A stretch of DNA of 64,000 bases from a virus: positions 62,001 to 126,000 of the IMG/VR virus record IMGVR_UViG_3300017987_000056. The stretch is one strand, 5' to 3'. Positions within the stretch are counted from its first letter, which is position 1. The number at the start of each line of letters is the position of its first letter. Made by a program: the position numbers and the translations under genes. The notes under the pieces were generated by a model. That model did not search any database. It saw only the letters and a list, made by a program, of their open reading frames with translations, and was not told the origin of the DNA. This document shows positions 1 through 64,000 of the stretch, piece after piece.

Positions 1-2
1 AG

Positions 3-887
3 ACCACGGCTCGGATCCTGGAAAGTGGTGAACTTATCGCCGAGACCTATCGGCTTGTGAAAATCCCCTCCCTGCGGGAGGCGATTTATTACCTTTCCCC
101 TGCCGAGATGCTCATTTTCAAGGAAGAGGTCGAGAAGCCGCTCGCTCGGGAAGATTTCCGGGTGCGGATGATGTACGAGCGGTTCGGCAAATCCTACGCT
201 GAGCAAGAGAGGCTGCTCCCTACGTCCTCCGCCGACCTGAAGGGTATGGTGAACTACATGGAGAACTGCGCGCCGTCTGAGAGGCCCTCCTGGGGCTCTC
301 TGCTGGAAGTCGATAATGCAATGCTGGAGTGTGCCCAATGCGAGCTGAGGTCGCATTGTGCCGAATTCGGCCCCACGCTTCCCTCGGGGCACGAAAACTG
401 CGAGATCATGATCGTCGGTCGGAACCCGGGTGAGCAGGAGTTGATAAATCGGAAACCGTTTTTTCCGGGGGCTCCTGCGGGGAGTCGTCTCGAAAAGTTC
501 TTGGCGAACGTCGGGCTCATTCGCGACGAGTGCTGGGTCACGAACACTTGCAAATGCTACTCACAGGACAACCGACCGCCGACTTTCGGAGAGATCAAGG
601 CGTGCTCCAGGTACTTACGAGCCGAAATCGATCTTTTGCGCCCCAAGTTTATTATTGCGTTCGGGAACGAGGCTATGATGCAGCTTACGCCGTATCGAAG
701 CCGTGTGCGCAAGCACTGCGGGGAAATACTGGAGAGCCCGACTGGTATGATCGGGCAAATCGAGGCGAAAGTGGCGGTTTGCGTTCATCCGTCTTCAACG
801 TTTCGCAATCAGCAGGACGAGAAGAATATGCAGTATGCCGAAAAAATGGTGAAAAACCTCTTGGACAAGGTGACGGAAGATGCCTAA
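3..887 (+). CDS. Uracil-DNA glycosylase, family 4-like (5' end outside window)
   Basis: Base-excision enzyme that removes uracil from DNA. Counting from the GTG at 57, Cys92, Cys95 and Cys101 (CAQCELRSHC) and Cys183 (KACSRYL) fit the 4Fe-4S ligands of family 4/5 enzymes. GRNPGEQE (121-128) followed by PFFPGAPAGSRLEKFL is the water-activating and Phe-stacking region, and VHPSS (243-247) is the minor-groove motif. The frame stays open to the left edge and the GTG at 57 has no ribosome binding site, so the real start is probably upstream. About 90 N-terminal residues precede the catalytic domain, more than in cellular members. The next gene overlaps its end by 8 bp. The family is clear; the exact substrate range is inferred. 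Confidence 0.85.
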   Translation, partial: TTARILESGELIAETYRLVKIPSLREAIYYLSPAEMLIFKEEVEKPLAREDFRVRMMYERFGKSYAEQERLLPTSSADLKGMVNYMENCAPSERPSWGSLLEVDNAMLECAQCELRSHCAEFGPTLPSGHENCEIMIVGRNPGEQELINRKPFFPGAPAGSRLEKFLANVGLIRDECWVTNTCKCYSQDNRPPTFGEIKACSRYLRAEIDLLRPKFIIAFGNEAMMQLTPYRSRVRKHCGEILESPTGMIGQIEAKVAVCVHPSSTFRNQQDEKNMQYAEKMVKNLLDKVTEDA

Positions 888-1842
888 AAACGTTTTGAAA
901 ATCGACAGAAACTCTCCGGGGAATGAAAAGGGACATTATTCCGGGATCTATCAGCCTATCGACTTCATCGAGTTGTGGGGTCTGGGATTTGCGGAGGGGT
1001 CTATCGTTAAGTATCTCTGTCGCCATCGGAAGAAGGGGGGTCGCGAGGATGTAGCCAAGGCCAAGTGGTACTTGGGGGTTCTGGAAGCTCGAATGCGAGC
1101 CGGTCACTGGACACCGTCGCTCCCGGAGGGTTCTCTTGACGTGATGGCGTTTCTCGAATCACAGGATCTTGAAATCCAAGAGCGTAACGCCATCTTCAAT
1201 TTGATCGAGTTTTTGAGGGGTGGTTCGAACGGTGATATCGCTCCTCTGCAAATCGTTAAAAAAGAGATCGATAAAATTCTGGAGTGGTACGATTGGTCCA
1301 AGATTGATCGGCAGATTGACTCTCATTTTGCAGGGAAGGGGGGCGATCTTATTGAGCCTGAGAGGTTCGATCCTCCTAAGTTCCTGCTCGAAGATAGGAT
1401 TTATTACAGGAAACCTTCTCCGAGGAGTTGCCCCCCTCCCCGATGGTTTTCTTTGGACGCTGAGCGCCCTAGTCGCACCGTGAAGTTCAAGCTCGGGGAT
1501 ACGGAAGGCTACTTTACGGTGAGTTGCTTCTCGGACGGAACGCCTGGAGAGGTGTTTATCGACGTAGGCAAAGAGGGTTCGACCGTGGCGGGCTTGGCCG
1601 ATTGCTGGGCCATCGCGGTTTCGATGCTACTCCGCTACGGAGTGGAACCGGCGCACATCTACGAAAAGTTCTCGTATCAAGATTTCGATCCAGCCGGATT
1701 TTCGGGAAACCAGGTGGTTCCTATGGCCAAGTCCATCGTGGACCTCGTGGTTCGCTGGATGAAGGCGAGCCTGCCCCCGACTGCGGAGCCTGGGAAGGTC
1801 TTTGACGACTACTCTCACGCCATCGAAACGGCGTCTGAATGA
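880..1842 (+). CDS. DUF3310 - TSCPD domain fusion protein
   Basis: The N-terminal part (about residues 19-75) matches DUF3310, a phage family sometimes annotated as nucleotide kinase-like: HYSGIYQPIDFIELW, then IVKYLCRHRKKGGREDVAKA. The C-terminal part (about 205-305) resembles the TSCPD domain at the end of B12-dependent ribonucleotide reductases: EVFIDVGKEGSTVAGLADCW, then LLRYGVEP. The middle has no recognisable domain. No reductase catalytic domain is present, so a reductase-linked or regulatory role is only inferred. The ATG at 880 overlaps the glycosylase gene by 8 bp, implying coupled translation. Placement with the glycosylase suggests nucleotide or DNA-precursor metabolism. Confidence 0.75.
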   Translation: MPKNVLKIDRNSPGNEKGHYSGIYQPIDFIELWGLGFAEGSIVKYLCRHRKKGGREDVAKAKWYLGVLEARMRAGHWTPSLPEGSLDVMAFLESQDLEIQERNAIFNLIEFLRGGSNGDIAPLQIVKKEIDKILEWYDWSKIDRQIDSHFAGKGGDLIEPERFDPPKFLLEDRIYYRKPSPRSCPPPRWFSLDAERPSRTVKFKLGDTEGYFTVSCFSDGTPGEVFIDVGKEGSTVAGLADCWAIAVSMLLRYGVEPAHIYEKFSYQDFDPAGFSGNQVVPMAKSIVDLVVRWMKASLPPTAEPGKVFDDYSHAIETASE

Positions 1843-2264
1843 AAGTTATCATCCAGATCGGATACATCAAGACTTTTGGTCGCAGACGCGAAGGTCAGAG
1901 CGTCCGTGCCTGGGTGAATGATATCGAATGTTCTTGGAACGATGGAAATGGCAAGTACCTGACTTCTCGGGCTGAAGCCACGAAGGGTTTTTTGTGGTAT
2001 CTGTGGTCCGGGGAACTGGCTGATCAAGACACTATCCGGTTTTCGGCCAAGACGATGCTTCTTGGGGTCGGTCCGGACGAATCCCGCACGTTCGAGGCTC
2101 TTTACTACGTCGACTCTTCGGCATCCGTCCAGACCATCAAGGTCTCGGGAGTTGGTCAACGGGGTTACCCCCTACTCAAGGGTCGCGTGGTCGAGCTAGG
2201 GAGCGTCTCCGAGAAGGACAAGCGCGAGTCCGAGATAGAAGAATTTCTGAGGGACGGGTTTTGA
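1839..2264 (+). CDS. Hypothetical protein, 141 aa
   Basis: The gene is not recognised. It starts with an ATG that overlaps the preceding stop (ATGA) and ends in a TTGA overlap with the SNF2 helicase gene, so it is translationally coupled on both sides. The product is soluble, with no membrane segment and no cysteine cluster. It has a basic N-terminal patch (KTFGRRREGQS), a beta-rich middle and a charged helical tail (SEKDKRESEIEEFL). It may be an accessory of the adjacent helicase, but only its position suggests this. Confidence 0.7.
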   Translation: MKVIIQIGYIKTFGRRREGQSVRAWVNDIECSWNDGNGKYLTSRAEATKGFLWYLWSGELADQDTIRFSAKTMLLGVGPDESRTFEALYYVDSSASVQTIKVSGVGQRGYPLLKGRVVELGSVSEKDKRESEIEEFLRDGF

Positions 2265-4069
2265 TAGACGTTTCCGTAGAGAGTCACCGGATTCACGTCG
2301 AGCTGGATCCGAACTACCCCTACTATCAACGGGCGTACATTCTCGTGCGCTCGTTGCTCTCTTCCTACGAAGTTGACCACAATAAGTGGGCGGTCAGCTA
2401 TCAGGATTTCCTGACTCTCCACCATCACCTCGACATGCTCGGGCTCGTCGAAGGTCGCACGATGACCGAAGATGCGTACCAGTGGATCGAGTATCTGAAC
2501 TCATGTCGGCGGATAAACGAATCTCTGAAGAGCGGTGCCGAAAATCAGCGTATCAAGCAAGATCTCGAAGGGAAGCTCAAAAGTGAGCTGTACGAGGACC
2601 AGGTTACCGCTGTCGCCCTCGGGGTTCGAAATCGCAGGTGGGGTATCTTTGATGAGATGGGTTGTGGAAAATCAGCCCAGGCGTTGGCAACAGTGGTTGC
2701 CCTCGGAAACCTCGTCGGAAAAACTCTGATAATTTGTCCGCGAACGGTTCATATCGATTTCAGCAAGGAGATTCGAAAACACACATACTTGAAGGCTGAG
2801 GTCATTCCCGCTGGTCGAAAACGAGCGCTGGAATGGCTCCAGTTGAAAAAGAACTCCGACTTCGACGTTCTCCTCGTGCATCCGGAAAATCTGGTAGGAG
2901 GGAAGGGCAAGAAGAACGTCTTTGGAGATCTCACTCGACTGCTTCGTTCGATGACCTGGGACATGGTTATTGTCGATGAATTCCACATGTATAAAAACGT
3001 AGAAGCGAAGCGTACCCAGTGCGTTCTTTCTCTTCTTCAGGATTCAAAGGACCGTGCCAACAAGCGTCCCCGTGCTCTGCTGCTCACTGGAACGCCGGTT
3101 CCCGAGAGCCCGATGAATTCTTACGTGGCACTTCGGATCCTCAGCCAGGATGTGATCCCGCATATCTCCAGGTTCGAGAATCACTTTGTCGTTCGACAGC
3201 AGATTCAGTACGGAAAGAAAGGCAAGTTCGACAAAATCACTGGCTATCAGAACCTGGACGAGCTGAAGCGGCTCATCGAGGTGGTCTCGATCCGCAGAAC
3301 CAAGGACGAGATGCGCGGATTCCCGGAAAAGGTGTTCATGGTTCGCAACGTTCATCTTTCGGGTAAGCAGTTAGCGCTTTATCGAGTGATCTGCGGAGAT
3401 ATTCTTGCGCAGCTTCCGGAGGATTCGAGAATCAACATCGACAAGTTCCTGTCCTCGGCGACTCAGACCCTCAGATTGCGCCAACTGCTCAATCACCCCG
3501 CTCTTCTCGACGAAAGCGGGGATTCGGCGAAGTACGTCGTGCTGGACAATATCTTGGAGGAGCTGCTCGCCGATCCGGAGCAAAAGGTAGTCGTCTGGAC
3601 TGAATTTCGCAAGGCCGTTGAGCTGCTCCAGGAACGCTACGACAAGCTCTATGGAGCGGTGAAGGTCTACGGAGGCGTCTCCAACGAATCGTTAGAGGAG
3701 ATTTCTTGGAAATTCGTGAATGAGGATCATCCTCGAATCGTAGTGGCCACTCCGGCAAAAGCAGGCTCAGGTGTAGACTGGCTTGCCCGCGCCCGTACTG
3801 GTATCTATATCGAGAGGCCGTACTCGTTCACGCTGTACACGCAGAGCCTGGACCGGCTCCATCGCCGCGTCGTGGAGAATCCGACCTCGCGGATCGAGCG
3901 GATCCGGGCGAAGCCTGCAACTTTGATGTTCCTGGACGTGCCGAACTCCGTGGACGAGCTGGCGAGAGATTCCATCCAGGCCAAGCAGAATATGTCAGAT
4001 GCGTTGACGACGAAAAACGAAAAACTGGTAGAAATGGGAAGAGAAGAGCTGCTCAAGTATCTGAGGTAA
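2261..4069 (+). CDS. SNF2-family DEAD/H-box ATPase/helicase
   Basis: A superfamily 2 ATPase that probably remodels or unwinds DNA during replication or recombination. Visible motifs are Walker A DEMGCGKS (131-138), motif II IVDEFH (about 236-241), motif III LLLTGTPVPESP (about 272-283) and the C-terminal helicase motifs VVWTEF, ATPAKAGSGVDWL and QSLDRLHR. At 602 aa the length suits a compact SNF2 protein. About 105 N-terminal residues of unknown fold precede the motor. The TTG start overlaps the previous stop (TTGA). It opens a run of replication genes and lacks the HARP-like repeats of the second SNF2 protein at 43.4 kb. Confidence 0.85.
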   Translation: MIDVSVESHRIHVELDPNYPYYQRAYILVRSLLSSYEVDHNKWAVSYQDFLTLHHHLDMLGLVEGRTMTEDAYQWIEYLNSCRRINESLKSGAENQRIKQDLEGKLKSELYEDQVTAVALGVRNRRWGIFDEMGCGKSAQALATVVALGNLVGKTLIICPRTVHIDFSKEIRKHTYLKAEVIPAGRKRALEWLQLKKNSDFDVLLVHPENLVGGKGKKNVFGDLTRLLRSMTWDMVIVDEFHMYKNVEAKRTQCVLSLLQDSKDRANKRPRALLLTGTPVPESPMNSYVALRILSQDVIPHISRFENHFVVRQQIQYGKKGKFDKITGYQNLDELKRLIEVVSIRRTKDEMRGFPEKVFMVRNVHLSGKQLALYRVICGDILAQLPEDSRINIDKFLSSATQTLRLRQLLNHPALLDESGDSAKYVVLDNILEELLADPEQKVVVWTEFRKAVELLQERYDKLYGAVKVYGGVSNESLEEISWKFVNEDHPRIVVATPAKAGSGVDWLARARTGIYIERPYSFTLYTQSLDRLHRRVVENPTSRIERIRAKPATLMFLDVPNSVDELARDSIQAKQNMSDALTTKNEKLVEMGREELLKYLR

Positions 4070-4070
4070 C

Positions 4071-5240
4071 GTGGACAAACAAACTCTGAATGCGATGGTG
4101 CGCTCCGACCGCACCGGAAGGCCCCTCGTCACAGCTTCTGAGTTGGGATTGTCGCCGATATACATTGAGCGCAATTTTCACATTGGGGACTGTTTCGAGG
4201 GCTTCCTGGAGATGTCTCGGAAGTTCTGGACCTACCGGGGGTACACCGGGCTCGGGCATCCGTGGCACGACGGGGACAACCCTAGAAGGACGTTCAACTA
4301 CTTTAAGAAGAGCTTGACCAACTGGTTGAACTTTTCGGAGATGACGGACGTTCACTGGAAGACCCTGTTGGTACTGTCCCTATGTATGTTGGATTATCAG
4401 TACTACGACCGTCCGTCGCTCCTGACCGGAAATGCCGCGTTCCGAAATCGTTTTAAAAATCTTCGTCAGTACGCCGGTTCCCGGCAGCGAATGGACGACA
4501 TCGCATTTTTCATGATGGAGTTTATTCAGCTTCAGATCGAATACATGGGTCGCGTCAGGTTGCCGGTTGTCAGTGATTTTTTGACTAACGACCCAACCCA
4601 CTACCATTCGTGGTCGACCAAGGTGAAGAAGAAGAAAGCCCCCAAGAAGGTGTTGGGGATCTATCGGTCTGTTTGTGACCGGATTGGGCAGTTCGAACAG
4701 CTCGGGGTCGACTACGCCGATTGGATGCGGGCGAAAGTCGACAACTTACGTCAGAAAGTGGGTGCGGACGAGTTCACCTTACCTTTTATTCTCAACGTCA
4801 ATTCTCTCGACCCTGATTTGGAGAAGCTACGTACCCAGATTGCGGATCCGTGGAGAGAGATTAAGAAATTCTTGGAATTGCCGGATCATTGTTCGATGCC
4901 GGATGGCAGTATTCCGAAGGGGTGGTTTCCTGCAACGGAAGATCAGGAGAATCGTCGGAAAATCGTATCGATCACGAAAGACGGTTACTACTATTATGCT
5001 GATGGCACTCAATGGCGGGGAAAACGCCACTATGCCACGAACAAGTACCTGGTCATAAAATGTACTCCAGAGAACTTTCACTGTTTTCGAAGTAGCTGGT
5101 ACGACAATCGACTTCTCACGGGAAAACCGACGTGGGAAGAGTACAACACTTGGGCTGCGTATCCTGGTATTTGGGACGAAGCAGGTCGCAACGTCTCCAC
5201 TTATCGCGGAATCAAAGATCTAAAATGGAGGAGACCGTGA
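4071..5240 (+). CDS. Hypothetical protein, 389 aa
   Basis: The gene is not recognised. It starts with a GTG one base after the helicase stop and its end overlaps the loader start by 4 bp (GTGA). The product is rich in aromatic residues (Trp, Tyr, Phe), especially in the N-terminal 150 residues, and has a lysine cluster KVKKKKAPKK near residue 190. A C-terminal segment holds GYYYYADGTQWRGKRHYATN. No P-loop, zinc cluster or signal peptide is seen. Its position between an SNF2 helicase and a helicase loader suggests a replication accessory role, which is inference from context only. Confidence 0.7.
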   Translation: MDKQTLNAMVRSDRTGRPLVTASELGLSPIYIERNFHIGDCFEGFLEMSRKFWTYRGYTGLGHPWHDGDNPRRTFNYFKKSLTNWLNFSEMTDVHWKTLLVLSLCMLDYQYYDRPSLLTGNAAFRNRFKNLRQYAGSRQRMDDIAFFMMEFIQLQIEYMGRVRLPVVSDFLTNDPTHYHSWSTKVKKKKAPKKVLGIYRSVCDRIGQFEQLGVDYADWMRAKVDNLRQKVGADEFTLPFILNVNSLDPDLEKLRTQIADPWREIKKFLELPDHCSMPDGSIPKGWFPATEDQENRRKIVSITKDGYYYYADGTQWRGKRHYATNKYLVIKCTPENFHCFRSSWYDNRLLTGKPTWEEYNTWAAYPGIWDEAGRNVSTYRGIKDLKWRRP

Positions 5241-5974
5241 GTACGCTGCGAGACCGAATTATCGGACGTTGCAGGACGTGTGACGGCAGCGGTATGTACG
5301 GAGACTCTCTCTGCGCCTGTTCGATCAAGTTTCGGGTGTTTAATCGATTGGTCGGAGGTGACTTCCGAGAGGAGCTTCTCGATCTTGTCAGCTCCTATTC
5401 CTACGAAGTTCCGCTTATCGAGGACGGAGAGGGATCCTTGGGGTATTTCATAGAGAATCCGTTTACGGTTTTGGAAAAGGGCCTGAGCTTATTCATTTTT
5501 TCTCGGGAGAACGGTCGGGGGAAAACTACCTTGGCGCACTATTTGGCGTATTCTCTGGCATGGCCGTGCTCGCACACGGAAAACTACAAACGCGACCGAA
5601 CCTATGGTTTTTCTGACGTTCACAAGCTGTTCGAGGACGACAACTCTTTTCGGGAGACCTCGGAAATCTGGAAGTCGACCTTTTACGTGTTGGATGATCT
5701 GGGAAACGAGGAGAGAAGCTCGGACTGGAAGAAGCAGTCGTACACGTCCACGCTCCACAAGCTGTTGCACTACCGACGAGGCAACCGGTTGCCGACTATC
5801 ATTACTTCGAACTACGATCCACGTACTTTGTCCTCTTTCTACAACGGATATCTCGATTCAGTGTTGGAAATTCGCCCGGACGGTCGGATCCACGGTGAGT
5901 TTTTCCGACAAGTCGAGGTGGGCGGCGCGGAAGACTTTCGGCTCGCCAACGCGGAGAAGAATTGGCCTGCATAG
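5237..5974 (+). CDS. DnaC/IstB-like AAA+ helicase loader
   Basis: A likely loader for the DnaB-like helicase encoded next door. A small zinc-binding-like N-terminus (GRCRTCDGSG, then LCACS) precedes an AAA+ domain. The P-loop region is FSRENGRGKTTLAHYLAYSL, Walker B is FYVLDDLGNEE, and sensor I is PTIITSNYDPRTLSSFYNGY; SVLEIRPDGRIHGEFF follows. The GTG at 5237 is preferred because GGAGGA lies just upstream and it overlaps the previous stop; the frame is open further upstream. At 245 aa it has the usual DnaC/IstB length. The stop is immediately followed by the helicase ATG. Confidence 0.8.
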   Translation: MSTLRDRIIGRCRTCDGSGMYGDSLCACSIKFRVFNRLVGGDFREELLDLVSSYSYEVPLIEDGEGSLGYFIENPFTVLEKGLSLFIFSRENGRGKTTLAHYLAYSLAWPCSHTENYKRDRTYGFSDVHKLFEDDNSFRETSEIWKSTFYVLDDLGNEERSSDWKKQSYTSTLHKLLHYRRGNRLPTIITSNYDPRTLSSFYNGYLDSVLEIRPDGRIHGEFFRQVEVGGAEDFRLANAEKNWPA

Positions 5975-7312
5975 ATGGAAATTGACGTAAAAGTCGAGGC
6001 TGAGTTCCTCTCCGCGATTCTCCAAAAGTCCGAGGCCGTGGATTCGGAGCTGCTCTCGTATATTGAGCCCGAGTACTTCCAGATCGACTCCTATCAGTGG
6101 TTTGCCCGAGTTCTCAAGAACAGAGACTGGGAGCCCATCGCCTTCGATTTTCTGGATCAGCAGTTGCTCACAATTGAAGACGAGGAGAAGCGCAGCAAGT
6201 ACCGAAATCAGCTTTATGCGCTGTACGTTCGTCAACTGACGTTCGAGGCAGACGCTGCCGACAAGTTCAAAGCTTATGTTGCATTTTGCACGGTGAATTC
6301 CAAAGTGCGGGATGCTTTTCAAGGTTTTCAACGCACTGACCGCATCGATTTCTTGATCAATGATGTGGCCGAAGGCATCGACATTGCTCGAAGCGTCATC
6401 ACTGAAGGAAAATTGCCGGTAGTTGACTACGTCGAAAGCTATCAGGATCGGCAGCATCAACGAAAGATGGTTCGGGATAATCCGAATCTGAATCCACGGA
6501 TCCTGACCGGCATTGTTGGACTAGACCAGCAATTCCGCTTGAAAGCCCCGATGATCATTGACTTCATCGCCCCGTTTAAACGGTACAAGAGCATCGTGCT
6601 CAATGCGCTCGGGTACTCGTTTCTTCTTCAGGGTTGGAACGCGATTCACGTTACCTACGAGAATTCCCTCGAACTCACGATGGACCGGTATGATTCAATG
6701 TTCAGTGAGTTGAACTACGACCGCATCTCGAACTTGTTGATTACTCAAGAAGAAAAAGATGCAATGGACGCGACCTTCGAGTGGATGCGTAGCTGGAAAA
6801 ACCGACTGTACGTTATCAAGGCGACCCCACAGGAAACAACAGTGCCGCAGATAAACGATGAAATCAAACGTATCCAAGACAAAACCGGAGAAACACATGA
6901 CGTAGAAGTGTGGGATTATCTGAATATCATCGCTCCTTCCAAAGATTTTAGGGAAGAACGACATCAACAGAAGCAGATTGTTTGGGATTTGAAGAATCAC
7001 GCCGAAGAACATGGGGTGGCTATCTTCGAGGCATCCCAATCGAATCTTGAAGGGGCAAAATCCGAGCGTCTCGACATCGGCCATCGTGGGTTAAGTACCG
7101 ATATTTCTCGTGGAATCGATATTTCCATTGCAATTGATCAAACCAAAGCGGAACGAGCTGAAGGGATTATAGTTCTGAGTCCGTTGTTTTTTCGAGCCGG
7201 TCCGATTACTATTCCGGAGATCGTCTTAGATACTGATCTTCCACGTATGGTAATTACACGACAATTACATAGGCTTTGGCAGGTGGCTGCAAGTAATAAT
7301 CCTTATATTTAG
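5975..7312 (+). CDS. DnaB-like replicative DNA helicase, degenerate Walker A
   Basis: A 5'-3' replicative helicase candidate. An N-terminal all-alpha DnaB-type domain (about 1-110: VEAEFLSAIL, YFQIDSYQWF) is followed by a RecA-like motor (about 175-445). The Walker A position reads APFKRYKS (199-206): the Lys-Ser pair is kept but both canonical glycines are missing. Later motor segments are recognisable: HVTYENS after the P-loop, EVWDYLNII at Walker B, and FEASQSNLEGAK. The ATG directly abuts the loader stop. ATPase activity cannot be assumed with this P-loop; the protein could also be a helicase-derived scaffold. Confidence 0.75.
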   Translation: MEIDVKVEAEFLSAILQKSEAVDSELLSYIEPEYFQIDSYQWFARVLKNRDWEPIAFDFLDQQLLTIEDEEKRSKYRNQLYALYVRQLTFEADAADKFKAYVAFCTVNSKVRDAFQGFQRTDRIDFLINDVAEGIDIARSVITEGKLPVVDYVESYQDRQHQRKMVRDNPNLNPRILTGIVGLDQQFRLKAPMIIDFIAPFKRYKSIVLNALGYSFLLQGWNAIHVTYENSLELTMDRYDSMFSELNYDRISNLLITQEEKDAMDATFEWMRSWKNRLYVIKATPQETTVPQINDEIKRIQDKTGETHDVEVWDYLNIIAPSKDFREERHQQKQIVWDLKNHAEEHGVAIFEASQSNLEGAKSERLDIGHRGLSTDISRGIDISIAIDQTKAERAEGIIVLSPLFFRAGPITIPEIVLDTDLPRMVITRQLHRLWQVAASNNPYI

Positions 7313-7363
7313 GGTATTTAGAAAAAAACGCACTACTGAACGGATTTTAGGTGGAAAATAAGG

Positions 7364-7392
7364 TTGACAGGGTTTTTTAGGGCTGCTAAGGT
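7364..7392 (+). promoter_or_regulatory. Sigma70-type promoter upstream of primase
   Basis: A perfect -35 TTGACA (7364-7369) lies 17 bp from TAAGGT (7387-7392), with an extended -10 TGC immediately before it. This is the only sizeable gap (about 128 bp) in the replication block, and the TGCTA core matches the promoter family seen in the right arm. The -10 hexamer is weak. Transcription would enter the primase gene. Confidence 0.5.
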
Positions 7393-7440
7393 CTCTTTCT
7401 GTTCGTAGCGATTGTATGAATTTTTGTATGGGGTTTGGTA

Positions 7441-8451
7441 GTGGATCCACGTTCGTATATACTGGAAAAATTCCCGGACAAGTCTCCGAACTCGTCTGGC
7501 CGCATCCACACGAACTGCCCCTTTCATGATGACCATAGCCCCTCGTTCAGTATTGACGTAAACCGTGGAGTATTCATCTGTGGATCGCCAAAATGCGGGG
7601 TTCGGGGAAATTTTGTTCGGTTCTACAAACTCATGGAGGGTATTGAGACTTGGGCGGAGGTATATAAACGCTTAAAAGTAACGAAAATTGCTAAAGATTT
7701 TGACGATTTATTTGCTACTCCGCGCAAGAGTTCCAAGTCACCCTATCAAATCAGTGATTTCCCCCAACCCCCCGATGTTGAACCTATTGTGGGAGTTCGG
7801 TATCTGGCGGATCGGGGCCTGGGTCAGGAAATTGTCGATGCTTTTGGCCTACTCTACGGTGTGCGGGGTGAGTACTCCGGAATTCACATCGATAATTCAA
7901 TCATAGTCCCTATTTGGGATCTCAACGGGTCGTATATTACATTTCAAACGCGCAACTTGCATCCTAGCGGTCTTCGGTGGAAGTCGCCCGCAGGATCTCC
8001 GTTGCAGAACCTTCTCTACGGGGGCTGGCTCGTGTCGGAGCGTACCGGCCAGCTCTGGATTGTCGAGGGGGCTTCTGACGTGTGGAATTTCCACAAGTAC
8101 GGGATCCAGGCGGTCGGCATCTTCACCAAGGAAGCGAGTGCTGCGCAAATCAATAGGATTCGAGAGCTTTGCCTCGACTTTGGCCTTCAGCCAATCGTGT
8201 GTCTGGATGGGGATGCAGTGTTGAGGGAACCTCCCTTCAGAGATTTTGGGAAAAAAATTTTCGATGAGCTTTGTGCGTTTGGTTTGGAACCTCATTTGGT
8301 CCATTTGTCCGCGCACGAAGACCCCGGCAATTTATCTGCCGACCGAGTTCGGGAAGTTCTAAGTGGAGTACGACGTTCGGAGGGCCAAGGCGATGCAGCT
8401 CAAAGCTCGTATCGAGGGAATGTTGATTTCCCTGGGGAGGACGAAACCTGA
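7441..8451 (+). CDS. DnaG-type DNA primase
   Basis: Synthesises RNA primers at the fork. The N-terminal CHC2-type zinc site has Cys26, His29, Cys47 and Cys52 (NCPFHDDHSPSF, then CGSPKCGVRGNF). A Toprim domain follows, with IVEGASD (207-213) as the catalytic Glu motif and VCLDGDAVL (about 252-260) as the metal-binding Asp motif. At 336 aa it is shorter than bacterial DnaG and lacks a helicase-interaction tail, as in many phage primases. The GTG at 7441 is chosen; a TTG at 7435 in frame is the alternative. Its end overlaps the next gene by about 90 bp. Confidence 0.85.
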   Translation: MDPRSYILEKFPDKSPNSSGRIHTNCPFHDDHSPSFSIDVNRGVFICGSPKCGVRGNFVRFYKLMEGIETWAEVYKRLKVTKIAKDFDDLFATPRKSSKSPYQISDFPQPPDVEPIVGVRYLADRGLGQEIVDAFGLLYGVRGEYSGIHIDNSIIVPIWDLNGSYITFQTRNLHPSGLRWKSPAGSPLQNLLYGGWLVSERTGQLWIVEGASDVWNFHKYGIQAVGIFTKEASAAQINRIRELCLDFGLQPIVCLDGDAVLREPPFRDFGKKIFDELCAFGLEPHLVHLSAHEDPGNLSADRVREVLSGVRRSEGQGDAAQSSYRGNVDFPGEDET

Positions 8452-9268
8452 GTTAGCGGACGGGATTAAAAGGTGGCAGAATTATATCCTGAAAGCGGTT
8501 TCGAAGGTTTCGAGGGTAACCGGCAGGGACGAGGAAGACGTTCTCGGAGAGATTTTTCTCGGAGTGGTGAAGGTTGACGAGATCAATAATTCGTCAATGT
8601 GTCGCTACGAAGGGCATAACTACAAAATCGTAGGTTACGACGGTCCTCTGGTGGCTCATCTTCAAACTTTGAGCTGCAACGTTCGATTGCACGAAGATTT
8701 ATGGACTTCGGTTTCGAATCTCAAACTTATTCGAACGGGTAAACTGGAGTCTTCGATTTACCGAGAAATTAAAAACCAATGTACTGATATGCTAACTTCG
8801 AATTTCACGAAAAAACGGGGGTATACTCGTAAGAAGGTTGGAACCCGAATTTCAAAACGTACTGGGCGCAAGATGCCGATGTACGAAGTGGTGGGATCCC
8901 CGTATTTCGTAGATGTAGATGAATCCTTTGATTATCCTGTGAAGGGGTTTAATCCTGGCCGTCCTTCGATTTCGGAAGTTTCCCGGTATTTATGTAGTCA
9001 AGGATCAAATCCGGAGGAAGCGGTAGCGTTGAGCGAATCGATATCGGATCTATGGGGATTGCTATCCTCTTCCGCAGGGACGGTCTTCGGCTGTATGTTG
9101 GAGAACCCGACGTTGTCGGACGGCGAGATTGCGGAGAAGTGTAGGCTGACGAAGAAGTCGGTAAAACTGGCGAGGGAAGAGATTGTACGTGGTTACGAGG
9201 TGTGTATTGATCGTGAAGCACCGCTTGATATCAATGCGCGTCGCTTTATTCGCTTAGGGGAAGTGTAG
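8363..9268 (+). CDS. Putative sigma-factor-like protein (region 2/4-type HTH)
   Basis: Possibly an RNA polymerase sigma-like or related DNA-binding protein. A region-2-like segment is GRDEEDVLGEIFLGVV. A helical block follows (SSIYREIKNQCTDML), then a basic loop (KKRGYTRKKVGTRISKRTGR). The C-terminal helix-turn-helix resembles sigma region 4: LSDGEIAEKCRLTKKSVKLA. The similarity is to the general pattern and is not a strong family match. The GTG at 8363 overlaps the primase end; ATGs at 8393 and 8420 are in frame and plausible. If real, it could direct transcription of the arms lacking standard promoters, which is inference. Confidence 0.5.
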   Translation: MEYDVRRAKAMQLKARIEGMLISLGRTKPELADGIKRWQNYILKAVSKVSRVTGRDEEDVLGEIFLGVVKVDEINNSSMCRYEGHNYKIVGYDGPLVAHLQTLSCNVRLHEDLWTSVSNLKLIRTGKLESSIYREIKNQCTDMLTSNFTKKRGYTRKKVGTRISKRTGRKMPMYEVVGSPYFVDVDESFDYPVKGFNPGRPSISEVSRYLCSQGSNPEEAVALSESISDLWGLLSSSAGTVFGCMLENPTLSDGEIAEKCRLTKKSVKLAREEIVRGYEVCIDREAPLDINARRFIRLGEV

Positions 9269-9270
9269 AA

Positions 9271-10392
9271 ATGTTGCTGCGCGCAGTTGGGAACTCTTTG
9301 CTGCTCAACTACGAGTTCTTGGTCGATTTGTACAAATCTATCGAAAATATCGATAAAAAAGTCAAGATGCTCTATTTTAACTCGGACGGAAAGAGTTTCT
9401 CCGTCTATACCAGCTCTTCGATTGCTTCCGTGATCGGAGGGGTGCAGATCGAAGGACTTTCGACGTTCGGTTTCGGTCTCGACGCCGCGAGATTCGTCGC
9501 TTTGGTAAAAAAGCTTCACGGCCAGAGCGATATCCGAATGACGTTGCTCAAGAACGCCGTACTGATCCAACAGGACAACATTTCCGCGAAATTTCCCACT
9601 TCGATACTCATCCAACATTCCGGAGTTCCCAATTTTGAAGTTATGGATACGGAGCTTGCCAAGTGGATGTCGCGACAAGTGGCTCAGTGCTCGAAAATTA
9701 TTCCGAATAGTCGACGATATCCGGGGATCCTGATTGACAACGATTATCGGAATATCACAAGGCTCATTCAGTTTGGCGATAACGCATTTCGAGTCGCAGC
9801 TTTTCCAAAAGTATCGCTGGCGCACTCTCGAATTCTCATACCTCCGGAAATTTCCCAGGCGATTCGCTCTCTCTCGGATCGAGTTCAGTCATTTTTGTAT
9901 CGAAAAGATCATTTTGGCGTGGTTTTGGAGAGTGGTTTGTATTTCTACATGCCGACTCTAGTAGATTCGCATCCGTCCGAGTACGGGTCTTACCTACACC
10001 TGGAGGATAGTGTTGCGCAGCTCGCTCCAAGTCGGGAAACGTTTGTCTTCGATAAGCAACAGCTTGTCGTAACTTTGGAGATGATTTCGTCAGTGATGCG
10101 CGAGGAGGAGACCTTGGTACGCTTTGATTTTGTCGGAATGTCCTCTTCGAAGCTTCCGGTCTGGAAAATCAGCGCACAGTCCGTTACCGGTTTCGATCTT
10201 TCCGAGAATCTCGAATGCGTAGATGGCAACGAGTCTGAATTGCCGTCTTTTCGAATAAATAGGAAGATTTTCTTGAACACGGTCAAAGAATGTGATGGTA
10301 ATCCAGTGCTGCGCGACATGGACAATATGTTTGCCCTGTCTGACGGTAAAGAGCGGTGCGGCGTGACAATGCTGATGAAAGATTTGATCTAG
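9271..10392 (+). CDS. Putative DNA polymerase sliding clamp (beta-clamp-like)
   Basis: A likely ring-shaped processivity factor. Its 373 aa length, beta-rich character and absence of catalytic motifs match the three-domain DnaN family. LIPPEISQAIRSL and a C-terminal NMFALSDGKERCGVTMLM segment resemble clamp repeats. No short diagnostic motif exists for this family, so the call leans on length, composition and neighbours: primase upstream, polymerase and DnaX clamp loader downstream. The ATG follows the previous stop by 2 bp. A structure prediction would settle it. Confidence 0.55.
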   Translation: MLLRAVGNSLLLNYEFLVDLYKSIENIDKKVKMLYFNSDGKSFSVYTSSSIASVIGGVQIEGLSTFGFGLDAARFVALVKKLHGQSDIRMTLLKNAVLIQQDNISAKFPTSILIQHSGVPNFEVMDTELAKWMSRQVAQCSKIIPNSRRYPGILIDNDYRNITRLIQFGDNAFRVAAFPKVSLAHSRILIPPEISQAIRSLSDRVQSFLYRKDHFGVVLESGLYFYMPTLVDSHPSEYGSYLHLEDSVAQLAPSRETFVFDKQQLVVTLEMISSVMREEETLVRFDFVGMSSSKLPVWKISAQSVTGFDLSENLECVDGNESELPSFRINRKIFLNTVKECDGNPVLRDMDNMFALSDGKERCGVTMLMKDLI

Positions 10393-10401
10393 GAGGAGAA
10401 T

Positions 10402-11094
10402 GTGGAGGAAATAAAGCCAAAACTTACTCTGGATTCCGAAATGCTCAAACGTATCAACAAATTCTACTCTTGTGCGCTGGGCGATGAAGTACTCGGGACT
10501 GAATGTTTCTCGGATCCGAAGTTAGATTCGCACTACTGCAACCCTCAAGCTCCTGTGGAGGGTGGGAAATCCTGCGAGCATTGCGGTAATATATTAGGGA
10601 GGCAATGCAAGATCACTTGTCACATAAACTACTTCTGCTTGGGAATGTACGCTTTTCGTCTCGGGATAGGCGCATCCAAAAAGAACAGCATTCCGAAGGC
10701 GATTCAGCACAATCTTGGGAGCTTGACGTACAAAAAACTCTACCAACTCGTGATGGAGCGTTGTACTATTCCTTCGAAAAAGGAGAAAACGTTGCAGGAT
10801 CCCGTCATTCACGACGGAATGCAGTTGGAGATCGAAGTCGAGCCGGAACCGAACGGCTCAGATCAACCGGAAAAGAAACCCAAACGGCGATTGGGTCCGC
10901 TCTACGACGACACCGGTCGCGAGCTGCTCTCGATCACGGAAGCGAGCCGACTTTACGGATGCACCTACGTAAACATGTACTCTCACGTCAAGCGTGGGAA
11001 CTTGCAGCGAATCGTAATCGATGGGTGTAACTATGTACTCCGAGAAGAAGTCGAAAAATTACGAGAGTCGAGAAAAACGGTCGTCGAGAGCTAA
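10402..11094 (+). CDS. Cys-rich protein with C-terminal excisionase/MerR-like HTH
   Basis: A putative DNA-binding protein of 230 aa. The N-terminal half carries many cysteines (YSCALGD, HYCNP, SCEHCGNILGRQCKITC), suggesting metal binding. The C-terminal part reads LLSITEASRLYGCTYVNMYS, then VKRGNLQRIVIDG, the pattern of a HTH_17/excisionase fold. A linker rich in Glu and Pro separates them. The GTG at 10402 follows the strong site AGGAGGAGA. The promoter or operator it binds is unknown. Confidence 0.65.
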   Translation: MEEIKPKLTLDSEMLKRINKFYSCALGDEVLGTECFSDPKLDSHYCNPQAPVEGGKSCEHCGNILGRQCKITCHINYFCLGMYAFRLGIGASKKNSIPKAIQHNLGSLTYKKLYQLVMERCTIPSKKEKTLQDPVIHDGMQLEIEVEPEPNGSDQPEKKPKRRLGPLYDDTGRELLSITEASRLYGCTYVNMYSHVKRGNLQRIVIDGCNYVLREEVEKLRESRKTVVES

Positions 11095-11110
11095 GAGGAA
11101 GGTGAACTCT

Positions 11111-11743
11111 ATGTCTACACGACCTTTTAAGGTGGCGGAATTCGTGAAGGACAACGCCACCGTAGAAGTTTACCAGAAGGCCATCGACAACCGATCAAAG
11201 TCGGACTTGATGATCGTTTTCGACGTGTTTTGCACTGCGGAGATGATCTTGGACGGTGATCGACGCCTTTCGCATTTTATCCCCAAGGATCAAATCCCCT
11301 CTTTAGTGATCGCCGTAACCGAGGCCCTGGAGTTCATCTCCAAGCGTCATAAAGAGATGAGAAATTCTCGCGAACGACGAATCGATAATCATGAAGTAGT
11401 GGGAGAGCGGTTCGGGGTCATTCCTCGGGAAGTTGACGAGGGGATCGAAGGGCGAAAGAAGCTCACCGAATTTAAACGTGGGAGCGTGCTCGTCGAAGCG
11501 TACAACCGCTCCGTAGATGGCGATTTGGCGATTCGATGTTGCCACGAGTTCGTCTCTGAGGGTGAGCGCAGGCTGTCAATGTCTATCCAACAGCGTAGTC
11601 TTCGGGATCTCTTGATTTCGGTAGGTGAGAGTTGGCGATATCTCGAAAAATTTGAAAAAGAAAATATCTCACAGTCCGAATCGAAATCTGAGAATTTTGG
11701 AAATACTGCTGGGATCGAAGGCGGCTATTATTCCGAAGAATAA
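11111..11743 (+). CDS. Hypothetical protein with internal duplication, 210 aa
   Basis: The gene is not recognised. The two halves look homologous: FKVAEFVKDNATVEVYQKAI with EMILDGDRRLS in the first, and LTEFKRGSVLVEAYNRSV with EFVSEGERRLS in the second. Each is about 70 residues. The ATG at 11111 is preferred because GAGGAAGG precedes it; an in-frame start at 11021 would overlap the upstream gene by 74 bp. The stop overlaps the polymerase ATG (TAATG), so the two are coupled and this protein may be a polymerase accessory. Confidence 0.7.
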   Translation: MSTRPFKVAEFVKDNATVEVYQKAIDNRSKSDLMIVFDVFCTAEMILDGDRRLSHFIPKDQIPSLVIAVTEALEFISKRHKEMRNSRERRIDNHEVVGERFGVIPREVDEGIEGRKKLTEFKRGSVLVEAYNRSVDGDLAIRCCHEFVSEGERRLSMSIQQRSLRDLLISVGESWRYLEKFEKENISQSESKSENFGNTAGIEGGYYSEE

Positions 11744-13968
11744 TGCTCTACTTTTTAAAAGATAAGATTCCAGCTACCTATCATCTGATTGATAATCCGA
11801 AGAAGCTTTCTTGGCTTATTCGAGAGCTGGAGAAGACTACTGAGTTCGCGTTCGACATTGAGACGAACCATCCGACCTGGAGGGGGAAGCGGAAGCTTCC
11901 ACCCGAATTTGTACATTTAGTCAGCGGGGTGTCCTTTGCCTGGGGCCGTACTGAAGTTACCGACCCTTGGAAACCGGGGAACGCTGCTTACATCCAGCTC
12001 CACCGTTCTGACGATTCTCCAGCGTGGGGATCCCGGCAAGAAGCCGTTCTTAAGGCAGTTCGGGAGATCTTAGAAAACGATGTCCCCAAGATCGCGCAAA
12101 ATGGAAAGTTTGACTGTAAGAATCTCAAGAGATTGCTCGACATCGAGGTTCAGAATTTTACTTTCGATACGATGCTTGCCCATTCGTTGCTCGATGAGGA
12201 CCGGCGCACTTGCTCACATGCTTTGAAATCTGATTATGGAAAAGAAGGTCAAGTAATCAAGCTCGGAATGTCCGATTCGTACCTTGATGCGCAGTCGAGC
12301 TTGTTCAAGACTGGTCTGGAGAGTGCTCTGGAGCATTATGATCCTCATATGCGTCGATATTCGAAGGTTCCTCTTCAGGTGCTTTACCCTTATGGTTGCG
12401 CGGACTCCGATTTGACTTTGTCCCTCAAGCTCGTGTTCGAGCGAATGCTGGAAGAAGAGGGGATGTTGCGTCTGTTTCGTGAGCTGGTCATGCCGTTGCA
12501 GCACGCTTTGATGCTGATGGAGCTGCACGGTGTTCCTCTCGATATGGCAATGGCTCGCTACGTCCGCGATGACCAAGCTCGTGCGATGGCCGAGGCGGCG
12601 GAGAAGATCCAGGAAATCTCTGGGCAAAAGTTCAACGTGGCCTCCAGTTCCCAGCTCGGCGCGATTCTCTTCGAGGTGATGCAGCTTGCCGGAGGCAAGA
12701 AAACCAAAGATGGTAAGTGGGCGACCGATGCCGACTCGATGAAGAATCTCAAGCATCCGATTGGCGATCATGTGCTCAAGTTTCGACGAGCCGAGCAAAT
12801 CCACGGACACTACATCGAACCGGCGCTCGAAGGGGTGGGGGAGGTTACTAACAATGGCGCTATAGGTTGGGTCCACCCCGAGTACTGGATGGACTCCCGT
12901 ACCGGTCGGCTGAAGCTGACGGATCCGAACTTGACGACTCTTCCTCGCCCTGAGAATGGCGGCATGATCGTAAAATCCGTGTGGTGTACGCCCGAAGACT
13001 ATGTTCTCATTTTCAAGGATTTCAGCCAGATCGAGCTTCGAGTCATCGCGCACATGTCAGGTGAGCCGGTGTGGATTGATGGTTTCAACCAGGGTTACGA
13101 CATGCATGCGGCGATGGCGCACCGCATTTGGAATCTCCCGTGCGATGTCAAGGATGTCAAAAAACTCTACCCGGATAAGCGTTCGAGCGCGAAAACCGTG
13201 AATTTCGGGATTGCTTACGGAGAGTCTGACTTTTCATTGGCGCAGAGGCTCGGAATCACCGTTGAGGAAGCGCACCATCTCATCTATGATGAGTATTTTG
13301 GGGCAGCTCCAGTCCTTCGTCAGTGGATTGAGCAAACCCATCAGTTCATCCGAGAGTACGGATACGTTATCAATCTTTTTGGTCGCCGTCGCCACCTTCC
13401 CGATGGAATGTTGGAGCCCCCTCCCGGGATGCAATGGCCGGATGAGGAGTATCGACCAAGCTGTTACCGGGACGGTCCTCAGGTGCGCATGATGGGGATC
13501 GACCCCGATGATGTGCTCGACATCACCGCACCGCAGCTCAAGAGTCATCTGAAGGCCAAACATTACTACCCACACAGCAAACGCTGTCCCGATTGTCCTC
13601 ATCTGCATTCCTGTTTTGTCAATACTGAAGTCAAGTACATAAAAGGTCGCGTGAGCCGTGCGCTGCGTCAGGGCGTGAATGCACCGATTCAGGGAACTGC
13701 CGTGGATATGGCGAGTTTTTCTTTGATCTGGATTGGCGAGGAGTTGAGGGGGCAAAACCTCGACGCGGCCCCGATTCTTCATATTCACGACGAGTTGGTA
13801 GTATGTTGTCATCGGTCTTGTCTGGAGCAGGTAGATCGAATCATGGATTATTGCATGGAGGACCGTCTTCAGGAGTTCACTCAGCTACGAGTTCCGATTA
13901 AGGTCGATACGGGAATCGTTCAGAGGTGGTCGGACAAACACCTCAAGGAAGAGGAAGAAGCTGCGTAG
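11743..13968 (+). CDS. polA: Family A DNA polymerase (PolA-type) with 3'-5' exonuclease
   Basis: The probable replicative polymerase. The N-terminal DnaQ-like proofreading domain has Asp38/Glu40 in FDIETNHPTW, then AQNGKFDCKNL and DTMLAHSLLDEDRR. Polymerase motif A is DFSQIELRVIAH (from 426), motif B is KRSSAKTVNFGIAYG (from 479), and motif C is HDELVV (682-687). There is no 5'-3' nuclease domain. An insertion before the last palm segment carries Cys615, Cys618 and Cys624 (CPDCPHLHSC), possibly a metal site and unusual for PolA. It lies beside clamp-like and clamp-loader genes, implying a clamp-tethered family A enzyme. Confidence 0.95.
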   Translation: MLYFLKDKIPATYHLIDNPKKLSWLIRELEKTTEFAFDIETNHPTWRGKRKLPPEFVHLVSGVSFAWGRTEVTDPWKPGNAAYIQLHRSDDSPAWGSRQEAVLKAVREILENDVPKIAQNGKFDCKNLKRLLDIEVQNFTFDTMLAHSLLDEDRRTCSHALKSDYGKEGQVIKLGMSDSYLDAQSSLFKTGLESALEHYDPHMRRYSKVPLQVLYPYGCADSDLTLSLKLVFERMLEEEGMLRLFRELVMPLQHALMLMELHGVPLDMAMARYVRDDQARAMAEAAEKIQEISGQKFNVASSSQLGAILFEVMQLAGGKKTKDGKWATDADSMKNLKHPIGDHVLKFRRAEQIHGHYIEPALEGVGEVTNNGAIGWVHPEYWMDSRTGRLKLTDPNLTTLPRPENGGMIVKSVWCTPEDYVLIFKDFSQIELRVIAHMSGEPVWIDGFNQGYDMHAAMAHRIWNLPCDVKDVKKLYPDKRSSAKTVNFGIAYGESDFSLAQRLGITVEEAHHLIYDEYFGAAPVLRQWIEQTHQFIREYGYVINLFGRRRHLPDGMLEPPPGMQWPDEEYRPSCYRDGPQVRMMGIDPDDVLDITAPQLKSHLKAKHYYPHSKRCPDCPHLHSCFVNTEVKYIKGRVSRALRQGVNAPIQGTAVDMASFSLIWIGEELRGQNLDAAPILHIHDELVVCCHRSCLEQVDRIMDYCMEDRLQEFTQLRVPIKVDTGIVQRWSDKHLKEEEEAA

Positions 13969-13976
13969 GAGGAGTC

Positions 13977-14870
13977 ATGGGCAAAGTTCAATGGGTAAAA
14001 TGGAAGAATCACCAGGGTGCAAAGCATCGAGGGTCTCTCAAGTACGATCCTCCGCAGCCGTGGGACATGTGGGACAAGATTATGGGCGTTATCGCCAGGT
14101 GCGAAGGTAACCACGATACGGTGGTCTCCTACGATGCGACGGGAATCACCTGGGGGTTCATGCAGTGGACCTTCACCTCGGGTCGACTCCAGAAGCTGCT
14201 CGAATCGTTCAAGTCTATTCCGTACTACGATCTGGACACTCCCTCCGAGGTGCATCACACCCTGTTCGATGAGGTCTGTGAGCTTGAGGAAGACGTGCAG
14301 ATATTCGAACGTTGCGGGTTTTGTATCCAAGGCGGTAAGTTTGTCGAGTTGGCGACGGGGAAGAAGCTGGATCCTCGAAACAAGAGTCAGAAGAAGAGGA
14401 TCGACGATGTGTGCATGGGGCGCACGCAGTACAAAACCCTTAAGGACCAAAAGTTCCATGCTCTCAAGCTTGCGAAGATTTTCGTCGATCTCGCACATCA
14501 GTTCGCGGTGCCGGAAGCTCAGATCCAGTTCGCCATCCAGGAGTTCAAGCGCGAGCTTCAGTTCAAACGTTCTCCGCTCGGCGGCAAGTCGATTGCGTGG
14601 CTTCTCGACGGGACGTGGGACACGCCAGCTCCCGCTTTGTTTTTTAATCTGTGGCAGAACAACCCCGGAGCTGCGTACCGGCTGTTCAAAACGGTGAAGA
14701 ATTCGGGTGTCACCGAGGAGCGCTATTTCGGGCTGGCGTGGAAGAAGGCGTGCCGGTCCAAGTTCGGAAACTGGGGCTACGGAAAGCCCGAGAACAAGTC
14801 TCCTCGGGTGGTTCGGATCAAGAAGGCTATGAAAGAGTTTTATGGGATCGATCTGAAGCTCTACAAGTAG
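13977..14870 (+). CDS. Putative lysozyme-like protein (endolysin or virion muramidase candidate)
   Basis: The segment VIARCEGNHDTVVSYDATG (38-56) followed by ITWGFMQWTF resembles the catalytic region of lysozyme-superfamily phage proteins: an early Glu (Glu43), then a YDxxG and GxxQW element. The remaining 200 residues are helical and basic, with no signal peptide. The ATG at 13977 is chosen because GGAGGAG lies 5 bp upstream. Sitting between polymerase and clamp-loader genes is odd for an endolysin. It might be a structural hydrolase or only a related fold, and no holin is adjacent. Confidence 0.5.
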   Translation: MGKVQWVKWKNHQGAKHRGSLKYDPPQPWDMWDKIMGVIARCEGNHDTVVSYDATGITWGFMQWTFTSGRLQKLLESFKSIPYYDLDTPSEVHHTLFDEVCELEEDVQIFERCGFCIQGGKFVELATGKKLDPRNKSQKKRIDDVCMGRTQYKTLKDQKFHALKLAKIFVDLAHQFAVPEAQIQFAIQEFKRELQFKRSPLGGKSIAWLLDGTWDTPAPALFFNLWQNNPGAAYRLFKTVKNSGVTEERYFGLAWKKACRSKFGNWGYGKPENKSPRVVRIKKAMKEFYGIDLKLYK

Positions 14871-14879
14871 GGGAAGATC

Positions 14880-15098
14880 ATGATTACGCGAAAGACTCTG
14901 GATGAAGCGGTGTTCGAAGCTCAGAGATTTTTGAAGAGAGCTAAGAAAGTCAAAGAGTTGCTGAAAAAAAGACAAATGGGCCGCATTTTCAGGAAGTCGA
15001 GAAACTGGAGATCTAAAACGGGCCAGTATGGATTTGTCACGGGCGTTAGTAGAGCTGAGAAGACGAGGTCAATAGGTAATAAGTGCAATTGTCGGTGA
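14880..15098 (+). CDS. Small basic protein, 72 aa
   Basis: The gene is not recognised. GGGGAAG precedes the ATG by a good distance. The product is strongly basic (FLKRAKKVKELLKKRQMG, RIFRKSRNWRSK), with a predicted helical N-terminus and a GNKCNCR tail. It overlaps the dnaX start by 16 bp, consistent with coupling. The charge suggests nucleic acid binding; nothing more is visible. Confidence 0.5.
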   Translation: MITRKTLDEAVFEAQRFLKRAKKVKELLKKRQMGRIFRKSRNWRSKTGQYGFVTGVSRAEKTRSIGNKCNCR

Positions 15099-16159
15099 AA
15101 TACCGACCTCAGCGGTTTGCTGAGGTAGCGGGACAGTCTGCTTCGGTGAGAATCTTGATCAACTCGATTCTGATGGGTCGGGTTCCGGCAGCTTTGCTGT
15201 TTTCGGGGATGCGGGGCGTAGGGAAGACCACGCTGGCGCGGCTGTACGCCAAGGCTCTTAATTGTCCGACTTTCTCCGAGCAGCAGGAGATCTGCGACCA
15301 GTGCGAGTCCTGCGTGGACGCCTCCCGGGGTGCGAATCAGTCCATTTTGGAGTTCGACGCGGCTTCCTACTCGGGGGTCGAGCACGTCCGCGATTTCGAG
15401 GTCCTCGTCAAGCACACGATTCTCCATCGATACCGGATCCTCATCCTGGACGAGGTCCATATGCTCTCCAAGTCCGCGCAGGCCGCGTTGCTCAAGATCC
15501 TCGAAGAGCCGCCACCCAACACCGTTTTCATTCTGGTGACGACGGATCCGCAGAGGCTCGAAGACACGATTCGTTCCAGATGTCTCCAGATGCCCCTCCA
15601 GCCGCTTTCCGTGGCGGACGTGGCCTCGAATGTGCGCTCCCTCCTCGAACGAGAGGGGCACGCGGCTGAGGACGCCTTCGTGGAGAATCTGGCCCTCCTC
15701 GGCGGCGGATCTCTCCGGGACGTGCAGCAGGTGCTCGAACGTCTGATGCTCGCCGCGCAGGGCGGTGAACTGTCGGTGAATTTACTTCGTGATACGGTAG
15801 GAATTGTCTCTGTCGAGGAGTACGGAGACCTTGCAGATGTCCTCGACCAGAGAAATCTCCCACTTTTTTTGAAAGAAATTTCCAGATGGTATTGGGAGGG
15901 CCGAGATTTGGTTCAGCTCTATATTGACGGAATCCCTATACTTTTGAGGGATTTTTCGGTGTATTTGAGCGGTCTCGGACCCGAGGTATCCTACTTGACT
16001 GGAATCCCCTACGAATCCCTTTCTGGTAATTTAACCTTGTCCCTTGAGGATGTGCGAAGGATTGACGGGTTGTGGGAGAAGAGCTTCGAAGCTATGAAGT
16101 ACGCCACCTATCCGAAGGTGGTTTGGGAATTGTTTGCAACAAGGGTATGCGGTCAATGA
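15083..16159 (+). CDS. dnaX: DNA polymerase III gamma/tau-like clamp loader subunit (DnaX)
   Basis: An AAA+ ATPase that opens the sliding clamp. The start VKYRPQRFAEVAGQ is the classic DnaX N-terminus. Walker A is GMRGVGKTT (42-50), and a four-Cys zinc module follows (CPTFSEQQEICDQCESC). Walker B is ILDEVHML, then ALLKILEEPP and the SRC motif in RSRCLQM. At 358 aa it resembles the short gamma form without a tau tail. No separate delta or delta' gene is seen nearby. The GTG start overlaps the small upstream gene. Confidence 0.92.
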   Translation: MQLSVKYRPQRFAEVAGQSASVRILINSILMGRVPAALLFSGMRGVGKTTLARLYAKALNCPTFSEQQEICDQCESCVDASRGANQSILEFDAASYSGVEHVRDFEVLVKHTILHRYRILILDEVHMLSKSAQAALLKILEEPPPNTVFILVTTDPQRLEDTIRSRCLQMPLQPLSVADVASNVRSLLEREGHAAEDAFVENLALLGGGSLRDVQQVLERLMLAAQGGELSVNLLRDTVGIVSVEEYGDLADVLDQRNLPLFLKEISRWYWEGRDLVQLYIDGIPILLRDFSVYLSGLGPEVSYLTGIPYESLSGNLTLSLEDVRRIDGLWEKSFEAMKYATYPKVVWELFATRVCGQ

Positions 16160-16549
16160 ATGGAAGATCAAAAAATTTACAAAAGTCAGTGGCATCTCGA
16201 CGAGAGGTGTCCGCGCTGTAGGAGGTGGTTGAGGTCCAGAGGACTGATCGTTACGAGTGCGTATCGAATCGAGAAAGTTTTTTGCGGGAATTGTGGGTTC
16301 TACCAGAAGCGCAAGGTTCCTTTGGACTCGATGGGTTCAAAAATTGTGAAGGAGGAAGCCGAGAGAATTGAGAAAGGAACGGCGAGTAGGGTAAGAACCG
16401 GGGGCGAAAGTCTCGGTAAGCAAACGTATGGTCGCAATCGAGTGCGCCGGGCGATGGCGCAGCGGATGCGCGAGCCAGAGAGTGAGAATGAGCGATTTCG
16501 GGATCCAGATAACTCCGAACGGGGTAATGGCGACGGTGAACGAGAGTAA
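16160..16549 (+). CDS. Zinc-ribbon protein, 129 aa
   Basis: An N-terminal zinc ribbon is formed by CPRCRRW and CGNCGFY, spaced about 25 residues apart (16-45). The rest is charged and low in complexity, ending in a Glu/Asn/Asp-rich tail that overlaps the next gene. The ATG directly follows the dnaX stop. Ribbons of this type often contact DNA or RNA polymerase; the role here is unknown. Confidence 0.65.
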   Translation: MEDQKIYKSQWHLDERCPRCRRWLRSRGLIVTSAYRIEKVFCGNCGFYQKRKVPLDSMGSKIVKEEAERIEKGTASRVRTGGESLGKQTYGRNRVRRAMAQRMREPESENERFRDPDNSERGNGDGERE

Positions 16550-17141
16550 GGAAGAGGCCGATATCGTCGAGATGCTTCGTTTCGATGCGGAAGATATCGA
16601 AACTCTTCTGAGGACTCAGTCCTCTACGCAAGCCTACTGGGAGGCGCTGACAGTTCGGTTGAAAACCCGCTACGAGAGATTCAAGGAAGGCTGGATGAAA
16701 AAATGGTGGGCTCATAATAAGAGGTTCGCGAAATATGTTTTAACTTCTTATGGAGAGTCTAAACCCACCGTGGATTCCATCATCGATACTACAGTTATTC
16801 TCTATTCCGCCGACACAACTCAGAACGAAAGAAATAAGTACGGCACGACAGCGTTTGGAGTGGCTTCCACAAAAAAGCTTTACGAGTCCGAAGAAGAATT
16901 TGTGAAATCTATGTATAAATATCTTTATTTCGACCCTCCTTGGTACTACGAAACCTTGATGGACACCGCCCACTCGCTGCGAGAGGGCTTGGAATTGGTA
17001 CAAATAACAGCAGAGAGGTTGCATTCGAGGTCGTTCCATCTGGATCTGTACGCTCGGATGCTCAGAGCGAAGAAGTCGAACGTCGAGCCTTTGGATGAAC
17101 GGAGGCTCATTGAAAACATGGAAAGTAGGAGGAACGGATGA
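16488..17141 (+). CDS. Hypothetical protein upstream of SSB candidate, 217 aa
   Basis: The gene is not recognised. The ATG at 16488 (MSDFGIQITPNG) is preferred over an upstream in-frame ATG at 16428, although both overlap the zinc-ribbon gene. The product is mostly helical, rich in Trp, Tyr and Lys (RYERFKEGWMKKWW), with a central DTTVILYSADTTQNERNKYG. It is coupled (4 bp overlap) to the SSB candidate. By position it might be a helicase- or recombinase-assembly partner, which is speculation. Confidence 0.65.
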   Translation: MSDFGIQITPNGVMATVNESKEEADIVEMLRFDAEDIETLLRTQSSTQAYWEALTVRLKTRYERFKEGWMKKWWAHNKRFAKYVLTSYGESKPTVDSIIDTTVILYSADTTQNERNKYGTTAFGVASTKKLYESEEEFVKSMYKYLYFDPPWYYETLMDTAHSLREGLELVQITAERLHSRSFHLDLYARMLRAKKSNVEPLDERRLIENMESRRNG

Positions 17142-18628
17142 GCAACTTCAATATGCCTTACCAACAAGACAAGGAGTCGATGGACGGCGGGAAGGGATCT
17201 TGGTCTCTCGATTTCTACCGACCGCTTCCCGACAAGGCGAAGCAAACAAATCGAAATCAAGTGATCATTCCGTTGTTCTCTCCGAACAACTGGGCGCTGT
17301 TCAACCCCACAGTGGAGGACGCTCAGAAGTACGGAATCGCGGGCGGCGGGGGGTTGGTCTCGCTGGACGCGAACAATCCTTTGCAGACGTTTTACCTGAG
17401 AATCGCGGTTCATCAGGTTCGGAAGTTTCACCATAAGGATGGCAAGGTTGGTCACGCGAACGTCATATGTCCCATCGAATTTAACAGGTACTTGACTGAG
17501 ACTCTAGGTAAGCAACCGCTGTACGACATGCCTCGTTGCGCATTTTGCGAAGAGGCTTCCCAGATGTGGGATAGCCACAATGAGCGTTGGGATTCCATCG
17601 GTGTCGACAAGAAGGGTCTCAGTAACGAAGGCTATTGGGACCAAATCAAACGGGATCCCATTCTTAGCGCGACACATCGGACCGCCAAGGAGCTGGGTAC
17701 AACCGACCGGTGCATCGTGTCAGTGTTTGATCATGACAAATTCACCGGGGTTCGCAAGCTCGATGACGGAGAGGAGGGGGTCCACCACCAGATTTGGTAC
17801 GCCCCGAAGTCGGTCTACACTGAGTTGTGGAACCTCTATGAGATGACTCCTGGAGGATTCCCCTTCTTCGAGCCCACGCCTCAAGGCTGGCCGATCATCA
17901 CCGTCACGAAGGATACCAGCGAGTGCGAGGGCAACAATCTGAGAAACACGAAGTACTCGGTTTCTTACATGGGAAAAATGCATCTCTATCCGCAAGAATG
18001 GACGGACTACATCAGGAACCAGCAGTCTCAGGTGGACCCGACGCAGTACCTGCATCAACTTTCCTACGAAGAGGGCCGTTTTTACATTTCTCAGCTTCGG
18101 GAATCGGCCAACGTTCCGCAAGGACAGCAGACGCAGGTTCCGCAGGAGTACAACACTGCTCCGGCTTTTTCGGGCGCTCAGTTGCCCCCTGGAGCGCCTC
18201 CGATGGGAGCTTCCGGATCTCTACCGCAGCAGCAGGGGGCGCCTCCCGCTCCGCAGGGCGCTCCCCCCGCTCAGCCTGCGGGTACTGCCGCAATGGCTCC
18301 CCCTCCTCCCGGCTCGCCTCCTCCGGGGGCGCAGATTGGCACACCGATTCCGGGCAGCCCGCCTCCTCCGGGAACTCCTCCAGCGGCTCAACCTCCGGCC
18401 CCTGCGGGTTCGCCCCCTCCGGGAGCGCCTCCGCAACAGCAACTTCCGGCTCAGACGGCTCCGGCTCAGCCCCAAGCGCCGATTCCGCAGCAGCCGCCCG
18501 CAGTGCAACCTCAGCCGCCGATTCCGACTGCTCCGGGATTTCAGCAACCCGCTCATGCGCAGCCTCCGGACAGAAGCGCCCCTCCGGGAGGAGATCAACC
18601 TCCGGGAGCCAAGCGTAGGAAGTGGTAG
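17138..18628 (+). CDS. Putative gp32-like single-stranded DNA-binding protein with proline-rich tail
   Basis: A likely SSB. Residues 1-330 are aromatic-rich, with a zinc-binding-like core reminiscent of T4 gp32: HANVICPIEFNR, then MPRCAFCEEASQMW. Residues about 335-496 are a disordered Pro/Gln/Ala/Gly tail with repeated PPGAPP and QQP units, in place of the usual acidic SSB tail. AGGAGG stands before the ATG. It is followed directly by recA and preceded by a coupled helper gene, a typical SSB setting. A structural protein with a proline-rich tail is the alternative. Confidence 0.55.
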   Translation: MSNFNMPYQQDKESMDGGKGSWSLDFYRPLPDKAKQTNRNQVIIPLFSPNNWALFNPTVEDAQKYGIAGGGGLVSLDANNPLQTFYLRIAVHQVRKFHHKDGKVGHANVICPIEFNRYLTETLGKQPLYDMPRCAFCEEASQMWDSHNERWDSIGVDKKGLSNEGYWDQIKRDPILSATHRTAKELGTTDRCIVSVFDHDKFTGVRKLDDGEEGVHHQIWYAPKSVYTELWNLYEMTPGGFPFFEPTPQGWPIITVTKDTSECEGNNLRNTKYSVSYMGKMHLYPQEWTDYIRNQQSQVDPTQYLHQLSYEEGRFYISQLRESANVPQGQQTQVPQEYNTAPAFSGAQLPPGAPPMGASGSLPQQQGAPPAPQGAPPAQPAGTAAMAPPPPGSPPPGAQIGTPIPGSPPPPGTPPAAQPPAPAGSPPPGAPPQQQLPAQTAPAQPQAPIPQQPPAVQPQPPIPTAPGFQQPAHAQPPDRSAPPGGDQPPGAKRRKW

Positions 18629-18630
18629 AG

Positions 18631-19662
18631 ATGGCGAAGAAAAAAACAAAGGAAAAAGAACCTAAGAAGGAATTGAGCCGTACCGCAGAAATTCTGAAGA
18701 AGATTCAAGTAGGATCTGAGTTCGAGGATTTCACGGTGGCGGATGCCAATAAGATCGAGAATATCCCCACCATTCCTTCCGGACTCTTGAGCGTCGATCT
18801 CATTTTGGGTGGGGGTTATCCGCAAGGTCGAATCGTGGAGTTGTTTGGATCCGAAGGTTCCGGAAAAACCACGTTGGCTTTGCAAGCTGTCGCTTCTGCT
18901 CAATCTCGGGGCGGCGTTGGTGCTTTCGTCGACGTAGAGCATGCAGTCAGTCTTCCATATGCGCAGGAGCTAGGGGTGGATGTTTCGAGGCTTCTTTTCG
19001 GACAGCCGGATTCCGGTGAGAAAGCTCTGTCAGCGGTCGAAGCCTTTTGTGAGAACATGCAGCCGGGCGACATCATTGTGGTCGATTCTGTTGCCAATCT
19101 CGTTCCTGAGCTGGAGCTGAAGGGAGAGATGGGGGATCAGCACGTAGGATTGCAGGCTAGGATGATGAGCCAAGCTATGCGGAGGCTCACGGCGATTGTT
19201 TCGAGATCGGGCGCGACTGTGATCTTCATAAATCAGCTCAGGCATAAAATTGGGGTGATATACGGGTCCAACGAAACAACCACAGGAGGTCGTGCGCTCA
19301 AGTTCTACGCGAGTCAGCGGATTGAGGTAAAGCCTGCCGGAAGGATTAAAGGCCCGAAGGACGAAATCGTAGGGCAGAAAGTCCGACTGAAGGTTGTCAA
19401 AAACAAAATCGCAATGCCCTTCAAAGAGGAGATCTTGGAGCTGTATTTCGGGAGCGGCTTCTCTCGTACCAAGGATCTTCTTCAGCAAGGAGTCGAAAAC
19501 AAAATCATTTCGAAGAATGGTGCTTGGTACTACTACGGGGACAACACTCTCGGTCAGGGATCGGATAAGGCCGCGTTCGCTCTTAGCCAATATCCCGACG
19601 TGATGAGCTTCATCGAGAAGACGGTACTGGAGAAACATGGAATCGACGCTCGATCCCAGTAG
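18631..19662 (+). CDS. recA: RecA recombinase
   Basis: Strand-exchange ATPase. Walker A is GSEGSGKTT (73-81), FVDVEHAVS is the Glu switch region, DIIVVDSVANLVP is Walker B, and SRSGATVIFINQLRHKIGV spans the L2 entry. GSNETTTGGRALKFYASQR closes the core. It has 343 aa with a lysine-rich N-terminus (MAKKKTKEKEPKK). The ATG at 18631 is chosen because AGGAAG lies upstream; an in-frame GTG at 18622 overlaps the SSB-candidate stop. It sits between the SSB candidate and SbcD. Confidence 0.95.
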   Translation: MAKKKTKEKEPKKELSRTAEILKKIQVGSEFEDFTVADANKIENIPTIPSGLLSVDLILGGGYPQGRIVELFGSEGSGKTTLALQAVASAQSRGGVGAFVDVEHAVSLPYAQELGVDVSRLLFGQPDSGEKALSAVEAFCENMQPGDIIVVDSVANLVPELELKGEMGDQHVGLQARMMSQAMRRLTAIVSRSGATVIFINQLRHKIGVIYGSNETTTGGRALKFYASQRIEVKPAGRIKGPKDEIVGQKVRLKVVKNKIAMPFKEEILELYFGSGFSRTKDLLQQGVENKIISKNGAWYYYGDNTLGQGSDKAAFALSQYPDVMSFIEKTVLEKHGIDARSQ

Positions 19663-19915
19663 CACAGCCTACTTTCACTTGGTTCGAAACCAGCTCATCC
19701 AGCTCGGTGAGGATCTCCTAATCGAGGATATTGATCTGATCTGTAAGTACGTCGTTCTTCGTTTTCTCAAGACTTCTCCGCACGCAAACCCATCTTCAAC
19801 TCCAGAGGCCGTAATGGATGAATTGGAGAAGTTCACCAAGGCAATCTACCCGTTCCTCGTGACCTTCATCACCGTCACGAACTCCCCTTCTCTGTTGGCC
19901 CGGAGCCAGGCATGA
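19637..19915 (+). CDS. Hypothetical protein, 92 aa
   Basis: The gene is not recognised. It overlaps the recA end by 26 bp and the sbcD start by 4 bp. The product looks helical: LVRNQLIQLGEDLLIEDIDL, then a hydrophobic stretch IYPFLVTFITVTNS near residues 70-83 that is not clearly a membrane segment. The tight coupling on both sides supports a real gene linked to recombination. Confidence 0.6.
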   Translation: MESTLDPSSTAYFHLVRNQLIQLGEDLLIEDIDLICKYVVLRFLKTSPHANPSSTPEAVMDELEKFTKAIYPFLVTFITVTNSPSLLARSQA

Positions 19916-21024
19916 AACGGATCCGTTTTCTTGCTTATAGCGATATTCACCACGACCGGAAGGCCGCGAGGTGCATTACTCTCGACGACACGGTGAACCT
20001 GGAATCGCAGATTCATCACTATATTCGAGACGGAGGTTTTGACTTTTCGGTGTTCGGAGGTGACCGCTATCTGAAGCGCGAACCCGAGGATGAGGTGAAG
20101 GTTCGGGCAGACGTGGCGTTGCTATCTGCGCGGCAAGGGGAGCGGGCAGTCCCTCATTTTCATTTAGTGGGGAACCACGATTGGACAAAGAACGACCGTG
20201 GGTGGCACACTTCCGAGTCCTTGAAGTACTTGATGGATTCCGATCAGTACCTTTTTGTGATGGACACTCCTGAGTCGATTACTTGCGGGAACGCAGTTAT
20301 CCATTCCCTTCCTGCGGACGTACCCTTCGACATGGCGAACTACCAAGTCGATCCAGAGAGATTCAATCTGTTCATCTTCCACAACGTAGTTCGGGGCTCA
20401 TTCATCGCCGACAACAGCGATGCGGTTTTCCAGGACGGAATTGCGGTATCGGAGATTGACCGTCCGGAATGGGATTTTGTGCTCGGCGGCGATGTCCACG
20501 TTCCGCAGCAGATTCCGTTCCGGAACACGAGAGGTGGTTACCTCGGAGCTGTGCTTCAGCGCACCAGGGCAGACGCGGACCAGGAACGTGGATGGCTCGA
20601 AGTGACCGCGACCAATAACGGATCCGGCTGGGAAGTCGAGACCGAGTTCAAACCCACCCGGAACTTCTTCCATCGGGAGACCTGGGAGGTCGGTCCCGAC
20701 ACCAAGTTCGAGGATATCCGGATCGACGAGCGCTACGTGGACGACCAGGCGGTCGAGGTGAAGCTCGTCGGTGACCGCAAGGACGTAGACCGCGTGGCTG
20801 ACGACCCGAAATGGGCGAACTACACCGATATCATGATGGCGCGCAGCATCGAGATTATTCGGGATTACAAGGTTCAGCAAAAAGAAGCCGTTGTGGACCT
20901 CACCTCGTCGACGAACGCGGTCGACGACCTGGGGATTTACCTCGGGAGCGGTTTCGCCAATATCGGTAACCTCAACCAGGACAAAATCTTCGAGGTCCTG
21001 CAACGAATGCTTCAGGAGGGTTAG
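19912..21024 (+). CDS. sbcD: SbcD/Mre11-like nuclease subunit (metallophosphoesterase)
   Basis: A DNA double-strand break repair nuclease. The metallophosphoesterase ligands are visible in order: Asp11 and His13 (YSDIHHD), GGD at 49-51, GNHDW at 87-91, IFHNVV near 156 and GGDVHVPQ near 187. The C-terminal part is the capping and ATPase-binding region. Its partner SbcC follows three small genes downstream, as with T4 gp47/gp46. The ATG overlaps the previous stop (ATGA). Confidence 0.9.
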   Translation: MKRIRFLAYSDIHHDRKAARCITLDDTVNLESQIHHYIRDGGFDFSVFGGDRYLKREPEDEVKVRADVALLSARQGERAVPHFHLVGNHDWTKNDRGWHTSESLKYLMDSDQYLFVMDTPESITCGNAVIHSLPADVPFDMANYQVDPERFNLFIFHNVVRGSFIADNSDAVFQDGIAVSEIDRPEWDFVLGGDVHVPQQIPFRNTRGGYLGAVLQRTRADADQERGWLEVTATNNGSGWEVETEFKPTRNFFHRETWEVGPDTKFEDIRIDERYVDDQAVEVKLVGDRKDVDRVADDPKWANYTDIMMARSIEIIRDYKVQQKEAVVDLTSSTNAVDDLGIYLGSGFANIGNLNQDKIFEVLQRMLQEG

Positions 21025-21026
21025 AG

Positions 21027-21374
21027 ATGGTAGGAATCCCACATCCGAAAACAATACAGCAAATCTTAGAAAACGAAATTAAACCAGCCAAACTGAAGAA
21101 GGAAAATGCGGAACTTCGTTCTGTCATTGACGAGCTTCATCAGCAGATTGAGAAATATAATAGGTATTTACAGGAGAAGATCTGGGTAGACTTGACGCCC
21201 GATGAGGATCTTGTAAGGCGCATTCTCGAAGCCTATATCGACGAGTCCTACGATACCGACAACTTGTTGGGGCTTCCCCCTGAAAGCTGGGTTTGTCTGA
21301 AGATGAACGAGAATCGAGATAAGAGGAACCGAATACTTCGCGATTTTCTCTCTGGAAAGGGGTGTGGAAAATGA
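21027..21374 (+). CDS. Coiled-coil hypothetical protein, 115 aa
   Basis: The gene is not recognised. GGAGGG precedes the ATG. Residues 15-50 form a heptad-rich coiled coil (KLKKENAELRSVIDELHQQI). The C-terminus is charged (MNENRDKRNRILRDFL). It lies between the two nuclease subunit genes and overlaps the next zinc-ribbon gene by 4 bp. Confidence 0.65.
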   Translation: MVGIPHPKTIQQILENEIKPAKLKKENAELRSVIDELHQQIEKYNRYLQEKIWVDLTPDEDLVRRILEAYIDESYDTDNLLGLPPESWVCLKMNENRDKRNRILRDFLSGKGCGK

Positions 21375-21550
21375 AGCTGGTCAACTACAAGTGCGACAAG
21401 TGCGAGCGCAACCGCGAAGAGCTGTGCAACGACACCGAAGACTTCCCGGAGAAACTCGACGAGAAGTGCGAGTGCGGGGGCACGTTCCAGGTCTTCAACC
21501 GCAAGGACAACTGCCATCGGTGGTCCTTCAACGACAGAAACGGCCTATGA
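21371..21550 (+). CDS. Small zinc-ribbon protein, 59 aa
   Basis: The ATG at 21371 follows GGAAA and overlaps the previous stop. Paired cysteines NYKCDKCERNREELC and KCECGGTFQVF make a compact zinc ribbon of the FmdB-like type, and the C-terminus is DNCHRWSFNDRNG. The function is unknown. It is coupled to the next gene by an ATGA overlap. Confidence 0.65.
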   Translation: MKLVNYKCDKCERNREELCNDTEDFPEKLDEKCECGGTFQVFNRKDNCHRWSFNDRNGL

Positions 21551-21840
21551 ATCGAGTATTCATAGAACCTCCGAAGATTCGGATTTTAGGTTTTGAACCG
21601 AAAATAGGGCACTCCGAATATTGCTTAATCGAAGCCAAGTTCCCGATTCTGGATGAGGATAAGAATTTCAGTCATTATCGAGCTGTCGTCTTGATGGTTT
21701 GTCCCGAGGATTTGTTCATGGTCCCTAAAGATGGAGCGGTTCCGTGGCTGCGTATGCCTTCGGCGGCTGACTTTGACATGAGTTACGGCGCTAATGATGT
21801 GCTGGCCGTTTATCCAGGCAAAAAAAATGTTGGTGATTAG
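21547..21840 (+). CDS. Hypothetical protein, 97 aa
   Basis: The gene is not recognised. The ATG at 21547 overlaps the zinc-ribbon stop, and its frame continues into the start of sbcC. The product is beta-rich (PPKIRILGFEPKIGHSEY, RAVVLMVCPEDLFMVP) with no metal site or membrane segment. The in-frame extension upstream is a shadow of the zinc-ribbon gene and is not used. Confidence 0.6.
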   Translation: MNRVFIEPPKIRILGFEPKIGHSEYCLIEAKFPILDEDKNFSHYRAVVLMVCPEDLFMVPKDGAVPWLRMPSAADFDMSYGANDVLAVYPGKKNVGD

Positions 21841-23893
21841 ATATCTCAATCCCACTGGCCTGTTTTCGTTCGGTCGTTCGGAGAACATCGATCTCCAGCA
21901 GCGGGGGCTGGTGAACCTGCTCGGGGAGAACGAGGACACCGGAGGCGACTCGAACGGAGCTGGCAAGTCTTCCGTTTTCAACGCCCTCTGCGAGATCCTC
22001 TACGGGGAGAACCCGACCGGCGTAAGCGGGAACGGAGTCGTCAACCAGGTCTGGAAGTACGGATTCGCCGGTCGAGTCGAGTTCGTCTCCTGGGAAGGAA
22101 TCTACTATCGAGTCACCTACTGCCGGGACTGGAAGGACCCGGAGATGTACCCCACCGACAATGACAATGGAACCGTCTACAAGGGGACCGAGCTGTTTCT
22201 CGATAAGTTCGTGGACGGATCCTGGCGGGACTCGCGGGGCTCGAAGATGAGCCAAACCCGACAGATCCTTATCAATGCGCTTGGGGTCTCCTACGAGCGT
22301 TTTGTCGCCACTTCCTACCTGAGCCACCGGGTAGGTTCCAGGTTTCTCCGAGGCACGAACAAGGAGCGTGTGGGCATCCTCACGGGGGTCACCGGCATAG
22401 AGGAGTGGGATCAAGTTCTTTCTCGATGTCGGTCCGAGAAGAGCAATCTCCAGTCGACTGTCCAAGCTGCTCAGGAGGAGATCTCCTACCTCAAAGGAAC
22501 CTTAGAACAGTTGAAAACGTCGAAGAGGAATCTCGAACAGACCGACTGGGCGCAAAAAGAGAGTGAGTACGTAGCTGCCCGAGACCAAAAACGCAACGAT
22601 GCCGCCGCATGGGTTCAAGAGGTTGAAACAAAGGAAGATCAGATTCAAAGACTTTTGCAAAAACAGCAGGAGAAATATGCGAGCAGCGGCATCGGAACGC
22701 TCACGCAGGAGATCGCGGATTTGGAGGTCGAGGAAAGATCACTTCGGAACTCCAGAGCCCTCGAACAGGATCTTCCATCTTTTGATCCGATTCTGCGACA
22801 GCAGGTGATCGATACCAAGGCGAAGCTTGATCAAGCGAAGGGAACTCTGCAAGCTTTTCTTCGAACCGGAGACTTTCGAAACATCGATGAATGCCCGACT
22901 TGCGGGTCGAAAATCACCAAGACGAAAAAGGTGCAGATCGAAAAACATATTGGCGAGCTTCAATCGGAAATTCAATTTCAGGATGGACAGTACGCCGATC
23001 TTCTTCGTCAGCAGCAGGCGAAAGAGGCTGAGATTCAAAAAGCCCGGGAGGAAGCTTACCGAGATCGTCAACAGCGAGTCACCGAGATTTCTCAACAAGT
23101 CCAGGAAAAGAAACTCCAAATGCAGAAAAGCTCGTCTGAGTACGAGCAGATTACTCAACAGGTTCAGGTCTTTCAAACCGAGGTGGCGCGAATAAAAGGT
23201 CTCGTTGCTGCGGCGGTTCGAGAAGCCGAGCAGTACGAGGAGTGGGCTCAATCGTGCCATCATAACCTCAATCAGCTTGCGGAGATTGAGGGAAACATTC
23301 AACGCGCTCAGGACGATGTCCTTTCCGCCGAACAGAGAATCGCAGATCAGCTTGCCGAAGTCGAAGTTCTCGGTTGGCTGATTCAGAACATCCCCTACAT
23401 CAAGTTGCACAAGTTGTCCGTAGCCCTCGGGATGCTCTCGGAGCAGATCAATCGATATCTTTCCGAAATGGGCGAGACCGTTCGGATGAATCTCTCCTCG
23501 TTCGATGAGAAGAAGGTGAAGAAGGGCGCGGGCGACATCAAGGATCTCCTCAAGTCCGAGGTGAGCGTCGAGGTGATCGACGGGGAGAAGAACATCGATC
23601 CCCGGCTCTACTCGGATGGGGAAACGAGTAAACTCTCTAACGCTCTGATCAGAGCGCTTCACGATATGGCTGTCCAAAATGGTCAAGGTTGTAATTTGAT
23701 CTTACTCGATGAGATATTCGCGTTCGTCGATCAGAGCAACTCGGAGAAGCTCGTGGGCAGCTTTACGAACATCCCTGCCGGGACGATTCTGATCACGGAC
23801 AACTCGGGGCACGTAAATGATCTTCTCAGTTTCAATGAAACCTGGGTAGCTCGGAAGAAAAATGGTATTACTGCGATAGAGGTGGCGAGATGA
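21827..23893 (+). CDS. sbcC: SbcC/Rad50-like ATPase
   Basis: The SMC-like partner of SbcD. Walker A is GGDSNGAGKSS (39-49). A long coiled coil runs from about 200 to 530 and is interrupted by a zinc hook (DECPTCGSKITK, near 355). The C-terminal ATPase lobe has the signature RLYSDGETSKLSNALI and Walker B NLILLDEIFAFVD. At 688 aa it is compact compared with bacterial SbcC, as in T4 gp46. The ATG at 21827 places LVIRYLNPTGLFSFG at the true N-terminus. Confidence 0.92.
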   Translation: MLVIRYLNPTGLFSFGRSENIDLQQRGLVNLLGENEDTGGDSNGAGKSSVFNALCEILYGENPTGVSGNGVVNQVWKYGFAGRVEFVSWEGIYYRVTYCRDWKDPEMYPTDNDNGTVYKGTELFLDKFVDGSWRDSRGSKMSQTRQILINALGVSYERFVATSYLSHRVGSRFLRGTNKERVGILTGVTGIEEWDQVLSRCRSEKSNLQSTVQAAQEEISYLKGTLEQLKTSKRNLEQTDWAQKESEYVAARDQKRNDAAAWVQEVETKEDQIQRLLQKQQEKYASSGIGTLTQEIADLEVEERSLRNSRALEQDLPSFDPILRQQVIDTKAKLDQAKGTLQAFLRTGDFRNIDECPTCGSKITKTKKVQIEKHIGELQSEIQFQDGQYADLLRQQQAKEAEIQKAREEAYRDRQQRVTEISQQVQEKKLQMQKSSSEYEQITQQVQVFQTEVARIKGLVAAAVREAEQYEEWAQSCHHNLNQLAEIEGNIQRAQDDVLSAEQRIADQLAEVEVLGWLIQNIPYIKLHKLSVALGMLSEQINRYLSEMGETVRMNLSSFDEKKVKKGAGDIKDLLKSEVSVEVIDGEKNIDPRLYSDGETSKLSNALIRALHDMAVQNGQGCNLILLDEIFAFVDQSNSEKLVGSFTNIPAGTILITDNSGHVNDLLSFNETWVARKKNGITAIEVAR

Positions 23894-24357
23894 CAGATGA
23901 ACGGAAAGATCAAAAAAAGGATGTTGATTTCGGAGCGTGGATCGAAGAAACCTTCGGATTCGCTCCTTTCGTCAATCCGATGATTGAAGATACCTACATG
24001 GCTCTGCTCACTGTGAACGGGCGCATGATGATGGGTGGTATCGACGACTTACCGGATCCGGATGCAGGATTTTTGGTTCTGTATGGGCCGTTGCTCTATG
24101 CGGAAGTTCCGATGCAGCAGAGCGAAGACGGTCGTTCCGTGGGCATTGCTCCTGCGTTCCAGAAGCCTTCTTTGATCTTGCAGACCCTCCCTTATCAGCT
24201 CGTCCATCCTGAATCTATCTACATTTTTTCTAAGGATCGACGTTCGGATAAAATGCTCACTCAGCAGTACGAAGGCGCGCTCAAGTCTCATCAAGGTCAG
24301 GATTCGGGTATCGAGGTTATCTCCGCCATGCCACCGAACATAGGAAGAGCGCATTGA
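23890..24357 (+). CDS. Hypothetical protein, 155 aa
   Basis: The gene is not recognised. The ATG overlaps the sbcC stop (ATGA). A charged N-terminus precedes a compact hydrophobic core (DTYMALLTVNGRMMMGGIDD, GFLVLYGPLLYAEVPMQQ). The pattern suggests a small beta-barrel, but no family is clear. It is coupled downstream by a TGATG junction. Confidence 0.65.
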   Translation: MTDERKDQKKDVDFGAWIEETFGFAPFVNPMIEDTYMALLTVNGRMMMGGIDDLPDPDAGFLVLYGPLLYAEVPMQQSEDGRSVGIAPAFQKPSLILQTLPYQLVHPESIYIFSKDRRSDKMLTQQYEGALKSHQGQDSGIEVISAMPPNIGRAH

Positions 24358-24611
24358 TGAACAAACCTGCTTCTATGGCTCGCCGCGAGAAGGCGCACGA
24401 AGCTGCGAAACGGCAGCAGAAGCAACTAAACCTCGTAGGCTACCAAGTTGAGGGAGACGACATTCTCTTGACTAACGGACCTTACGGAGGACGGAAGGTG
24501 CGCGAACTGTTTGTTCAAGGTCCGATTGAAAGGGACTACATCGTCAAGAACCTGTGGTTTCGGGGAGATGATCGAGTAGTTCAGATCATCAACAGCTTGG
24601 TTTGCAAATGA
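24357..24611 (+). CDS. Small protein with DUF3820-like C-terminus, 84 aa
   Basis: The ATG at 24357 is part of a TGATG junction; a TTG one codon upstream is also possible. After a basic N-terminus (MARREKAHEAAKRQQKQLN) comes LLTNGPYGGRKVREL, then RDYIVKNLWFRGDDRVVQII. This weakly resembles the 'fGkykG...yL.WL' domain found as an add-on in exonuclease X and related phage proteins. The resemblance is only suggestive. Confidence 0.6.
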   Translation: MNKPASMARREKAHEAAKRQQKQLNLVGYQVEGDDILLTNGPYGGRKVRELFVQGPIERDYIVKNLWFRGDDRVVQIINSLVCK

Positions 24612-24612
24612 C

Positions 24613-25080
24613 ATGGTCCGCCCGATTCATTTTCCAGAGCGTCCTACCTATAAATTTTTGATCTTGGGAAAATCTTGGGTCCAGAAAAACAATCTGGAGA
24701 TTATGTACCGGAATCCCCGCAGAAAGATTGGGCCTTTTGTCGATCACTCCGCCGATATGCGCGCGGCGAGGGATGCGGCATCTGTCGATCTCCATCGGCA
24801 ATTCAAAAAACAAGGGGGTCGGAGACCGATCAGTTATCTAATTTCGGTCGATTTGGTATTCTATGTAGAGCGGGTCCATGAGCCCGATTTGGACAATCTC
24901 CCCGCATTCATCTTTGATGCGATGCAGGGGGTCCCGGTTCGCGGGAACCGTAGAATGAAGGTGGCCGTAGTTATCGAAGATGATCGTTTGGTACGTGAGG
25001 AGCACAGTAGAAAGGTAGTTAAAGGAGATATGGATTATGACGGAGAACCTCGAACAGAAATCATCGTCCGACCTTACTGA
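24613..25080 (+). CDS. RusA-like Holliday junction resolvase
   Basis: An endodeoxyribonuclease that would resolve recombination intermediates. The RusA active-site pattern is present: HEPDLDNLPAFIFDAMQGV, with acidic residues at the D-x-DN positions, followed by VVIEDDRLVREEHSRKVV. The protein ends EPRTEIIVRPY. At 155 aa it is slightly longer than typical RusA (about 120), owing to an N-terminal extension. It lies downstream of RecA and SbcCD and overlaps the next gene by 44 bp. Confidence 0.75.
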   Translation: MVRPIHFPERPTYKFLILGKSWVQKNNLEIMYRNPRRKIGPFVDHSADMRAARDAASVDLHRQFKKQGGRRPISYLISVDLVFYVERVHEPDLDNLPAFIFDAMQGVPVRGNRRMKVAVVIEDDRLVREEHSRKVVKGDMDYDGEPRTEIIVRPY

Positions 25081-26362
25081 GGATGCCCAGGAAGAGGGCG
25101 TTGGTGCAGAGCAGGAGGAGGAGTCCGAGCGCGAGCCCCTCCCCCCTATCGTAGTCGAGCCCTTGGCGCAGCCTTATCGGCTCGTCTGCTGGTTTTACTA
25201 CGAGGACTTGAAGGCGAAGTTCGACTTGTTCTGGGAGAAGAACGAGAAGAAGCTTTCCCGGTTGGCGAAGAGTAAAAAACAAAAGGGCGGTAAAGCGCGA
25301 AATGCGCGCAAGATCGTCGAGAAGCAGATCGGCGTCAAGCGCCTGTACTCAGAGGTTCTGATCAACGAGATTCATGATCATCTCAACGATGAAATTATGT
25401 TTATTGACGGTTATGAGCTTTTCAATTTCGAACCTGGCGAGCAAGTTCAGTTGGGGGCCGTCGTCTACTTCACTCCGAAGCTGAAACCGAAAAAGGAGAT
25501 CAACTTTGCATGTCCCTATCCACCGGTTTTGAGCGAGAAGGAAGAGTGGGAACGTCGCTGCAAGGAAATTCAAGCAGATCAGAAAACTCATGTAGCAGTT
25601 CCTGAAGGTGAGGATCAGATCAAGGAGAACCACGATCTGAATCTTACGATTCTCGCGGAAATCGACGGAGAACCTTACCCCAACGGCACCATCCGAGATC
25701 AATGGATTGAATGGCGGGAAATGGTCGTGCCTGAAATCCAGGAAGCTTTACTGGAGCACAAGAGGGGGGACGTGTTCGAGCTGGAGTTCGAGCCGAAACA
25801 CGACCCCGAGGTTTTGGGGAAAACCGTGCAGGTCGAGATCACAGTTCATGAGATAAAAATCGTGAACTATCCGGAAGTCGACGATGATCTTGCGAAGAAA
25901 GCGGGTTTTGATGATCTGAAAGCTTTTCGGAAAAAGTTCGTTGAAGATTACAAAAGGTACAAGACGAACGCCGAGCAAGCGACCGCTACCGATCATATTC
26001 TTGGACAGATTATCCGAAATTCTCCAATACCACCGCTGCCTCAAGAATGGTTGAAAAAGAACATCGACCGGATGATCGACTTGCACCTCGATAGATTTCG
26101 GGGAAATCAAAAGCAAGCGATGTTGGCGGTCGGGGTGACCGATGAAGAATCGTTTCGAAATAGATTCAAAGGTCAGATTTACCGAGATTACATGCAACGT
26201 CTAGCGATGCTCTGGTACGGGAGTGAGTACGATGTGGATCCCGGTGGTGCGGAGTTTATCGATGACGTTATGGAAAGGATCAAGTGGACAGATGCCGATG
26301 AAACAAGCGTGGAAGAATTGGGCAGTCGATCTGATCAAGAAGACGAAACGCTGCCCGGGTGA
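25037..26362 (+). CDS. Trigger-factor-like chaperone
   Basis: A homologue of the ribosome-associated folding chaperone. After an acidic N-terminal extension (1-40), a ribosome-binding-like domain carries KQKGGKARNARKIVEKQIGV, in the place of the GFRxGxxP signature, which is not conserved. A PPIase-like domain follows (about 195-280), ending GKTVQVEITVHEIKIVNYPE. The C-terminal arm starts VDDDLAKKAGFDDLKAFRKK, with PIPPLPQEWLKKNIDRMIDL, a very trigger-factor-like order. At 441 aa it is full length. AAAGGAG precedes the ATG. The altered signature suggests changed ribosome binding or a virion-assembly role. Confidence 0.75.
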   Translation: MTENLEQKSSSDLTEDAQEEGVGAEQEEESEREPLPPIVVEPLAQPYRLVCWFYYEDLKAKFDLFWEKNEKKLSRLAKSKKQKGGKARNARKIVEKQIGVKRLYSEVLINEIHDHLNDEIMFIDGYELFNFEPGEQVQLGAVVYFTPKLKPKKEINFACPYPPVLSEKEEWERRCKEIQADQKTHVAVPEGEDQIKENHDLNLTILAEIDGEPYPNGTIRDQWIEWREMVVPEIQEALLEHKRGDVFELEFEPKHDPEVLGKTVQVEITVHEIKIVNYPEVDDDLAKKAGFDDLKAFRKKFVEDYKRYKTNAEQATATDHILGQIIRNSPIPPLPQEWLKKNIDRMIDLHLDRFRGNQKQAMLAVGVTDEESFRNRFKGQIYRDYMQRLAMLWYGSEYDVDPGGAEFIDDVMERIKWTDADETSVEELGSRSDQEDETLPG

Positions 26363-26738
26363 GTGTCCGTCGTTCGGCTCACCGGACGATGTGATGACCG
26401 AAGAAGAGTTCCAGATGACCGTCCGCTCTGCGGGTACGCACCCGTACCGGGATTGTCATTGGGTGGATGAGGTGATCGGAGTCCCGATGCCGGGGGATAT
26501 GAAAGTTCTTGACGGACACGCCGCGAAAGAACCTTCCGAGGAGGATTTGCAAAAGGTTTCCAATCTGGACAATGAGCAGACGTTGTCGGTTCTCCGGCAG
26601 AACCTTCACGTATACGTAGATCAGATCAGATTTACGAAACCAGAGACTTCGGATACTCCGGCGCTCCTGTACATTCCCCCGGCGTTGCTCAGTTTGGAGG
26701 GTTACGTCAAGAAGTTTTTCGATACGGATGAGGATTAG
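26298..26738 (+). CDS. Hypothetical protein with Cys motif, 146 aa
   Basis: The gene is not recognised. The start is uncertain: the ATG at 26298 keeps the cysteine motif KRCPGECPSFGSP, while an ATG at 26394 would drop it and avoid overlapping the trigger-factor gene. A later Cys/His pair (YRDCHWVDEV) may complete a metal site. The C-terminal half is ordinary soluble sequence ending in an acidic FFDTDED. Confidence 0.6.
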   Translation: MKQAWKNWAVDLIKKTKRCPGECPSFGSPDDVMTEEEFQMTVRSAGTHPYRDCHWVDEVIGVPMPGDMKVLDGHAAKEPSEEDLQKVSNLDNEQTLSVLRQNLHVYVDQIRFTKPETSDTPALLYIPPALLSLEGYVKKFFDTDED

Positions 26739-26744
26739 TTTTGT

Positions 26745-27641
26745 ATGAGAGAGTGCGACACTCCCTACTGCACCCAGTTGGTTTCGGGAATTTCGAACCG
26801 GGAATTGCAGGGGCATCTGTTTTGCGACAAATGCAAGGCAGCGCACTCGTACCGCGTCCTCATTGCCCAGGTCGAGCACGAGATGCCGATTCGGGACATT
26901 CTTCTCGACGCCGCGATCTTCAAATCGGCAGGTGGGATGGCCGATTACATCGGAGTCAGCTTTGTCACCATCTATCATTGGATCAAACGGTACTTCAACC
27001 TGCCGTTCCAGGAGTTTCGTCGGAAGTACATCTGCAAGTCGGACAAGTGTTACCTTCTCGATATCCGGCGAAGCTCTTACAGCCGCCACGACTACGTCCT
27101 CAAAAAACTTCGGTCGAAGAGGTTCTGCGCCTGTTTGAACGCATTGGATCAAAACTACATAATGACGAACGCACCGGTGTCGGTGGTTCAATCGATCCTG
27201 AGAGGAAGACCGAGGATCGAACAAATATCGGACGACAAGTTTGCACTGGCCCCTTCGCCGATACATTTCGGCGATTGCCATCCGGTGTATTTTGATCTTC
27301 GTTTGAAGAAAAAAAGGAGAGTGAAGATGCCCGAGTATTCGCAAAACGGAAATACGACAGTACAAAAGAAGAAGCGGAAACGACACGTGGAGGGGCCGGT
27401 GTTTTCCGACAAGGTTTTGATGGCCCTTCACAAGATGGGCGGATCCGCTCGGGTAGATGAGTTGGTGAAGAACCTGACGACTTCGGACGGGACGACTCAC
27501 CCCAGAAAGAACAACACGAGACGGGAGGTTTACAAAAATCCCGAGCTTCTTCAGCTTCATCCCACCGACAAGCAGACGATGGTTCTCACCCCTGTCGGCC
27601 AAGCCAAGGCTCAGGAGCTGATCTCCAAATACGGGAAGTGA
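26745..27641 (+). CDS. Zinc-ribbon and HTH DNA-binding protein, 298 aa
   Basis: A putative transcription or replication regulator. The N-terminal zinc ribbon (CDTPYCTQLV, FCDKCKAAH) precedes a helix-turn-helix (GGMADYIGVSFVTIYHWIKR) and a Cys segment (YICKSDKCYLLD). The C-terminal 90 residues look like a winged helix (FSDKVLMALHKMGGSARVDE). A strong site AAAGGAGAG before the in-frame ATG at 27327 could give a separate 104-residue C-terminal product. The gene is the last of the replication block and is followed by a candidate terminator. Confidence 0.7.
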   Translation: MRECDTPYCTQLVSGISNRELQGHLFCDKCKAAHSYRVLIAQVEHEMPIRDILLDAAIFKSAGGMADYIGVSFVTIYHWIKRYFNLPFQEFRRKYICKSDKCYLLDIRRSSYSRHDYVLKKLRSKRFCACLNALDQNYIMTNAPVSVVQSILRGRPRIEQISDDKFALAPSPIHFGDCHPVYFDLRLKKKRRVKMPEYSQNGNTTVQKKKRKRHVEGPVFSDKVLMALHKMGGSARVDELVKNLTTSDGTTHPRKNNTRREVYKNPELLQLHPTDKQTMVLTPVGQAKAQELISKYGK

Positions 27642-27664
27642 AGATTTTCGGAACCTACGGATTC

Positions 27665-27694
27665 AAGATCGCAAGTAGCTGATCTTTGCTTTTT
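27665..27694 (+). terminator. Candidate rho-independent terminator after replication block
   Basis: AAGATC (27665-27670) pairs with GATCTT (27681-27686) across a 10-nt loop and is followed by TGCTTTTT. The stem is short (6 bp) and A/T-rich, so it is moderate at best. Its position at the end of a 27-kb gene run supports it. Confidence 0.45.
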
Positions 27695-27750
27695 CCTACC
27701 TTCCCTTTGCTTAAAAATATCTAAAATATTTATGTTAATATAAGATCGGC

Positions 27751-28023
27751 ATGAGACCAGAAGCCGAAAGATTTCTGAGGTTGATCTTGGAGGACGATAC
27801 CCTCCTTCGAAAAACCTCGCAAAATCCTTTGGCCAATACCTACTGGGGTACGCTCGTTCGTGGGGCGTTGAAATCCCTGGAACAGGTAGCTAGCTGGTCG
27901 ATGGATTGGCAGTTGACTGCGATCACAAAGCTGTTACAATCCTGGGTAAGTGATCGGGAGGCAGATCAAGTAGAATCCGAAGTCGATAAATCTTACGATT
28001 ACTTGGTCGCCCCGTACTTATGA
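27751..28023 (+). CDS. Hypothetical protein, 90 aa
   Basis: The gene is not recognised. It is the first gene after an AT-rich gap (27700-27750) that may hold a promoter. It lacks a strong ribosome binding site. The product is predicted helical and acidic (AERFLRLILEDDTLLRKTSQ), with DREADQVESEVDKSYDYLV at the end. It overlaps the reading frame of the next gene only slightly. Confidence 0.6.
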   Translation: MRPEAERFLRLILEDDTLLRKTSQNPLANTYWGTLVRGALKSLEQVASWSMDWQLTAITKLLQSWVSDREADQVESEVDKSYDYLVAPYL

Positions 28024-28046
28024 GACGAAACATGGAGGCAAACGAA

Positions 28047-28895
28047 ATGCGACGTTCCGAAAATCCCCGAAGAGATGCGCACCACATGTGGTCCGCCGGA
28101 AGGGGCGAGGATGGTCGAGTCCATCTTCGGCGGAGTAAGCAGGAGAAGGAAAGCTTCGAGCAGGAAAAACGTCGGGCGATGCTGAAAGCTGCAAGCAAGC
28201 GTCGTGACGAAGCCAAGCGGAAGCAGGAAGCGAAGGATACCTGCGCCGCGATGTGGGGTCTCTTCGGAGCCGACCTTGTAGACGACTCCACTTTCTCTAC
28301 GGACATCCCCGTGGCGGTGGTGCGTCGATTCAATGCGTCTGACCGCAGGGAGCAGTCTCCCCGCGTTCCGAGCTGGGAAGAGCTGCGCAGAGCTTACGGA
28401 TCCGAAACCGTGCAAGAGATTCGTCAGTCGGTTGCAGACGGCATCCGGACGAGAAGCGCTTCAAAGTATTTGAACCTTCCCTTCATCATGACGAAGGACG
28501 TTCTCAACACCTGTAAGGATGTTCCCCCCGCTGTGCTGCGAGAGACGGTAGATCTCGTGAAGCTGGGACGGGTCCGGGAAGCCTTTCTGAAACATGGGGG
28601 AATCGCGCAGAAGGTCTCGAAAGTTTTCCGCGATTTCGCGGACGCCAGTTCGAGAAAAATCGCGGTGGACGAGGCAGCCAAATCGTACTACGAAGAGTAC
28701 TACGGGCTGTACGGCCAAGATCTCGTTCAGGACGTGAAAAAGCGCGTCAAGGCGGATATGGCGGGTGCCTGGATGAGGAAGAACGGAGTGGACGATGTAG
28801 CTGCGGCTTATTGGGAAAATTACTATGGGGCATACGGCTCTGCTTGGGTGTCTGTAGTACCCGCCAAGCTCTCCCCTTCCAACGTCCGGAAGTAA
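28047..28895 (+). CDS. Hypothetical protein with repeated YYxxYG motif, 282 aa
   Basis: The ATG at 28047 follows GGAGG by 8 bp; an ATG at 28020 in frame is the alternative. The N-terminus is very basic and helical (RRSKQEKESFEQEKRRAM). The C-terminal half carries a repeated aromatic motif, AKSYYEEYYGLYGQDLV and AAYWENYYGAYGSAWV. A related copy, AKEYWQGYAGEYGKQLT, lies in the 1193-aa protein near 35.37 kb. The shared motif suggests a common partner or surface. The function is unknown. Confidence 0.65.
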   Translation: MRRSENPRRDAHHMWSAGRGEDGRVHLRRSKQEKESFEQEKRRAMLKAASKRRDEAKRKQEAKDTCAAMWGLFGADLVDDSTFSTDIPVAVVRRFNASDRREQSPRVPSWEELRRAYGSETVQEIRQSVADGIRTRSASKYLNLPFIMTKDVLNTCKDVPPAVLRETVDLVKLGRVREAFLKHGGIAQKVSKVFRDFADASSRKIAVDEAAKSYYEEYYGLYGQDLVQDVKKRVKADMAGAWMRKNGVDDVAAAYWENYYGAYGSAWVSVVPAKLSPSNVRK

Positions 28896-28898
28896 TCC

Positions 28899-29201
28899 GT
28901 GAGCCTTCCTCCCGAACTCCAGCAAGCGCTGGAGAACGTCCCCGAGAACCTCAAAAATCTGAACAAGGAAAAAGTCCAAGAGCTGTTCGAGCTTTTCCAA
29001 CGGGCCAAGCAGAGTAAATCCGAAGAGGAAGATCAGGACAAGGGGGATCCCTGCGTCGAGGACGAAGACGATTGTGACGAGGTTCGAAGTCCATGTTGTT
29101 CCGCGCAGATGGAGACGATCTTTGGTACATTACCTTTAGAGATCAAATGCTTGGAGTGCGGGAAGGTTCACTTGATGCGAGATATCGGCAAAGCCTTGTA
29201 A
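28899..29201 (+). CDS. Acidic protein with C-terminal zinc ribbon, 100 aa
   Basis: The GTG follows the previous stop by 3 bp. Residues 1-40 are helical (PPELQQALENVPENLKNLNK), 41-60 are acidic (SEEEDQDKGD), and the C-terminus has paired cysteines SPCCSAQME and KCLECGKVH forming a zinc ribbon. No family is recognised. It precedes the long linker-type proteins. Confidence 0.6.
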   Translation: MSLPPELQQALENVPENLKNLNKEKVQELFELFQRAKQSKSEEEDQDKGDPCVEDEDDCDEVRSPCCSAQMETIFGTLPLEIKCLECGKVHLMRDIGKAL

Positions 29202-29303
29202 AAAATCTGAAAAATTCCTTTCCCAGCCTTTAGAGCATAGCAAACATCTTATGGTACAACTGTTTTTCAATATGACAATGGAAACCACCGAGGAGTATCC
29301 AAA

Positions 29304-31673
29304 ATGAATAGATTCGGGCGTAACGTCAAACAGGACCTCGCGGATTTTTCCCAGCAATCTGTCGGTGATCTTCGAGTCGGCAGGCTTGCGAAACTCTACT
29401 CGGGAGCCGTCGCTCGCCGTCAAGCTCAAGATGAGGCGAATTCCCGGGAGTTCCGGTTGAATATTCCCCATGTCGAGCAGGTTCGGAAGAAGATCGCCGA
29501 GGAGCTTGATCGAGAAGCGGGGCAGATCAACGGAAATCTTCCCGTAGCTTCCGTCTTCGACGCCTATCGAATCGTGAAGGCGCGCAAGGACCTCGGGACT
29601 GATCACGGTCTTCGGGCTTTGTACGGTCATCTGGAGGGGATGTGGAAGAAGAACCGCACCGGGTCCATTACTGCCAGCTCCTACCTCACGCTCCACGATC
29701 ACTACAAACGGAACTTCCCCAAGTCGGCGGCGGCGGAGGTGATCGTCGAAATCGGTCAGAAAGGTTACGCGACTCTCCCGATCAACGACCTCCAGCGCAT
29801 CGCCTCTCAGATCGAAACTCAGGAAGACTACGACCGTCTGATCCTAAAGCACGGTTTGAACGGTCCTCTCCCACATCAGGTAAAGGCTCGCCGGTTTGTT
29901 CTTTCAATGGTAAACGGGGAAGAGCCTGACCTGGAATATGGCGAGGAGACTGCCGACTGGGTGCAGAAGAAGATCAAGCACGAGGTCGGGGGTGGTGATT
30001 CCGGGGAGTTCCGTAAGGAGAATCCTCCCCCCAAGCGCAAGCGTCAAGGTCCGAATGCTCGTCGAGGGGGTGGGAAGCGCCCTTTTTACCGTAGGGACGC
30101 TCAGGCGTCCGGCAATGAACCGGGCGTCAAGTACATTCAGACTCCGCGAGGACCTGCAACGGTGCAGCAGGATGCGCCATTCGCGAAAACACCGGAAGAA
30201 ACATTTTCGGATCCTTCACAGAGATGGTTAAGTCCCGAAGAAGAGCGTGCGATGAGCGGGGCACCCGAATGGGCTACTTGGAATCCTCTTGAGGATTACT
30301 TCCCTTCGGATCCTTTAGGGGAAGATCCTGCGCTCAACATGCGTCCGGGTGAAGCAATGGGAGATCTCCTCGGTCTCGAACCAGATCCCTCCCTTCCCCC
30401 TCGACCTCAGTCTCAGCAGCAAGCTGAAAAAGAATCTCTCCACGAAGTCAAGAAACCCAAGCGCGGACCTGGTCAGGTAGGAAAAGGTAAAGCGCAGGCG
30501 GGTCCTGAAGCTGGTCCTGGTCATGGCGGGATGGGTTCTGGAGCGGTTGCTCGTCGCCAAGCTCAGGGAGACGATTTTGAGCCCGACGAAGATGATGTTT
30601 TCATCCAGTCCGCTTCATATCTTGGGGGCGAAGATGTCTACTTCGCAGGAAAGCATCTTGGAGAGTTTGTCGAGTGGGATGGCATTGAAGATGCCATTCG
30701 AGAAGAGGGGAACCGTCAACAGTATTGGCCAAATATTTGGCACGTTTCCGATCACGGGAACTTCCACCTCGTCGAGGATTTCGATTGGGACAAGCCCTCC
30801 CGCGAAGAGGAACCCCCCGAGGGTGAGCTTTGGGGTCCTGCTTGGAGGGGATCTCGTCGTCAAGCTCAAGAAGAAGAAATCAAGCCAGATCGGGGGCTTG
30901 CGGAAGATCTTCTCAAATGGCACGGAGGGCAAGGATCTGCACTCTATGCGCTGGGATCTAACTGGTCCGCAGGGCATCCGGTAGAAAAAGACGTAATCGA
31001 AGCCGCGCATGAGGAGCTTGAGGACGCGGTTAGATGGTACGAGGTGAATATCAAGCAACCTGACGTAGTCGCGGATGAATCAAAGAAAAGGGAATACCGG
31101 GAAGCTCTGGATGAAGGTACGGAGCTTTTGTGGGATTTGAAGGATGTGTTAAACCTTCTCGGAACTCCTGGACACGAGGCTCGTCGTCAAGCTCAAGCGG
31201 GTGAACCGGATCCTACTATTGTCGAAGCGATGGCTCGCGCCTTCTTTGTCTCTTCGTGGGCAGACGAATGGGAGGAGGCTGACCGCCTTGCCGATGAAGT
31301 GGATGTCGAAATCGAGTCCCCGAACTTCATGGGGGCCGAGTTGATGAACATTGCCCCGGAGACTCCACCCGAAGCTATCGAATTTGCAACCAACTTCTAC
31401 CGAGATATCGAGCGCTCCAACAACGTCGACCTGGAAACCTTCATTCCTCCTGGTGAGGATGAGGACTTCAACCGCGACGAGTTCGGTCACTACCTCGCGA
31501 TGGAGGGAATGGGTCACGGAGTAGGGTGGTACGACAGTCACGAGCATCACGGGTTGGAAATCCCACATACTGCGGGAATGGAGACGGAGTTGGCCTACGC
31601 GGGAGACCCTGAGCTGCTCGAAATTCTGAACGACCTTGCCGAAATGCGCGAGGAAGAGGGGTTGGAAAGATGA
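29304..31673 (+). CDS. Large multidomain protein with ARRQAQ linkers, 789 aa
   Basis: This is the first of the long acidic proteins. Its helical N-terminal part (about 45-230) is followed by low-complexity segments. At least five basic linkers divide it: ARRQAQ at residue 37, RRDAQ (30090-30104), ARRQAQ (30549-30566), SRRQAQ (30852-30869) and ARRQAQ (31179-31196). The last two share an exact 18-bp DNA core. Segments after each linker (about 80-160 aa) look like separate acidic domains, one ending in a His-rich patch (YDSHEHHGLEIPH). GAGGAG precedes the ATG. It resembles polyvalent or processed internal virion proteins in style; no enzyme domain is recognised. Confidence 0.7.
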   Translation: MNRFGRNVKQDLADFSQQSVGDLRVGRLAKLYSGAVARRQAQDEANSREFRLNIPHVEQVRKKIAEELDREAGQINGNLPVASVFDAYRIVKARKDLGTDHGLRALYGHLEGMWKKNRTGSITASSYLTLHDHYKRNFPKSAAAEVIVEIGQKGYATLPINDLQRIASQIETQEDYDRLILKHGLNGPLPHQVKARRFVLSMVNGEEPDLEYGEETADWVQKKIKHEVGGGDSGEFRKENPPPKRKRQGPNARRGGGKRPFYRRDAQASGNEPGVKYIQTPRGPATVQQDAPFAKTPEETFSDPSQRWLSPEEERAMSGAPEWATWNPLEDYFPSDPLGEDPALNMRPGEAMGDLLGLEPDPSLPPRPQSQQQAEKESLHEVKKPKRGPGQVGKGKAQAGPEAGPGHGGMGSGAVARRQAQGDDFEPDEDDVFIQSASYLGGEDVYFAGKHLGEFVEWDGIEDAIREEGNRQQYWPNIWHVSDHGNFHLVEDFDWDKPSREEEPPEGELWGPAWRGSRRQAQEEEIKPDRGLAEDLLKWHGGQGSALYALGSNWSAGHPVEKDVIEAAHEELEDAVRWYEVNIKQPDVVADESKKREYREALDEGTELLWDLKDVLNLLGTPGHEARRQAQAGEPDPTIVEAMARAFFVSSWADEWEEADRLADEVDVEIESPNFMGAELMNIAPETPPEAIEFATNFYRDIERSNNVDLETFIPPGEDEDFNRDEFGHYLAMEGMGHGVGWYDSHEHHGLEIPHTAGMETELAYAGDPELLEILNDLAEMREEEGLER

Positions 31674-32731
31674 GACAAGTACTCCCTGACGAAGCATTGA
31701 AGAGGATCTCCAAGAACGTCAAAGCTCAGGAAGGCAAGAGTGACAAACCTGACATTATCGCCAATCTCGGAGATGTGAACTTCATTGACTACGGCGGTCT
31801 CTTGATTGTCCAGACCCAGTACGGTCCCGAAGGCTGGTACGTCGAGAACGATCTGGACTGGAATCCAGATGCGGAGAACGAGTACCAAGCCACCTGGACC
31901 ATCTCTCGATTTGACATCGAGAAGTTCGCGGAGATCGACGGTTATCTAGTTCCCGACGTTGCCTTGACATTTAATCGAGGAGTTTCCCGCTTTGATGAAC
32001 CTTTCTGGGCGAAGGATTTGGAAGGGGTTGCCGATAGTGTAGGGTCTTCTAAAGAAGAACTCGTAAACGAATTGAAGTCGGACGACCCTGCCGAACGTGG
32101 GCAGGCTTATCGAGATCTTATTTGGTACTTCGGACCTTTCGAGTTCGACCAATACCCACTCACTCTCAATTACAAAGAGGTTCACGAACTCTTTGGAGAA
32201 GAGTACGACACGGACTGGGACAAACCCGAGGAAGAAGAGTTCGAGGACGACGAAGAGGACTTCGGACGTGAGGGTCGGAGAAAGAAAGCCAACCTTGACG
32301 CTCTCCTCAGCCAGTATCCAGTCAAGGACATCGTCGATCAAGACGTTTTCTACCCCCAAGATGCTGATTCCCCCGTCTCCGTAGTTGGGGTTTATGACGG
32401 CGACGAGATGGAGGCGGACTCCTACGTCGTCATTACGGGACGGGGTATCGATCACGGTCTTGAAAAGGCTCATGACGCTTTCTTCAATGACAAACTTTCC
32501 GAAGAGTTGGACGAAGGTCTCTGGAACGAAATCAGGGAAGAGTTCGGTCCCGACGCAGATCAATACCAGATTGAAGAAGCTTATATGAACGCGATTACCG
32601 AAGGGTGGCAATACTGGTCTGAAGAGTTTGATACACTTGAGGATTTTGTTCAAACTCTGAGAGCGTCCGAGCATCCTGAAGCGAAGCTGTGGTTGAGGGG
32701 TTTCGAGGACGACGAAGAGGATTTCGAATAA
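31670..32731 (+). CDS. Acidic two-domain hypothetical protein, 353 aa
   Basis: The ATG overlaps the previous stop (ATGA). Two domains are separated by an acidic-to-basic junction: EEFEDDEEDFGREG followed by RRKKANLDALL near residue 200. A near copy of the acidic part (FEDDEEDFE) forms the extreme C-terminus, which suggests a missing or lost third module. The N-terminal domain is beta-rich (GGLLIVQTQYGPEGWYVEND). The function is unknown. Confidence 0.65.
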   Translation: MRQVLPDEALKRISKNVKAQEGKSDKPDIIANLGDVNFIDYGGLLIVQTQYGPEGWYVENDLDWNPDAENEYQATWTISRFDIEKFAEIDGYLVPDVALTFNRGVSRFDEPFWAKDLEGVADSVGSSKEELVNELKSDDPAERGQAYRDLIWYFGPFEFDQYPLTLNYKEVHELFGEEYDTDWDKPEEEEFEDDEEDFGREGRRKKANLDALLSQYPVKDIVDQDVFYPQDADSPVSVVGVYDGDEMEADSYVVITGRGIDHGLEKAHDAFFNDKLSEELDEGLWNEIREEFGPDADQYQIEEAYMNAITEGWQYWSEEFDTLEDFVQTLRASEHPEAKLWLRGFEDDEEDFE

Positions 32732-32772
32732 AAACTAAAAACCTTTTTCACAAAGGAAGGTCGAGGAATAAA

Positions 32773-35700
32773 ATGGCAAAGGAATTGAATCCGAGGCAGG
32801 TAAAGAGCGCACTCTTTGACGGTCAGACTGTCGAGAATCCTGGCGGCTGGTTGATGCGAATCAACGACAACGACGATGTAGAGATCTGGCCACCCGAGGG
32901 CGATGGCTTCGCCACCCATATTGGCCGACTCGATGAGGAGGTGCGCCGGTTCTGCAAGGAAGCCGACATGCCCATCCCGGGTGTGAACGAGACGCAAGGA
33001 CCTTCTCAGAGCCTTCCTTCGCCTGCCGAAGTTCTCGAAAAGGATACCTCGACCAAGGAATATCCAAAGTACAATCCGACCGTGAACGAGACTCCGAAGG
33101 GGACGGATTCGAAGGGTACTTCGACCTCGAACCCACGGCTCGGTCCAGATACTTCGGATCGAAATCCTCGAAACTTCGACCCGGCCATCAACAAGCGTCC
33201 TCGACAGGACGAAGGACGTGGCGGTCTTCCGGACACGAGTCTCGGGAAGGATACCGGTGGCGCGGATACAAACTGGGGTGATCGAAGGATGCGGAACGAA
33301 AAGGATGCTCGTCGCCGAGCCGAATCGGGAATTCATTGGTCGGAATTAGAAGTATACGACGATGAATCCAACTACATAGGGACTTTAGGGGACCTAGTCG
33401 AGAATGCTCCCGAAAATTTGGATAATGTCGTAATCGAAAACGGAAAAATCTCGGAGTGGTCTGATTATTTCATCGCCGCTCCTGGAGAGAATCCCGATTG
33501 GGATACTCCAAAAGGTCCGGTAGATTGGACGTCCTTTGAGAATCGACTTCGTTCATACCCGGGTAAGGGTTCTCGTCGCCGTGCCGAAGACGGCGGTAAA
33601 GACCCCTTCAAGGTCAAGGTCCAGGAGGAGCCTGGCAAGAACCTGAACAAGGGCGAGACTCCCTCGGATCCGTCGAAGGTCATCGACCAGGAGAAGGGTG
33701 AGGGCAAGGATCTGCGAGATGAGAAGGAAGGTCGTCGCAGGGCGATGGACGAAGAGGAGGTCGCTCGTGGGATGCAGGAAAAAGGTTACAACTACATCTT
33801 ACTGATCCCTGGTATAGAACCTTTGTATACCAAGACGATGCAGCACGCTGCTGAGTTGATGCGTACTGACTACAAAGACGTTTCCGGCATTCAGCCGATG
33901 CTCATTTCCAAGTTTTTAGGGGAAGAGCGGGAAGGTTCCAAGATCGTCGACTCCTTCGACTCACCCCCCGATGCTTCCCATATCTACCGGGAAATGAAAC
34001 GGGCACGTCCGAGCGAGCAGCTTCTCCGGGACATCATGGATCCGGACAAGTGGGCTGCGAACAACGTGTTCCTGCCGACCGAGAAGACTCAGCGCCACGC
34101 TCGCCGTGCGATGGATGAAGCCGGTGGCAACACCGAGGCCAAGGTTCCGAAGAAGTGGGAGAAGACGGTCAAGGAGATGAAGGGAGATCCCGAGATCGAC
34201 AACCCATGGGCGTTGGCCAACTGGATGGAGGGCGAGGGCTACACTCCGGGTGGCAAAGACAAGAAGAAAAAGTCCGAGTTGATTGCTTCCATCTTGCGCG
34301 GTGATCTGGATGTCACTGACGACTTCATTAAGATTGCTTCGCGGCTCGTTGCGGAAGTTGATGAGTTCAAGCTCGACGATCTTAAAGACTTCGCTTGGAT
34401 GCTCGTCGGGAACGGGGATTTGAAGCCTGGCGCGATCAACTGGAAGGTCGCTGGCCCCAAGCTTCGCGAGAAGTGGTCTCCCGAGGGCGGCTACGGTCGC
34501 GACATTGAGGCCGAGTCCGCCGAGGAGCTTCACGCCCTGACGATGGCGTTTGGCGGGGAGGAGGTGGACTGGAGCCCTTTTCGCCCAGCTCAACCCGAGG
34601 AAGGGAGCGAACCGACCGGCTCGGGTGAGGTAGAAGGTCAGGCTCCGATGGAGCAAGCTCCTGCCGTTCAGGCTCGGAAGCAGGCCGCGTTCATGGAGCC
34701 TTTCGTTGAACATGGTGAGTGGGTTGAGGTAGATGGTCCGATGGGTGGTGAATCTGTTTCGGCTGAGTATGTCGATGGAGAAGAGATCGAAGAGTTGAAA
34801 CGGGAGATCGAGAAAGATGGGAGGGCGAGCGTCGAGGGGACTTCCCTTCGAGACTATCTGGAGAATAGCGAGATTCACGATATCGAGCTTCGTCAAGGTT
34901 ACGGCGCTTACATGTCCGCTCCTGGCTATATGGATCGAACTGATTTGTCTGTTTTCGATACAGAAGAGGATGCGTTGGACTACCTTTTCGAAATGTACAT
35001 GACAGATGGAGCTGACGAACTTCTCGAAGAATACGAGGAGTACCGTGAGGAGTACGAAGAGTACGTTAAGCGACAAGGCTGGGATAAGGAATCTCGCCAA
35101 GCCGCAGCCGGGTGCCCAAGCTCCAAGAAGGAAGAGTCCGCTGGCGGCGAGATGGAAGCATCAGAGATTACTCATAGATACGATAAAGATCTCGGTCGCA
35201 TGGTTCAGATTGTTTCTCCTGAAAGATTGCGTCGTATTCTGGACGAGGAAGGTTCCGACTACGATCCTCCAAGTGACTTTGGTCCGGAGGATGAATGGGA
35301 AGTTCGTGAAAACAATAAAGTAGGTAGGTATGGCAATTCTGCTGGCGGCGAGATGGAAGCGGTCGACGAATCCGCCAAGGAGTACTGGCAGGGCTACGCG
35401 GGCGAGTACGGGAAGCAGCTCACCGAGGATGGGGATGTCACCAAGCCGAAGCCGGAGAAGAAGCTTCCCAAGGGCAAAGGTGAAGGGAAGATGCGGGGGA
35501 AAGGCAAAGGCCCGATGGGTATTCCAAAGGGACTGAAGGGAAAAGCCGGTCGCAAGAAGCGCCGCGAGGCATGGATCCGCGCCAAGCGCGAGGCCCAAGC
35601 CGCCGCTCCGATGGCCCAACCGGCTGCTCCCGCACCGGCGCCTACCGCTCCGGCTCCCGGACCTGCTCCTGCGGCTCCTCCAGCCGCTCCTGGTGCTCCG

Positions 35701-36354
35701 AAGGCTCCCGGCGCTACAGGAGCCCCCAAGGCCCCCGGAATGTCTCCGGGAACGGGAGACGAGGGTCTCCAGGCTCTCGGGTGGACTCCCGAGGACATCT
35801 CGCTGATGGATGACGAGGACAAGAAGAAGGTCCTCGAAATCAAGCTCAACAAGCCCGGGACCAAGAAGAAAGGTCCCGAGAAACAGATGCCAGGTGCCCC
35901 GAAGGCTCCGGGGCCTGCTCCAGCCACGCCCGGCCCATCGGCTCCGGGGCCTGGGGTACCGGCTCCTGCCGCGCCTACGGGACCTGCGGTGTCGCCCCCG
36001 GTCGCCAAGCGGATGGCGCTCCTGATCCAGAAAAAGATCGACAAGCGCCGGGCGCAGATGGCCCCGGCAGCTCCCGCAGCTCCAGAGACTCCCGCGCTAA
36101 CCCAACCTGCGGCCCCGATGCCTGAGTTCGGGGAGGGGATGCCGAAGGAGATGCCCGCCGAGCAGCAGGCGTTTCAGATTCTGGCAGAAGTTCAGTCGAT
36201 GCCGGTGAACGCTACGAGCCCGGAGCAAGTAACCACGCAGAAGGTGGCCGAGCTATCCCGTCGTCTGCTCCTGGAGCTGGGGCTCAATCTGTCGGACGCC
36301 CGCAAGCTGTTCGGTCTTCCGCAGAACAAATCGATGTCGGCCCTTTTTGAATAA
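32773..36354 (+). CDS. Giant linker-type multidomain protein, 1193 aa
   Basis: The ATG at 32773 follows GAGGAATAAA. The protein alternates folded segments with low-complexity stretches and carries basic linkers: ARRRAE (33307-33324), SRRRAE (33571-33588), GRRRAM (33731-33748), ARRAM (34099-34113), ARKQA (34672-34686) and AKREAQ (35581-35598). SAGGEMEA occurs twice, encoded by an identical 20-bp DNA repeat. The region near 35.37 kb has a YWxxYxGEYG motif shared with the 28.0-kb gene. The last 250 residues are Ala/Pro-rich (APGPAPAAPPAAPGAPKAPG) with a final helical domain. A virion-associated or polyvalent protein is inferred. Confidence 0.7.
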   Translation: MAKELNPRQVKSALFDGQTVENPGGWLMRINDNDDVEIWPPEGDGFATHIGRLDEEVRRFCKEADMPIPGVNETQGPSQSLPSPAEVLEKDTSTKEYPKYNPTVNETPKGTDSKGTSTSNPRLGPDTSDRNPRNFDPAINKRPRQDEGRGGLPDTSLGKDTGGADTNWGDRRMRNEKDARRRAESGIHWSELEVYDDESNYIGTLGDLVENAPENLDNVVIENGKISEWSDYFIAAPGENPDWDTPKGPVDWTSFENRLRSYPGKGSRRRAEDGGKDPFKVKVQEEPGKNLNKGETPSDPSKVIDQEKGEGKDLRDEKEGRRRAMDEEEVARGMQEKGYNYILLIPGIEPLYTKTMQHAAELMRTDYKDVSGIQPMLISKFLGEEREGSKIVDSFDSPPDASHIYREMKRARPSEQLLRDIMDPDKWAANNVFLPTEKTQRHARRAMDEAGGNTEAKVPKKWEKTVKEMKGDPEIDNPWALANWMEGEGYTPGGKDKKKKSELIASILRGDLDVTDDFIKIASRLVAEVDEFKLDDLKDFAWMLVGNGDLKPGAINWKVAGPKLREKWSPEGGYGRDIEAESAEELHALTMAFGGEEVDWSPFRPAQPEEGSEPTGSGEVEGQAPMEQAPAVQARKQAAFMEPFVEHGEWVEVDGPMGGESVSAEYVDGEEIEELKREIEKDGRASVEGTSLRDYLENSEIHDIELRQGYGAYMSAPGYMDRTDLSVFDTEEDALDYLFEMYMTDGADELLEEYEEYREEYEEYVKRQGWDKESRQAAAGCPSSKKEESAGGEMEASEITHRYDKDLGRMVQIVSPERLRRILDEEGSDYDPPSDFGPEDEWEVRENNKVGRYGNSAGGEMEAVDESAKEYWQGYAGEYGKQLTEDGDVTKPKPEKKLPKGKGEGKMRGKGKGPMGIPKGLKGKAGRKKRREAWIRAKREAQAAAPMAQPAAPAPAPTAPAPGPAPAAPPAAPGAPKAPGATGAPKAPGMSPGTGDEGLQALGWTPEDISLMDDEDKKKVLEIKLNKPGTKKKGPEKQMPGAPKAPGPAPATPGPSAPGPGVPAPAAPTGPAVSPPVAKRMALLIQKKIDKRRAQMAPAAPAAPETPALTQPAAPMPEFGEGMPKEMPAEQQAFQILAEVQSMPVNATSPEQVTTQKVAELSRRLLLELGLNLSDARKLFGLPQNKSMSALFE
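35140..35159 (+). repeat. 20-bp direct repeat, copy 1 (encodes AGGEMEA)
   Basis: The run from GCTGGCGG to GATGGAAGC is identical to 35341-35360. Both copies are in the same frame of the 1193-aa gene and are separated by about 200 bp that encode one module. Confidence 0.8.
35341..35360 (+). repeat. 20-bp direct repeat, copy 2 (encodes AGGEMEA)
   Basis: An exact copy of 35140-35159. A diverged third version (AAGGEVN) is encoded near 40378 in the 956-aa gene. Confidence 0.8.
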
Positions 36355-36366
36355 AAGGAGAGATTC

Positions 36367-36771
36367 ATGACTGAAAAATTCGTAGTTTTCAACCCGGGTC
36401 AAGGTTCGGTGAGCTTCACGCTCTATCCGAAAGTGGACCTTCCCGACGAAATGTCTCGGCACAAGAAACGCAGATTGCTACGTTCCTCTGCGATTCCGGT
36501 GGTGGTGACGAAGCAGTCCTCGGTGGATCTGGTTGAGCTTACGGGAATGAGCGTGGCGGACCTGAAGGAGCAGCCTGAGCTGCTGCATATGCTCCATTCG
36601 AGGGTGCCTAAGCTCTTTGAGAAGAAGGATTCCGAGGAGAAGCCGAAGAAGGCCGAGAAGAAAGCAGCCTCTCCGGAACCCGAGCCGGAGACGGAGCCTG
36701 CGCCGAAAGAGGAACCCGAGCCTCCAAAAGAGAAGAAGTCCAAGAAAACGAGGAAGACTCGGAAGAAGTAA
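36367..36771 (+). CDS. Hypothetical protein with Lys/Glu/Pro-rich tail, 134 aa
   Basis: AAAAGGAGAG precedes the ATG. The first 80 residues are a compact domain (VVFNPGQGSVSFTLYP, SVADLKEQPELLHML) and the last 55 are low complexity (EPEPETEPAPKEEPEPPKEK) ending in a lysine/arginine run. The stop overlaps the next ATG (TAATG). It is not recognised; the tail suggests an interaction protein. Confidence 0.65.
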   Translation: MTEKFVVFNPGQGSVSFTLYPKVDLPDEMSRHKKRRLLRSSAIPVVVTKQSSVDLVELTGMSVADLKEQPELLHMLHSRVPKLFEKKDSEEKPKKAEKKAASPEPEPETEPAPKEEPEPPKEKKSKKTRKTRKK

Positions 36772-37343
36772 TGCTGGTCAAGTTGCACGCACGGCAGTTC
36801 GAAGAGGACTACGGCCTCCTGATCAACTGGGACGGGCCGCCGCATGTCCACATGTTCGAAGCCGGAGTTGTGCGACTGACGGATGATCTCAAACCTGTTC
36901 CGGTAACCCACGTCACCGCGATGTGGCTGGACAAATCGATCAAAGTTCATTGCGATGTCGCCGATACCCTCGAAAAGAAGAGAGTCGGCTTGCAAAACTA
37001 CGATTGTCTGCCGGAGGATTGCGGTCTGTACTTCCCCTATCCGGGATATCACGATGTCGTGTTCCATCAAGGATCCGTGAAGTTCCCCCTAGACCTGTTG
37101 TTCCTGAAAGATAGCGTTGTTTCCAAAGTCCAGAGAAATACTCAGGTCAACTCGAAGGAGAGGTGGGGCTGCCGAAATTGCGATGGAGTGATCGAAGTCA
37201 ATGGCGGATTTTGCGATCTGAATGAAGTGAGCCCCGGAGACAAAATCGCCATTTTCGCTTTTTCCGAAATCGACGACCGAAATTTAGAGCATGAACGAAG
37301 GTCCGACAACATCGTTCGCGCATTGATCGAGGATGAGCTTTGA
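36771..37343 (+). CDS. DUF192-family protein
   Basis: Residues 60-170 follow the DUF192 pattern: the 'ER.GL' start (LEKKRVGLQNYDCLPEDCGL), FPYPGYHDVVFHQGSVKF, the conserved PLDLLFL segment, then GVIEVNGGF and the final GDKI. Members are small beta-barrels of unknown function, often exported in bacteria; this one has no signal peptide. A CRNCDG pair is an addition. An N-terminal 60-residue domain precedes it. The stop overlaps the next ATG (TGATG). Confidence 0.65.
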   Translation: MLVKLHARQFEEDYGLLINWDGPPHVHMFEAGVVRLTDDLKPVPVTHVTAMWLDKSIKVHCDVADTLEKKRVGLQNYDCLPEDCGLYFPYPGYHDVVFHQGSVKFPLDLLFLKDSVVSKVQRNTQVNSKERWGCRNCDGVIEVNGGFCDLNEVSPGDKIAIFAFSEIDDRNLEHERRSDNIVRALIEDEL

Positions 37344-37690
37344 TGTCGAGCTTGGTTCAAATTCCCGAGGTTCTGTACCCGTATCGTTTGTTTTGTTCCG
37401 GAGCTACGTTTTCGGTGTTGTGCGAGCATAAGACAATCGACGAGCTGTGGGCCGATATTCGATCCGGGAATGACGAGATTCCGTTTTGGAATCCCAAGAA
37501 ATCGGGCGGTTATGCAAACATAAGAGTAAAATCCAGCTTGATTATCGGAGTGGACAATCCGTTTGGCTCGGAGCCGGTACAAACGACTCGGGACCAACAA
37601 AGACAGAACGACAAAGATCGGAGACGTAAGATTAGAAATCCGGCTCCTTCTCCGATGACTCAACCCATACCTAGACAAAGTCCGAGGTAA
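37343..37690 (+). CDS. Hypothetical protein, 115 aa
   Basis: The gene is not recognised. The ATG is in a TGATG junction. A compact N-terminal domain (VLYPYRLFCSGATFSVLCEH, IDELWADIRSG) is followed by a basic Pro/Gln/Arg-rich tail (DQQRQNDKDRRRKIRN). It is coupled to the DUF192 gene. Confidence 0.6.
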   Translation: MSSLVQIPEVLYPYRLFCSGATFSVLCEHKTIDELWADIRSGNDEIPFWNPKKSGGYANIRVKSSLIIGVDNPFGSEPVQTTRDQQRQNDKDRRRKIRNPAPSPMTQPIPRQSPR

Positions 37691-37693
37691 TCG

Positions 37694-40564
37694 ATGCCGA
37701 CTTTTGAGGAACTGAAGAAAAAAAAGCACGTTGCCGAACATCCTCTGTTCGACGATTACGACAGGCGCATGGCCGCAATGCGGCAGAAGATGACGAAGAC
37801 TTCGGAGAAAGTCGATCTCGATGACATCTTTTCCAAGGTCAAGCAGGTCGGTATGAAGTCTGGAGTGCGGGATCTGAACGCCTACATTCAGGAAGCTGCG
37901 ATTGCCACGCAGGAAGTGGTGAACGTCCTCGACTGGCCGTTGGTGCCGAGGGTCGAGTTCCGCCAAGCCCGCAAGCTCAAGTACGCCAGGCACGACGAAT
38001 CCCAGCTCGTCTCTGGTGAGCTGCTCTTCAATCTCCGCTTTGCGACGACTTCAGGTGCTGTTAGGAATGCGACGATTTTTGTGCCCGTAGTATCCGGAGC
38101 AGTGGTTCCCCCCTCGACGATGATGTTCGAGGATCGACTGTACGTTCTCGGACAAGGGGCTATCGACGAGATCATCCGTCGCAATAGCTCGTACTTTCTG
38201 GATCCCCTTCGGAGGCAATACCAAGCCCCGAACCAAGGGGAGGAACTCGACATCGCGGTAGAGCGACGAAACGAAATGGGTTATCAACCTCGGCGCGTTC
38301 CGATGGACGAAAACTACAACCGGAGGACCTACCGGAGAAAAGAGGAGCAACTCTTTCCCATGATGGGGCAGGAGCCTGGTGGTGTTCCTTACGAGATCGG
38401 GGATCTCGTTCAGTACGAGGTGAGCCCGGGCGAGTTCACGACCGCCATCGTCACCGAACGTCACCCCGAGCTGTGGGGCGGCAAGCCCGGTTTTTCGGGG
38501 ATCGATCCCGCGACGGGCATGGAGACCTCCGGGTTCGAGGAATCGATTGTCGAGGTGGTTGAGAAGGGAAAGGGAGTTCAGAGGTCTGCTCAGATCAACA
38601 CCGACATTTCGGAGCCCCCTTCGGACGAGGAGAGTCCCGAGGTTACGCCGACACACCTCATGTACCCGAACACCAAAACTCCCATTGAAGCGGGAGACTC
38701 GGTGAAGTTCAACGGTCTCGATGGTTCCATCCGAGGAAAGATTGTCGAGTTGGACCCGGACGCGAACACGATGATTGTCAATGCCAAGGGAATGGAATAC
38801 CGGGTGACGGTAGATGATATCGAGCCGCTTCCGAGGACCTTCAAGAAGATGTGGGCTAAGAGGGAAGCTCAAGAAACTCGCGTCCTCTCTCCCGAGCAGG
38901 GCGGTCGTCCTGACGTAGCTACGGATCCCACGATGGTGCAGCAGACGGACATCTATGCACCGACAGAACAAACCCAACCTCAGTACGGAGCCGCCACTCC
39001 CACTGCGGATATGTACAACCAGGTAGTCCAGCAACCTGAGATGTTGAGTTACATCGAAGCTTCTCTTGCTCCTCCGACCTTCGAGGAGCAGGTCTCGATG
39101 GTCTATGATGCCGTGCGACCTCTTTCGATGCAAATCTACCCGGACCAGGAAATCGACTGGCATCAGTTGACTCAGGATCTCGTGACCTACGTGGGTCAGT
39201 CCGGAATGCAGACGGCAACGGGTCGTAAGCTCGCGGCGAGAATCATCGCTGAGTACGTAACTGGCGTTAGAAAAGCAGGTGATAAAATGGATAAAAAAGC
39301 TCAGCAGTTCGATCCCTTCGACCCCACTTCGAAGCGTGAACCCGAGCTTCAGAAGTTCACTCCGCCCGGTTATGATCTGGTTCTCGGGGACATGGTCCAG
39401 GCCGAGGAGGAAGGTCTCGACACGTTCCCGCGTTCCTACGCGCACGTCGAGAAAAACTACATCCTGAAGAGGCTCTCCACTTGCTCGTCGCATCACTGGA
39501 TGGTCCACCTGACAAACGATGGGTTCATCATCAATCCTTACGGCAGCAACCGAGGACGGATGCGCCCGGGGACGGAGAGGATCGCCTCGAAGAAAGTAGG
39601 TAAGTACGTGCTTAAAAGAAATGAAGACGGCATGTATGTGTCTCGTCCCGGTTCTTTAAGTTCTTATACTAATGATCGAGGTCAAGCGGCGGAATATGAC
39701 TCACTTGAAGAGGCTCAAAGAAATGCTTGCGGGAACGAAAGTATTTTCGAATCCTTTGGTAGGGAGACTTTGGTTAGCGGAGGCGCGGTAGGGGAAGCGG
39801 AAGAAGGATGGGAAGTGGAAAGCGCCTCGAAGAAGAAGGCTCAAGAAGAGCAGAAGATGATGGATCTTCGTATCTACCTGATGGACGATACGGAATACTG
39901 GACTTCTCTTCCTAAAGGCATCAAGAAGGTCTACAGCGGTTACCTGTTCGATGCAAATCTCGGCGTTCACGTCGCAGAGTTAACTCCGTCTGCCGAACTG
40001 CATCTGATCGATACTGTCCCTGTTTTCGAGGATTTTGTCTACGAGGACGACGAGCTTCGGGAACAACTGTACGACTACATTATGGAAGGTGCTGCGGATA
40101 CGGAACCGGTGACTTACGTACACCTCAAGTCCGCCATAGCGAACTCGCATCCTTACGATGAGGTGCCACGCCCTGAAGATGAGGAGGAGCAGCAGGAAAT
40201 CTTCGAAGATGCTTTGGAGTCTCTTCGAGGCAATCAAGGTGTTTGGGAGCAGTTTATTTATGAAGAAAAGAGCGCCTCGAAGAAGGGGGATAAGCGCCCT
40301 TTTGATCGACGGGGGGCTCAGGTATCGGAAGACGAAATGGTCCAGCAGTACATCGAGCGTGCGGAATCCGAGCGTGCTGCTGGCGGTGAAGTGAATTACG
40401 ATCCGAGTCTCCCTTCAATCGACATCAAGCTCAGCAACGGCGAGGAGTACCATTTCCGGGAGTGGAGCGCGGACGAGCTGTTGAAAGAGCTTCCTCACTT
40501 CATCGCAAAGGGGTCAAAGGCGCTCATCGAGGACGTTCTTCTCGCGATAGCGCAGAACTGGTAG
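37694..40564 (+). CDS. Linker-type multidomain protein, 956 aa
   Basis: The N-terminal 220 residues form a structured domain (NLRFATTSGAVRNATIFVPV, GQGAIDEIIRRNSSYFLDP) that resembles, loosely, virion proteins of large phages. Later come a small beta-barrel-like region (VQYEVSPGEFTTAIVTERHP; IEAGDSVKFNGLDGSIRGKI) and several modules. The junctions carry AKREAQ (38855-38872), KKAQ (39293-39304), KKKAQ (39830-39844) and RRGAQ (40307-40321). SASKK repeats precede the last two. The start is an ATG 4 bp after the previous stop. A virion or polyvalent role is inferred. Confidence 0.7.
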   Translation: MPTFEELKKKKHVAEHPLFDDYDRRMAAMRQKMTKTSEKVDLDDIFSKVKQVGMKSGVRDLNAYIQEAAIATQEVVNVLDWPLVPRVEFRQARKLKYARHDESQLVSGELLFNLRFATTSGAVRNATIFVPVVSGAVVPPSTMMFEDRLYVLGQGAIDEIIRRNSSYFLDPLRRQYQAPNQGEELDIAVERRNEMGYQPRRVPMDENYNRRTYRRKEEQLFPMMGQEPGGVPYEIGDLVQYEVSPGEFTTAIVTERHPELWGGKPGFSGIDPATGMETSGFEESIVEVVEKGKGVQRSAQINTDISEPPSDEESPEVTPTHLMYPNTKTPIEAGDSVKFNGLDGSIRGKIVELDPDANTMIVNAKGMEYRVTVDDIEPLPRTFKKMWAKREAQETRVLSPEQGGRPDVATDPTMVQQTDIYAPTEQTQPQYGAATPTADMYNQVVQQPEMLSYIEASLAPPTFEEQVSMVYDAVRPLSMQIYPDQEIDWHQLTQDLVTYVGQSGMQTATGRKLAARIIAEYVTGVRKAGDKMDKKAQQFDPFDPTSKREPELQKFTPPGYDLVLGDMVQAEEEGLDTFPRSYAHVEKNYILKRLSTCSSHHWMVHLTNDGFIINPYGSNRGRMRPGTERIASKKVGKYVLKRNEDGMYVSRPGSLSSYTNDRGQAAEYDSLEEAQRNACGNESIFESFGRETLVSGGAVGEAEEGWEVESASKKKAQEEQKMMDLRIYLMDDTEYWTSLPKGIKKVYSGYLFDANLGVHVAELTPSAELHLIDTVPVFEDFVYEDDELREQLYDYIMEGAADTEPVTYVHLKSAIANSHPYDEVPRPEDEEEQQEIFEDALESLRGNQGVWEQFIYEEKSASKKGDKRPFDRRGAQVSEDEMVQQYIERAESERAAGGEVNYDPSLPSIDIKLSNGEEYHFREWSADELLKELPHFIAKGSKALIEDVLLAIAQNW

Positions 40565-40566
40565 AG

Positions 40567-42189
40567 ATGGGACAGGACACTTACACCACGCTTATCCGGG
40601 GTTACGACGTGACGGTTTCACCGTCCGATGTCCCGGATTCTTATCACGTCAATGTGTCCGAGCACGGAAGCTTAGGATGGGAGACGGATGTTCCCGTTGA
40701 TCTTGATAATTTACAAGGGGAGAATGAAGAGCTTGACGGCTCCGACGCTCTTTTGAACTACGTGAGTAACGCAGCCGTGGATCTTTACGAGTCCGAAAAA
40801 GGCACTTTAGGTCAAGGAGCTGCTGCGGAGGTACAGGCGATGCGGAAAAAAGGTTATTTCGATTCGATGCAGTGGGAGGACTGGTTCATGTCGTTCAAAG
40901 GCACTCAGTTCGAAGAGGAAGCCGCTGCGATGCTCCAGACCTACTTCGAGTTGGGGATGCAGGAGACTGAGAACCAACCGATCAACGATCTGTACCGCCA
41001 AAAAGACAAGATCATGTACGACCTCGACATGCTCAATCTGGAGCGGATGAAAGCCACCTCCTCCGAAGCCGCTGCGGTCATCGTGATCTCAGCCAAAAAG
41101 AAGAAAGCGTTTTGGGGTTGGTGCGACATCGAGGACTACCTTGCTCGATTCGTCGGGGATCCGCTCGAACCTCAAGCGATTGCCAAGATTCGTGAGCTGC
41201 TCGATCTCGAAGATGCCATCGACGAAGCCCAAATGAACTCAGATGATAGCTGGATGAAGCGCGAGAGGCTCGAAACCCAGATGCACGAGCTGACTCTGAC
41301 GTGCCTCCAGCAGAACGTGGTCGAGCCGACCGGGATGGACGCGGCTCCGAACATGGCTGCGGATCTGGCGAGCCTGATGGAGGGTGTCGATCTCTCCACA
41401 CCGTTGGAGCCCATCGTCTCTTTCACTGTTGAGCGCCACGCAAACTTGGATCCGAAGCTCGTCCGCCGTCGCCTCCGGGCTCAGTTCTGGTCTTACACCC
41501 CTTCTGACGAGGAAAGCACAACCAAGGATGACGTGACCTACTACCTCATGCAGAAGGGTTACGACGAGGGCATGGCGGGGAACGCCGTCGCTGCGTACTG
41601 GGCAGGCGATACTCTGGATGCGCAGACCACGATGGACATCCAGGAGGCTCTGGAGGCCGTTCAGTTCGGTTTCGTCGCCAAGAAGCTCGGACAGCAACAG
41701 AGCTGGTCGTTCGATTGGGGCGAGGAGGACACGAAGCTCTCCGTCATCGATGCTTTAATGGCTGCTGGCTACGACGAGATGACCGCCTCGCAGCTCGTCG
41801 ATGCGTATTGGGCGAACCAGACCCTCGATGCCGAGTCCACGATGGCGATTCAGCAGGCCCTTCAATCCGTGCAGGGAGGTCAGGTTGCGGCTTCGAAAAA
41901 AGCTTTCGAGGAAGCAGAGACCGCCGAGGAGCGCATTGAGGAATTGGGGGAGAACGTTGAGCACGAAGCTTTTCCTACGCAGAGCTTTAACCAGAACGAG
42001 AAAGTGAAAACGAAGCGCGAGCTGAAAGTTCCTTTCGGATGGGGCGGTACCAAAACAATTCCGAAAGGAACGATAGGGTATGCTGAAAGTCTCCTTGATC
42101 GGTGGGGAAACCGCTATCTCGTGCGCCTCGAAGATGATCTTACTTTGATCAAAGTTCGGTGGGATGAGATTGAAGTAGCTGCTCGCTGA
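40567..42189 (+). CDS. Protein with tandem UBA-like repeats and basic junctions, 540 aa
   Basis: The ATG at 40567 directly follows the previous stop. Two tandem copies of about 45 residues are clear: GYDEGMAGNAVAAYWAGDTL (from about 41555) and GYDEMTASQLVDAYWANQTL (from about 41768). They are followed by the matching tails TTMDIQEALEAVQ and STMAIQQALQSVQ. The pattern resembles UBA/CUE-like three-helix modules but is unproven. Junctions SAKKKKAFWGW, FVAKKLGQ and AASKKAFEEAE continue the linker theme. The last 70 residues are beta-rich. The function is unknown. Confidence 0.65.
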   Translation: MGQDTYTTLIRGYDVTVSPSDVPDSYHVNVSEHGSLGWETDVPVDLDNLQGENEELDGSDALLNYVSNAAVDLYESEKGTLGQGAAAEVQAMRKKGYFDSMQWEDWFMSFKGTQFEEEAAAMLQTYFELGMQETENQPINDLYRQKDKIMYDLDMLNLERMKATSSEAAAVIVISAKKKKAFWGWCDIEDYLARFVGDPLEPQAIAKIRELLDLEDAIDEAQMNSDDSWMKRERLETQMHELTLTCLQQNVVEPTGMDAAPNMAADLASLMEGVDLSTPLEPIVSFTVERHANLDPKLVRRRLRAQFWSYTPSDEESTTKDDVTYYLMQKGYDEGMAGNAVAAYWAGDTLDAQTTMDIQEALEAVQFGFVAKKLGQQQSWSFDWGEEDTKLSVIDALMAAGYDEMTASQLVDAYWANQTLDAESTMAIQQALQSVQGGQVAASKKAFEEAETAEERIEELGENVEHEAFPTQSFNQNEKVKTKRELKVPFGWGGTKTIPKGTIGYAESLLDRWGNRYLVRLEDDLTLIKVRWDEIEVAAR

Positions 42190-42383
42190 TGAAGCTCTTC
42201 ATTATCATTCTCTCGCTGTTTGTCATCGCAGCTTGTACCCGAGATCCCTACATTTGGTACATCAAGCAGAAGTATCCTCATTGCGATATATTGAAGATTG
42301 AAGATGACTTTCCTCCCTATAAACGCGCCATTATTCAATGTCCCGGAAATCGAATAAAGAAGATTCGAATCAAGGAAAATTAA
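42189..42383 (+). CDS. Small lipoprotein, 64 aa
   Basis: A signal peptide MKLFIIILSLFVIAAC has a lipobox ending at Cys16, so the mature form would be lipid-anchored at the outer face of the inner membrane or in the outer membrane. The mature part is 49 basic residues with two more cysteines (PHCDILKI, IIQCPGN). The ATG overlaps the previous stop. Superinfection exclusion or a spanin-like role is possible; no partner gene is seen. Confidence 0.65.
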   Translation: MKLFIIILSLFVIAACTRDPYIWYIKQKYPHCDILKIEDDFPPYKRAIIQCPGNRIKKIRIKEN

Positions 42384-42394
42384 CTGCTATCTTC

Positions 42395-42424
42395 TTGACA
42401 CCCTTCTAAACTCTCTGCTATATA
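42395..42424 (+). promoter_or_regulatory. Sigma70-type promoter (TTGACA-18-TATATA)
   Basis: TTGACA (42395-42400), an 18-bp spacer ending CTCTCTGC, then TATATA (42419-42424) with an extended TGC. It is one of the clearest members of the window's promoter family and drives the DUF2786-like gene. Confidence 0.8.
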
Positions 42425-42447
42425 ACAGAGAGCAAGGAGGGCAAACC

Positions 42448-43299
42448 TTGACCGACGAGAAACGCCAGAAAGTTATCGAGCGGATCCAGCTCCTGTTCAA
42501 TCGAGCAGAGAGCAAGGTCGAAAACTCCAACAACCCCGACGAGGTCGACCACGAGGCGCAGGCCGCGCTGGAGATGGCGCGCAAGCTCATGATCCAGTAC
42601 GGGCTGGAGATGGAGGACATCGAGACCGCCGAGCACGGAAGGCCCGCTGCGGCTGGGATGCCTGCGGACTCCTACGTTGTCGAGTTCAAAGCCAAGAGAA
42701 CCGCCAAGTGGGCGCTCATGTTGGCGGTCACTGTTGCCGACTACATGAACGCGAAGGTGTTCTACTCGGAAGGCGGATCTTGGCAGGGAGCCTCCTTAGT
42801 GTTCTACGGGGTGAAGCTCAACGCCGAAGTCGCTGCGCACGCATTCCAGTCCCTGTTAAACCAGATCAGAACCTTGAGTCGGAAACACAAGGTCACTCGG
42901 GGTGAGTGGGAAAACAGTCGACGACACGCGGGACTGTTCCGGCGCTTGATGGAAACGCAGGGCGTCAAGATCAACGAGTACTCCTCGTTCGAGACCTACC
43001 GAGCCGCTGCCAAAAGAGAGTACAGAGAAGGACTCGTCATCGGGTTTGGCCGTTACCTCAAGGAACTGAAGGAGCGCGAGGCTGCTTCGGCTGAGGGTTC
43101 ACGCATCACTGCTCTTGCGATTCAGTATGAAGGCATTGCGGCCTCCTGGTTGGAGCAGCAGGGCATCGAGACCCGAGAACGCAAAGGGCGCAAAGACCGT
43201 GGGTCGAACATGGTTAATCCGCGCCACCTCGACGAAGGCGTTCAGGACGGAAAGAATCTCCGCCTCCACAAGGGCCTCTCCCCAAATTCCGAGAATTAA
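42448..43299 (+). CDS. DUF2786-like protein, 283 aa
   Basis: The TTG start is set by GGAGGGCAA 6 bp upstream. Residues 1-55 match the DUF2786 pattern: VIERIQLLFNRAES, then EAQAALEMARKLMIQYGLEM. The following region (about 75-250) is helical and mixed, with KWALMLAVTVADYMNAKVF. Such proteins are common in phages and mobile elements with unknown function. It stands just before an SNF2 ATPase under its own strong promoter. Confidence 0.75.
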   Translation: MTDEKRQKVIERIQLLFNRAESKVENSNNPDEVDHEAQAALEMARKLMIQYGLEMEDIETAEHGRPAAAGMPADSYVVEFKAKRTAKWALMLAVTVADYMNAKVFYSEGGSWQGASLVFYGVKLNAEVAAHAFQSLLNQIRTLSRKHKVTRGEWENSRRHAGLFRRLMETQGVKINEYSSFETYRAAAKREYREGLVIGFGRYLKELKEREAASAEGSRITALAIQYEGIAASWLEQQGIETRERKGRKDRGSNMVNPRHLDEGVQDGKNLRLHKGLSPNSEN

Positions 43300-43331
43300 A
43301 ACGGTTATTTTTCTCAGTTTTTACTCTCTGC

Positions 43332-43363
43332 TATATTGACAAGAGCGCTGGTTCTGGTATGAT
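43332..43363 (+). promoter_or_regulatory. Overlapping promoter elements before the HARP-type SNF2 gene
   Basis: Two signals overlap. TATATT (43332-43337) follows ACTCTCTGC, like the family consensus. TTGACA (43336-43341) lies 16 bp from an extended -10 TGGTATGAT (43355-43363). The second would start transcription just before the ribosome binding site GGAGGG. Use of one may exclude the other. Confidence 0.65.
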
Positions 43364-43381
43364 TGTCTTATGGAGGGCAAG

Positions 43382-45757
43382 ATGACAATGACGGAGGTTG
43401 CCACCGAACTTCAACATGCGGCGGCTTCCCTCTCTGCTGTCTGCGACGGGGCTGCGCTCAAAGATGGTCATGGTTTTAACAAGAGCGATCAGAGCTTCGG
43501 CAACTACATCGCCATCGTCCCCCCGCACAAGTGGGATGACGAGACCTGTTATGTCGTTTGGGAGATGCTCCGAAAGTACCGGGGTCAGCTCACCGATCAT
43601 GGCATCGACTATGCCGAGCTGCCCCGTCCGCAGATCAAGTGGGAGAAGGGGCCGAAGCGTGGCGAAGTCTCCAAGAGGATGAAGGCCAAGGCGGAGCGGG
43701 AAGAATGCTTGAAGGTCCTGAAGGAACAGGGGGTTCGAGCTGCGATCTACAAGTTCAAGAAGCAAATGATCGCCGTCTGGAATCCCACTGGTGTCTGCTT
43801 CGAGTTATACTCACCTCGCAACGCCAATCTTATCGCCGCGATCAAGTCTCTTCCTTGGAAAGGGCGCAAGTGGACGGGCTCTTGCTGGACGGTTAGTGGT
43901 CCTGGTTTGATCGGTCTCAAGGCGATCCTCGACGAGTTTGACTTCATCATCTCCGATGAGGATCTCACGAAGCTCGAAGGATTGATCAAGGCCGAGCATC
44001 GACTTCAGGAAGAACGCAAGATCGAAGAGTCGAAGGCGCACCACCTCTCCATCGAAGGCAAGCGCATTGTTGCCAGGACCCCTTACAATGCCTCCGCCAT
44101 CAGCTCGATGCGAAACGTCCAGGGGCGTAAATGGGATCCGGAGAAGAAGGTCAATACCTTCCCGATCAACATCGAGTCCGCGCGCAAGATCATCGACATG
44201 GCTGACGAGTTCGGCTGGAACTTCGCTCCTGGCGTCAAGGAACAACTCCTCGATCTCGAAGGCGATGCGAAGAAAAAGGTCGAGGGCAGCATGGCGCTCG
44301 ACGCGGAGCTGGAGGTCGACGGGCTCGGGGACGATACTCTGAAGCTGCGCCCCTTCCAGCGCGGTGGGGTTGCCTACGCGATGAAAGCCAAGCGCACTTT
44401 TATCGGTGATGAAATGGGACTTGGCAAGTCGATCCAGGCCATCGGTACTGTCCAAGCCGAGAACGCTTACCCCGCTCTCTTCATCATCCCCTCTCCGGTC
44501 AAGCTTCAGTTCGCCGCCGAAGCTCGTAGGTGGGTTCCTGGCAAGTCCGTGAAGATCATCTCGGGCAAGCAGGAGCAGTCCTACGACGCGGACTTCGTGT
44601 TCATCAACTACGACATCCTGGCGAGCCACGAGGCTGCTCTTGCGAAGATCGAGTGGAAAGCCATTATCCTCGACGAGAGCCACTACATCAAGAACAAGAA
44701 GGCGGCTCGTTCGATGGCGGCGATGGCGCTCTCAGCGCTCCCCTCCGCCAAGGTAAGGCTCTGCCTGACCGGCACCCCAGTTCTCAACCGCCCGGTCGAG
44801 ATGGTCAATCAGCTTGCGTTCCTGGACCGTCTGGACGAGTTCGGCGGGGCTTGGAACTTCATGAAGCGTTACTGCGACGCCACCAGGACCAAGTACGGGT
44901 GGGATATGACTGGCGCTTCGAACCTGGAGGAACTCGGTCGCAAGCTGCGGGCGAGCTGCTTCGTGCGCCGCGAGAAGAAAGATGTGGCCAAGGAACTGCC
45001 GCCTATTCAGCGGACTCGCGTGCCCATCGAGATTGACCGTCCCGAGAAATACAGGGATGCCGTCGCCAACGTCATCGAGTGGTTGAAGGATAAGAAGGCG
45101 GAACGCGAAGGAAACAGGAGCTTTGATCAAAAGGCGTACTCAGTGGAGGCATTGGCCGAGATCGAGGGACTGAAGCAGATCGTCGTCAAGCACAAGCTCA
45201 GAGGCTGCGTAGAGTGGGTCAAGAACTTCCTGGATTCCGATGGTAAGCTGGTCCTCTTCGCGCATCACAGGGACGTTCAGGAACATCTGAGTAGGGAACT
45301 GAAGGACTACAACCCTGCCAGGATCTCGGGCGGTGACGGTGACGAGAGACGCGCTGAGGAGATTGAGAAGTTCTGGACCGACGATTCTTGCCGAGTTATC
45401 GTGACCTCTCTCAAGTCGGGGAATGTCGGACTCAACCTCCAGGTCGCCTCGAACGTCGCGTTCGTCGAGTTCGGTTGGAACCCTGCCGACATGGATCAGG
45501 CCGAGGCCCGCGTCCACCGGATCGGTACCGAGGCCAGCAACATCAACTCCTACTGGCTGTATGCGGACGGCACCTTCGACAACGACATCATCGATCTCAT
45601 CGAGTCCAAGCGCGCGATTGTCGACGCAGTCACTGCCGGTCAGGAGCTGCCCGAAGATGTGGATATCGTCTCCTGGTTTGAGGCGTTCGCCGAGAAGTGG
45701 GAGAAGGAACCGATATCGAAGATGGATTTGATCGAACAAGATCTGGACAGACATTAA
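43382..45757 (+). CDS. SMARCAL1/HARP-like SNF2 ATPase (annealing helicase type)
   Basis: The ATG at 43382 is fixed by GGAGGGCAAG. Two HARP-like repeats precede the motor: PWKGRKWTGSCWTVSG (about 160-175) and NVQGRKWDPEKKVNTFPI (about 243-260). The SNF2 core has IGDEMGLGKS (Walker A), ILDESHYIKN (DESH), LCLTGTPVLNRP and the C-terminal SGGDGDERRAEEIEKFW, VGLNLQ and QAEARVHRIG. Family members rewind or remodel replication forks. A second SNF2 protein in this window lacks the HARP repeats, so they likely do different jobs. Confidence 0.88.
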   Translation: MTMTEVATELQHAAASLSAVCDGAALKDGHGFNKSDQSFGNYIAIVPPHKWDDETCYVVWEMLRKYRGQLTDHGIDYAELPRPQIKWEKGPKRGEVSKRMKAKAEREECLKVLKEQGVRAAIYKFKKQMIAVWNPTGVCFELYSPRNANLIAAIKSLPWKGRKWTGSCWTVSGPGLIGLKAILDEFDFIISDEDLTKLEGLIKAEHRLQEERKIEESKAHHLSIEGKRIVARTPYNASAISSMRNVQGRKWDPEKKVNTFPINIESARKIIDMADEFGWNFAPGVKEQLLDLEGDAKKKVEGSMALDAELEVDGLGDDTLKLRPFQRGGVAYAMKAKRTFIGDEMGLGKSIQAIGTVQAENAYPALFIIPSPVKLQFAAEARRWVPGKSVKIISGKQEQSYDADFVFINYDILASHEAALAKIEWKAIILDESHYIKNKKAARSMAAMALSALPSAKVRLCLTGTPVLNRPVEMVNQLAFLDRLDEFGGAWNFMKRYCDATRTKYGWDMTGASNLEELGRKLRASCFVRREKKDVAKELPPIQRTRVPIEIDRPEKYRDAVANVIEWLKDKKAEREGNRSFDQKAYSVEALAEIEGLKQIVVKHKLRGCVEWVKNFLDSDGKLVLFAHHRDVQEHLSRELKDYNPARISGGDGDERRAEEIEKFWTDDSCRVIVTSLKSGNVGLNLQVASNVAFVEFGWNPADMDQAEARVHRIGTEASNINSYWLYADGTFDNDIIDLIESKRAIVDAVTAGQELPEDVDIVSWFEAFAEKWEKEPISKMDLIEQDLDRH

Positions 45758-45776
45758 ACCAAGGAGGGCAAACGAA

Positions 45777-46031
45777 ATGAGATGGAAACGAAAAATGGGC
45801 GCTTACCGACTGCAACGGGGATATCGGCAAGCGCGAGTTCGCAAGATCAACGTGGAGGCGCGTATCAAACGTCTGAAAAAAGTTCAAGGAAGAAACTTCG
45901 TCGAGCTTCCTTGGATGGAGCACAAGCTGAGCTGGGAGATGCGGATCCGAAGAGAAAATGGCCACTGGAGCGAGCCGAAGATGTTCGCCACCCGCGAATC
46001 CGCCAAGTCCACCGCCGAACTCAAACTGTAG
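45777..46031 (+). CDS. Basic hypothetical protein, 84 aa
   Basis: GGAGGGCAAACGAA precedes the ATG. It is strongly basic at the N-terminus (RWKRKMGAYRLQRGYRQARV, RIKRLKKVQ) with a compact C-terminal half (WSEPKMFATRESAKSTAEL). Nucleic acid binding is likely from charge. It is not recognised. Confidence 0.6.
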   Translation: MRWKRKMGAYRLQRGYRQARVRKINVEARIKRLKKVQGRNFVELPWMEHKLSWEMRIRRENGHWSEPKMFATRESAKSTAELKL

Positions 46032-46040
46032 GGGGTTGCG

Positions 46041-46634
46041 GTGAAACTCAAGAACTCAACAGACTTCCCTGACTGGTTCCTGCGACGGATGATCGGCTGG
46101 ATCTGTCGGCAGAAGCCAATCGGCTGGAAGGTCAAGCACATCGAAGAGGCGGCTTTTCGGAAAGTTCGTCAAGACTCTCATACCCGAGTAAACGGAGTGG
46201 CGGAGCCTTGGTTTCGGAAGTTCCGAGTCTCGATCTCTGATAGTGTTTTTCCGTGGAGTTGGGGCGGGGCGACCGTGGGCGCGATGGGGAGGATCAAGTC
46301 CCTCGTCGATGTCACCGCTCACGAGATCGCTCATTTGACTCAATCTCGGGAGGTTCTTAAGGGGCGCTACAGGGAGGGGGACGCTGATCACATGGCCAAG
46401 CAGGTTGTGGAACTCTTCGATGCTCAGAAAGGCCCCCTCGTCGCTCAGTGGATGAAGGCTCCGAGTTACGCCACCCGCGAGCCCAAGCCTAAGACTCCCG
46501 TTCAGCAGGTCCGCGCCGACCGAGCCCGGAAGAATCTCACCAACTGGGAGAAGAAGCTCAAATACGCTCAGAACAAGGTCAAGAAGTACAAGAAGCAGGT
46601 GAAGTACTACGACACGGCCCTGTCCTCTGAGTAA
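46041..46634 (+). CDS. Zincin-like protein with HEIAH motif, 197 aa
   Basis: HEIAH (94-98) with a downstream acidic segment (YREGDADHMAKQV) is the minimal zinc-metallopeptidase pattern, as in SprT- and WLM-like proteins. The N-terminal half is Trp-rich, and the last 60 residues are lysine-rich (KNLTNWEKKLKYAQNKVKKY). GGGGGTTGCG precedes the GTG. Zincins occur in phage polyvalent proteins and may process viral or host proteins; that role is inference. A stem-loop terminator follows. Confidence 0.65.
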   Translation: MKLKNSTDFPDWFLRRMIGWICRQKPIGWKVKHIEEAAFRKVRQDSHTRVNGVAEPWFRKFRVSISDSVFPWSWGGATVGAMGRIKSLVDVTAHEIAHLTQSREVLKGRYREGDADHMAKQVVELFDAQKGPLVAQWMKAPSYATREPKPKTPVQQVRADRARKNLTNWEKKLKYAQNKVKKYKKQVKYYDTALSSE

Positions 46635-46646
46635 CCTTCCTTAACT

Positions 46647-46690
46647 AGGAATCCCCCATATCCGGACCGCCCTCCTTTTGGGGGGTTCCT
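46647..46690 (+). terminator. Rho-independent terminator candidate
   Basis: AGGAATCCCCC (46647-46657) pairs over 11 positions (one G-T wobble) with GGGGGGTTCCT (46680-46690) across a 22-nt loop and runs into TTATTCTC. The stem is strong; the T tract is short. It separates the zincin gene from the methyltransferase gene. Confidence 0.6.
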
Positions 46691-46728
46691 TTATTCTCAA
46701 TTTGGTAATGTATAAGGAAGGAGGCAAT

Positions 46729-47442
46729 ATGGCACGAGATCCATCGAAGAGCGGACGCGACGACTACATCACCCCGTACCGCTTCGCAGACTACGCCGTA
46801 GAGCGCGGTCTCCAGATCCTGAACCCACCCAAGCGGTCGGACGACATCCTCTTTTTGGAGCCAGGCTGCGGCCCCTACGCGCCGTTCTCTCACGCCGCGT
46901 ATGAGCGAGGGTGTAACGTCCTTGCTATCGAAAAGGAGACCTCCTCGGCGACTCTCGATCCGAAGCTCACTGCGGACATGGTGAAGAGCGGGAACTTCTC
47001 CAAGATTCACGGCCTCAACTACTTCTCGGACAATCGGTACTTCGAATCGGTGAAGGAGGACGGAGGTTTCCATCTGATAATCACGAACCCTCCGTACAGT
47101 CTCGCGGAGAAATTTATCAATCGCTCTCTGGAGCTGCTCAACCCGTGGGGTGTGCTGGGACTTCTCCTGCGGATCCAGTTCTGTGCTTCGAAAGGACGTG
47201 TGGCTCTGTTCAAGTCGCGCCCCCCGGTGGAGATCGGAGTATTCGTCCGAAGAGTCTCTTTTGAACACCTCGACGAGTCGGTCGGTGGCGGTACCGATTA
47301 TTCCGAGTACTGCATGTTCTACTGGCTCGGTGACAGTCTCGATGTGCTCTATCGCAAGCATAATGGAGGTCAAGCGCCTACGAAATTTTACTGGATCGAC
47401 AACAGCAACCCAAAAGAACCTATCGAAACTTTTGGTTTATGA
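46729..47442 (+). CDS. N6-adenine DNA methyltransferase-like protein
   Basis: The ATG at 46729 follows AAGGAGG. The SAM-binding FxGxG region is represented by FLEPGCGPYAPF, and the catalytic motif is TNPPYS (NPPY at 120-123), typical of N6-adenine enzymes. At 237 aa it is a minimal catalytic domain without a recognition domain. No restriction gene is adjacent, so protection of phage DNA or an orphan regulatory methylase is likely. The recognition site is unknown. Confidence 0.8.
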   Translation: MARDPSKSGRDDYITPYRFADYAVERGLQILNPPKRSDDILFLEPGCGPYAPFSHAAYERGCNVLAIEKETSSATLDPKLTADMVKSGNFSKIHGLNYFSDNRYFESVKEDGGFHLIITNPPYSLAEKFINRSLELLNPWGVLGLLLRIQFCASKGRVALFKSRPPVEIGVFVRRVSFEHLDESVGGGTDYSEYCMFYWLGDSLDVLYRKHNGGQAPTKFYWIDNSNPKEPIETFGL

Positions 47443-47531
47443 GGGTATTCTACAGTCCTACTGTATTTAAGGATTCCCAAACAGTCTCGCGATAACATCA
47501 GCGTCTGATTCAACAAACGAAGGAGAGAACC

Positions 47532-48332
47532 ATGAAACGATTGTTATTCCTTTTTTTCCTACTTTCGATTGCCGTCTGCATCGGCGCTCAGGCAAATGAC
47601 TTGGAGGAGGCTTCCGCGTCCCCGGAGTTGATCACTTCCGTCGACAAGACATCCGAAGAATCTAAAACCATCGAACCGGAGCCAACGCTGTATGATCGTT
47701 TTGTTGCCGGGATCCTGAAGTCGAGAAGTGTGAAAGTCGAAAAACAAAAAGGGGAGCGCTACAGAAAGCCCTATTGGTTTGAGTGCGGTAAGCGTGTGTT
47801 GGAAGATGAACGTGAGGAGCGAGCGGGCGAGTGGGCCACTGCGGTTTTGGACGCCGTCGATTCGGCAAAAGAGGAGTTCGGCGTGAAGATCAATCCGTGG
47901 GGAGTTCTAGCAACCGTCCACAAAGAAGGTGGCTTCGACATGTGCGCTCTCGACAAAGATTCTCGAATATTTGGATGGCACGTAGGTGCTGTGAAAAAGT
48001 ACAAAATGTCCTATTCAAAGAAAGAGATACGAAAGATTATTGTCAAAATCCAAAAAGTATCAAAGAGATGGAGGTTCGATGCGGGACCGCTCCAGGTGCG
48101 CAGATCGGCAAAAAAGACTTTGCAGAATCTGGACGACATCCTTTCCCTCAATCCCGGGGTCCACAAGGGGGTGCATGAGATGGCGAATCGAGCGATCCAA
48201 TTTCCGAAAGCACGTCAACGTCCCTGGAAGCTCTGGCCGACCACGGACCCATCCTCAGAGAAATCTCGGAAGTACGACAAGCATATCAGAGGCATTGCAA
48301 GATTCCTCGGAGCCCGGATTGACGAAATTTGA
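47532..48332 (+). CDS. Secreted lysozyme/transglycosylase-like protein, 266 aa
   Basis: A signal peptide (MKRLLFLFFLLSIAVCIGAQ) implies export. The later domain resembles an SLT-like lysozyme fold: NPWGVLATVHKEGGFDMC carries the candidate catalytic Glu, and RFDAGPLQVRRS matches the 'G.mQv' element. GAAGGAG precedes the ATG. The 89-bp upstream gap has a small TACAG/CTGTA hairpin. It could act on peptidoglycan during lysis or entry; it is separate from the lysozyme-like gene at 14.0 kb. Confidence 0.65.
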   Translation: MKRLLFLFFLLSIAVCIGAQANDLEEASASPELITSVDKTSEESKTIEPEPTLYDRFVAGILKSRSVKVEKQKGERYRKPYWFECGKRVLEDEREERAGEWATAVLDAVDSAKEEFGVKINPWGVLATVHKEGGFDMCALDKDSRIFGWHVGAVKKYKMSYSKKEIRKIIVKIQKVSKRWRFDAGPLQVRRSAKKTLQNLDDILSLNPGVHKGVHEMANRAIQFPKARQRPWKLWPTTDPSSEKSRKYDKHIRGIARFLGARIDEI

Positions 48333-48391
48333 ACACCAATTTTAAGAATCCCAACCGCCGTGTAATAAACTGTGCTCCAGGATTGAATCAC

Positions 48392-49573
48392 ATGGAGCTT
48401 TATTCACAACCATCTCGCACGGCTTCCCGGATTCGAAGGCGACCTCGACGGTCCACGGCGGCGCTATCGGAGATATTCCACCGTTATTCTCAGGAGTTAA
48501 CCACTTCCGTAATGGACCCGTCCCAGCTCCAAGTCGGCCAACCTCTCTACGACAACACCGGGAAGGAGTTCCTTGTCGTAGAGAACGAGCCCGAAAAGGG
48601 GAACACTGTGTTGATGCCTGCGGATCAACAGGGCGCGCAAGTCCCCGAGGGCGTCACCTCAGTCGACGACATGTCCATCCAGACCGAGTACTCCGTGCAG
48701 CCCGCTGAGGGTGCTACGGCGGCTTGTAGCGCCGTGATCAAGAAGCTCAAGGAAGAGGACAAAGACTCTTCGAAGCCTGCCAAGGAGCAGGTCTGGGGGC
48801 TCTACACGCACGATGGAAAGAAGTTGCTTGGGAGGCATCCGAGCGAGGAAGCCGCGAGACAGCAGGAAGAAGCGATCAAGTCCAAAGGAGGACGGAGATC
48901 GGCGGGATGGGCTGATCTGGCGGATCCCTACTTCGAGCTGGGCCGCGACACGACTCAGAAGCGGGAGGATTGGCCTGATCTGAATGAATGGGAGCGCAAC
49001 CGAGAGGACGATTGGATCCGAGTTCCCGAGGGCAAGCCTCGTCGTTTTGATCCGAGTCACGAGCCCAATCAGGAGCTGAAGACCAAAGGACCGGACCTGA
49101 GCTTCAACAAGGAAGAATCTGGCATTTGGGAACAGGAGCCCGGTGCCCCCGAGGACCCTCCCCCTGTCGTTCCGTCCTTCGGTCAAAGCCAGGACATGAC
49201 AAACCTTGATCAACGCTCCAGAACGAGTATGATCGAGGATGAGAAGTGGCGAAAGCTGATTGATACTTGGATCGACATGGGACCTGGTAAGGCAAAGCGA
49301 TATCCGGGGCGTTCCACCGAGAAGCCCCGCGAAGCCTCCCACATGGACATCTCGCCTTGGATGGGTGAGGGTGACCGGGTGCAGACTCCGAAGGAAGAGG
49401 AGGCCCTCCTGCGCATCGGAGAGGATGGTTACGGCGAGATCATGCAGTCGATCCAAGCTATGGTCGACTGTGGCTACGGAACCATCGATGTGATTCTCAA
49501 CATCGGAGAACTCTATCCTCGCGACATCGGTGAGCGCGTGCTGGCCGAAGCGAGAAAGAAGGGGATTTTGTAA
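48392..49573 (+). CDS. Linker-type hypothetical protein, 393 aa
   Basis: The start is chosen at ATG 48392 because AGGA lies 9 bp upstream; a TTG at 48329 overlapping the previous stop is the alternative. The basic N-terminus (ASRIRRRPRRSTAALSEIF) and a GGRRSAGWADLADP junction near residue 168 echo the linkers of the 29-42 kb block. The rest is acidic and Pro-rich, with a small C-terminal helical domain (QAMVDCGYGTIDVILNIGEL). The function is unknown. Confidence 0.6.
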   Translation: MELYSQPSRTASRIRRRPRRSTAALSEIFHRYSQELTTSVMDPSQLQVGQPLYDNTGKEFLVVENEPEKGNTVLMPADQQGAQVPEGVTSVDDMSIQTEYSVQPAEGATAACSAVIKKLKEEDKDSSKPAKEQVWGLYTHDGKKLLGRHPSEEAARQQEEAIKSKGGRRSAGWADLADPYFELGRDTTQKREDWPDLNEWERNREDDWIRVPEGKPRRFDPSHEPNQELKTKGPDLSFNKEESGIWEQEPGAPEDPPPVVPSFGQSQDMTNLDQRSRTSMIEDEKWRKLIDTWIDMGPGKAKRYPGRSTEKPREASHMDISPWMGEGDRVQTPKEEEALLRIGEDGYGEIMQSIQAMVDCGYGTIDVILNIGELYPRDIGERVLAEARKKGIL

Positions 49574-50622
49574 TGGATCTCTACAAAGAAATTACCAGAT
49601 TCCGTCAAGACGTTAACGATGCTGGCTTGTACGGAGACGAATCTGCTGCTCGATTTCAGTTGCATTATACTGATATTCCTGAAGGGGAAGAAGATCAATG
49701 GGCAATGCTCGAAGGCACCCAAAAAGGGATGATGACGCATCGTGACATATCCAACATGGAAGTCGTTCTGGAAGCTCTTGAGAAATACCCGGATCAAGTC
49801 GTTCGCGCTCGTGGAGGCGAGCGCGCGGTCAAAGTCTTGGAACCTGACGGCAGCTTGACGCCTGCGGGCGAAGAGCTTCAAGGCTTCATGGGCGCTCTCA
49901 TGGATTACCCTGTCCTGGATGACGAAGAAGTCTCTCGCCGAGAGTACGAAGAGACTATCGACAACATAGATCAAGAAGGATGGGGATCGGTACGGGAAGA
50001 TGCTCCTGAAGACTGGGCGAAGCAAGTTTTCAGTTGGTTGTGGGAAAACAATCAAACGGCTTTGGAACCCGATGAAACGGGGGTTGCTTGGGTACCGGAA
50101 GAAGAGATTCGAGAGGCTCTCGATGCGCTCGGGTATCTCGAACGAGACGAAGAAGAGCCCGGCCCCGAGCCGGTTGATCCTCGGCAAACGGGAATGCCGG
50201 GAGTGGAGTCGAAAATGAAAAGTGAACTGAAGTTTGACGGATCCGGAAGAGTTCAAAAAGGTCTCGAAGGTTCGAGCGTTGCCAGAATCGCCAGCGCAAT
50301 GCAGAAGCAGGCTCAGGCAGGAACTCACGAAGGCTACAAGAACTACGAAACCTGGGCAGTCGCCTTGTACATCAACAATGATCGAGGCGAGTACGAGTAC
50401 TGGACAGAGCAGGTGGAGGATCTCAAATCCGAGGGAGGTGCTCCGTCCGAGGTATGGACTCCCGAAGAATCCGTGAAGTTCGGGTTGGCCGACCTCATGA
50501 AAACTTATTTCGAGGAGATGTTGGAGGGTGTCGACCTGATGTCACCCTTCTCGGAACTTCTCAACGGTGCTTTAGGTGAGGTTTATTGGGATGAGGTAGC
50601 CGAGGATTTCTTGGCTGAATAG
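49573..50622 (+). CDS. Linker-type protein with C-terminal DUF7249-like domain, 349 aa
   Basis: The ATG overlaps the previous stop (TAATG). The N-terminal 210 residues are acidic and unrecognised. After the junction MQKQAQAGTH (near residue 245), the last 100 residues contain YKNYETWAVALYINNDRGEY, a pattern common in small phage proteins (DUF7249-like), then WTPEESVKFGLADLMK. It looks like a module joined through the same kind of basic-AQ linker as the large proteins upstream. Confidence 0.65.
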   Translation: MDLYKEITRFRQDVNDAGLYGDESAARFQLHYTDIPEGEEDQWAMLEGTQKGMMTHRDISNMEVVLEALEKYPDQVVRARGGERAVKVLEPDGSLTPAGEELQGFMGALMDYPVLDDEEVSRREYEETIDNIDQEGWGSVREDAPEDWAKQVFSWLWENNQTALEPDETGVAWVPEEEIREALDALGYLERDEEEPGPEPVDPRQTGMPGVESKMKSELKFDGSGRVQKGLEGSSVARIASAMQKQAQAGTHEGYKNYETWAVALYINNDRGEYEYWTEQVEDLKSEGGAPSEVWTPEESVKFGLADLMKTYFEEMLEGVDLMSPFSELLNGALGEVYWDEVAEDFLAE

Positions 50623-50682
50623 AAAATCTCCCTCACCTAACCTCCCGAAATCTCTAGCTTTAGTTTATCCGTAACTTTTCTC

Positions 50683-50712
50683 TTGCAAATAATCTGAACT
50701 CTGTGCTATATA
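50683..50712 (+). promoter_or_regulatory. Promoter placed for the tRNA-like RNA
   Basis: TTGCAA (50683-50688), an 18-bp spacer ending CTCTGTGC, then TATATA (50707-50712). Transcription should begin about 7 bp later, at 50719-50721, exactly where the acceptor stem of the tRNA-like element begins. Confidence 0.7.
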
Positions 50713-50719
50713 ACTAGAT

Positions 50720-51040
50720 ATGGCAACGCGGAACAAAAAAGACGCAGGTAGCGGCCCCCGCCAGGGTGGTTCCGGGTTGAGCGCAGGTTCGATTCCTGCC
50801 GTTGCCTCCAAGATACACCCGTTCACTCAGGCTTTAATGGACGACCCGATTATGCGGGAGATCGAGAAGCACCTCAGTTCGAAGATCTGCGTGCGAATGT
50901 TCTCGAAAACGTACCGCCCCGAGGAGCAAGAGAAACTGGCCAAGGCCGACCGGATCCTCGCGTTCTATAAGAGCAGGTATCCGGAGAAGTGGGTGCGGTT
51001 CTACGAGCTGGCGGAGAAGCACAAGCGAGGTGAGTGGTGA
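50720..51040 (+). CDS. Hypothetical protein whose 5' end overlaps the tRNA-like element, 106 aa
   Basis: The frame opens at ATG 50720, directly at the predicted transcript start, and runs through the tRNA-like sequence. The better-looking protein part begins near MDDPIMREIEKHL (ATG 50837), so the real start may be there; its ribosome binding site is weak (CAGG). The C-terminus (RILAFYKSRYPEKWVRFYEL) is helical and basic. The function is unknown. The coding status of residues 1-39 is doubtful. Confidence 0.5.
   Translation: MATRNKKDAGSGPRQGGSGLSAGSIPAVASKIHPFTQALMDDPIMREIEKHLSSKICVRMFSKTYRPEEQEKLAKADRILAFYKSRYPEKWVRFYELAEKHKRGEW
50722..50810 (+). tRNA. tRNA-like element with encoded CCA (non-canonical centre)
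   Basis: GGCAACG (50722-50728) pairs perfectly with CGTTGCC (50800-50806), followed by T and an encoded CCA (50808-50810). The T arm is canonical: GCAGG, loop TTCGATT, CCTGC (50783-50799). The 54-nt centre gives no ordinary D and anticodon arms. CGGAAC (50729-50734) can pair with GTTCCG to make one long arm enclosing a GCGG/CCGC hairpin. Length is 89 nt, as for a class II tRNA. It may be a decayed tRNA or a tRNA mimic. No anticodon is assigned. Confidence 0.6.
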
Positions 51041-51522
51041 TCTTGAAGATCAATCTCCACGAGCTGTTCAACGCTTTGGACCATCCAAACGTGAAGAAGC
51101 ACCTCGCTGATCCCAAGATGGTCGAGTTCGTAGAAGCGGTCGCGGGTAGGGGGCTCACGGATTCGTTCGCTGAGCTGATTCTCCAGGTTTATCGTTCCGA
51201 GGACGGTAACCAACGCAAAGTCGAGTTGTGGTCCGAGTACGTTTCGTGCGGGCCGGTAGACTCCGATCATGAACCGCCTCAGACCGATGTCATTACTCTC
51301 GATCATCAAGGGGAAGGTTCCGTAATCAGGAGAGGCTCCGATCTCGTAGCTGTTCTGAAGTTGTGTGCTGGAGAACCTTGCTCCTTTCGTAGCGACGTAG
51401 ATTGCTTCTATCGATGGGGTGAAGCAGAAAGTGAAAAATGGTGTGCTTCTTGTCGTGCTCGGGCAGCTTTGGGATGGAGCAGGCGAGGGGAAAAATCCGA
51501 AACAAAAAAGGAGGGCAAATGA
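51034..51522 (+). CDS. Hypothetical protein with C-terminal Cys cluster, 162 aa
   Basis: GTG codons at 51034 and 51037 are both possible; the second overlaps the previous stop (GTGA) with GAGG upstream. The N-terminal half is helical (INLHELFNALDHPNVKKHL). The C-terminus has cysteines CAGEPCSF, VDCFYRW and KWCASCRARA, likely a zinc site. It ends in a basic tail. It is not recognised. Confidence 0.6.
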   Translation: MVILKINLHELFNALDHPNVKKHLADPKMVEFVEAVAGRGLTDSFAELILQVYRSEDGNQRKVELWSEYVSCGPVDSDHEPPQTDVITLDHQGEGSVIRRGSDLVAVLKLCAGEPCSFRSDVDCFYRWGEAESEKWCASCRARAALGWSRRGEKSETKKEGK

Positions 51523-51704
51523 AGCAGTGTGCAGAGTGTCGGGACGGAGAGCATGACAATCTGACTGACGATGTCCGACTTGTCGTGATACGTGATCCTG
51601 ACACGAAAAAGCTTGTAAAACGGGCGTATCTGTGTAGCGATCATCTCGAATGCTATGCAATGGACGGCTACGAGATTATTGAAAAATCAAAGGAGGGCAA
51701 ATGA
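51519..51704 (+). CDS. Small Cys/His-rich protein, 61 aa
   Basis: GGAGGGCAA sets the ATG at 51519, overlapping the previous stop. Cysteine pairs KQCAECRDGEHD and YLCSDHLECY suggest a single treble-clef-like zinc site. The function is unknown. The next gene uses the same ribosome binding sequence and overlaps by 4 bp. Confidence 0.65.
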   Translation: MKQCAECRDGEHDNLTDDVRLVVIRDPDTKKLVKRAYLCSDHLECYAMDGYEIIEKSKEGK

Positions 51705-52510
51705 GTTCCAATATCTGTACCGGAAAATCGCAGGTGGTCACACTCGACGATCTGCGCAAGTTTCCCGAGCCCGAGCCGCTCGGACCTCGGCACAAGCCGA
51801 TTCACCCCGCGTCCATCGTCGACTCGGTGATCAATGCGATCCACCGGCACGGCTACGAGGTTGCCGACCATCGCTTCGCGGTCAATCCCTCGAAGACGAA
51901 GCTGATCGGTACCTTCGACTTCGAGCCCGACAGCGAGAACGATGAGCGCACCTGGTCGGCGGGGATCATCTCCACCATCGACTCCTCGGTCGCGTGCAAG
52001 CTCTCGGCTGGAGCCCGCGTCTTCGTGTGCGACAACCTGATGTGTACCGGCGACGTGGTCCAGGTCAGGAAGCACACCAAGGGCTTCGACATCGGGCAGG
52101 AGATCTACGAGATGACCGGCAAGGTGATCGATGTCTGCAAAGGCGAGCAGCTCCTCATCGACCGGCAGAACTCCGTCGAGCTGAGCCACGGGGATGCCTG
52201 CTCAGTGCTCGGGAACGCCCTCGTCAACAACCTGCTGCCCGCTGCGACTGTCCGTGAGGCCGGGAAGCTCTGGTTCGACGACGAGTACGAGGATGTCCAT
52301 CCCCGGAGCCTGTGGGGCCTGCACAACGCCTTCACGCGCCAGATACAGACACTCGTCCCGACTCGTCAGCTCCCCGCCTCCGTGGACGTGGGAGCCTTCT
52401 TCCGCAACCAGACGAACGCAGCCCTCGGGGACGCCAACGACCCCTGGAATCTGCACATCCTGGACAGGATCGACGAGAATCGACCGGTCGAGGAAGAAAT
52501 GGAGGAGTAG
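51701..52510 (+). CDS. DUF932-family phage/plasmid-like protein
   Basis: GGAGGGCAA precedes the ATG. The core resembles DUF932: a middle segment GARVFVCDNLMCTGDVVQVR followed by KHTKGFDI, then a helical region and a C-terminal NLHILDRIDEN. At 269 aa it is typical. These proteins are widespread in phages and plasmids, with unknown biochemical function. GC content looks somewhat higher than that of its neighbours, hinting at a different origin. Confidence 0.7.
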   Translation: MSSNICTGKSQVVTLDDLRKFPEPEPLGPRHKPIHPASIVDSVINAIHRHGYEVADHRFAVNPSKTKLIGTFDFEPDSENDERTWSAGIISTIDSSVACKLSAGARVFVCDNLMCTGDVVQVRKHTKGFDIGQEIYEMTGKVIDVCKGEQLLIDRQNSVELSHGDACSVLGNALVNNLLPAATVREAGKLWFDDEYEDVHPRSLWGLHNAFTRQIQTLVPTRQLPASVDVGAFFRNQTNAALGDANDPWNLHILDRIDENRPVEEEMEE

Positions 52511-52511
52511 G

Positions 52512-52925
52512 ATGCCCCCGAAGATCGAAGTTCGCAAGATCGGTCACCGCAACGAAGACGCCGTCAAGAAGGCGGAGCTGATGGGTGCGGTCATGCAGAC
52601 GGGTGGGGACGAGGTCCTGTACGGAGACGTGATCACCGCGACGTGGGCTTTCTTCCTCAACGGCCACTGGAGGCGTGAGATGCCGACCCGGCCCGGCAAG
52701 TACCCCATCGCCAACAACCAGGGAACCCAGGTGGGCTACATCACGCTCATCATGGCCCCCGGTGGCAAGCTCAGAGCCGCCGAGCCCCATCTGAACAACG
52801 GATGGGACGGATGGTTCTGGACGCGCGCACAGCCGCCCTCGATGCCGCTCAGGCCCCCCTCGACGTGGGAGAAGCCGGATCCGAAACGACCGCCCTACTT
52901 GAAAATCGTCCCGGACACGAAGTAA
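52512..52925 (+). CDS. Hypothetical protein, 137 aa
   Basis: GGAGGAGTAGG sets the ATG at 52512. The N-terminal half is basic and helical. The middle TRPGKYPIANNQGTQVGYIT and GWDGWFWTRAQPPS form a compact Trp-rich domain, somewhat like the PxxPGxY module at the end of the 62.8-kb gene. It has the higher GC of the DUF932 gene. The function is unknown. Confidence 0.6.
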   Translation: MPPKIEVRKIGHRNEDAVKKAELMGAVMQTGGDEVLYGDVITATWAFFLNGHWRREMPTRPGKYPIANNQGTQVGYITLIMAPGGKLRAAEPHLNNGWDGWFWTRAQPPSMPLRPPSTWEKPDPKRPPYLKIVPDTK

Positions 52926-52955
52926 TCTTTTCTTTTCAAAAATTTTTGGTATACT
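52926..52955 (+). promoter_or_regulatory. Extended -10 promoter candidate (TTTGGTATACT)
   Basis: TATACT (52950-52955) has an extended TGG directly upstream. A weak -35 (TCTTTT) lies 18 bp away in an AT-rich tract. The next gene starts at 52986. Confidence 0.5.
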
Positions 52956-52985
52956 CAAGCCGTCCTAAAAGATCGGGGGTGCGTT

Positions 52986-53231
52986 ATGGTAAAAACGGTA
53001 TATTCGGTAAAGGACTGCCTAACGAAGGGTGTGATCAGGTTGAAAGGTGTCGTGGATGAGAACGGGATTTTTCGTCAAAAAAATCCTCTCCTCCCCACAA
53101 ATCTTGTACTAGGCTGCGAGGCGTTCTACGCCAAGCAAGAGGCTCTGGAAGCTGCCGAAGTGATCAAGCAAAATCACATTGCTCGCTTGCGTCAGCGGAT
53201 CCGCTTTTTCGAGGAGATTGAGTTCGCATGA
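52986..53231 (+). CDS. Hypothetical protein, 81 aa
   Basis: CGGGGGTG precedes the ATG. A beta-rich N-terminus (VYSVKDCLTKGVIRLKGVVD) leads to a helical C-terminus (KQEALEAAEVIKQNHIARLR). It is coupled to the next small gene by an ATGA overlap. It is not recognised. Confidence 0.65.
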   Translation: MVKTVYSVKDCLTKGVIRLKGVVDENGIFRQKNPLLPTNLVLGCEAFYAKQEALEAAEVIKQNHIARLRQRIRFFEEIEFA

Positions 53232-53407
53232 TAGCTCAAGAACTTGTCCAAGCTCTCGAAGGGAATCTCGATGGGGAGTTGGTAGTCGAAGTCCCGTTGG
53301 AGAAGGGAAAGCTCATGTGCGAGCTGATGGAGATTCGAGTCCGAAAGAGGGAGACCGAGTTTGGTGAGGCCGTGACGACCATCTACTTACGCACGGAAAA
53401 GTCTTGA
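53228..53407 (+). CDS. Small acidic protein, 59 aa
   Basis: The ATG overlaps the previous stop (ATGA) and the TGA overlaps the next ATG (TGATG), so coupling on both sides supports it despite its size. The sequence runs MIAQELVQALEGNLDGELVV, then a KGKLMCELMEIRVRKRE segment, ending YLRTEKS. It fills what would otherwise be an unexplained 175-bp gap. The function is unknown. Confidence 0.65.
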   Translation: MIAQELVQALEGNLDGELVVEVPLEKGKLMCELMEIRVRKRETEFGEAVTTIYLRTEKS

Positions 53408-53709
53408 TGGACCCGGGAGGGGTTCACCGGGGGGATACGGTTCACTACGTCGAGTATCCTAAGTACGAGAGTGATCCTCCGGCCCGGATTACCCATGCCA
53501 AGGTGGAGGCGATCCTCTATCCCGGAACGACCCATGAGAAAGTCGTCATTCACAAGCTCGTCAACGGTGAAGTGGAGAATCGCATGATTCCCCACGAGCT
53601 GTACTTCCTCAGCCGAGCTGAGTGTTTAGGCTGGGCGAGGCTGAACCTGTTCACACGCTTGCGCCAGCTTCAGTCGGAAGCCAGATCCCTCGGTTTAAAT
53701 TTGAAATAA
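53407..53709 (+). CDS. Hypothetical protein, 100 aa
   Basis: The ATG at 53407 sits in a TGATG junction; a TTG one codon upstream is possible. A small beta-rich domain (RGDTVHYVEYPKYESDPPAR) precedes HKLVNGEVENRMIPHELYFL and a helical C-terminus (LFTRLRQLQSEARSL). It is not recognised. Confidence 0.6.
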   Translation: MDPGGVHRGDTVHYVEYPKYESDPPARITHAKVEAILYPGTTHEKVVIHKLVNGEVENRMIPHELYFLSRAECLGWARLNLFTRLRQLQSEARSLGLNLK

Positions 53710-53734
53710 AGATTTAGACGTATTTTAAACCGCT

Positions 53735-53764
53735 TTTCATTTCCGAAAACATACTTGTTATAAT
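53735..53764 (+). promoter_or_regulatory. Promoter with perfect -10 TATAAT
   Basis: TATAAT (53759-53764) has an extended TGT directly upstream (CTTGTTATAAT). A weak -35 TTTCAT lies 18 bp away. It is followed at once by the ribosome binding site CGGAGGA. Confidence 0.65.
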
Positions 53765-53798
53765 AGGGAAGCAATGCAATCGGAGGACAACGGAGCAG

Positions 53799-54011
53799 AT
53801 GTTGGAGTGGACTATTTCAGGATGGGTCATTGCCGGTTTTATCGGGTTTCTCGCAGGTCTTTTAACCGAACGATACATCGGGAAAAAAGAGAAGTTCTAC
53901 CGAGAAGTGGAGCGGGGTTATCGAGAGTTGAAGAAGCTCAAGGAGGAGAATCCAGATGAAGACACGAAGGTAATCATTGCGAAAAGGCTTAGAAATAAAA
54001 AGAAAACTTAA
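53799..54011 (+). CDS. Single-pass membrane protein, 70 aa
   Basis: One N-terminal membrane segment (WVIAGFIGFLAGLLTERYIG) is followed by a cytoplasmic coiled coil (KEKFYREVERGYRELKKLKE) and a lysine-rich tail. CGGAGGACAACGGAGCAG precedes the ATG. The shape fits a small envelope or lysis-regulating protein. The role is unknown. Confidence 0.65.
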   Translation: MLEWTISGWVIAGFIGFLAGLLTERYIGKKEKFYREVERGYRELKKLKEENPDEDTKVIIAKRLRNKKKT

Positions 54012-54068
54012 ACCGAGCTTTTCTGAAAGGTGTCGAAAAACTTGCATTTAGGTCGATCAAAATCTATG

Positions 54069-54097
54069 TTGATCTTCATGTTGGTCTATGCTATATC
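54069..54097 (+). promoter_or_regulatory. Promoter placing the transcript start at an ATG
   Basis: TTGATC (54069-54074), 17 bp, TATATC (54092-54097) with an extended TGC (CTATGCTATATC). Transcription would begin near 54104, the first base of the next ATG, so the mRNA would be leaderless. Confidence 0.65.
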
Positions 54098-54103
54098 TCC
54101 GAG

Positions 54104-54418
54104 ATGTTGCTGATGCGCTTGGGGTTTCACGCGGGATCCCTGCGGAGCTGGGCGCTGGCGATTTTCTTGGCGGCGTTCGTCATCGCGCTTTTTTACTTTG
54201 GCGTTCGCCTGGACGTGAAGCACTATGAGAGCTGCACGTTCGAAGACGGTTGCGGAAATACTTGGGTCATCCGTGGCCGGAGCGCGAGAGCGATCTTTGA
54301 GGCGTGTGCCTCAATCGACTGTTCTCGGTATAGTAAAGAGGAGTATGGGAAAAGTCCCGAGTATTGGATAGTGCAGGCTATCTGTTGCTCGGGAGATTTT
54401 AGGAAAAAATCAAAGTAA
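54104..54418 (+). CDS. Membrane protein with Cys-rich ectodomain, 104 aa
   Basis: An N-terminal membrane helix (SWALAIFLAAFVIALFYFGV) acts as an anchor. The outside part carries six cysteines (YESCTFEDGCGNTW, FEACASIDCSRY, AICCSGD), suggesting disulfides. No ribosome binding site precedes the ATG at 54104, consistent with leaderless translation; ATG 54113 is an alternative. The function is unknown. Confidence 0.6.
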   Translation: MLLMRLGFHAGSLRSWALAIFLAAFVIALFYFGVRLDVKHYESCTFEDGCGNTWVIRGRSARAIFEACASIDCSRYSKEEYGKSPEYWIVQAICCSGDFRKKSK

Positions 54419-54432
54419 CGAAGGAGACCGAC

Positions 54433-55041
54433 ATGACTGAAATTTTGTCGCAGATAAGGGATTTGTATGCGCAGGAAGTGGAGGTGGGGCAACGTGTTCT
54501 TGCAGTGATCGAAGAAGCCATCCGAAAGAAAACGGAGATCACTCAGGAAGTCGTGAACTTGGTGAAAAGCAGTTCCATCGCTTTGCCGATACCTCAACCG
54601 CCAGATCCAAAGAAGTCAGGAAGGCCGAAGAAGAAGAAAGTAAAAACTGACGAGCCTTCGAAACCAAGAAAGGCGAAAAAATCGAAAAAGACACAAAAGA
54701 AATCCGTTGAAAAAACAGCTCAAAAACCCAAGAAAAAGACCGAGAAGAAAGCTTCTTCGAAATCTTCCCGAGTCAAGTCCGCCGATTTGGCGCGGTTTGT
54801 CCAGGAGATTCTGTCTGCTCCCGGGATGAATGAGACCGGTATGAACGTGGAAGAAGTGGCCGAGGCGGCTGCGAAGGCGAAAGTGATTCCGAAGTTGACG
54901 GATGGTTACGTCGGGGCGGTTCGACGGATCCTCAAGAAGTTTTCCTGGGCTTTGAAAGTCGAGGGGGCGAAGGGGCGCAAAGCACTTTGGTATGCGACAC
55001 CGCACGTCGATTCAGTCCCGGCAGGAAAACCGGAAGCTTAA
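54433..55041 (+). CDS. Lysine-rich histone H1-like DNA-binding protein, 202 aa
   Basis: GAAGGAG precedes the ATG. A helical N-terminus (ILSQIRDLYAQEVEVGQRVL) leads to a lysine/serine/proline-rich middle (KKSGRPKKKKVKTDEPSK and PKKKTEKKASSKSS), then a C-terminal winged-helix-like domain (VEEVAEAAAKAKVIPKLTDG). The GRPKKK element is AT-hook-like. Chromatin-like compaction or host nucleoid effects are inferred. The layout mirrors bacterial H1-like proteins. Confidence 0.65.
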   Translation: MTEILSQIRDLYAQEVEVGQRVLAVIEEAIRKKTEITQEVVNLVKSSSIALPIPQPPDPKKSGRPKKKKVKTDEPSKPRKAKKSKKTQKKSVEKTAQKPKKKTEKKASSKSSRVKSADLARFVQEILSAPGMNETGMNVEEVAEAAAKAKVIPKLTDGYVGAVRRILKKFSWALKVEGAKGRKALWYATPHVDSVPAGKPEA

Positions 55042-55055
55042 TTTTAAAGGTTTTT

Positions 55056-55098
55056 AAGAAACCGAATCGTACTCTCTTAGAATAATATTGTAACAATA
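55056..55098 (+). promoter_or_regulatory. Possible promoter and palindromic operator
   Basis: TAGAAT follows ACTCTCT at a spacing like the promoter family but with a poor -35. A perfect 13-bp palindrome, TATTGTAACAATA (55086-55098), lies at the expected transcript start and could bind a repressor. Both calls are weak. Confidence 0.3.
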
Positions 55099-55112
55099 CA
55101 TAGGAGTACGTC

Positions 55113-55295
55113 GTGGAACTTGTGCGCGAAGCCTCGATGGAAATCAAGAAGCTGAAAGATCGGAATCTGGTAATTATAAGGTGCGACTGCGGCAAGCTCC
55201 ATCATTGCCCCGTCACCCAATTCAGGGTGGTCTGCCTCTGTGGGAGAATGGAGACGTTGCAAGAGATTCGAGAACGGGAAAATCAAAAGGAGTGA
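55113..55295 (+). CDS. Small Cys-rich protein, 60 aa
   Basis: The GTG start follows ATAGGAGTACGTC. The cysteine pattern RCDCGKLHHCP and VCLCGRM suggests a zinc ribbon. A helical C-terminus (LQEIRERENQKE) follows. It is coupled closely to the next gene (3 bp). The function is unknown. Confidence 0.6.
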   Translation: MELVREASMEIKKLKDRNLVIIRCDCGKLHHCPVTQFRVVCLCGRMETLQEIRERENQKE

Positions 55296-55298
55296 TCG

Positions 55299-55538
55299 AT
55301 GTATTTGAACAAAGAGTGGGAACCTTTTAAAAAAATTATTCGTAAAAGGGGAGTGGCATCTCAAACCAGATACCTTGCGACATTTGAAAACAAGGTCCTT
55401 ATGCTGGCGTATGGCCTAGCATTCATGATTGCTCAAGTAGACAACGAAATCGAGCAGAAGAAGATCAAAAATCCGATCTTGATTCAAAAGCCGGGGCTCT
55501 TTGTTATTTATACGAGTGCCGTAACTGCTCAATGGTAG
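55299..55538 (+). CDS. Hypothetical protein, 79 aa
   Basis: AAAAGGAGTGATCG precedes the ATG. A basic N-terminus (KIIRKRGVASQTRYLATF), a hydrophobic middle (VLMLAYGLAFMIAQVDNEIE) and a hydrophobic end (GLFVIYTSAVTAQW) are seen; the middle is too short and polar for a sure membrane call. It is not recognised. Confidence 0.6.
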   Translation: MYLNKEWEPFKKIIRKRGVASQTRYLATFENKVLMLAYGLAFMIAQVDNEIEQKKIKNPILIQKPGLFVIYTSAVTAQW

Positions 55539-55636
55539 ACTCTGTCGGGGATTGTTCGGTCTTTTCATCGAACAAGAGAAGCCTCGAAAGACTGATGACC
55601 GCCTACAGAAAAGTTTACAAAAAGCTCGTCGACTAG
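55532..55636 (+). CDS. Possible microprotein, 34 aa
   Basis: The ATG overlaps the previous stop (ATGGTAG). The product is basic at its end (LERLMTAYRKVYKKLVD). There is no clear ribosome binding site, so translation would depend on coupling. It fills the space before the 55649 gene. The call is weak. Confidence 0.3.
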   Translation: MVDSVGDCSVFSSNKRSLERLMTAYRKVYKKLVD

Positions 55637-55648
55637 TATTGTTCCTGG

Positions 55649-55852
55649 ATGGGACGTCCGAGGAAAGCATTCACCAAAAAACAGCTCAAGAAGCTGGCGA
55701 AGCGTTCGCTTGCCGAGCGGATGGAGGTGGACCTTGAGGAAGAGATCTTCGAAGCTCGGGTAAAAGTTACGGGTTGGCTCGAAGATTTTTCTCAAAAAAC
55801 CCGAGAGAATTTTCTTAGAAAAGCTTTTCACGAAAAAATTCCTGCGGATTAA
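55649..55852 (+). CDS. Small basic protein with AT-hook-like start, 67 aa
   Basis: The N-terminus MGRPRKAFTKKQLKKLAKRS contains a GRPRK AT-hook-like core and a basic helix. The rest is helical and mixed in charge (VDLEEEIFEARVKVTGWLED). The ribosome binding site is poor. DNA binding is inferred from the hook. A competing frame from 55552 overlaps but looks non-coding. Confidence 0.5.
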   Translation: MGRPRKAFTKKQLKKLAKRSLAERMEVDLEEEIFEARVKVTGWLEDFSQKTRENFLRKAFHEKIPAD

Positions 55853-55898
55853 AACCTTCAATCTGGTAGAAATACAGTAACAAGAAAGGAGAATAGTC

Positions 55899-56339
55899 AT
55901 GGACGATTTTGCCCCTCCCCCTTCTGGATTGCCTCAAACAGAGAGCAATGTCGAAGCGCCGCCTGCGGGGATCCCGAACATCGGGGCTCCCCCTCCGGGA
56001 GCGCCTACTGAGTCTCCCCCTGGACCGAACGGCCCTCCGGAGGTTCAACCCCCGGAGCCCTCCTCCGAGGTCGTGGCGACCCCGATGCCGGAAACTTCAG
56101 AGGAACCGTCACCGCCTACAGCCCCGAAGAAGAAATCTCGGAAATCGAAATCCAAAGAACAGAGTCTTGATCTTTCGGAACCTCAGATCTGCGAGCGCTG
56201 CGACTTCTGGAAGGTGAACAACCCCCCGAAGGGGTTCTGCCGGAAGGAGCCGCCGAAGGTGATGAACTCCCACGAGAGCCTGTGGCCGATGACCCAACGT
56301 AACGACTGGTGCGGAGCGTATCAAAGGACTGCTAAGTAG
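55899..56339 (+). CDS. Proline-rich protein with C-terminal zinc domain, 146 aa
   Basis: AAAGGAG precedes the ATG. The first 85 residues are Pro/Gly/Glu-rich (PPPSGLPQTE, GAPPPGAPTESPPGPNG), like the SSB-candidate tail. The C-terminal 55 residues form a cysteine domain: ICERCDFWKV, KGFCRKEPP and MTQRNDWCGAY, a recurring phage zinc pattern. The function is unknown. A CCTCGAC/GTCGAGG hairpin follows. Confidence 0.65.
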   Translation: MDDFAPPPSGLPQTESNVEAPPAGIPNIGAPPPGAPTESPPGPNGPPEVQPPEPSSEVVATPMPETSEEPSPPTAPKKKSRKSKSKEQSLDLSEPQICERCDFWKVNNPPKGFCRKEPPKVMNSHESLWPMTQRNDWCGAYQRTAK

Positions 56340-56347
56340 AAGACAGA

Positions 56348-56371
56348 CCTCGACGCCGTTTGAAGTCGAGG
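56348..56371 (+). other. Hairpin (7-bp stem) downstream of the proline-rich gene
   Basis: CCTCGAC (56348-56354) pairs perfectly with GTCGAGG (56365-56371) over a 10-nt loop. No T tract follows, so it may be an RNA-stability or attenuation structure and not a terminator. Confidence 0.4.
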
Positions 56372-56394
56372 CCCTGTTTCGAAAGGAGTTCTCG

Positions 56395-56478
56395 ATGGAA
56401 TACGAGAAGCGGACAAGGCGGAGTGTAGCAAACGGCTGTTGGATGTCAAGAGGTAAAAATGAGCACATTGCTGATTGA
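56395..56478 (+). CDS. Possible microprotein, 27 aa
   Basis: A strong AAAGGAG lies 7 bp before the ATG. The frame encodes a basic peptide (MEYEKRTRRSVANGCW) and overlaps the next gene by 20 bp in another frame. It could be a leader peptide that couples translation of the receiver-like gene. Evidence is the ribosome binding site only. Confidence 0.3.
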   Translation: MEYEKRTRRSVANGCWMSRGKNEHIAD

Positions 56479-56989
56479 CGATGTTCGAGACCTGAAAGTA
56501 GACAGAATTGCTCGAAATTATACAGAAGGACTCGAAGCTCTTCTTGAAGAAGAATGGGAAGTTCTCTACCTCGACTATGATCTTACGAGCTTTTCGTCTT
56601 CTGGCTATGAGCTGACGGGATATGACATACTTGAATGGATCCTGGACAACCCCGAACATGCCCCCGGTCGAGTGGAGGTCGTCACTCAGAACCCGGTAGC
56701 AAAACGGAGAATGGAGGCTCTCGTTTCCCAAATTGAGAAGCTTACAAAAGCCAAATGGGTTCGGTACAAGACCTCGGCCCTCGTCGGCGGAGATTGCGCG
56801 ATTTGTAAGAAACCCATCAAACTTTCTGACCTTACTTTGGATTCATCAGAAACAGATAAAGCGGTTTTTTTGAATCTTCCTCGGCACGGTTATGCGCATC
56901 TCAAACATGCCGGAATAAGTGACTTGTTTGCTAAAGTTATCAAGGACTTAGAAATTGATGTTTCTGAGAAAGCAGATTTTCTAAAATAA
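56459..56989 (+). CDS. Cyclic-phosphate-processing receiver (cREC)-like protein, 176 aa
   Basis: Residues 1-95 fit the cREC pattern: LLIDDVRDLKVDRIARNYTE, VLYLDYDLTSF, GYDILEWILDN and VVTQNPVAKRRMEALV. Such receiver-like domains are predicted to process cyclic phosphates, with conserved Asp and Asn-Pro residues in place of a phosphorelay. A C-terminal extension holds DCAICKKPIKL, half of a zinc site, and a helical end. The start overlaps the possible 27-aa ORF. Function is inferred from family only. Confidence 0.65.
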   Translation: MSTLLIDDVRDLKVDRIARNYTEGLEALLEEEWEVLYLDYDLTSFSSSGYELTGYDILEWILDNPEHAPGRVEVVTQNPVAKRRMEALVSQIEKLTKAKWVRYKTSALVGGDCAICKKPIKLSDLTLDSSETDKAVFLNLPRHGYAHLKHAGISDLFAKVIKDLEIDVSEKADFLK

Positions 56990-56996
56990 ACTTTTC

Positions 56997-57025
56997 TTGA
57001 AGTAGATGGGAATCTCTGCTATATT
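56997..57025 (+). promoter_or_regulatory. Promoter (TTGAAG-17-TATATT)
   Basis: TTGAAG (56997-57002), a 17-bp spacer ending AATCTCTGC, then TATATT (57020-57025). It matches the family consensus TCTCTGCTATAT and drives the 57072 gene, which has AGGAGAAG 5 bp upstream of its start. Confidence 0.7.
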
Positions 57026-57071
57026 TTTAGATGCTCAAAGATGTATATCTGAAAGTATAAAGGAGAAGATG

Positions 57072-57320
57072 ATGGCTGACGGATATTCATTCTGTGAACC
57101 CACGCAGGCAGGCCCTTGCGCTCTCTGGTGTATTCGACCTCTTACCAAGGTCGGGCTCAAACCTGGGGGTGGCGTTGATACGGCAAGTTTGTGCGGACGG
57201 GTTAAAAAATCCTATGGGTGGGATGTCGAGGTGCCCTTGACGAAAGGCCATATCGAGCACAGCGCTTGTCCGAAGTGCGTGAAGATCTGGAAGGAACGCG
57301 GTGGTCGACCCTCCGACTAA
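57072..57320 (+). CDS. Small zinc-binding-type protein, 82 aa
   Basis: GGAG favours the ATG at 57072 over the adjacent one at 57069. Cysteines (YSFCEPTQAGPCALWC, ASLCGRVKK) and a C-terminal H-x(3)-C-x2-C (HSACPKCVKIWKE) resemble a widespread phage microprotein with one zinc site. The stop overlaps the next gene. The function is unknown. Confidence 0.6.
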   Translation: MADGYSFCEPTQAGPCALWCIRPLTKVGLKPGGGVDTASLCGRVKKSYGWDVEVPLTKGHIEHSACPKCVKIWKERGGRPSD

Positions 57321-57609
57321 AGCCTGTATAGGATGTGGATGGTGTTGTCGAAAGGCTCGCTGCATTTTTGGAATCTCTGCCGCAGAAAAAAAGGGGGAAA
57401 ACGGGAAAGGACCTTGTACTTTGCTTCGCTGGAACGGCGAGCGGTGGATCTGCGGATTCTACGAGGACGCTCCCGAATCAATGAAAGCGCAGATCGCGAC
57501 CGAGCTGTCTTTCGGCGCGGGCTGTTGCGCCAGTCTCAACGACTACGCTCGCACCGGGCATGTTCCGACTCCTGACGAGATCGATGATGAGCCGAAGAAA
57601 AGCGGGTAA
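57301..57609 (+). CDS. YkgJ-like Cys-cluster protein, 102 aa
   Basis: The N-terminal cluster CIGCGWCCRKARC and later CTLLRW, WICGFYED and GAGCCASLND follow the spacing of YkgJ/zinc- or iron-binding cysteine-cluster proteins. The GTG at 57301 overlaps the upstream gene. At 102 aa it is short for the family. A metal-binding role is likely; the reaction is unknown. Confidence 0.65.
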   Translation: MVDPPTKACIGCGWCCRKARCIFGISAAEKKGENGKGPCTLLRWNGERWICGFYEDAPESMKAQIATELSFGAGCCASLNDYARTGHVPTPDEIDDEPKKSG

Positions 57610-57787
57610 GAAACCGAAGAGGCGCAAGCCGAAACGGTATGCTAGGTACAGGTGTTGTGAGTGTGGAAAGGAATGGGTAGGGGAACCTGGACCGCAACCT
57701 CGGGATCCTCTACTTCGAGGAGGAGATCCTTGTGAGTGCGGGTCTCTGTACTGTGAGTGGCTGAACTACGAGGAGTTCGCACTATGA
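57584..57787 (+). CDS. Small zinc-ribbon protein, 67 aa
   Basis: The start is at paired ATGs (57584/57587); upstream codons in this frame are shadow sequence. A basic N-terminus (RRKAGKKPKRRKPKRYARYR) precedes a zinc ribbon (CCECGKEW, PCECGSLYC) and ends WLNYEEFAL. RNA or DNA binding is likely from charge and ribbon. Confidence 0.6.
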   Translation: MMSRRKAGKKPKRRKPKRYARYRCCECGKEWVGEPGPQPRDPLLRGGDPCECGSLYCEWLNYEEFAL

Positions 57788-58062
57788 GCAACGCAGCTAA
57801 ACTCGGTCAGTGGATCTTTGACCGCGTTCCCAAGAACGATGAGTTGGAGGTGATTTTTCAACGGAAGGACGGGTACAAAACTCTCGGAGGTCGCTTCCTT
57901 GTTTGGAGTCACTACGGAGGCGTTCGTATCAGTATGTTCAACCGACCGCCTAAGAATGAAGAGAAAGGTGGAGGGTGGTATCCTGGCTACTGGGATGACA
58001 GTACCGTTCAAGCGTGGATGCCCTTACCGAACCCTCCTCTCGTGATTCCGGACGAAAAGTAG
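57784..58062 (+). CDS. Hypothetical protein, 92 aa
   Basis: The ATG overlaps the previous stop (ATGA). The product looks like one small Trp/Gly-rich domain (GQWIFDRVPKNDELEVIFQR, RFLVWSHYGGVRISMF, GGGWYPGYWDD). No metal site. It is not recognised. Confidence 0.6.
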   Translation: MSNAAKLGQWIFDRVPKNDELEVIFQRKDGYKTLGGRFLVWSHYGGVRISMFNRPPKNEEKGGGWYPGYWDDSTVQAWMPLPNPPLVIPDEK

Positions 58063-58096
58063 TGCGCAGTACGATTGATCTTGGTTAGCTCTTTCC

Positions 58097-58126
58097 TTGA
58101 CATACGGCACTACTCTCTGCTATATA
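58097..58126 (+). promoter_or_regulatory. Sigma70-type promoter (TTGACA-18-TATATA)
   Basis: TTGACA (58097-58102), an 18-bp spacer ending CTCTCTGC, and TATATA (58121-58126). It is nearly identical in layout to the promoter at 42395. Transcription enters a short leader with a 12-codon ORF. Confidence 0.8.
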
Positions 58127-58154
58127 GCTTAGGTAAGTATTTGAGGAGGGCGAG

Positions 58155-58193
58155 ATGGCGGAAATTATGAACCCATCACGGACTCGAACTTGA
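58155..58193 (+). CDS. Possible leader peptide, 12 aa
   Basis: GAGGAGGGCGAG precedes an ATG that encodes only MAEIMNPSRTRT before TGA. The ribosome binding site is as strong as those of full genes here, so this may be a regulatory leader ORF or the remains of a truncated gene. Confidence 0.3.
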   Translation: MAEIMNPSRTRT

Positions 58194-58220
58194 GACGCGA
58201 CGGTAAACTGGAGAAGAGCA

Positions 58221-58445
58221 ATGCAAGACTATATCAACAAATTGACGCTTCGATTGCAGCCTGGACTGGTCTTTGGACCGAACAACAGCGAGACAGCCTG
58301 TTTGGACCGTGGCCGGTCGCCGGGTGAGTGGATGTTGAAGCATGCTGGTCGTGTCCGATGGGGCAACTCGACCGAGATTCAACAAGACATCGACCACTTC
58401 GAGACGTTTGGGAATCTTCCCGAGCGGAAAACAGGAGGGTTTTAG
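58221..58445 (+). CDS. Hypothetical protein, 74 aa
   Basis: CTGGAGAAGAGCA precedes the ATG. The sequence (INKLTLRLQPGLVFGPNNSE, GEWMLKHAGRVRWGN) shows no known motif. It ends 1 bp before the next ATG. The coding signal is modest. Confidence 0.5.
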   Translation: MQDYINKLTLRLQPGLVFGPNNSETACLDRGRSPGEWMLKHAGRVRWGNSTEIQQDIDHFETFGNLPERKTGGF

Positions 58446-58446
58446 G

Positions 58447-59298
58447 ATGAGAGACTTTTACTATGTGGACGACGGTGGCATCCTTTCGTACCCTGATGGT
58501 CGCCCGATGTCTCCCGCAGATGCTGCGGCGAAAATCAACAGGCTGGTGCAAGACAACACTCGGTATCGAAACAGGCTCCAGATAGATCTTGGTGGTTCAG
58601 ACAGGATCGACGAGTTACAACAATCGACAGAGTTTCTTCGCCACGAAATAGAACACCTGAAAGACCACCAGCAGAAAACAACCGAGGCATGGCGCAAGGC
58701 CGAGGAAGAAAACCACATGTGGCGAGACGCTTCTGGGCTTGAAAGCGGAGGCGACCCAGATGGCGTTACGCCTGCTAAGGCCAAGAAATACTGGGATGCT
58801 GAGGCGAAGAAGGTTGAAGCATTTCAAGCCCAAGCCATCGAACACCAAGCGGATGTTGTGGCCTATCAGCACGATATTGAAGTAGCCGAGCACGAGCGCG
58901 ACCAAGCCCGCAAGGAACTAGAAGACTGGAAGCGCCTACACTCACAGCCCATCCACAATCCGCCAGAAGCTACGGGAGAATATGTGGATGTGATGGGTGA
59001 GATGATCATCCCATTCACCGTACAACTACCCGTCGAGCTTTGTCGTGAACCGATTGCGTGTGACGACCCGGCAATAGAGGCCGCGCTGCAAGCCGTCTCT
59101 GGACACATCTGCACGTACATCTGGGGCGAGGATAAAAAGCCTGCCGTTGTCTATTGCGATGTCGGCGACCAAAATGTCGAGATCGAAAGCGACGACAGGG
59201 AGTGCTTAGAAAAAGATTCAACCCGGTTAACAGACAATTTGGTTAACAGCGGAACGTGTAGTGACGGTGACTTAGCTCCGAAACGCAAGCGGAGTTGA
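58447..59298 (+). CDS. Coiled-coil hypothetical protein, 283 aa
   Basis: ACAGGAGGGTTTTAGG precedes the ATG at 58447. The N-terminal motif ILSYPDGRPMSPADAAAKIN is followed by a long coiled coil (about 60-165: IDELQQSTEFLRHEIEHLKD, VAEHERDQARKELEDWKRLH). The C-terminal 110 residues form a separate domain with a few cysteines. Similar leucine/charged coils are found in the right-edge genes. The function is unknown. Confidence 0.6.
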   Translation: MRDFYYVDDGGILSYPDGRPMSPADAAAKINRLVQDNTRYRNRLQIDLGGSDRIDELQQSTEFLRHEIEHLKDHQQKTTEAWRKAEEENHMWRDASGLESGGDPDGVTPAKAKKYWDAEAKKVEAFQAQAIEHQADVVAYQHDIEVAEHERDQARKELEDWKRLHSQPIHNPPEATGEYVDVMGEMIIPFTVQLPVELCREPIACDDPAIEAALQAVSGHICTYIWGEDKKPAVVYCDVGDQNVEIESDDRECLEKDSTRLTDNLVNSGTCSDGDLAPKRKRS

Positions 59299-59301
59299 AC
59301 G

Positions 59302-59754
59302 ATGAATAATGCGAATGCCGAAGAGCGGAGTCGGCAGCTTCGAAAAGGCGCACTAAGAATGAGAATTCTCATTGTCGACGACAACAAGCTGCTGTTGAAG
59401 ATCCTCACTCGAACATTTCAAAATCTCGGGGCGACGGTAACGTGGTTCGACGATTCCAACGATGCCATTTCCCAACTACGACAAGTTGGGGCGGAGTTCG
59501 ATGCCGTCATCTCCGATTACGAAATGAAGGAGAACCCGGACGGGTGTTCGGTGCTCCGCGTCGCCCATGAATCCGGCGTGCCCGTGCTGGCTCTTTGTAC
59601 AGGTCGGGAAATCGACGATTTTGCGAAAGAGGACTTGGAGTTCTTCCGGAAGATCGACGCTATGATTTTGCTGAAGCCGTTGGAGCCGAGAGACTGTGCG
59701 ACCTTGTTGGAGAGTTGCAATTTCAAAAGGAGGAGCGATGGAAAAACTGACTAA
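59302..59754 (+). CDS. Response-regulator receiver domain protein, 150 aa
   Basis: A stand-alone CheY-like receiver: RILIVDDNKLLLKILTRTF holds the acidic pair, FDAVISDYEM the phospho-acceptor Asp, PVLALCTGRE the Thr position and MILLKPLEPRD the conserved Lys-Pro. No output domain is attached. The ATG at 59302 is used; ATG 59359 would give the bare domain. It could capture or block host two-component signalling. A phage receiver is uncommon. Confidence 0.8.
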   Translation: MNNANAEERSRQLRKGALRMRILIVDDNKLLLKILTRTFQNLGATVTWFDDSNDAISQLRQVGAEFDAVISDYEMKENPDGCSVLRVAHESGVPVLALCTGREIDDFAKEDLEFFRKIDAMILLKPLEPRDCATLLESCNFKRRSDGKTD

Positions 59755-60088
59755 AAGCGATCTTGCTCTCCATCTCGAAGCAATCGAGATGAACCGAAAG
59801 AAACGGCAAGCCGAAATCGAAGATTTCAACAAGCGATTGCGGGATCCGGACTGTACGTTCACCTTCGATGAGGCGACCGAATACGGCTATTGGCGTGTTC
59901 CGGGCGGCGTCATGCGGCTTCTAAAGTTCAAAAGCGGCTATCACCCGACTTGTGATCGGCAGGATTTTTTGGACGAGGAAGTGGAAATGTTCGCGCGGCT
60001 CTCAAAGATCGAACCTCGGGAGCTGGAGAAAGAAACGACCCTCAGCCCCGAAGATGCCGAGCTGCTGAACAGCCCGGGGCTCCGATAG
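59738..60088 (+). CDS. Hypothetical protein, 116 aa
   Basis: AGGAGGAGCG fixes the ATG at 59738, overlapping the receiver gene by 17 bp. A helical N-terminus (LALHLEAIEMNRKKRQAEIE) precedes a compact middle (ATEYGYWRVPGGVMRLLKF) and an acidic end. It is coupled to the receiver gene and may work with it. It is not recognised. Confidence 0.65.
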   Translation: MEKLTKSDLALHLEAIEMNRKKRQAEIEDFNKRLRDPDCTFTFDEATEYGYWRVPGGVMRLLKFKSGYHPTCDRQDFLDEEVEMFARLSKIEPRELEKETTLSPEDAELLNSPGLR

Positions 60089-60096
60089 AGAAAGCT

Positions 60097-60396
60097 ATGG
60101 ATAAGCTAGCAGAGTGGAACGAAAACTTCGGTCACAACAAGGTGATTGTGCGCTCGAACGAGAATGAGCCTGCAAAGGTGGGTTTGCTGATCGGTTTCGA
60201 GCAAATTTGCGGTTCGGACGTTCCCAAGGTGTTTATCAAAGGCTCCGAGCGTTTCTGCTTGGGCTTGGTAATCCCGTATACCGATGAAATGGCAGAGTTT
60301 TTAGGAGACCTGCAACCTCCCGTCCAATGGGATATTCTCCAAGGGATTGCCTTGGCGATAAAGATCAGGAGTAACGGAAAACGATGTACCTTCTGA
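60097..60396 (+). CDS. Hypothetical protein, 99 aa
   Basis: The ATG follows the previous stop by 8 bp without a strong ribosome binding site. A small beta-rich domain (HNKVIVRSNENEPAKVGLLI, FIKGSERFCLGLVIPYTDEM) is seen. It is not recognised. It overlaps the next small ORF by 13 bp. Confidence 0.55.
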   Translation: MDKLAEWNENFGHNKVIVRSNENEPAKVGLLIGFEQICGSDVPKVFIKGSERFCLGLVIPYTDEMAEFLGDLQPPVQWDILQGIALAIKIRSNGKRCTF

Positions 60397-60515
60397 GAGC
60401 CGCGAGAATCGATTCTGACGCGATCAAGGACTACCCCCTCCGAGGATACGCCCTGGTTCGAGAACGTCAGGCAGGCGGTCTCGTGCTCGACGAGAGGATC
60501 GATTTGGTATTATAG
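60384..60515 (+). CDS. Small protein, 43 aa
   Basis: The ATG overlaps the previous gene, with AGGAG about 12 bp upstream. The sequence (LRAARIDSDAIKDYPLRGYA, GLVLDERIDLVL) is ordinary in composition. Its last codons coincide with the tmRNA promoter region. Coding is plausible but unproven. Confidence 0.4.
   Translation: MYLLRAARIDSDAIKDYPLRGYALVRERQAGGLVLDERIDLVL
60505..60513 (+). promoter_or_regulatory. Extended -10 promoter for tmRNA
   Basis: TGGTATTAT is an extended -10 in which TATTAT occupies 60508-60513. No good -35 is visible. Transcription would start near 60520, giving a precursor with about 50 nt of 5' leader before the tmRNA. Confidence 0.5.
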
Positions 60516-60568
60516 ACCTGGTAACGCAGGAGAAAGGAGGATCTACCGCAATTTGGTAACAGTTCCAA

Positions 60569-60906
60569 GGGCCTGCCAGGTTTCGACGTGAACTGGAGGT
60601 CAAGTTTGCGTGCTCCGCTTTGAGAAGTCAGCGGATTAAAAAGGCTTTTCACCTATAACTGCCGAAGAGCAGCTCCAGGAGGCCGCGTAGCCTCCCGTCT
60701 CGCCGGGGAGTTCCTGCGGCCCCGGATGAGACGCCGTTAGTGGGATAGCTCTCGATCATCCGCTTTCGGGATCCTGAGCGAAACGTAGAAAGCAAAACCT
60801 CTTCGTAGGTGCCCGGACCAGCGAAGTTGTACGATTTCCGGGCCACGCACGTAACGAGGGCTTGACTGAAGGTGTCGCGGACGGGGTTTCGATACCCCCA
60901 GGTCCA
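60569..60906 (+). ncRNA. ssrA: tmRNA (transfer-messenger RNA)
   Basis: The acceptor GGGCCTG (60569-60575) pairs with CAGGTCC (60899-60905; one G-U), with discriminator A at 60906 and no encoded CCA. The 5' end reads CAGGTTTCGACG, matching the conserved tmRNA start. The tag ORF is GCC to TAG (60661-60690), encoding AEEQLQEAA. Pseudoknot-like pairings follow the stop (CTCCC with GGGAG, CCGGGG with CCCCGG, GTCTC with GAGAC). The T arm has GGGG/CCCC and an 8-nt loop TTTCGATA. At 338 nt it is close to bacterial size. It rescues stalled ribosomes and tags peptides for ClpXP-type proteases. Confidence 0.9.
60661..60690 (+). other. tmRNA tag reading frame (AEEQLQEAA)
   Basis: The resume codon is GCC and the stop is TAG. 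The tag ends in two alanines, as ClpX-recognised tags do, but with Glu before them in place of Leu or Val. Confidence 0.8.
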
Positions 60907-60908
60907 CT

Positions 60909-61008
60909 GGACAGGTGGCGGAAGAGAGACGCAAGCACGCAGACAAGAGCGGTTAAAAGGTCTGGCATGGTGCGCGCTCGTTGCAGGTATCGAACCCTGC
61001 CCTGTCCT
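60909..61008 (+). tRNA. tRNA-like element just downstream of tmRNA
   Basis: GGACAGG (60909-60915) pairs perfectly with CCTGTCC (61001-61007). A T stem GCAGG/CCTGC encloses an 8-nt loop TATCGAAC directly next to it. TG and a GCG/CGC stem (60918-60920/60930-60932) follow the acceptor, as in a Leu/Ser D arm. No anticodon stem of 5+7 fits; instead GCAC/GTGC and CAGAC/GTCTG nest to make one long arm, and GAGCG can pair with CGCTC as a pseudoknot. CCA is not encoded. A decayed tRNA or an unusual tRNA mimic. Confidence 0.5.
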
Positions 61009-61009
61009 C

Positions 61010-61069
61010 AAGGTCCCGGGATGACCTTAAACTCGCCCTGGTGGAGGCGTCGTGGACCTGGGCAAGTCC
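61010..61069 (+). other. Structured RNA leader with three hairpins
   Basis: Three consecutive stems are visible: AAGGTC/GACCTT (61010-61028, 7-nt loop), CGCC/GGCG (61034-61049) and GGAC/GTCC (61054-61069). They lie between the tRNA-like element and the 61092 gene and may be processing signals or a leader. The function is unknown. Confidence 0.3.
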
Positions 61070-61091
61070 ATAAAAGGCCCTATTTTGATCA

Positions 61092-61724
61092 ATGAGCGAC
61101 GAGGAAAAAAAGCAGAAGTTCGGGGTCTACGAACCCAAACCTGAGATACTCAGGGAAAATGATCGCCGGTATGAGAAAAAGACCTGCAAGATCGAAATAG
61201 TCCTGACGGAGTATGAAAATGAGTTACTGGAGTTGCTCAGATTCTCCAGCAAATCCTCACCTTCGGAATTGTTCGTAGAGTGGATCATGTTCCAACTGGC
61301 CAAGAATACCCACCAATTGAAGAGAACTCTAAAAGAAGCGATCAAGGCGGAAAAGATCAAGATCGTGCCTCCCAAGGAGGTTCGCAGACGGAAACAAATG
61401 TTCAAAGGCGAGGATCCGTATTGGGATGGCGAAAAAGGAAAATGGGATCTTCGAATTCGAAAAGCCAAATTTCGAGAATGGGACAGGCTCAAGAAACGCC
61501 GGAGACTAAAGAGGCTCAAAGCGCAGCGAAAAGAGGAACTCAAGCGCCGGAAAGCCGAGGTCTTGAAAAATCGAGAGCGCAAGCTCGAAGAAGTTGAAAA
61601 AACGAAACAGGAAAATCCCGAAGCGGAACCTTCGAAATGCCACCCTTCCTTCGGTAGATGGCAGACCGGGACTCTCGGCCCTGCTTCGAAAGTGCAAAAA
61701 AAGGGAAAGAAATATGAAAAATAG
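61092..61724 (+). CDS. Basic coiled-coil protein with possible RHH segment, 210 aa
   Basis: The N-terminal 75 residues include KIEIVLTEYENELLELLRFS then PSELFVEWIMFQLA, compatible with a ribbon-helix-helix DNA-binding fold. The following 100 residues are strongly basic and helical (RLKKRRRLKRLKAQRKEELK). There is no strong ribosome binding site before the ATG. Nucleic acid binding is likely from charge. It ends in a short Gly/Lys tail. Confidence 0.6.
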   Translation: MSDEEKKQKFGVYEPKPEILRENDRRYEKKTCKIEIVLTEYENELLELLRFSSKSSPSELFVEWIMFQLAKNTHQLKRTLKEAIKAEKIKIVPPKEVRRRKQMFKGEDPYWDGEKGKWDLRIRKAKFREWDRLKKRRRLKRLKAQRKEELKRRKAEVLKNRERKLEEVEKTKQENPEAEPSKCHPSFGRWQTGTLGPASKVQKKGKKYEK

Positions 61725-61753
61725 AATCCACGGGAAAATGCCGGAGGCTGCTG

Positions 61754-62140
61754 ATGAATGATTGTGCGTGCGTTTATGTCGGGGATTACGACGGCCCTGA
61801 GTTCGTTAGTGAAAAGATCGTAAAAGCCCGAAAGATTCACAAATGCGGAGAATGCGGTAGGGAAATTTCACCCGGAGAGAAGTACGAAAAAGTGGTGGGA
61901 AAATGGGAGGGTGATCTATCAAGTCACAAAACTTGCGTAGATTGTCTTAGCATTCGGGACAACTTTTTTTGTAACGGCTGGGCTTATGGTGGGATCTGGG
62001 AACACCTGCAAGAGCATCTTTTAGAAATGCAGGGGTCCGTATCCTCCGACTGTTTGATCGGGTTGACCCCGAAAGCCCGTGAGTCGGTATGCGAGCACAT
62101 CGAAGATATCTGGGAACGTTATTTCGACGATGAGGAATAG
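61754..62140 (+). CDS. Zinc-binding hypothetical protein, 128 aa
   Basis: CGGAGGCTGCTG precedes the ATG. A cysteine pattern HKCGECGREISPGEKYEKV followed by SHKTCVDCLSIRD and FFCNGWAYGGIWEHLQEH is typical of a recurring phage family with one or two zinc sites. The C-terminus is helical and acidic. The function is unknown. It is followed by a short gap with AGAGGAGAG. Confidence 0.65.
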   Translation: MNDCACVYVGDYDGPEFVSEKIVKARKIHKCGECGREISPGEKYEKVVGKWEGDLSSHKTCVDCLSIRDNFFCNGWAYGGIWEHLQEHLLEMQGSVSSDCLIGLTPKARESVCEHIEDIWERYFDDEE

Positions 62141-62156
62141 AGGAGAGAGTTCGCCG

Positions 62157-62387
62157 ATGAACAATGAAAAAGTCATAGATTTGGGGGAAGAGAAGTACTC
62201 CCGTCTTACTCCGGAGGAACGACGAAGGGACGTTCGATCACAGTTTATCGAAGACTTTCACGATTTGCTCAATTGGGTTCTTCTGGAAAGACGTGAGGAA
62301 ATTCCTGCTGAGGAAGTTTTGCAAAATCTCTTACCGGTAGTCCTTTCTATGGGGACAGTGCTTTTGGATCTGGTAGAGGTGGATTGA
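62157..62387 (+). CDS. Hypothetical protein, 76 aa
   Basis: AGAGGAGAG precedes the ATG at 62157; upstream codons in this frame are shadow sequence. It is mostly helical (RRRDVRSQFIEDFHDLLNWV, EVLQNLLPVVLSMGTVLLDL). The end is hydrophobic but no clear membrane segment is formed. It is coupled to the next gene. Confidence 0.6.
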   Translation: MNNEKVIDLGEEKYSRLTPEERRRDVRSQFIEDFHDLLNWVLLERREEIPAEEVLQNLLPVVLSMGTVLLDLVEVD

Positions 62388-62680
62388 AAAGTGAAAGATC
62401 AATGAAACTTTCCCAATACCATCAGAAGCTTCTCAAGAAATGGACGAAAGAGACTAACCGGATCCTGGACCAGCTCGACGCTCACCCAGACGGCACCGAA
62501 CTCACTCCATTCTTGTGTTCGATTGTCTCGGTTGGCCCAGCGTTGATCGAGAACTTAATTCATTTTGAAGACTATGAAACGGCATTGATATTGGTGGATG
62601 AGCTGAAGAAAGTGGTGATGTGCGAGATCGGGTTGAACGAGAAGAAAAAGATGCTAATGGATTTTCAGAAACCCAACTGA
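62384..62680 (+). CDS. Hypothetical helical protein, 98 aa
   Basis: A TTG at 62384 overlaps the previous stop (TTGA) with GGTAGAGGTGG upstream; ATG 62402 is the alternative. It is helical (HQKLLKKWTKETNRILDQLD, YETALILVDELKKVVMCEIG). The size and pattern match the previous gene, and the pair may be functionally linked. It is not recognised. Confidence 0.6.
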   Translation: MKSERSMKLSQYHQKLLKKWTKETNRILDQLDAHPDGTELTPFLCSIVSVGPALIENLIHFEDYETALILVDELKKVVMCEIGLNEKKKMLMDFQKPN

Positions 62681-62714
62681 AGAGGGTTTCGAACTCAAAC
62701 CCACGGTCTCGCTG

Positions 62715-62752
62715 ATGGCTAAAAAGTGTTAACTATCGCAAGAATTAGCCAT
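62715..62752 (+). other. Inverted repeat in the 62.7-kb gap
   Basis: ATGGCTAA (62715-62722) and TTAGCCAT (62745-62752) are perfect 8-bp inverted repeats around a 22-nt loop. No T tract follows. It may be an operator or RNA structure before the 62816 gene. Confidence 0.35.
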
Positions 62753-62815
62753 ACGGATCACGATACATCCCGCCATTGGGTAGGATAGTAGAAGCTGATC
62801 AGGAGAAGAAAGATC

Positions 62816-63769
62816 ATGAATGAGATTCGAGCATGTGACAACTGTGGTGGTGAAGCAGACGGCGAGGTCTATTGTGGGGAGTGCGCCGGAACGTGGTTGA
62901 AGAAGATCGACGAGCTACGCGCCGAGTTGGCGCACGTCCGAGAGCAAGAGGAGGTCGCATCAGGCTTCAACGCCGATCTTACTGCCCGCGTGGCTGAGCT
63001 TGAGAAGTATTACGACGACCACGAGATTTTAGCCAAGTGTGATGCTCTCGCCGCAAGGAATCGAAAGTTAGCAGAAGAGTGCGCGGATTACAAAAAAGAG
63101 TATGCGTACCATGTTGCCCAGCACGCCAAACAACTGACCCGCGCCGAGTCGTACAAATCGCAGCTTGAGCGGGGGGCAACACTAGTGCGGCAGATGGAAT
63201 ACAACTGGGGGAAGGGCAAGGCGCTCTATGATTCATCGGAGTTTGGGGAATTAGTTGAGATAGCTGACGCCATCCTCAACGGTGACGCAACCCACCAACC
63301 CGAGCAGCTACCCGAGCCGCCGAAGGAGCGGACGATGACTGAATACAGGGCTATCACGTTGGAGAAGCTGTGCTTGGAGTGCCAGTGGGCGGATGGGACT
63401 GACGAGATATACTCCTGCACACATGTGGACAACAAAACCCGTCAGCCACACGGTGCTGGTTTGGCGATGCCGGACCACTGCCCCCTGTGGGCTGAGCTGC
63501 CAGCTATATCCGAAATAGAAACAGTTGGGCACTGGACGCGGGAGCCGCCGACGAAACCGGGGTGGTATAAGGTAATTCCGTGGAAGCACACACTCGATTT
63601 TAGTCCACTTCAGGGCGGTATTGTGCATGTAGTGTACAATCAACCCACAGATGAACTTGTGGTTTTATTCCCCGGAGTGCGAGGAGGTTCTCTACTACCC
63701 GTTATCGCGTGGTGGTGGTCCGAACCCGAGCAGCTACCCGAGCCGCCGAAGGAGGGAGACGATGAGTGA
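62816..63769 (+). CDS. Zinc/coiled-coil protein, fused paralogue module, 317 aa
   Basis: CAGGAGAAG precedes the ATG. An N-terminal zinc site (ACDNCGGEADGEVYCGECAG) leads to a coiled coil (LRAELAHVREQEEVASGFNA, TARVAELEKYYDD). A second part starts at MTEYRAITLEKLCLECQW, which has its own site GAAGGAGCGGACG, so it may be an in-frame fusion of two genes. A PTKPGWYKV to IAWWWSEP module closes the protein. QLPEPPKE occurs twice through a 32-bp DNA repeat. The next gene is a paralogue of the N-terminus. Confidence 0.65.
   Translation: MNEIRACDNCGGEADGEVYCGECAGTWLKKIDELRAELAHVREQEEVASGFNADLTARVAELEKYYDDHEILAKCDALAARNRKLAEECADYKKEYAYHVAQHAKQLTRAESYKSQLERGATLVRQMEYNWGKGKALYDSSEFGELVEIADAILNGDATHQPEQLPEPPKERTMTEYRAITLEKLCLECQWADGTDEIYSCTHVDNKTRQPHGAGLAMPDHCPLWAELPAISEIETVGHWTREPPTKPGWYKVIPWKHTLDFSPLQGGIVHVVYNQPTDELVVLFPGVRGGSLLPVIAWWWSEPEQLPEPPKEGDDE
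63297..63328 (+). repeat. 32-bp direct repeat, copy 1
   Basis: Identical to 63723-63754; begins AACCCGAGCAGC and ends CCGAAGGAG. Each copy carries a ribosome binding site followed within 13 bp by an ATGA(C/G)TGA start context. Confidence 0.85.
63723..63754 (+). repeat. 32-bp direct repeat, copy 2
   Basis: An exact copy of 63297-63328. It supplies the GAAGGAG site of the 63762 gene. Confidence 0.85.
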
Positions 63770-64000
63770 GTGGAAATGCCGTGGATGCGGAAGCGCCGAC
63801 GCAACAAACGCCTGGCACGACTGGTGCGGGACGTGCGCGGAGGACCCGGCGACCATCATCGAAGCGCTACACGACGAGTGCGAGCGGCTAAAGCGAAATG
63901 ACCTCGATGCGATTGACGTGATTCATGACTTGGGTGCCCGCGCCGAGTCCGCCGAGGCCCGCGTGGCTGAGCTTGAGAAGGAAAACGAGCGGTTACGTAG
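63762..64000 (+). CDS. Zinc/coiled-coil protein, truncated by window edge
   Basis: The ATG overlaps the previous stop and follows GAAGGAGGGAGACG. The visible 79 residues contain a zinc site (KCRGCGSADATNAWHDWCGT) and a coiled coil ending RVAELEKENERLR, with no stop by the window end. It is a paralogue of the 62816 gene: 24 bp (63957-63980) are identical to 62984-63007. The 3' part is missing. Confidence 0.65.
   Translation, partial: MSEWKCRGCGSADATNAWHDWCGTCAEDPATIIEALHDECERLKRNDLDAIDVIHDLGARAESAEARVAELEKENERLR

What the first reader, a model, noticed from the sequence alone, without database searches (positions are those of the whole stretch)
29304..42189. Block of giant proteins punctuated by a shared basic [KR][KR]xA(Q) linker
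Four long consecutive genes, and weaker copies at 48.4-50.6 kb, carry the same short element at domain boundaries: ARRQAQ, SRRQAQ, RRDAQ, ARRRAE, AKREAQ, KKKAQ, RRGAQ, KQAQ. In the 789-aa gene two copies share an exact 18-bp DNA core. Between linkers lie compact acidic modules of 60-160 aa. This looks like modular assembly through reused linker DNA, or proteins cut at dibasic-AQ sites by a phage or host protease. Polyvalent phage proteins are the nearest known theme, but no described protease site of this form is recalled.
Basis: partly seen in the sequence, partly recalled or inferred. Interest (0 to 1): 0.85.

Follow-up and report, generated by a model that had tools for sequence, protein, structure and literature searches.

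The report
Phage proteins built for cutting
An uncultured bacterial virus and its relatives appear to build long proteins from swappable modules, separated by a short cut site that also ends an address tag on many other proteins, probably so that the virus's own capsid protease can strip and dice the cargo it packs into its head and injects into the host.

Summary
The block (28.0-42.2 kb) has 24 [KR][KR]xA sites against 6.2 expected, and 13 [KR]xAQ against 2.0. The enrichment recurs in homologous blocks of three related 188-212-kb virus contigs, and more weakly in Virus Rctr197k.

Modules move between proteins at these sites. The last module of the 789-aa protein, behind ARRQA|Q, is a separate gene in a relative. 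The separate window gene 31670-32731 is fused inside a 1009-aa protein in another relative. The linker copies use different codons, so the protein motif is conserved, not reused DNA.

Two further findings favour proteolysis. First, the phage encodes a head maturation protease. The protease N-terminus (FxK[TI][AS]) and the scaffold C-terminus ([RK][RT]xA, Ala in 24 of 24) carry the same kind of site. Second, 24 distinct N-termini in the relatives, on otherwise unrelated proteins, share a tag, M[KR]xGI[SP]DxG[LF]xR[IL]A|Q. It ends in the same site and resembles T4's capsid-targeting sequence.

Best reading: head-packaged, injected modular polyproteins and tagged effectors, cut by the prohead protease after [KR]xA. 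Cutting and packaging are inferred; no proteomics exists. New variant of the T4/P1/phiKZ-type packaged-protein theme.

The parts
28020..28895 (+). 291-aa protein; N-terminal RRDA|HHMWSA site at 28068 (RVA|HHLWAA and RRA|HHMWSA in relatives) and two YWxxYxGxYG-like repeats
29304..31673 (+). 789-aa modular protein: conserved N-terminal domain (aa 1-240) plus four modules behind linkers
   Evidence: N-terminal domain has a homologue in Virus Rctr197k, E=2e-13
30090..30104 (+). linker RRDAQ (aa 263)
   Evidence: low-confidence/coil region in model
30552..30566 (+). linker RRQAQ (aa 417); the short module before it sits in the 1221-aa homologues of the relatives
30855..30869 (+). linker RRQAQ (aa 518)
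31182..31196 (+). linker RRQAQ (aa 627); the module behind it is a separate 185-aa gene in relative G001
   Evidence: lies in a low-pLDDT gap (618-640) between helical modules
31670..32731 (+). 353-aa protein, N-terminal tag copy VLPDEALKRIS|K at 31679-31714; its first module is fused inside a 1009-aa protein in relative G008
32773..36354 (+). 1221-aa ORF (likely ATG start 32773; ORF called from GTG 32689): modular protein with Pro/Ala-rich C-terminal part
33310..33324 (+). linker RRRAE (aa 208), start of an 88-aa module absent at this place in the relatives
33574..33588 (+). linker RRRAE (aa 296); dibasic-x-Ala at the orthologous place in all four genomes
33733..33747 (+). linker RRRAM (aa 349)
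34675..34689 (+). linker RKQAA (aa 663)
35584..35598 (+). linker KREAQ (aa 966), conserved as [KR][KR]xAQ in all four genomes
36043..36057 (+). linker KRRAQ (aa 1119)
37694..40564 (+). 956-aa modular protein
38858..38872 (+). linker KREAQ (aa 389), at a homology breakpoint
39830..39844 (+). linker KKKAQ (aa 713)
40307..40321 (+). linker RRGAQ (aa 872)
40567..42189 (+). 575-aa ORF (likely start 40567): two copies of a ~60-aa module that occurs once in the 1221-aa homologues of G001 and G011
48329..49573 (+). 414-aa protein with N-terminal SRTA site (48416) and a middle part missing in the G008 and G011 homologues
49573..50622 (+). 349-aa protein; KQAQ at 50305 directly precedes a DUF7249/phrog_871 module

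Best explanation
The block encodes proteins that are packed inside the phage head before DNA filling and injected into the host. They are made as modular chains. During head maturation the phage's own prohead protease cuts after the alanine of a basic-x-Ala rule, [KR]-[KR]-x-A|Q (minimal form [KR]-x-[AS]), releasing the modules as separate small proteins. The same rule removes a short N-terminal address tag, M[KR]xGI[SP]DxG[LF]xR[IL]A|Q, that sends single-module effectors (GNAT, HAD, ParB-like and others) into the prohead, as the capsid-targeting sequence does in T4. Because every module starts behind such a site, whether as a tagged single gene or as an inner module, modules can be moved between genes without losing correct release. 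Shown by sequence: motif enrichment, module exchange, protease, shared site in protease and scaffold, shared N-terminal tag. Inferred: presence in the virion, cutting, injection, effector role.
For: Motif enrichment in the block here and in four relatives (weak in Rctr197k), mostly not matched by reversed motifs. Head maturation protease, phrog_18299 E=1e-31, between portal and major capsid genes, with invariant H106 and S182 in KPH and FSMG motifs. The protease N-terminus FxK[TI][AS] has Lys at P3 in all 14 sequences that reach it, and the scaffold C-terminal site has Ala at P1 in 24/24 and R/K at P4 or P3. N-terminal tag: 33 N-terminal hits (24 distinct 12-mers, Arg at P3 in all, Ala/Ser at P1 in 23), against a median of 1 and a maximum of 8 for column-permuted profiles. 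The same module occurs behind a tag or behind a linker: the 185-aa gene of G001 vs aa 631-789 here, and the 353-aa gene here vs G008 1009-aa. DUF7249 starts right after KQAQ. In the 436-aa G011 protein the parts are split by RRVA|EAQ and RRIA|EAL, with ParB_N in the last part. In Rctr197k homologues of the block lie directly upstream of terminase, portal, protease and capsid genes. PaBG, whose capsid protein is homologous, loses about 20% of its capsid protein mass on maturation and has virion proteins with apparent multiple proteolysis sites (PMC7412058).
Against: No virion proteomics was found for any close relative. Homology breakpoints lie near the motif 1.9 times more often than expected, but control basic patterns show a similar or higher factor, because linkers are basic in general; flanks are not more hydrophilic than around other dibasic sites. 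Some copies lie in folded cores (789-aa aa 38/62; probably also portal RIKRTAQ, capsid RVRKLAQ, scaffold LRRLAN), so the motif alone is not sufficient. [KR][KR]xA is not enriched in the Rctr197k block (5 vs 4.9). The protease fold could not be confirmed (pLDDT 52, no PDB match). Only one tag copy and no known enzyme domain are in the block itself.
Confidence: 0.6

Rival explanations
1. The linkers are only flexible, basic spacers between domains of intact multidomain proteins; basic residues balance the acidic modules and nothing is cut.
For: Linkers are rich in basic residues in general and the breakpoint test does not separate this motif from other basic patterns; flanking hydrophobicity is ordinary.
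Against: A spacer does not need a fixed Ala or the Q after it; the same site ends an N-terminal tag and sits near the ends of the protease and scaffold, where there is no domain to space.
Confidence: 0.22
2. The motif is a binding element (for scaffold, portal or protease) that loads the proteins into the prohead without being cleaved.
For: An N-terminal tag shared by unrelated proteins is expected of a loading signal; YWxxYxGxYG-like repeats are also shared between block proteins.
Against: Repeating it between modules along one chain is more natural for release than for loading; the minimal rule is the same in the protease and scaffold.
Confidence: 0.12
3. The sites are cut by a host protease after injection, as a way to release modules in the cell.
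Against: A host protease would not explain the same kind of site in the prohead protease and scaffold of the phage.
Confidence: 0.06
4. Modular assembly by recombination at reused linker DNA.
For: One exact 18-bp repeat; modules do move between genes.
Against: Other linker copies use different codons and share no word longer than 14 bp; orthologous linkers keep residues.
Confidence: 0.04

Closest known systems
T4 internal proteins/Alt with capsid-targeting sequence (CTS) and prohead protease gp21
   Same: A short conserved N-terminal tag on a diverse set of proteins, removed by the prohead protease in T4 (propeptides of 10-20 residues; PMC3012670; PMC5694885)
   Different: Different tag sequence; proposed cut rule [KR]xA instead of the Glu-directed rule of gp21 (gp21 rule from memory); here also many internal sites in one chain
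phiKZ/SPN3US ejection proteins and prohead protease gp245
   Same: Large head cargo cut by a morphogenetic protease, several sites per precursor possible (PMC10052503)
   Different: gp245 cuts after A-X-E and, apart from its own C-terminal propeptide, all its identified cuts give N-terminal propeptides; here sites separate mature-looking modules and the proposed P1 is Ala
Phage P1 Dar system (DarA, DarB, DdrB)
   Same: Head-packaged defence proteins; the N-terminal 30 residues of DarB suffice for packaging; DarA is believed to be processed (PMC9024508)
   Different: No tag shared by more than twenty proteins and no repeated linker described in the passages read
Polyvalent proteins of phages and plasmids (Iyer et al. 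2017, PMC5512222)
   Same: Long multidomain injected proteins with swappable domains; Rctr197k has a 2176-aa example with a GNAT and a weak HAD-like part
   Different: Window proteins hold no recognised effector domain apart from DUF7249; the paper proposes autoproteolysis by their own metallopeptidase domains, with no shared linker site in the passages read

Membership tests
CTS-type packaged internal head proteins (T4 kind) | short conserved N-terminal tag on otherwise unrelated proteins | tested here: met
   33 N-terminal hits, 24 distinct; permuted-profile control median 1, max 8
CTS-type packaged internal head proteins (T4 kind) | tag ends at a site matching the phage's prohead-protease rule | tested here: inconclusive
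   tag ends R[IL][AS]; protease and scaffold carry [KR]x[AS] sites, but no cut site has been measured
CTS-type packaged internal head proteins (T4 kind) | a prohead protease is encoded | tested here: met
   phrog_18299 head maturation protease E=1.1e-31 next to scaffold, portal and capsid genes; fold not confirmed
CTS-type packaged internal head proteins (T4 kind) | Glu-directed cleavage motif (xxE) of gp21/gp245 | tested here: not met
   the shared sites have Ala/Ser at the proposed P1 and a basic residue at P3
CTS-type packaged internal head proteins (T4 kind) | proteins are inside the virion | not testable with these tools
   uncultured virus; no proteome
Polyvalent proteins | several domains of disparate activity in one polypeptide | tested here: inconclusive
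   window block: no enzyme family; relatives: ParB_N at E=5e-4 with only a weak sub-threshold RNA 2'-phosphotransferase hit in a 436-aa protein, GNAT plus a weak HAD hit in the Rctr197k 2176-aa protein
Polyvalent proteins | delivery with phage DNA | not testable with these tools
   needs virion and infection proteomics

The most novel reading that the evidence does not exclude
A lineage of uncultured phages runs a complete cargo system with one cutting rule: an N-terminal address tag loads dozens of unrelated effectors into the prohead, and the capsid protease both strips the tag and dices chains of up to about seven modules at [KR]xA|Q, so that effectors evolve as freely exchangeable cassettes delivered as separate proteins.
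Probability: 0.5. Interest if true: 0.82.

Novelty: new variant of a known kind. Interest (0 to 1): 0.68.

Why it matters
It gives a sequence rule that names the head cargo of a group of large uncultured phages directly from genomes, including many proteins with no known relatives. It links modular phage proteins to a capsid maturation protease, which would explain how long chains of domains can be packed and injected, and it offers a tag that could be tested for loading foreign proteins into capsids, as the T4 and P1 tags have been.

Tried and rejected
956-aa protein as a single query in the viral collection: no hits. First 200 aa of the 956-aa protein in phage records: no match. Block N-terminal domain in bacterial genomes: none. 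Pfam, PHROGs and NCBIfam on the block: no family except DUF7249/phrog_871 and sub-threshold hits. AlphaFold of the protease from 10 sequences was poor (pLDDT 52) and found no PDB match, so protease identity rests on profile, homology and gene order. AlphaFold of the 789-aa protein was poor in the middle (mean pLDDT 46.6) and only shows that the linker at 627 lies in a low-confidence gap and that aa 38/62 lie in helices. The capsid RRDA|M site at aa 105 was first taken as the capsid cut, but it is RRDV in two relatives and lies near the conserved core, so it was dropped. PaBG capsid and neighbouring genes read for the same motif: no clear match, and the tag was not found in 69 PaBG ORFs. Recombination at linker DNA rejected on codons.
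Full report
What the window is. The window is positions 62001-126000 of a 127,888-base virus record. I fetched the rest of the record in stretches. The head genes lie at 9-18 kb of the record: portal (phrog_16240), a 357-aa protein, head maturation protease (phrog_18299, E=1.1e-31), a 640-aa scaffold-like protein, a 255-aa protein and the major capsid protein (phrog_2522, E=6e-57; NCBIfam capsid_Caudo_2, E=3e-47). It is a tailed phage related to Virus Rctr197k and more distantly to PaBG, Lu11, Erwinia Y3 and the mycobacterial phages that share its capsid protein and protease.

The observation. All listed linkers are present and they are concentrated in 28.0-42.2 kb. In the block [KR][KR]xA occurs 24 times against 6.2 in residue shuffles, [KR][KR]xA[QEM] 15 against 1.1, [KR]xAQ 13 against 2.0. 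The rest of the genome has a quarter (for [KR][KR]xA) to about a seventh (for [KR]xAQ) of the density. In homologous blocks of three relatives [KR]xAQ is 9 vs 1.8, 7 vs 1.6 and 16 vs 2.5, and in Rctr197k 6 vs 2.3, while the reversed pattern is 4, 0, 1 and 4. So the basic residue two before Ala, and the Gln after it, are the constant part; the second basic residue is frequent but optional. In Rctr197k the dibasic form itself is not enriched (5 vs 4.9).

Protein, not DNA. Linker copies use different codons for the same residues. One pair (aa 518 and 627 of the 789-aa protein) shares 18 bp, another 14 bp, no other pair 14 or more. At orthologous positions of the 1221-aa family the motif persists while neighbouring sequence differs: KREAQ / RREAQ / RKLAQ / RREAQ before the Pro-Ala-rich part, and RRRAE / RRKAE / RRRAD / RRRAE before the DPFKV-like stretch. 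In the 414-aa family R-Y-[SA]-Q or K-Y-A-Q precedes the DP[ST]QLQ domain in all four genomes.

Modules move. The C-terminal module of the 789-aa protein, behind ARRQA|Q, is a separate 185-aa gene in G001. The first module of the separate 353-aa gene (31670-32731) lies inside the 1009-aa protein of G008. The short LHExxKPKRGPGQ element is in the 789-aa protein here but in the 1221-aa homologue in three relatives. A 60-aa module present twice in the 575-aa protein sits in the 1221-aa homologues of G001 and G011. The slot at aa 208-296 of the 1221-aa protein holds a different insert, or none, in each genome. The C-terminal part of the 349-aa protein matches DUF7249/phrog_871 and starts just behind KQAQ. 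A blind breakpoint test (31 of 146 breakpoints within 12 aa of a motif, 16.2 expected) is significant, but other basic patterns give a similar or higher factor, so it supports 'linkers are basic and lie at boundaries', not this motif in particular.

The head link. The protease precursor begins M-x-F-x-K-[TI]-[AS], with the Lys kept in all 14 sequences that reach the N-terminus (8 of them fit [KR][KR]xA strictly). The scaffold has, near its C-terminus, an [RK][RT]xA-like site followed by an acidic-GN element; the Ala is kept in 24 of 24 sequences while the residues around it vary (19 of 24 fit [KR][KR]xA strictly; several contigs are near-identical, so independent cases are fewer). In Rctr197k the homologues of the block are directly upstream of terminase, portal, a protease-scaffold fusion and capsid genes, and the fusion carries KRVA before the protease domain and RRQA near the scaffold end. 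In the PaBG study the capsid protein loses about 20% of its mass, and several virion proteins appear in several gel bands, read by the authors as multiple proteolysis sites (PMC7412058).

The tag. Comparing the two separate-gene modules showed a common N-terminus. A profile started from 12 such N-termini and iterated over 12 genomes or contigs found 33 N-terminal hits (24 distinct 12-mers) at a threshold that admits about ten internal hits; permuted profiles gave a median of 1 and at most 8 (the permuted profiles were not re-iterated). The consensus is M[KR]x(0-4)GI[SPT]DxG[LF]xR[IL][AS]|[QKRG]; Arg at P3 is invariant in the 24. The tagged proteins are otherwise unrelated: a GNAT acetyltransferase (record 22711-23070), an HAD-family protein, a protein with a ParB_N part behind RRIA, a possible transglutaminase and many unknowns. 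They lie in runs in two relatives: five genes at 163.9-169.9 kb of G011, next to its block, and four at 43.7-46.0 kb of G009. In the window the 353-aa gene carries it. The two modules known in both states thus have a basic-and-Ala/Ser site in front of them both as a tagged single gene and as an inner module, which is what release by cutting requires (in the G008 fusion the site is a degenerate SKKAGQ).

Mechanism. I read the system as head cargo with an address tag and a single cutting rule, [KR]-x-A|Q (often with a second basic residue), executed by the phage's prohead protease. T4 (CTS plus gp21), P1 (N-terminal 30 residues of DarB sufficient for packaging) and SPN3US (A-X-E cuts, several per propeptide) are the models. 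What is new here is the rule, the tag, and repeated sites between mature-looking modules. Not shown: that the proteins are in the virion, that cuts occur, and that the modules act in the host. The fold of the protease was not confirmed by modelling.

Verdict. Interest 0.68.

Noticed in passing
window 60569-60907 (+): A tmRNA gene encoded by the phage, tag peptide AEEQLQEAA.
   Followed up: no
L083:6398-10789 (-), L079:3745-8031 (+), L066:8000-11143 (-): Portal genes of three relatives carry inteins with LAGLIDADG endonuclease domains (1464, 1429 and 1048 aa against 612 aa here).
   Followed up: partly
L001:17648-18478: The gene after the capsid gene starts with an RRXRR domain (Pfam E=4.5e-8) followed by a different phage domain (phrog_17686).
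   Followed up: no
window 28020-28895, 32773-36354; L090:35420-38389: A repeated element, about AxxYWxxYxGxYGxxL, shared by the 291-aa and 1221-aa proteins and by Rctr197k; possibly a second loading signal.
   Followed up: partly
L029:6754-13281 (Virus Rctr197k): A 2176-aa protein between terminase and portal with GNAT and weak HAD-like parts, punctuated by KRTA, RRMA, KRKA, RRVA and RRTA.
   Followed up: partly
L093:30804-32318 and 39282-39536 (Virus Rctr197k): Two CRISPR arrays annotated within the phage record.
   Followed up: no
window 2261-4069 and 43370-45757: Two SNF2-type helicase genes in one phage.
   Followed up: no
window 46041-46634: SprT-like metallopeptidase by eye (TAHEIAHL), no Pfam match.
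   Followed up: no
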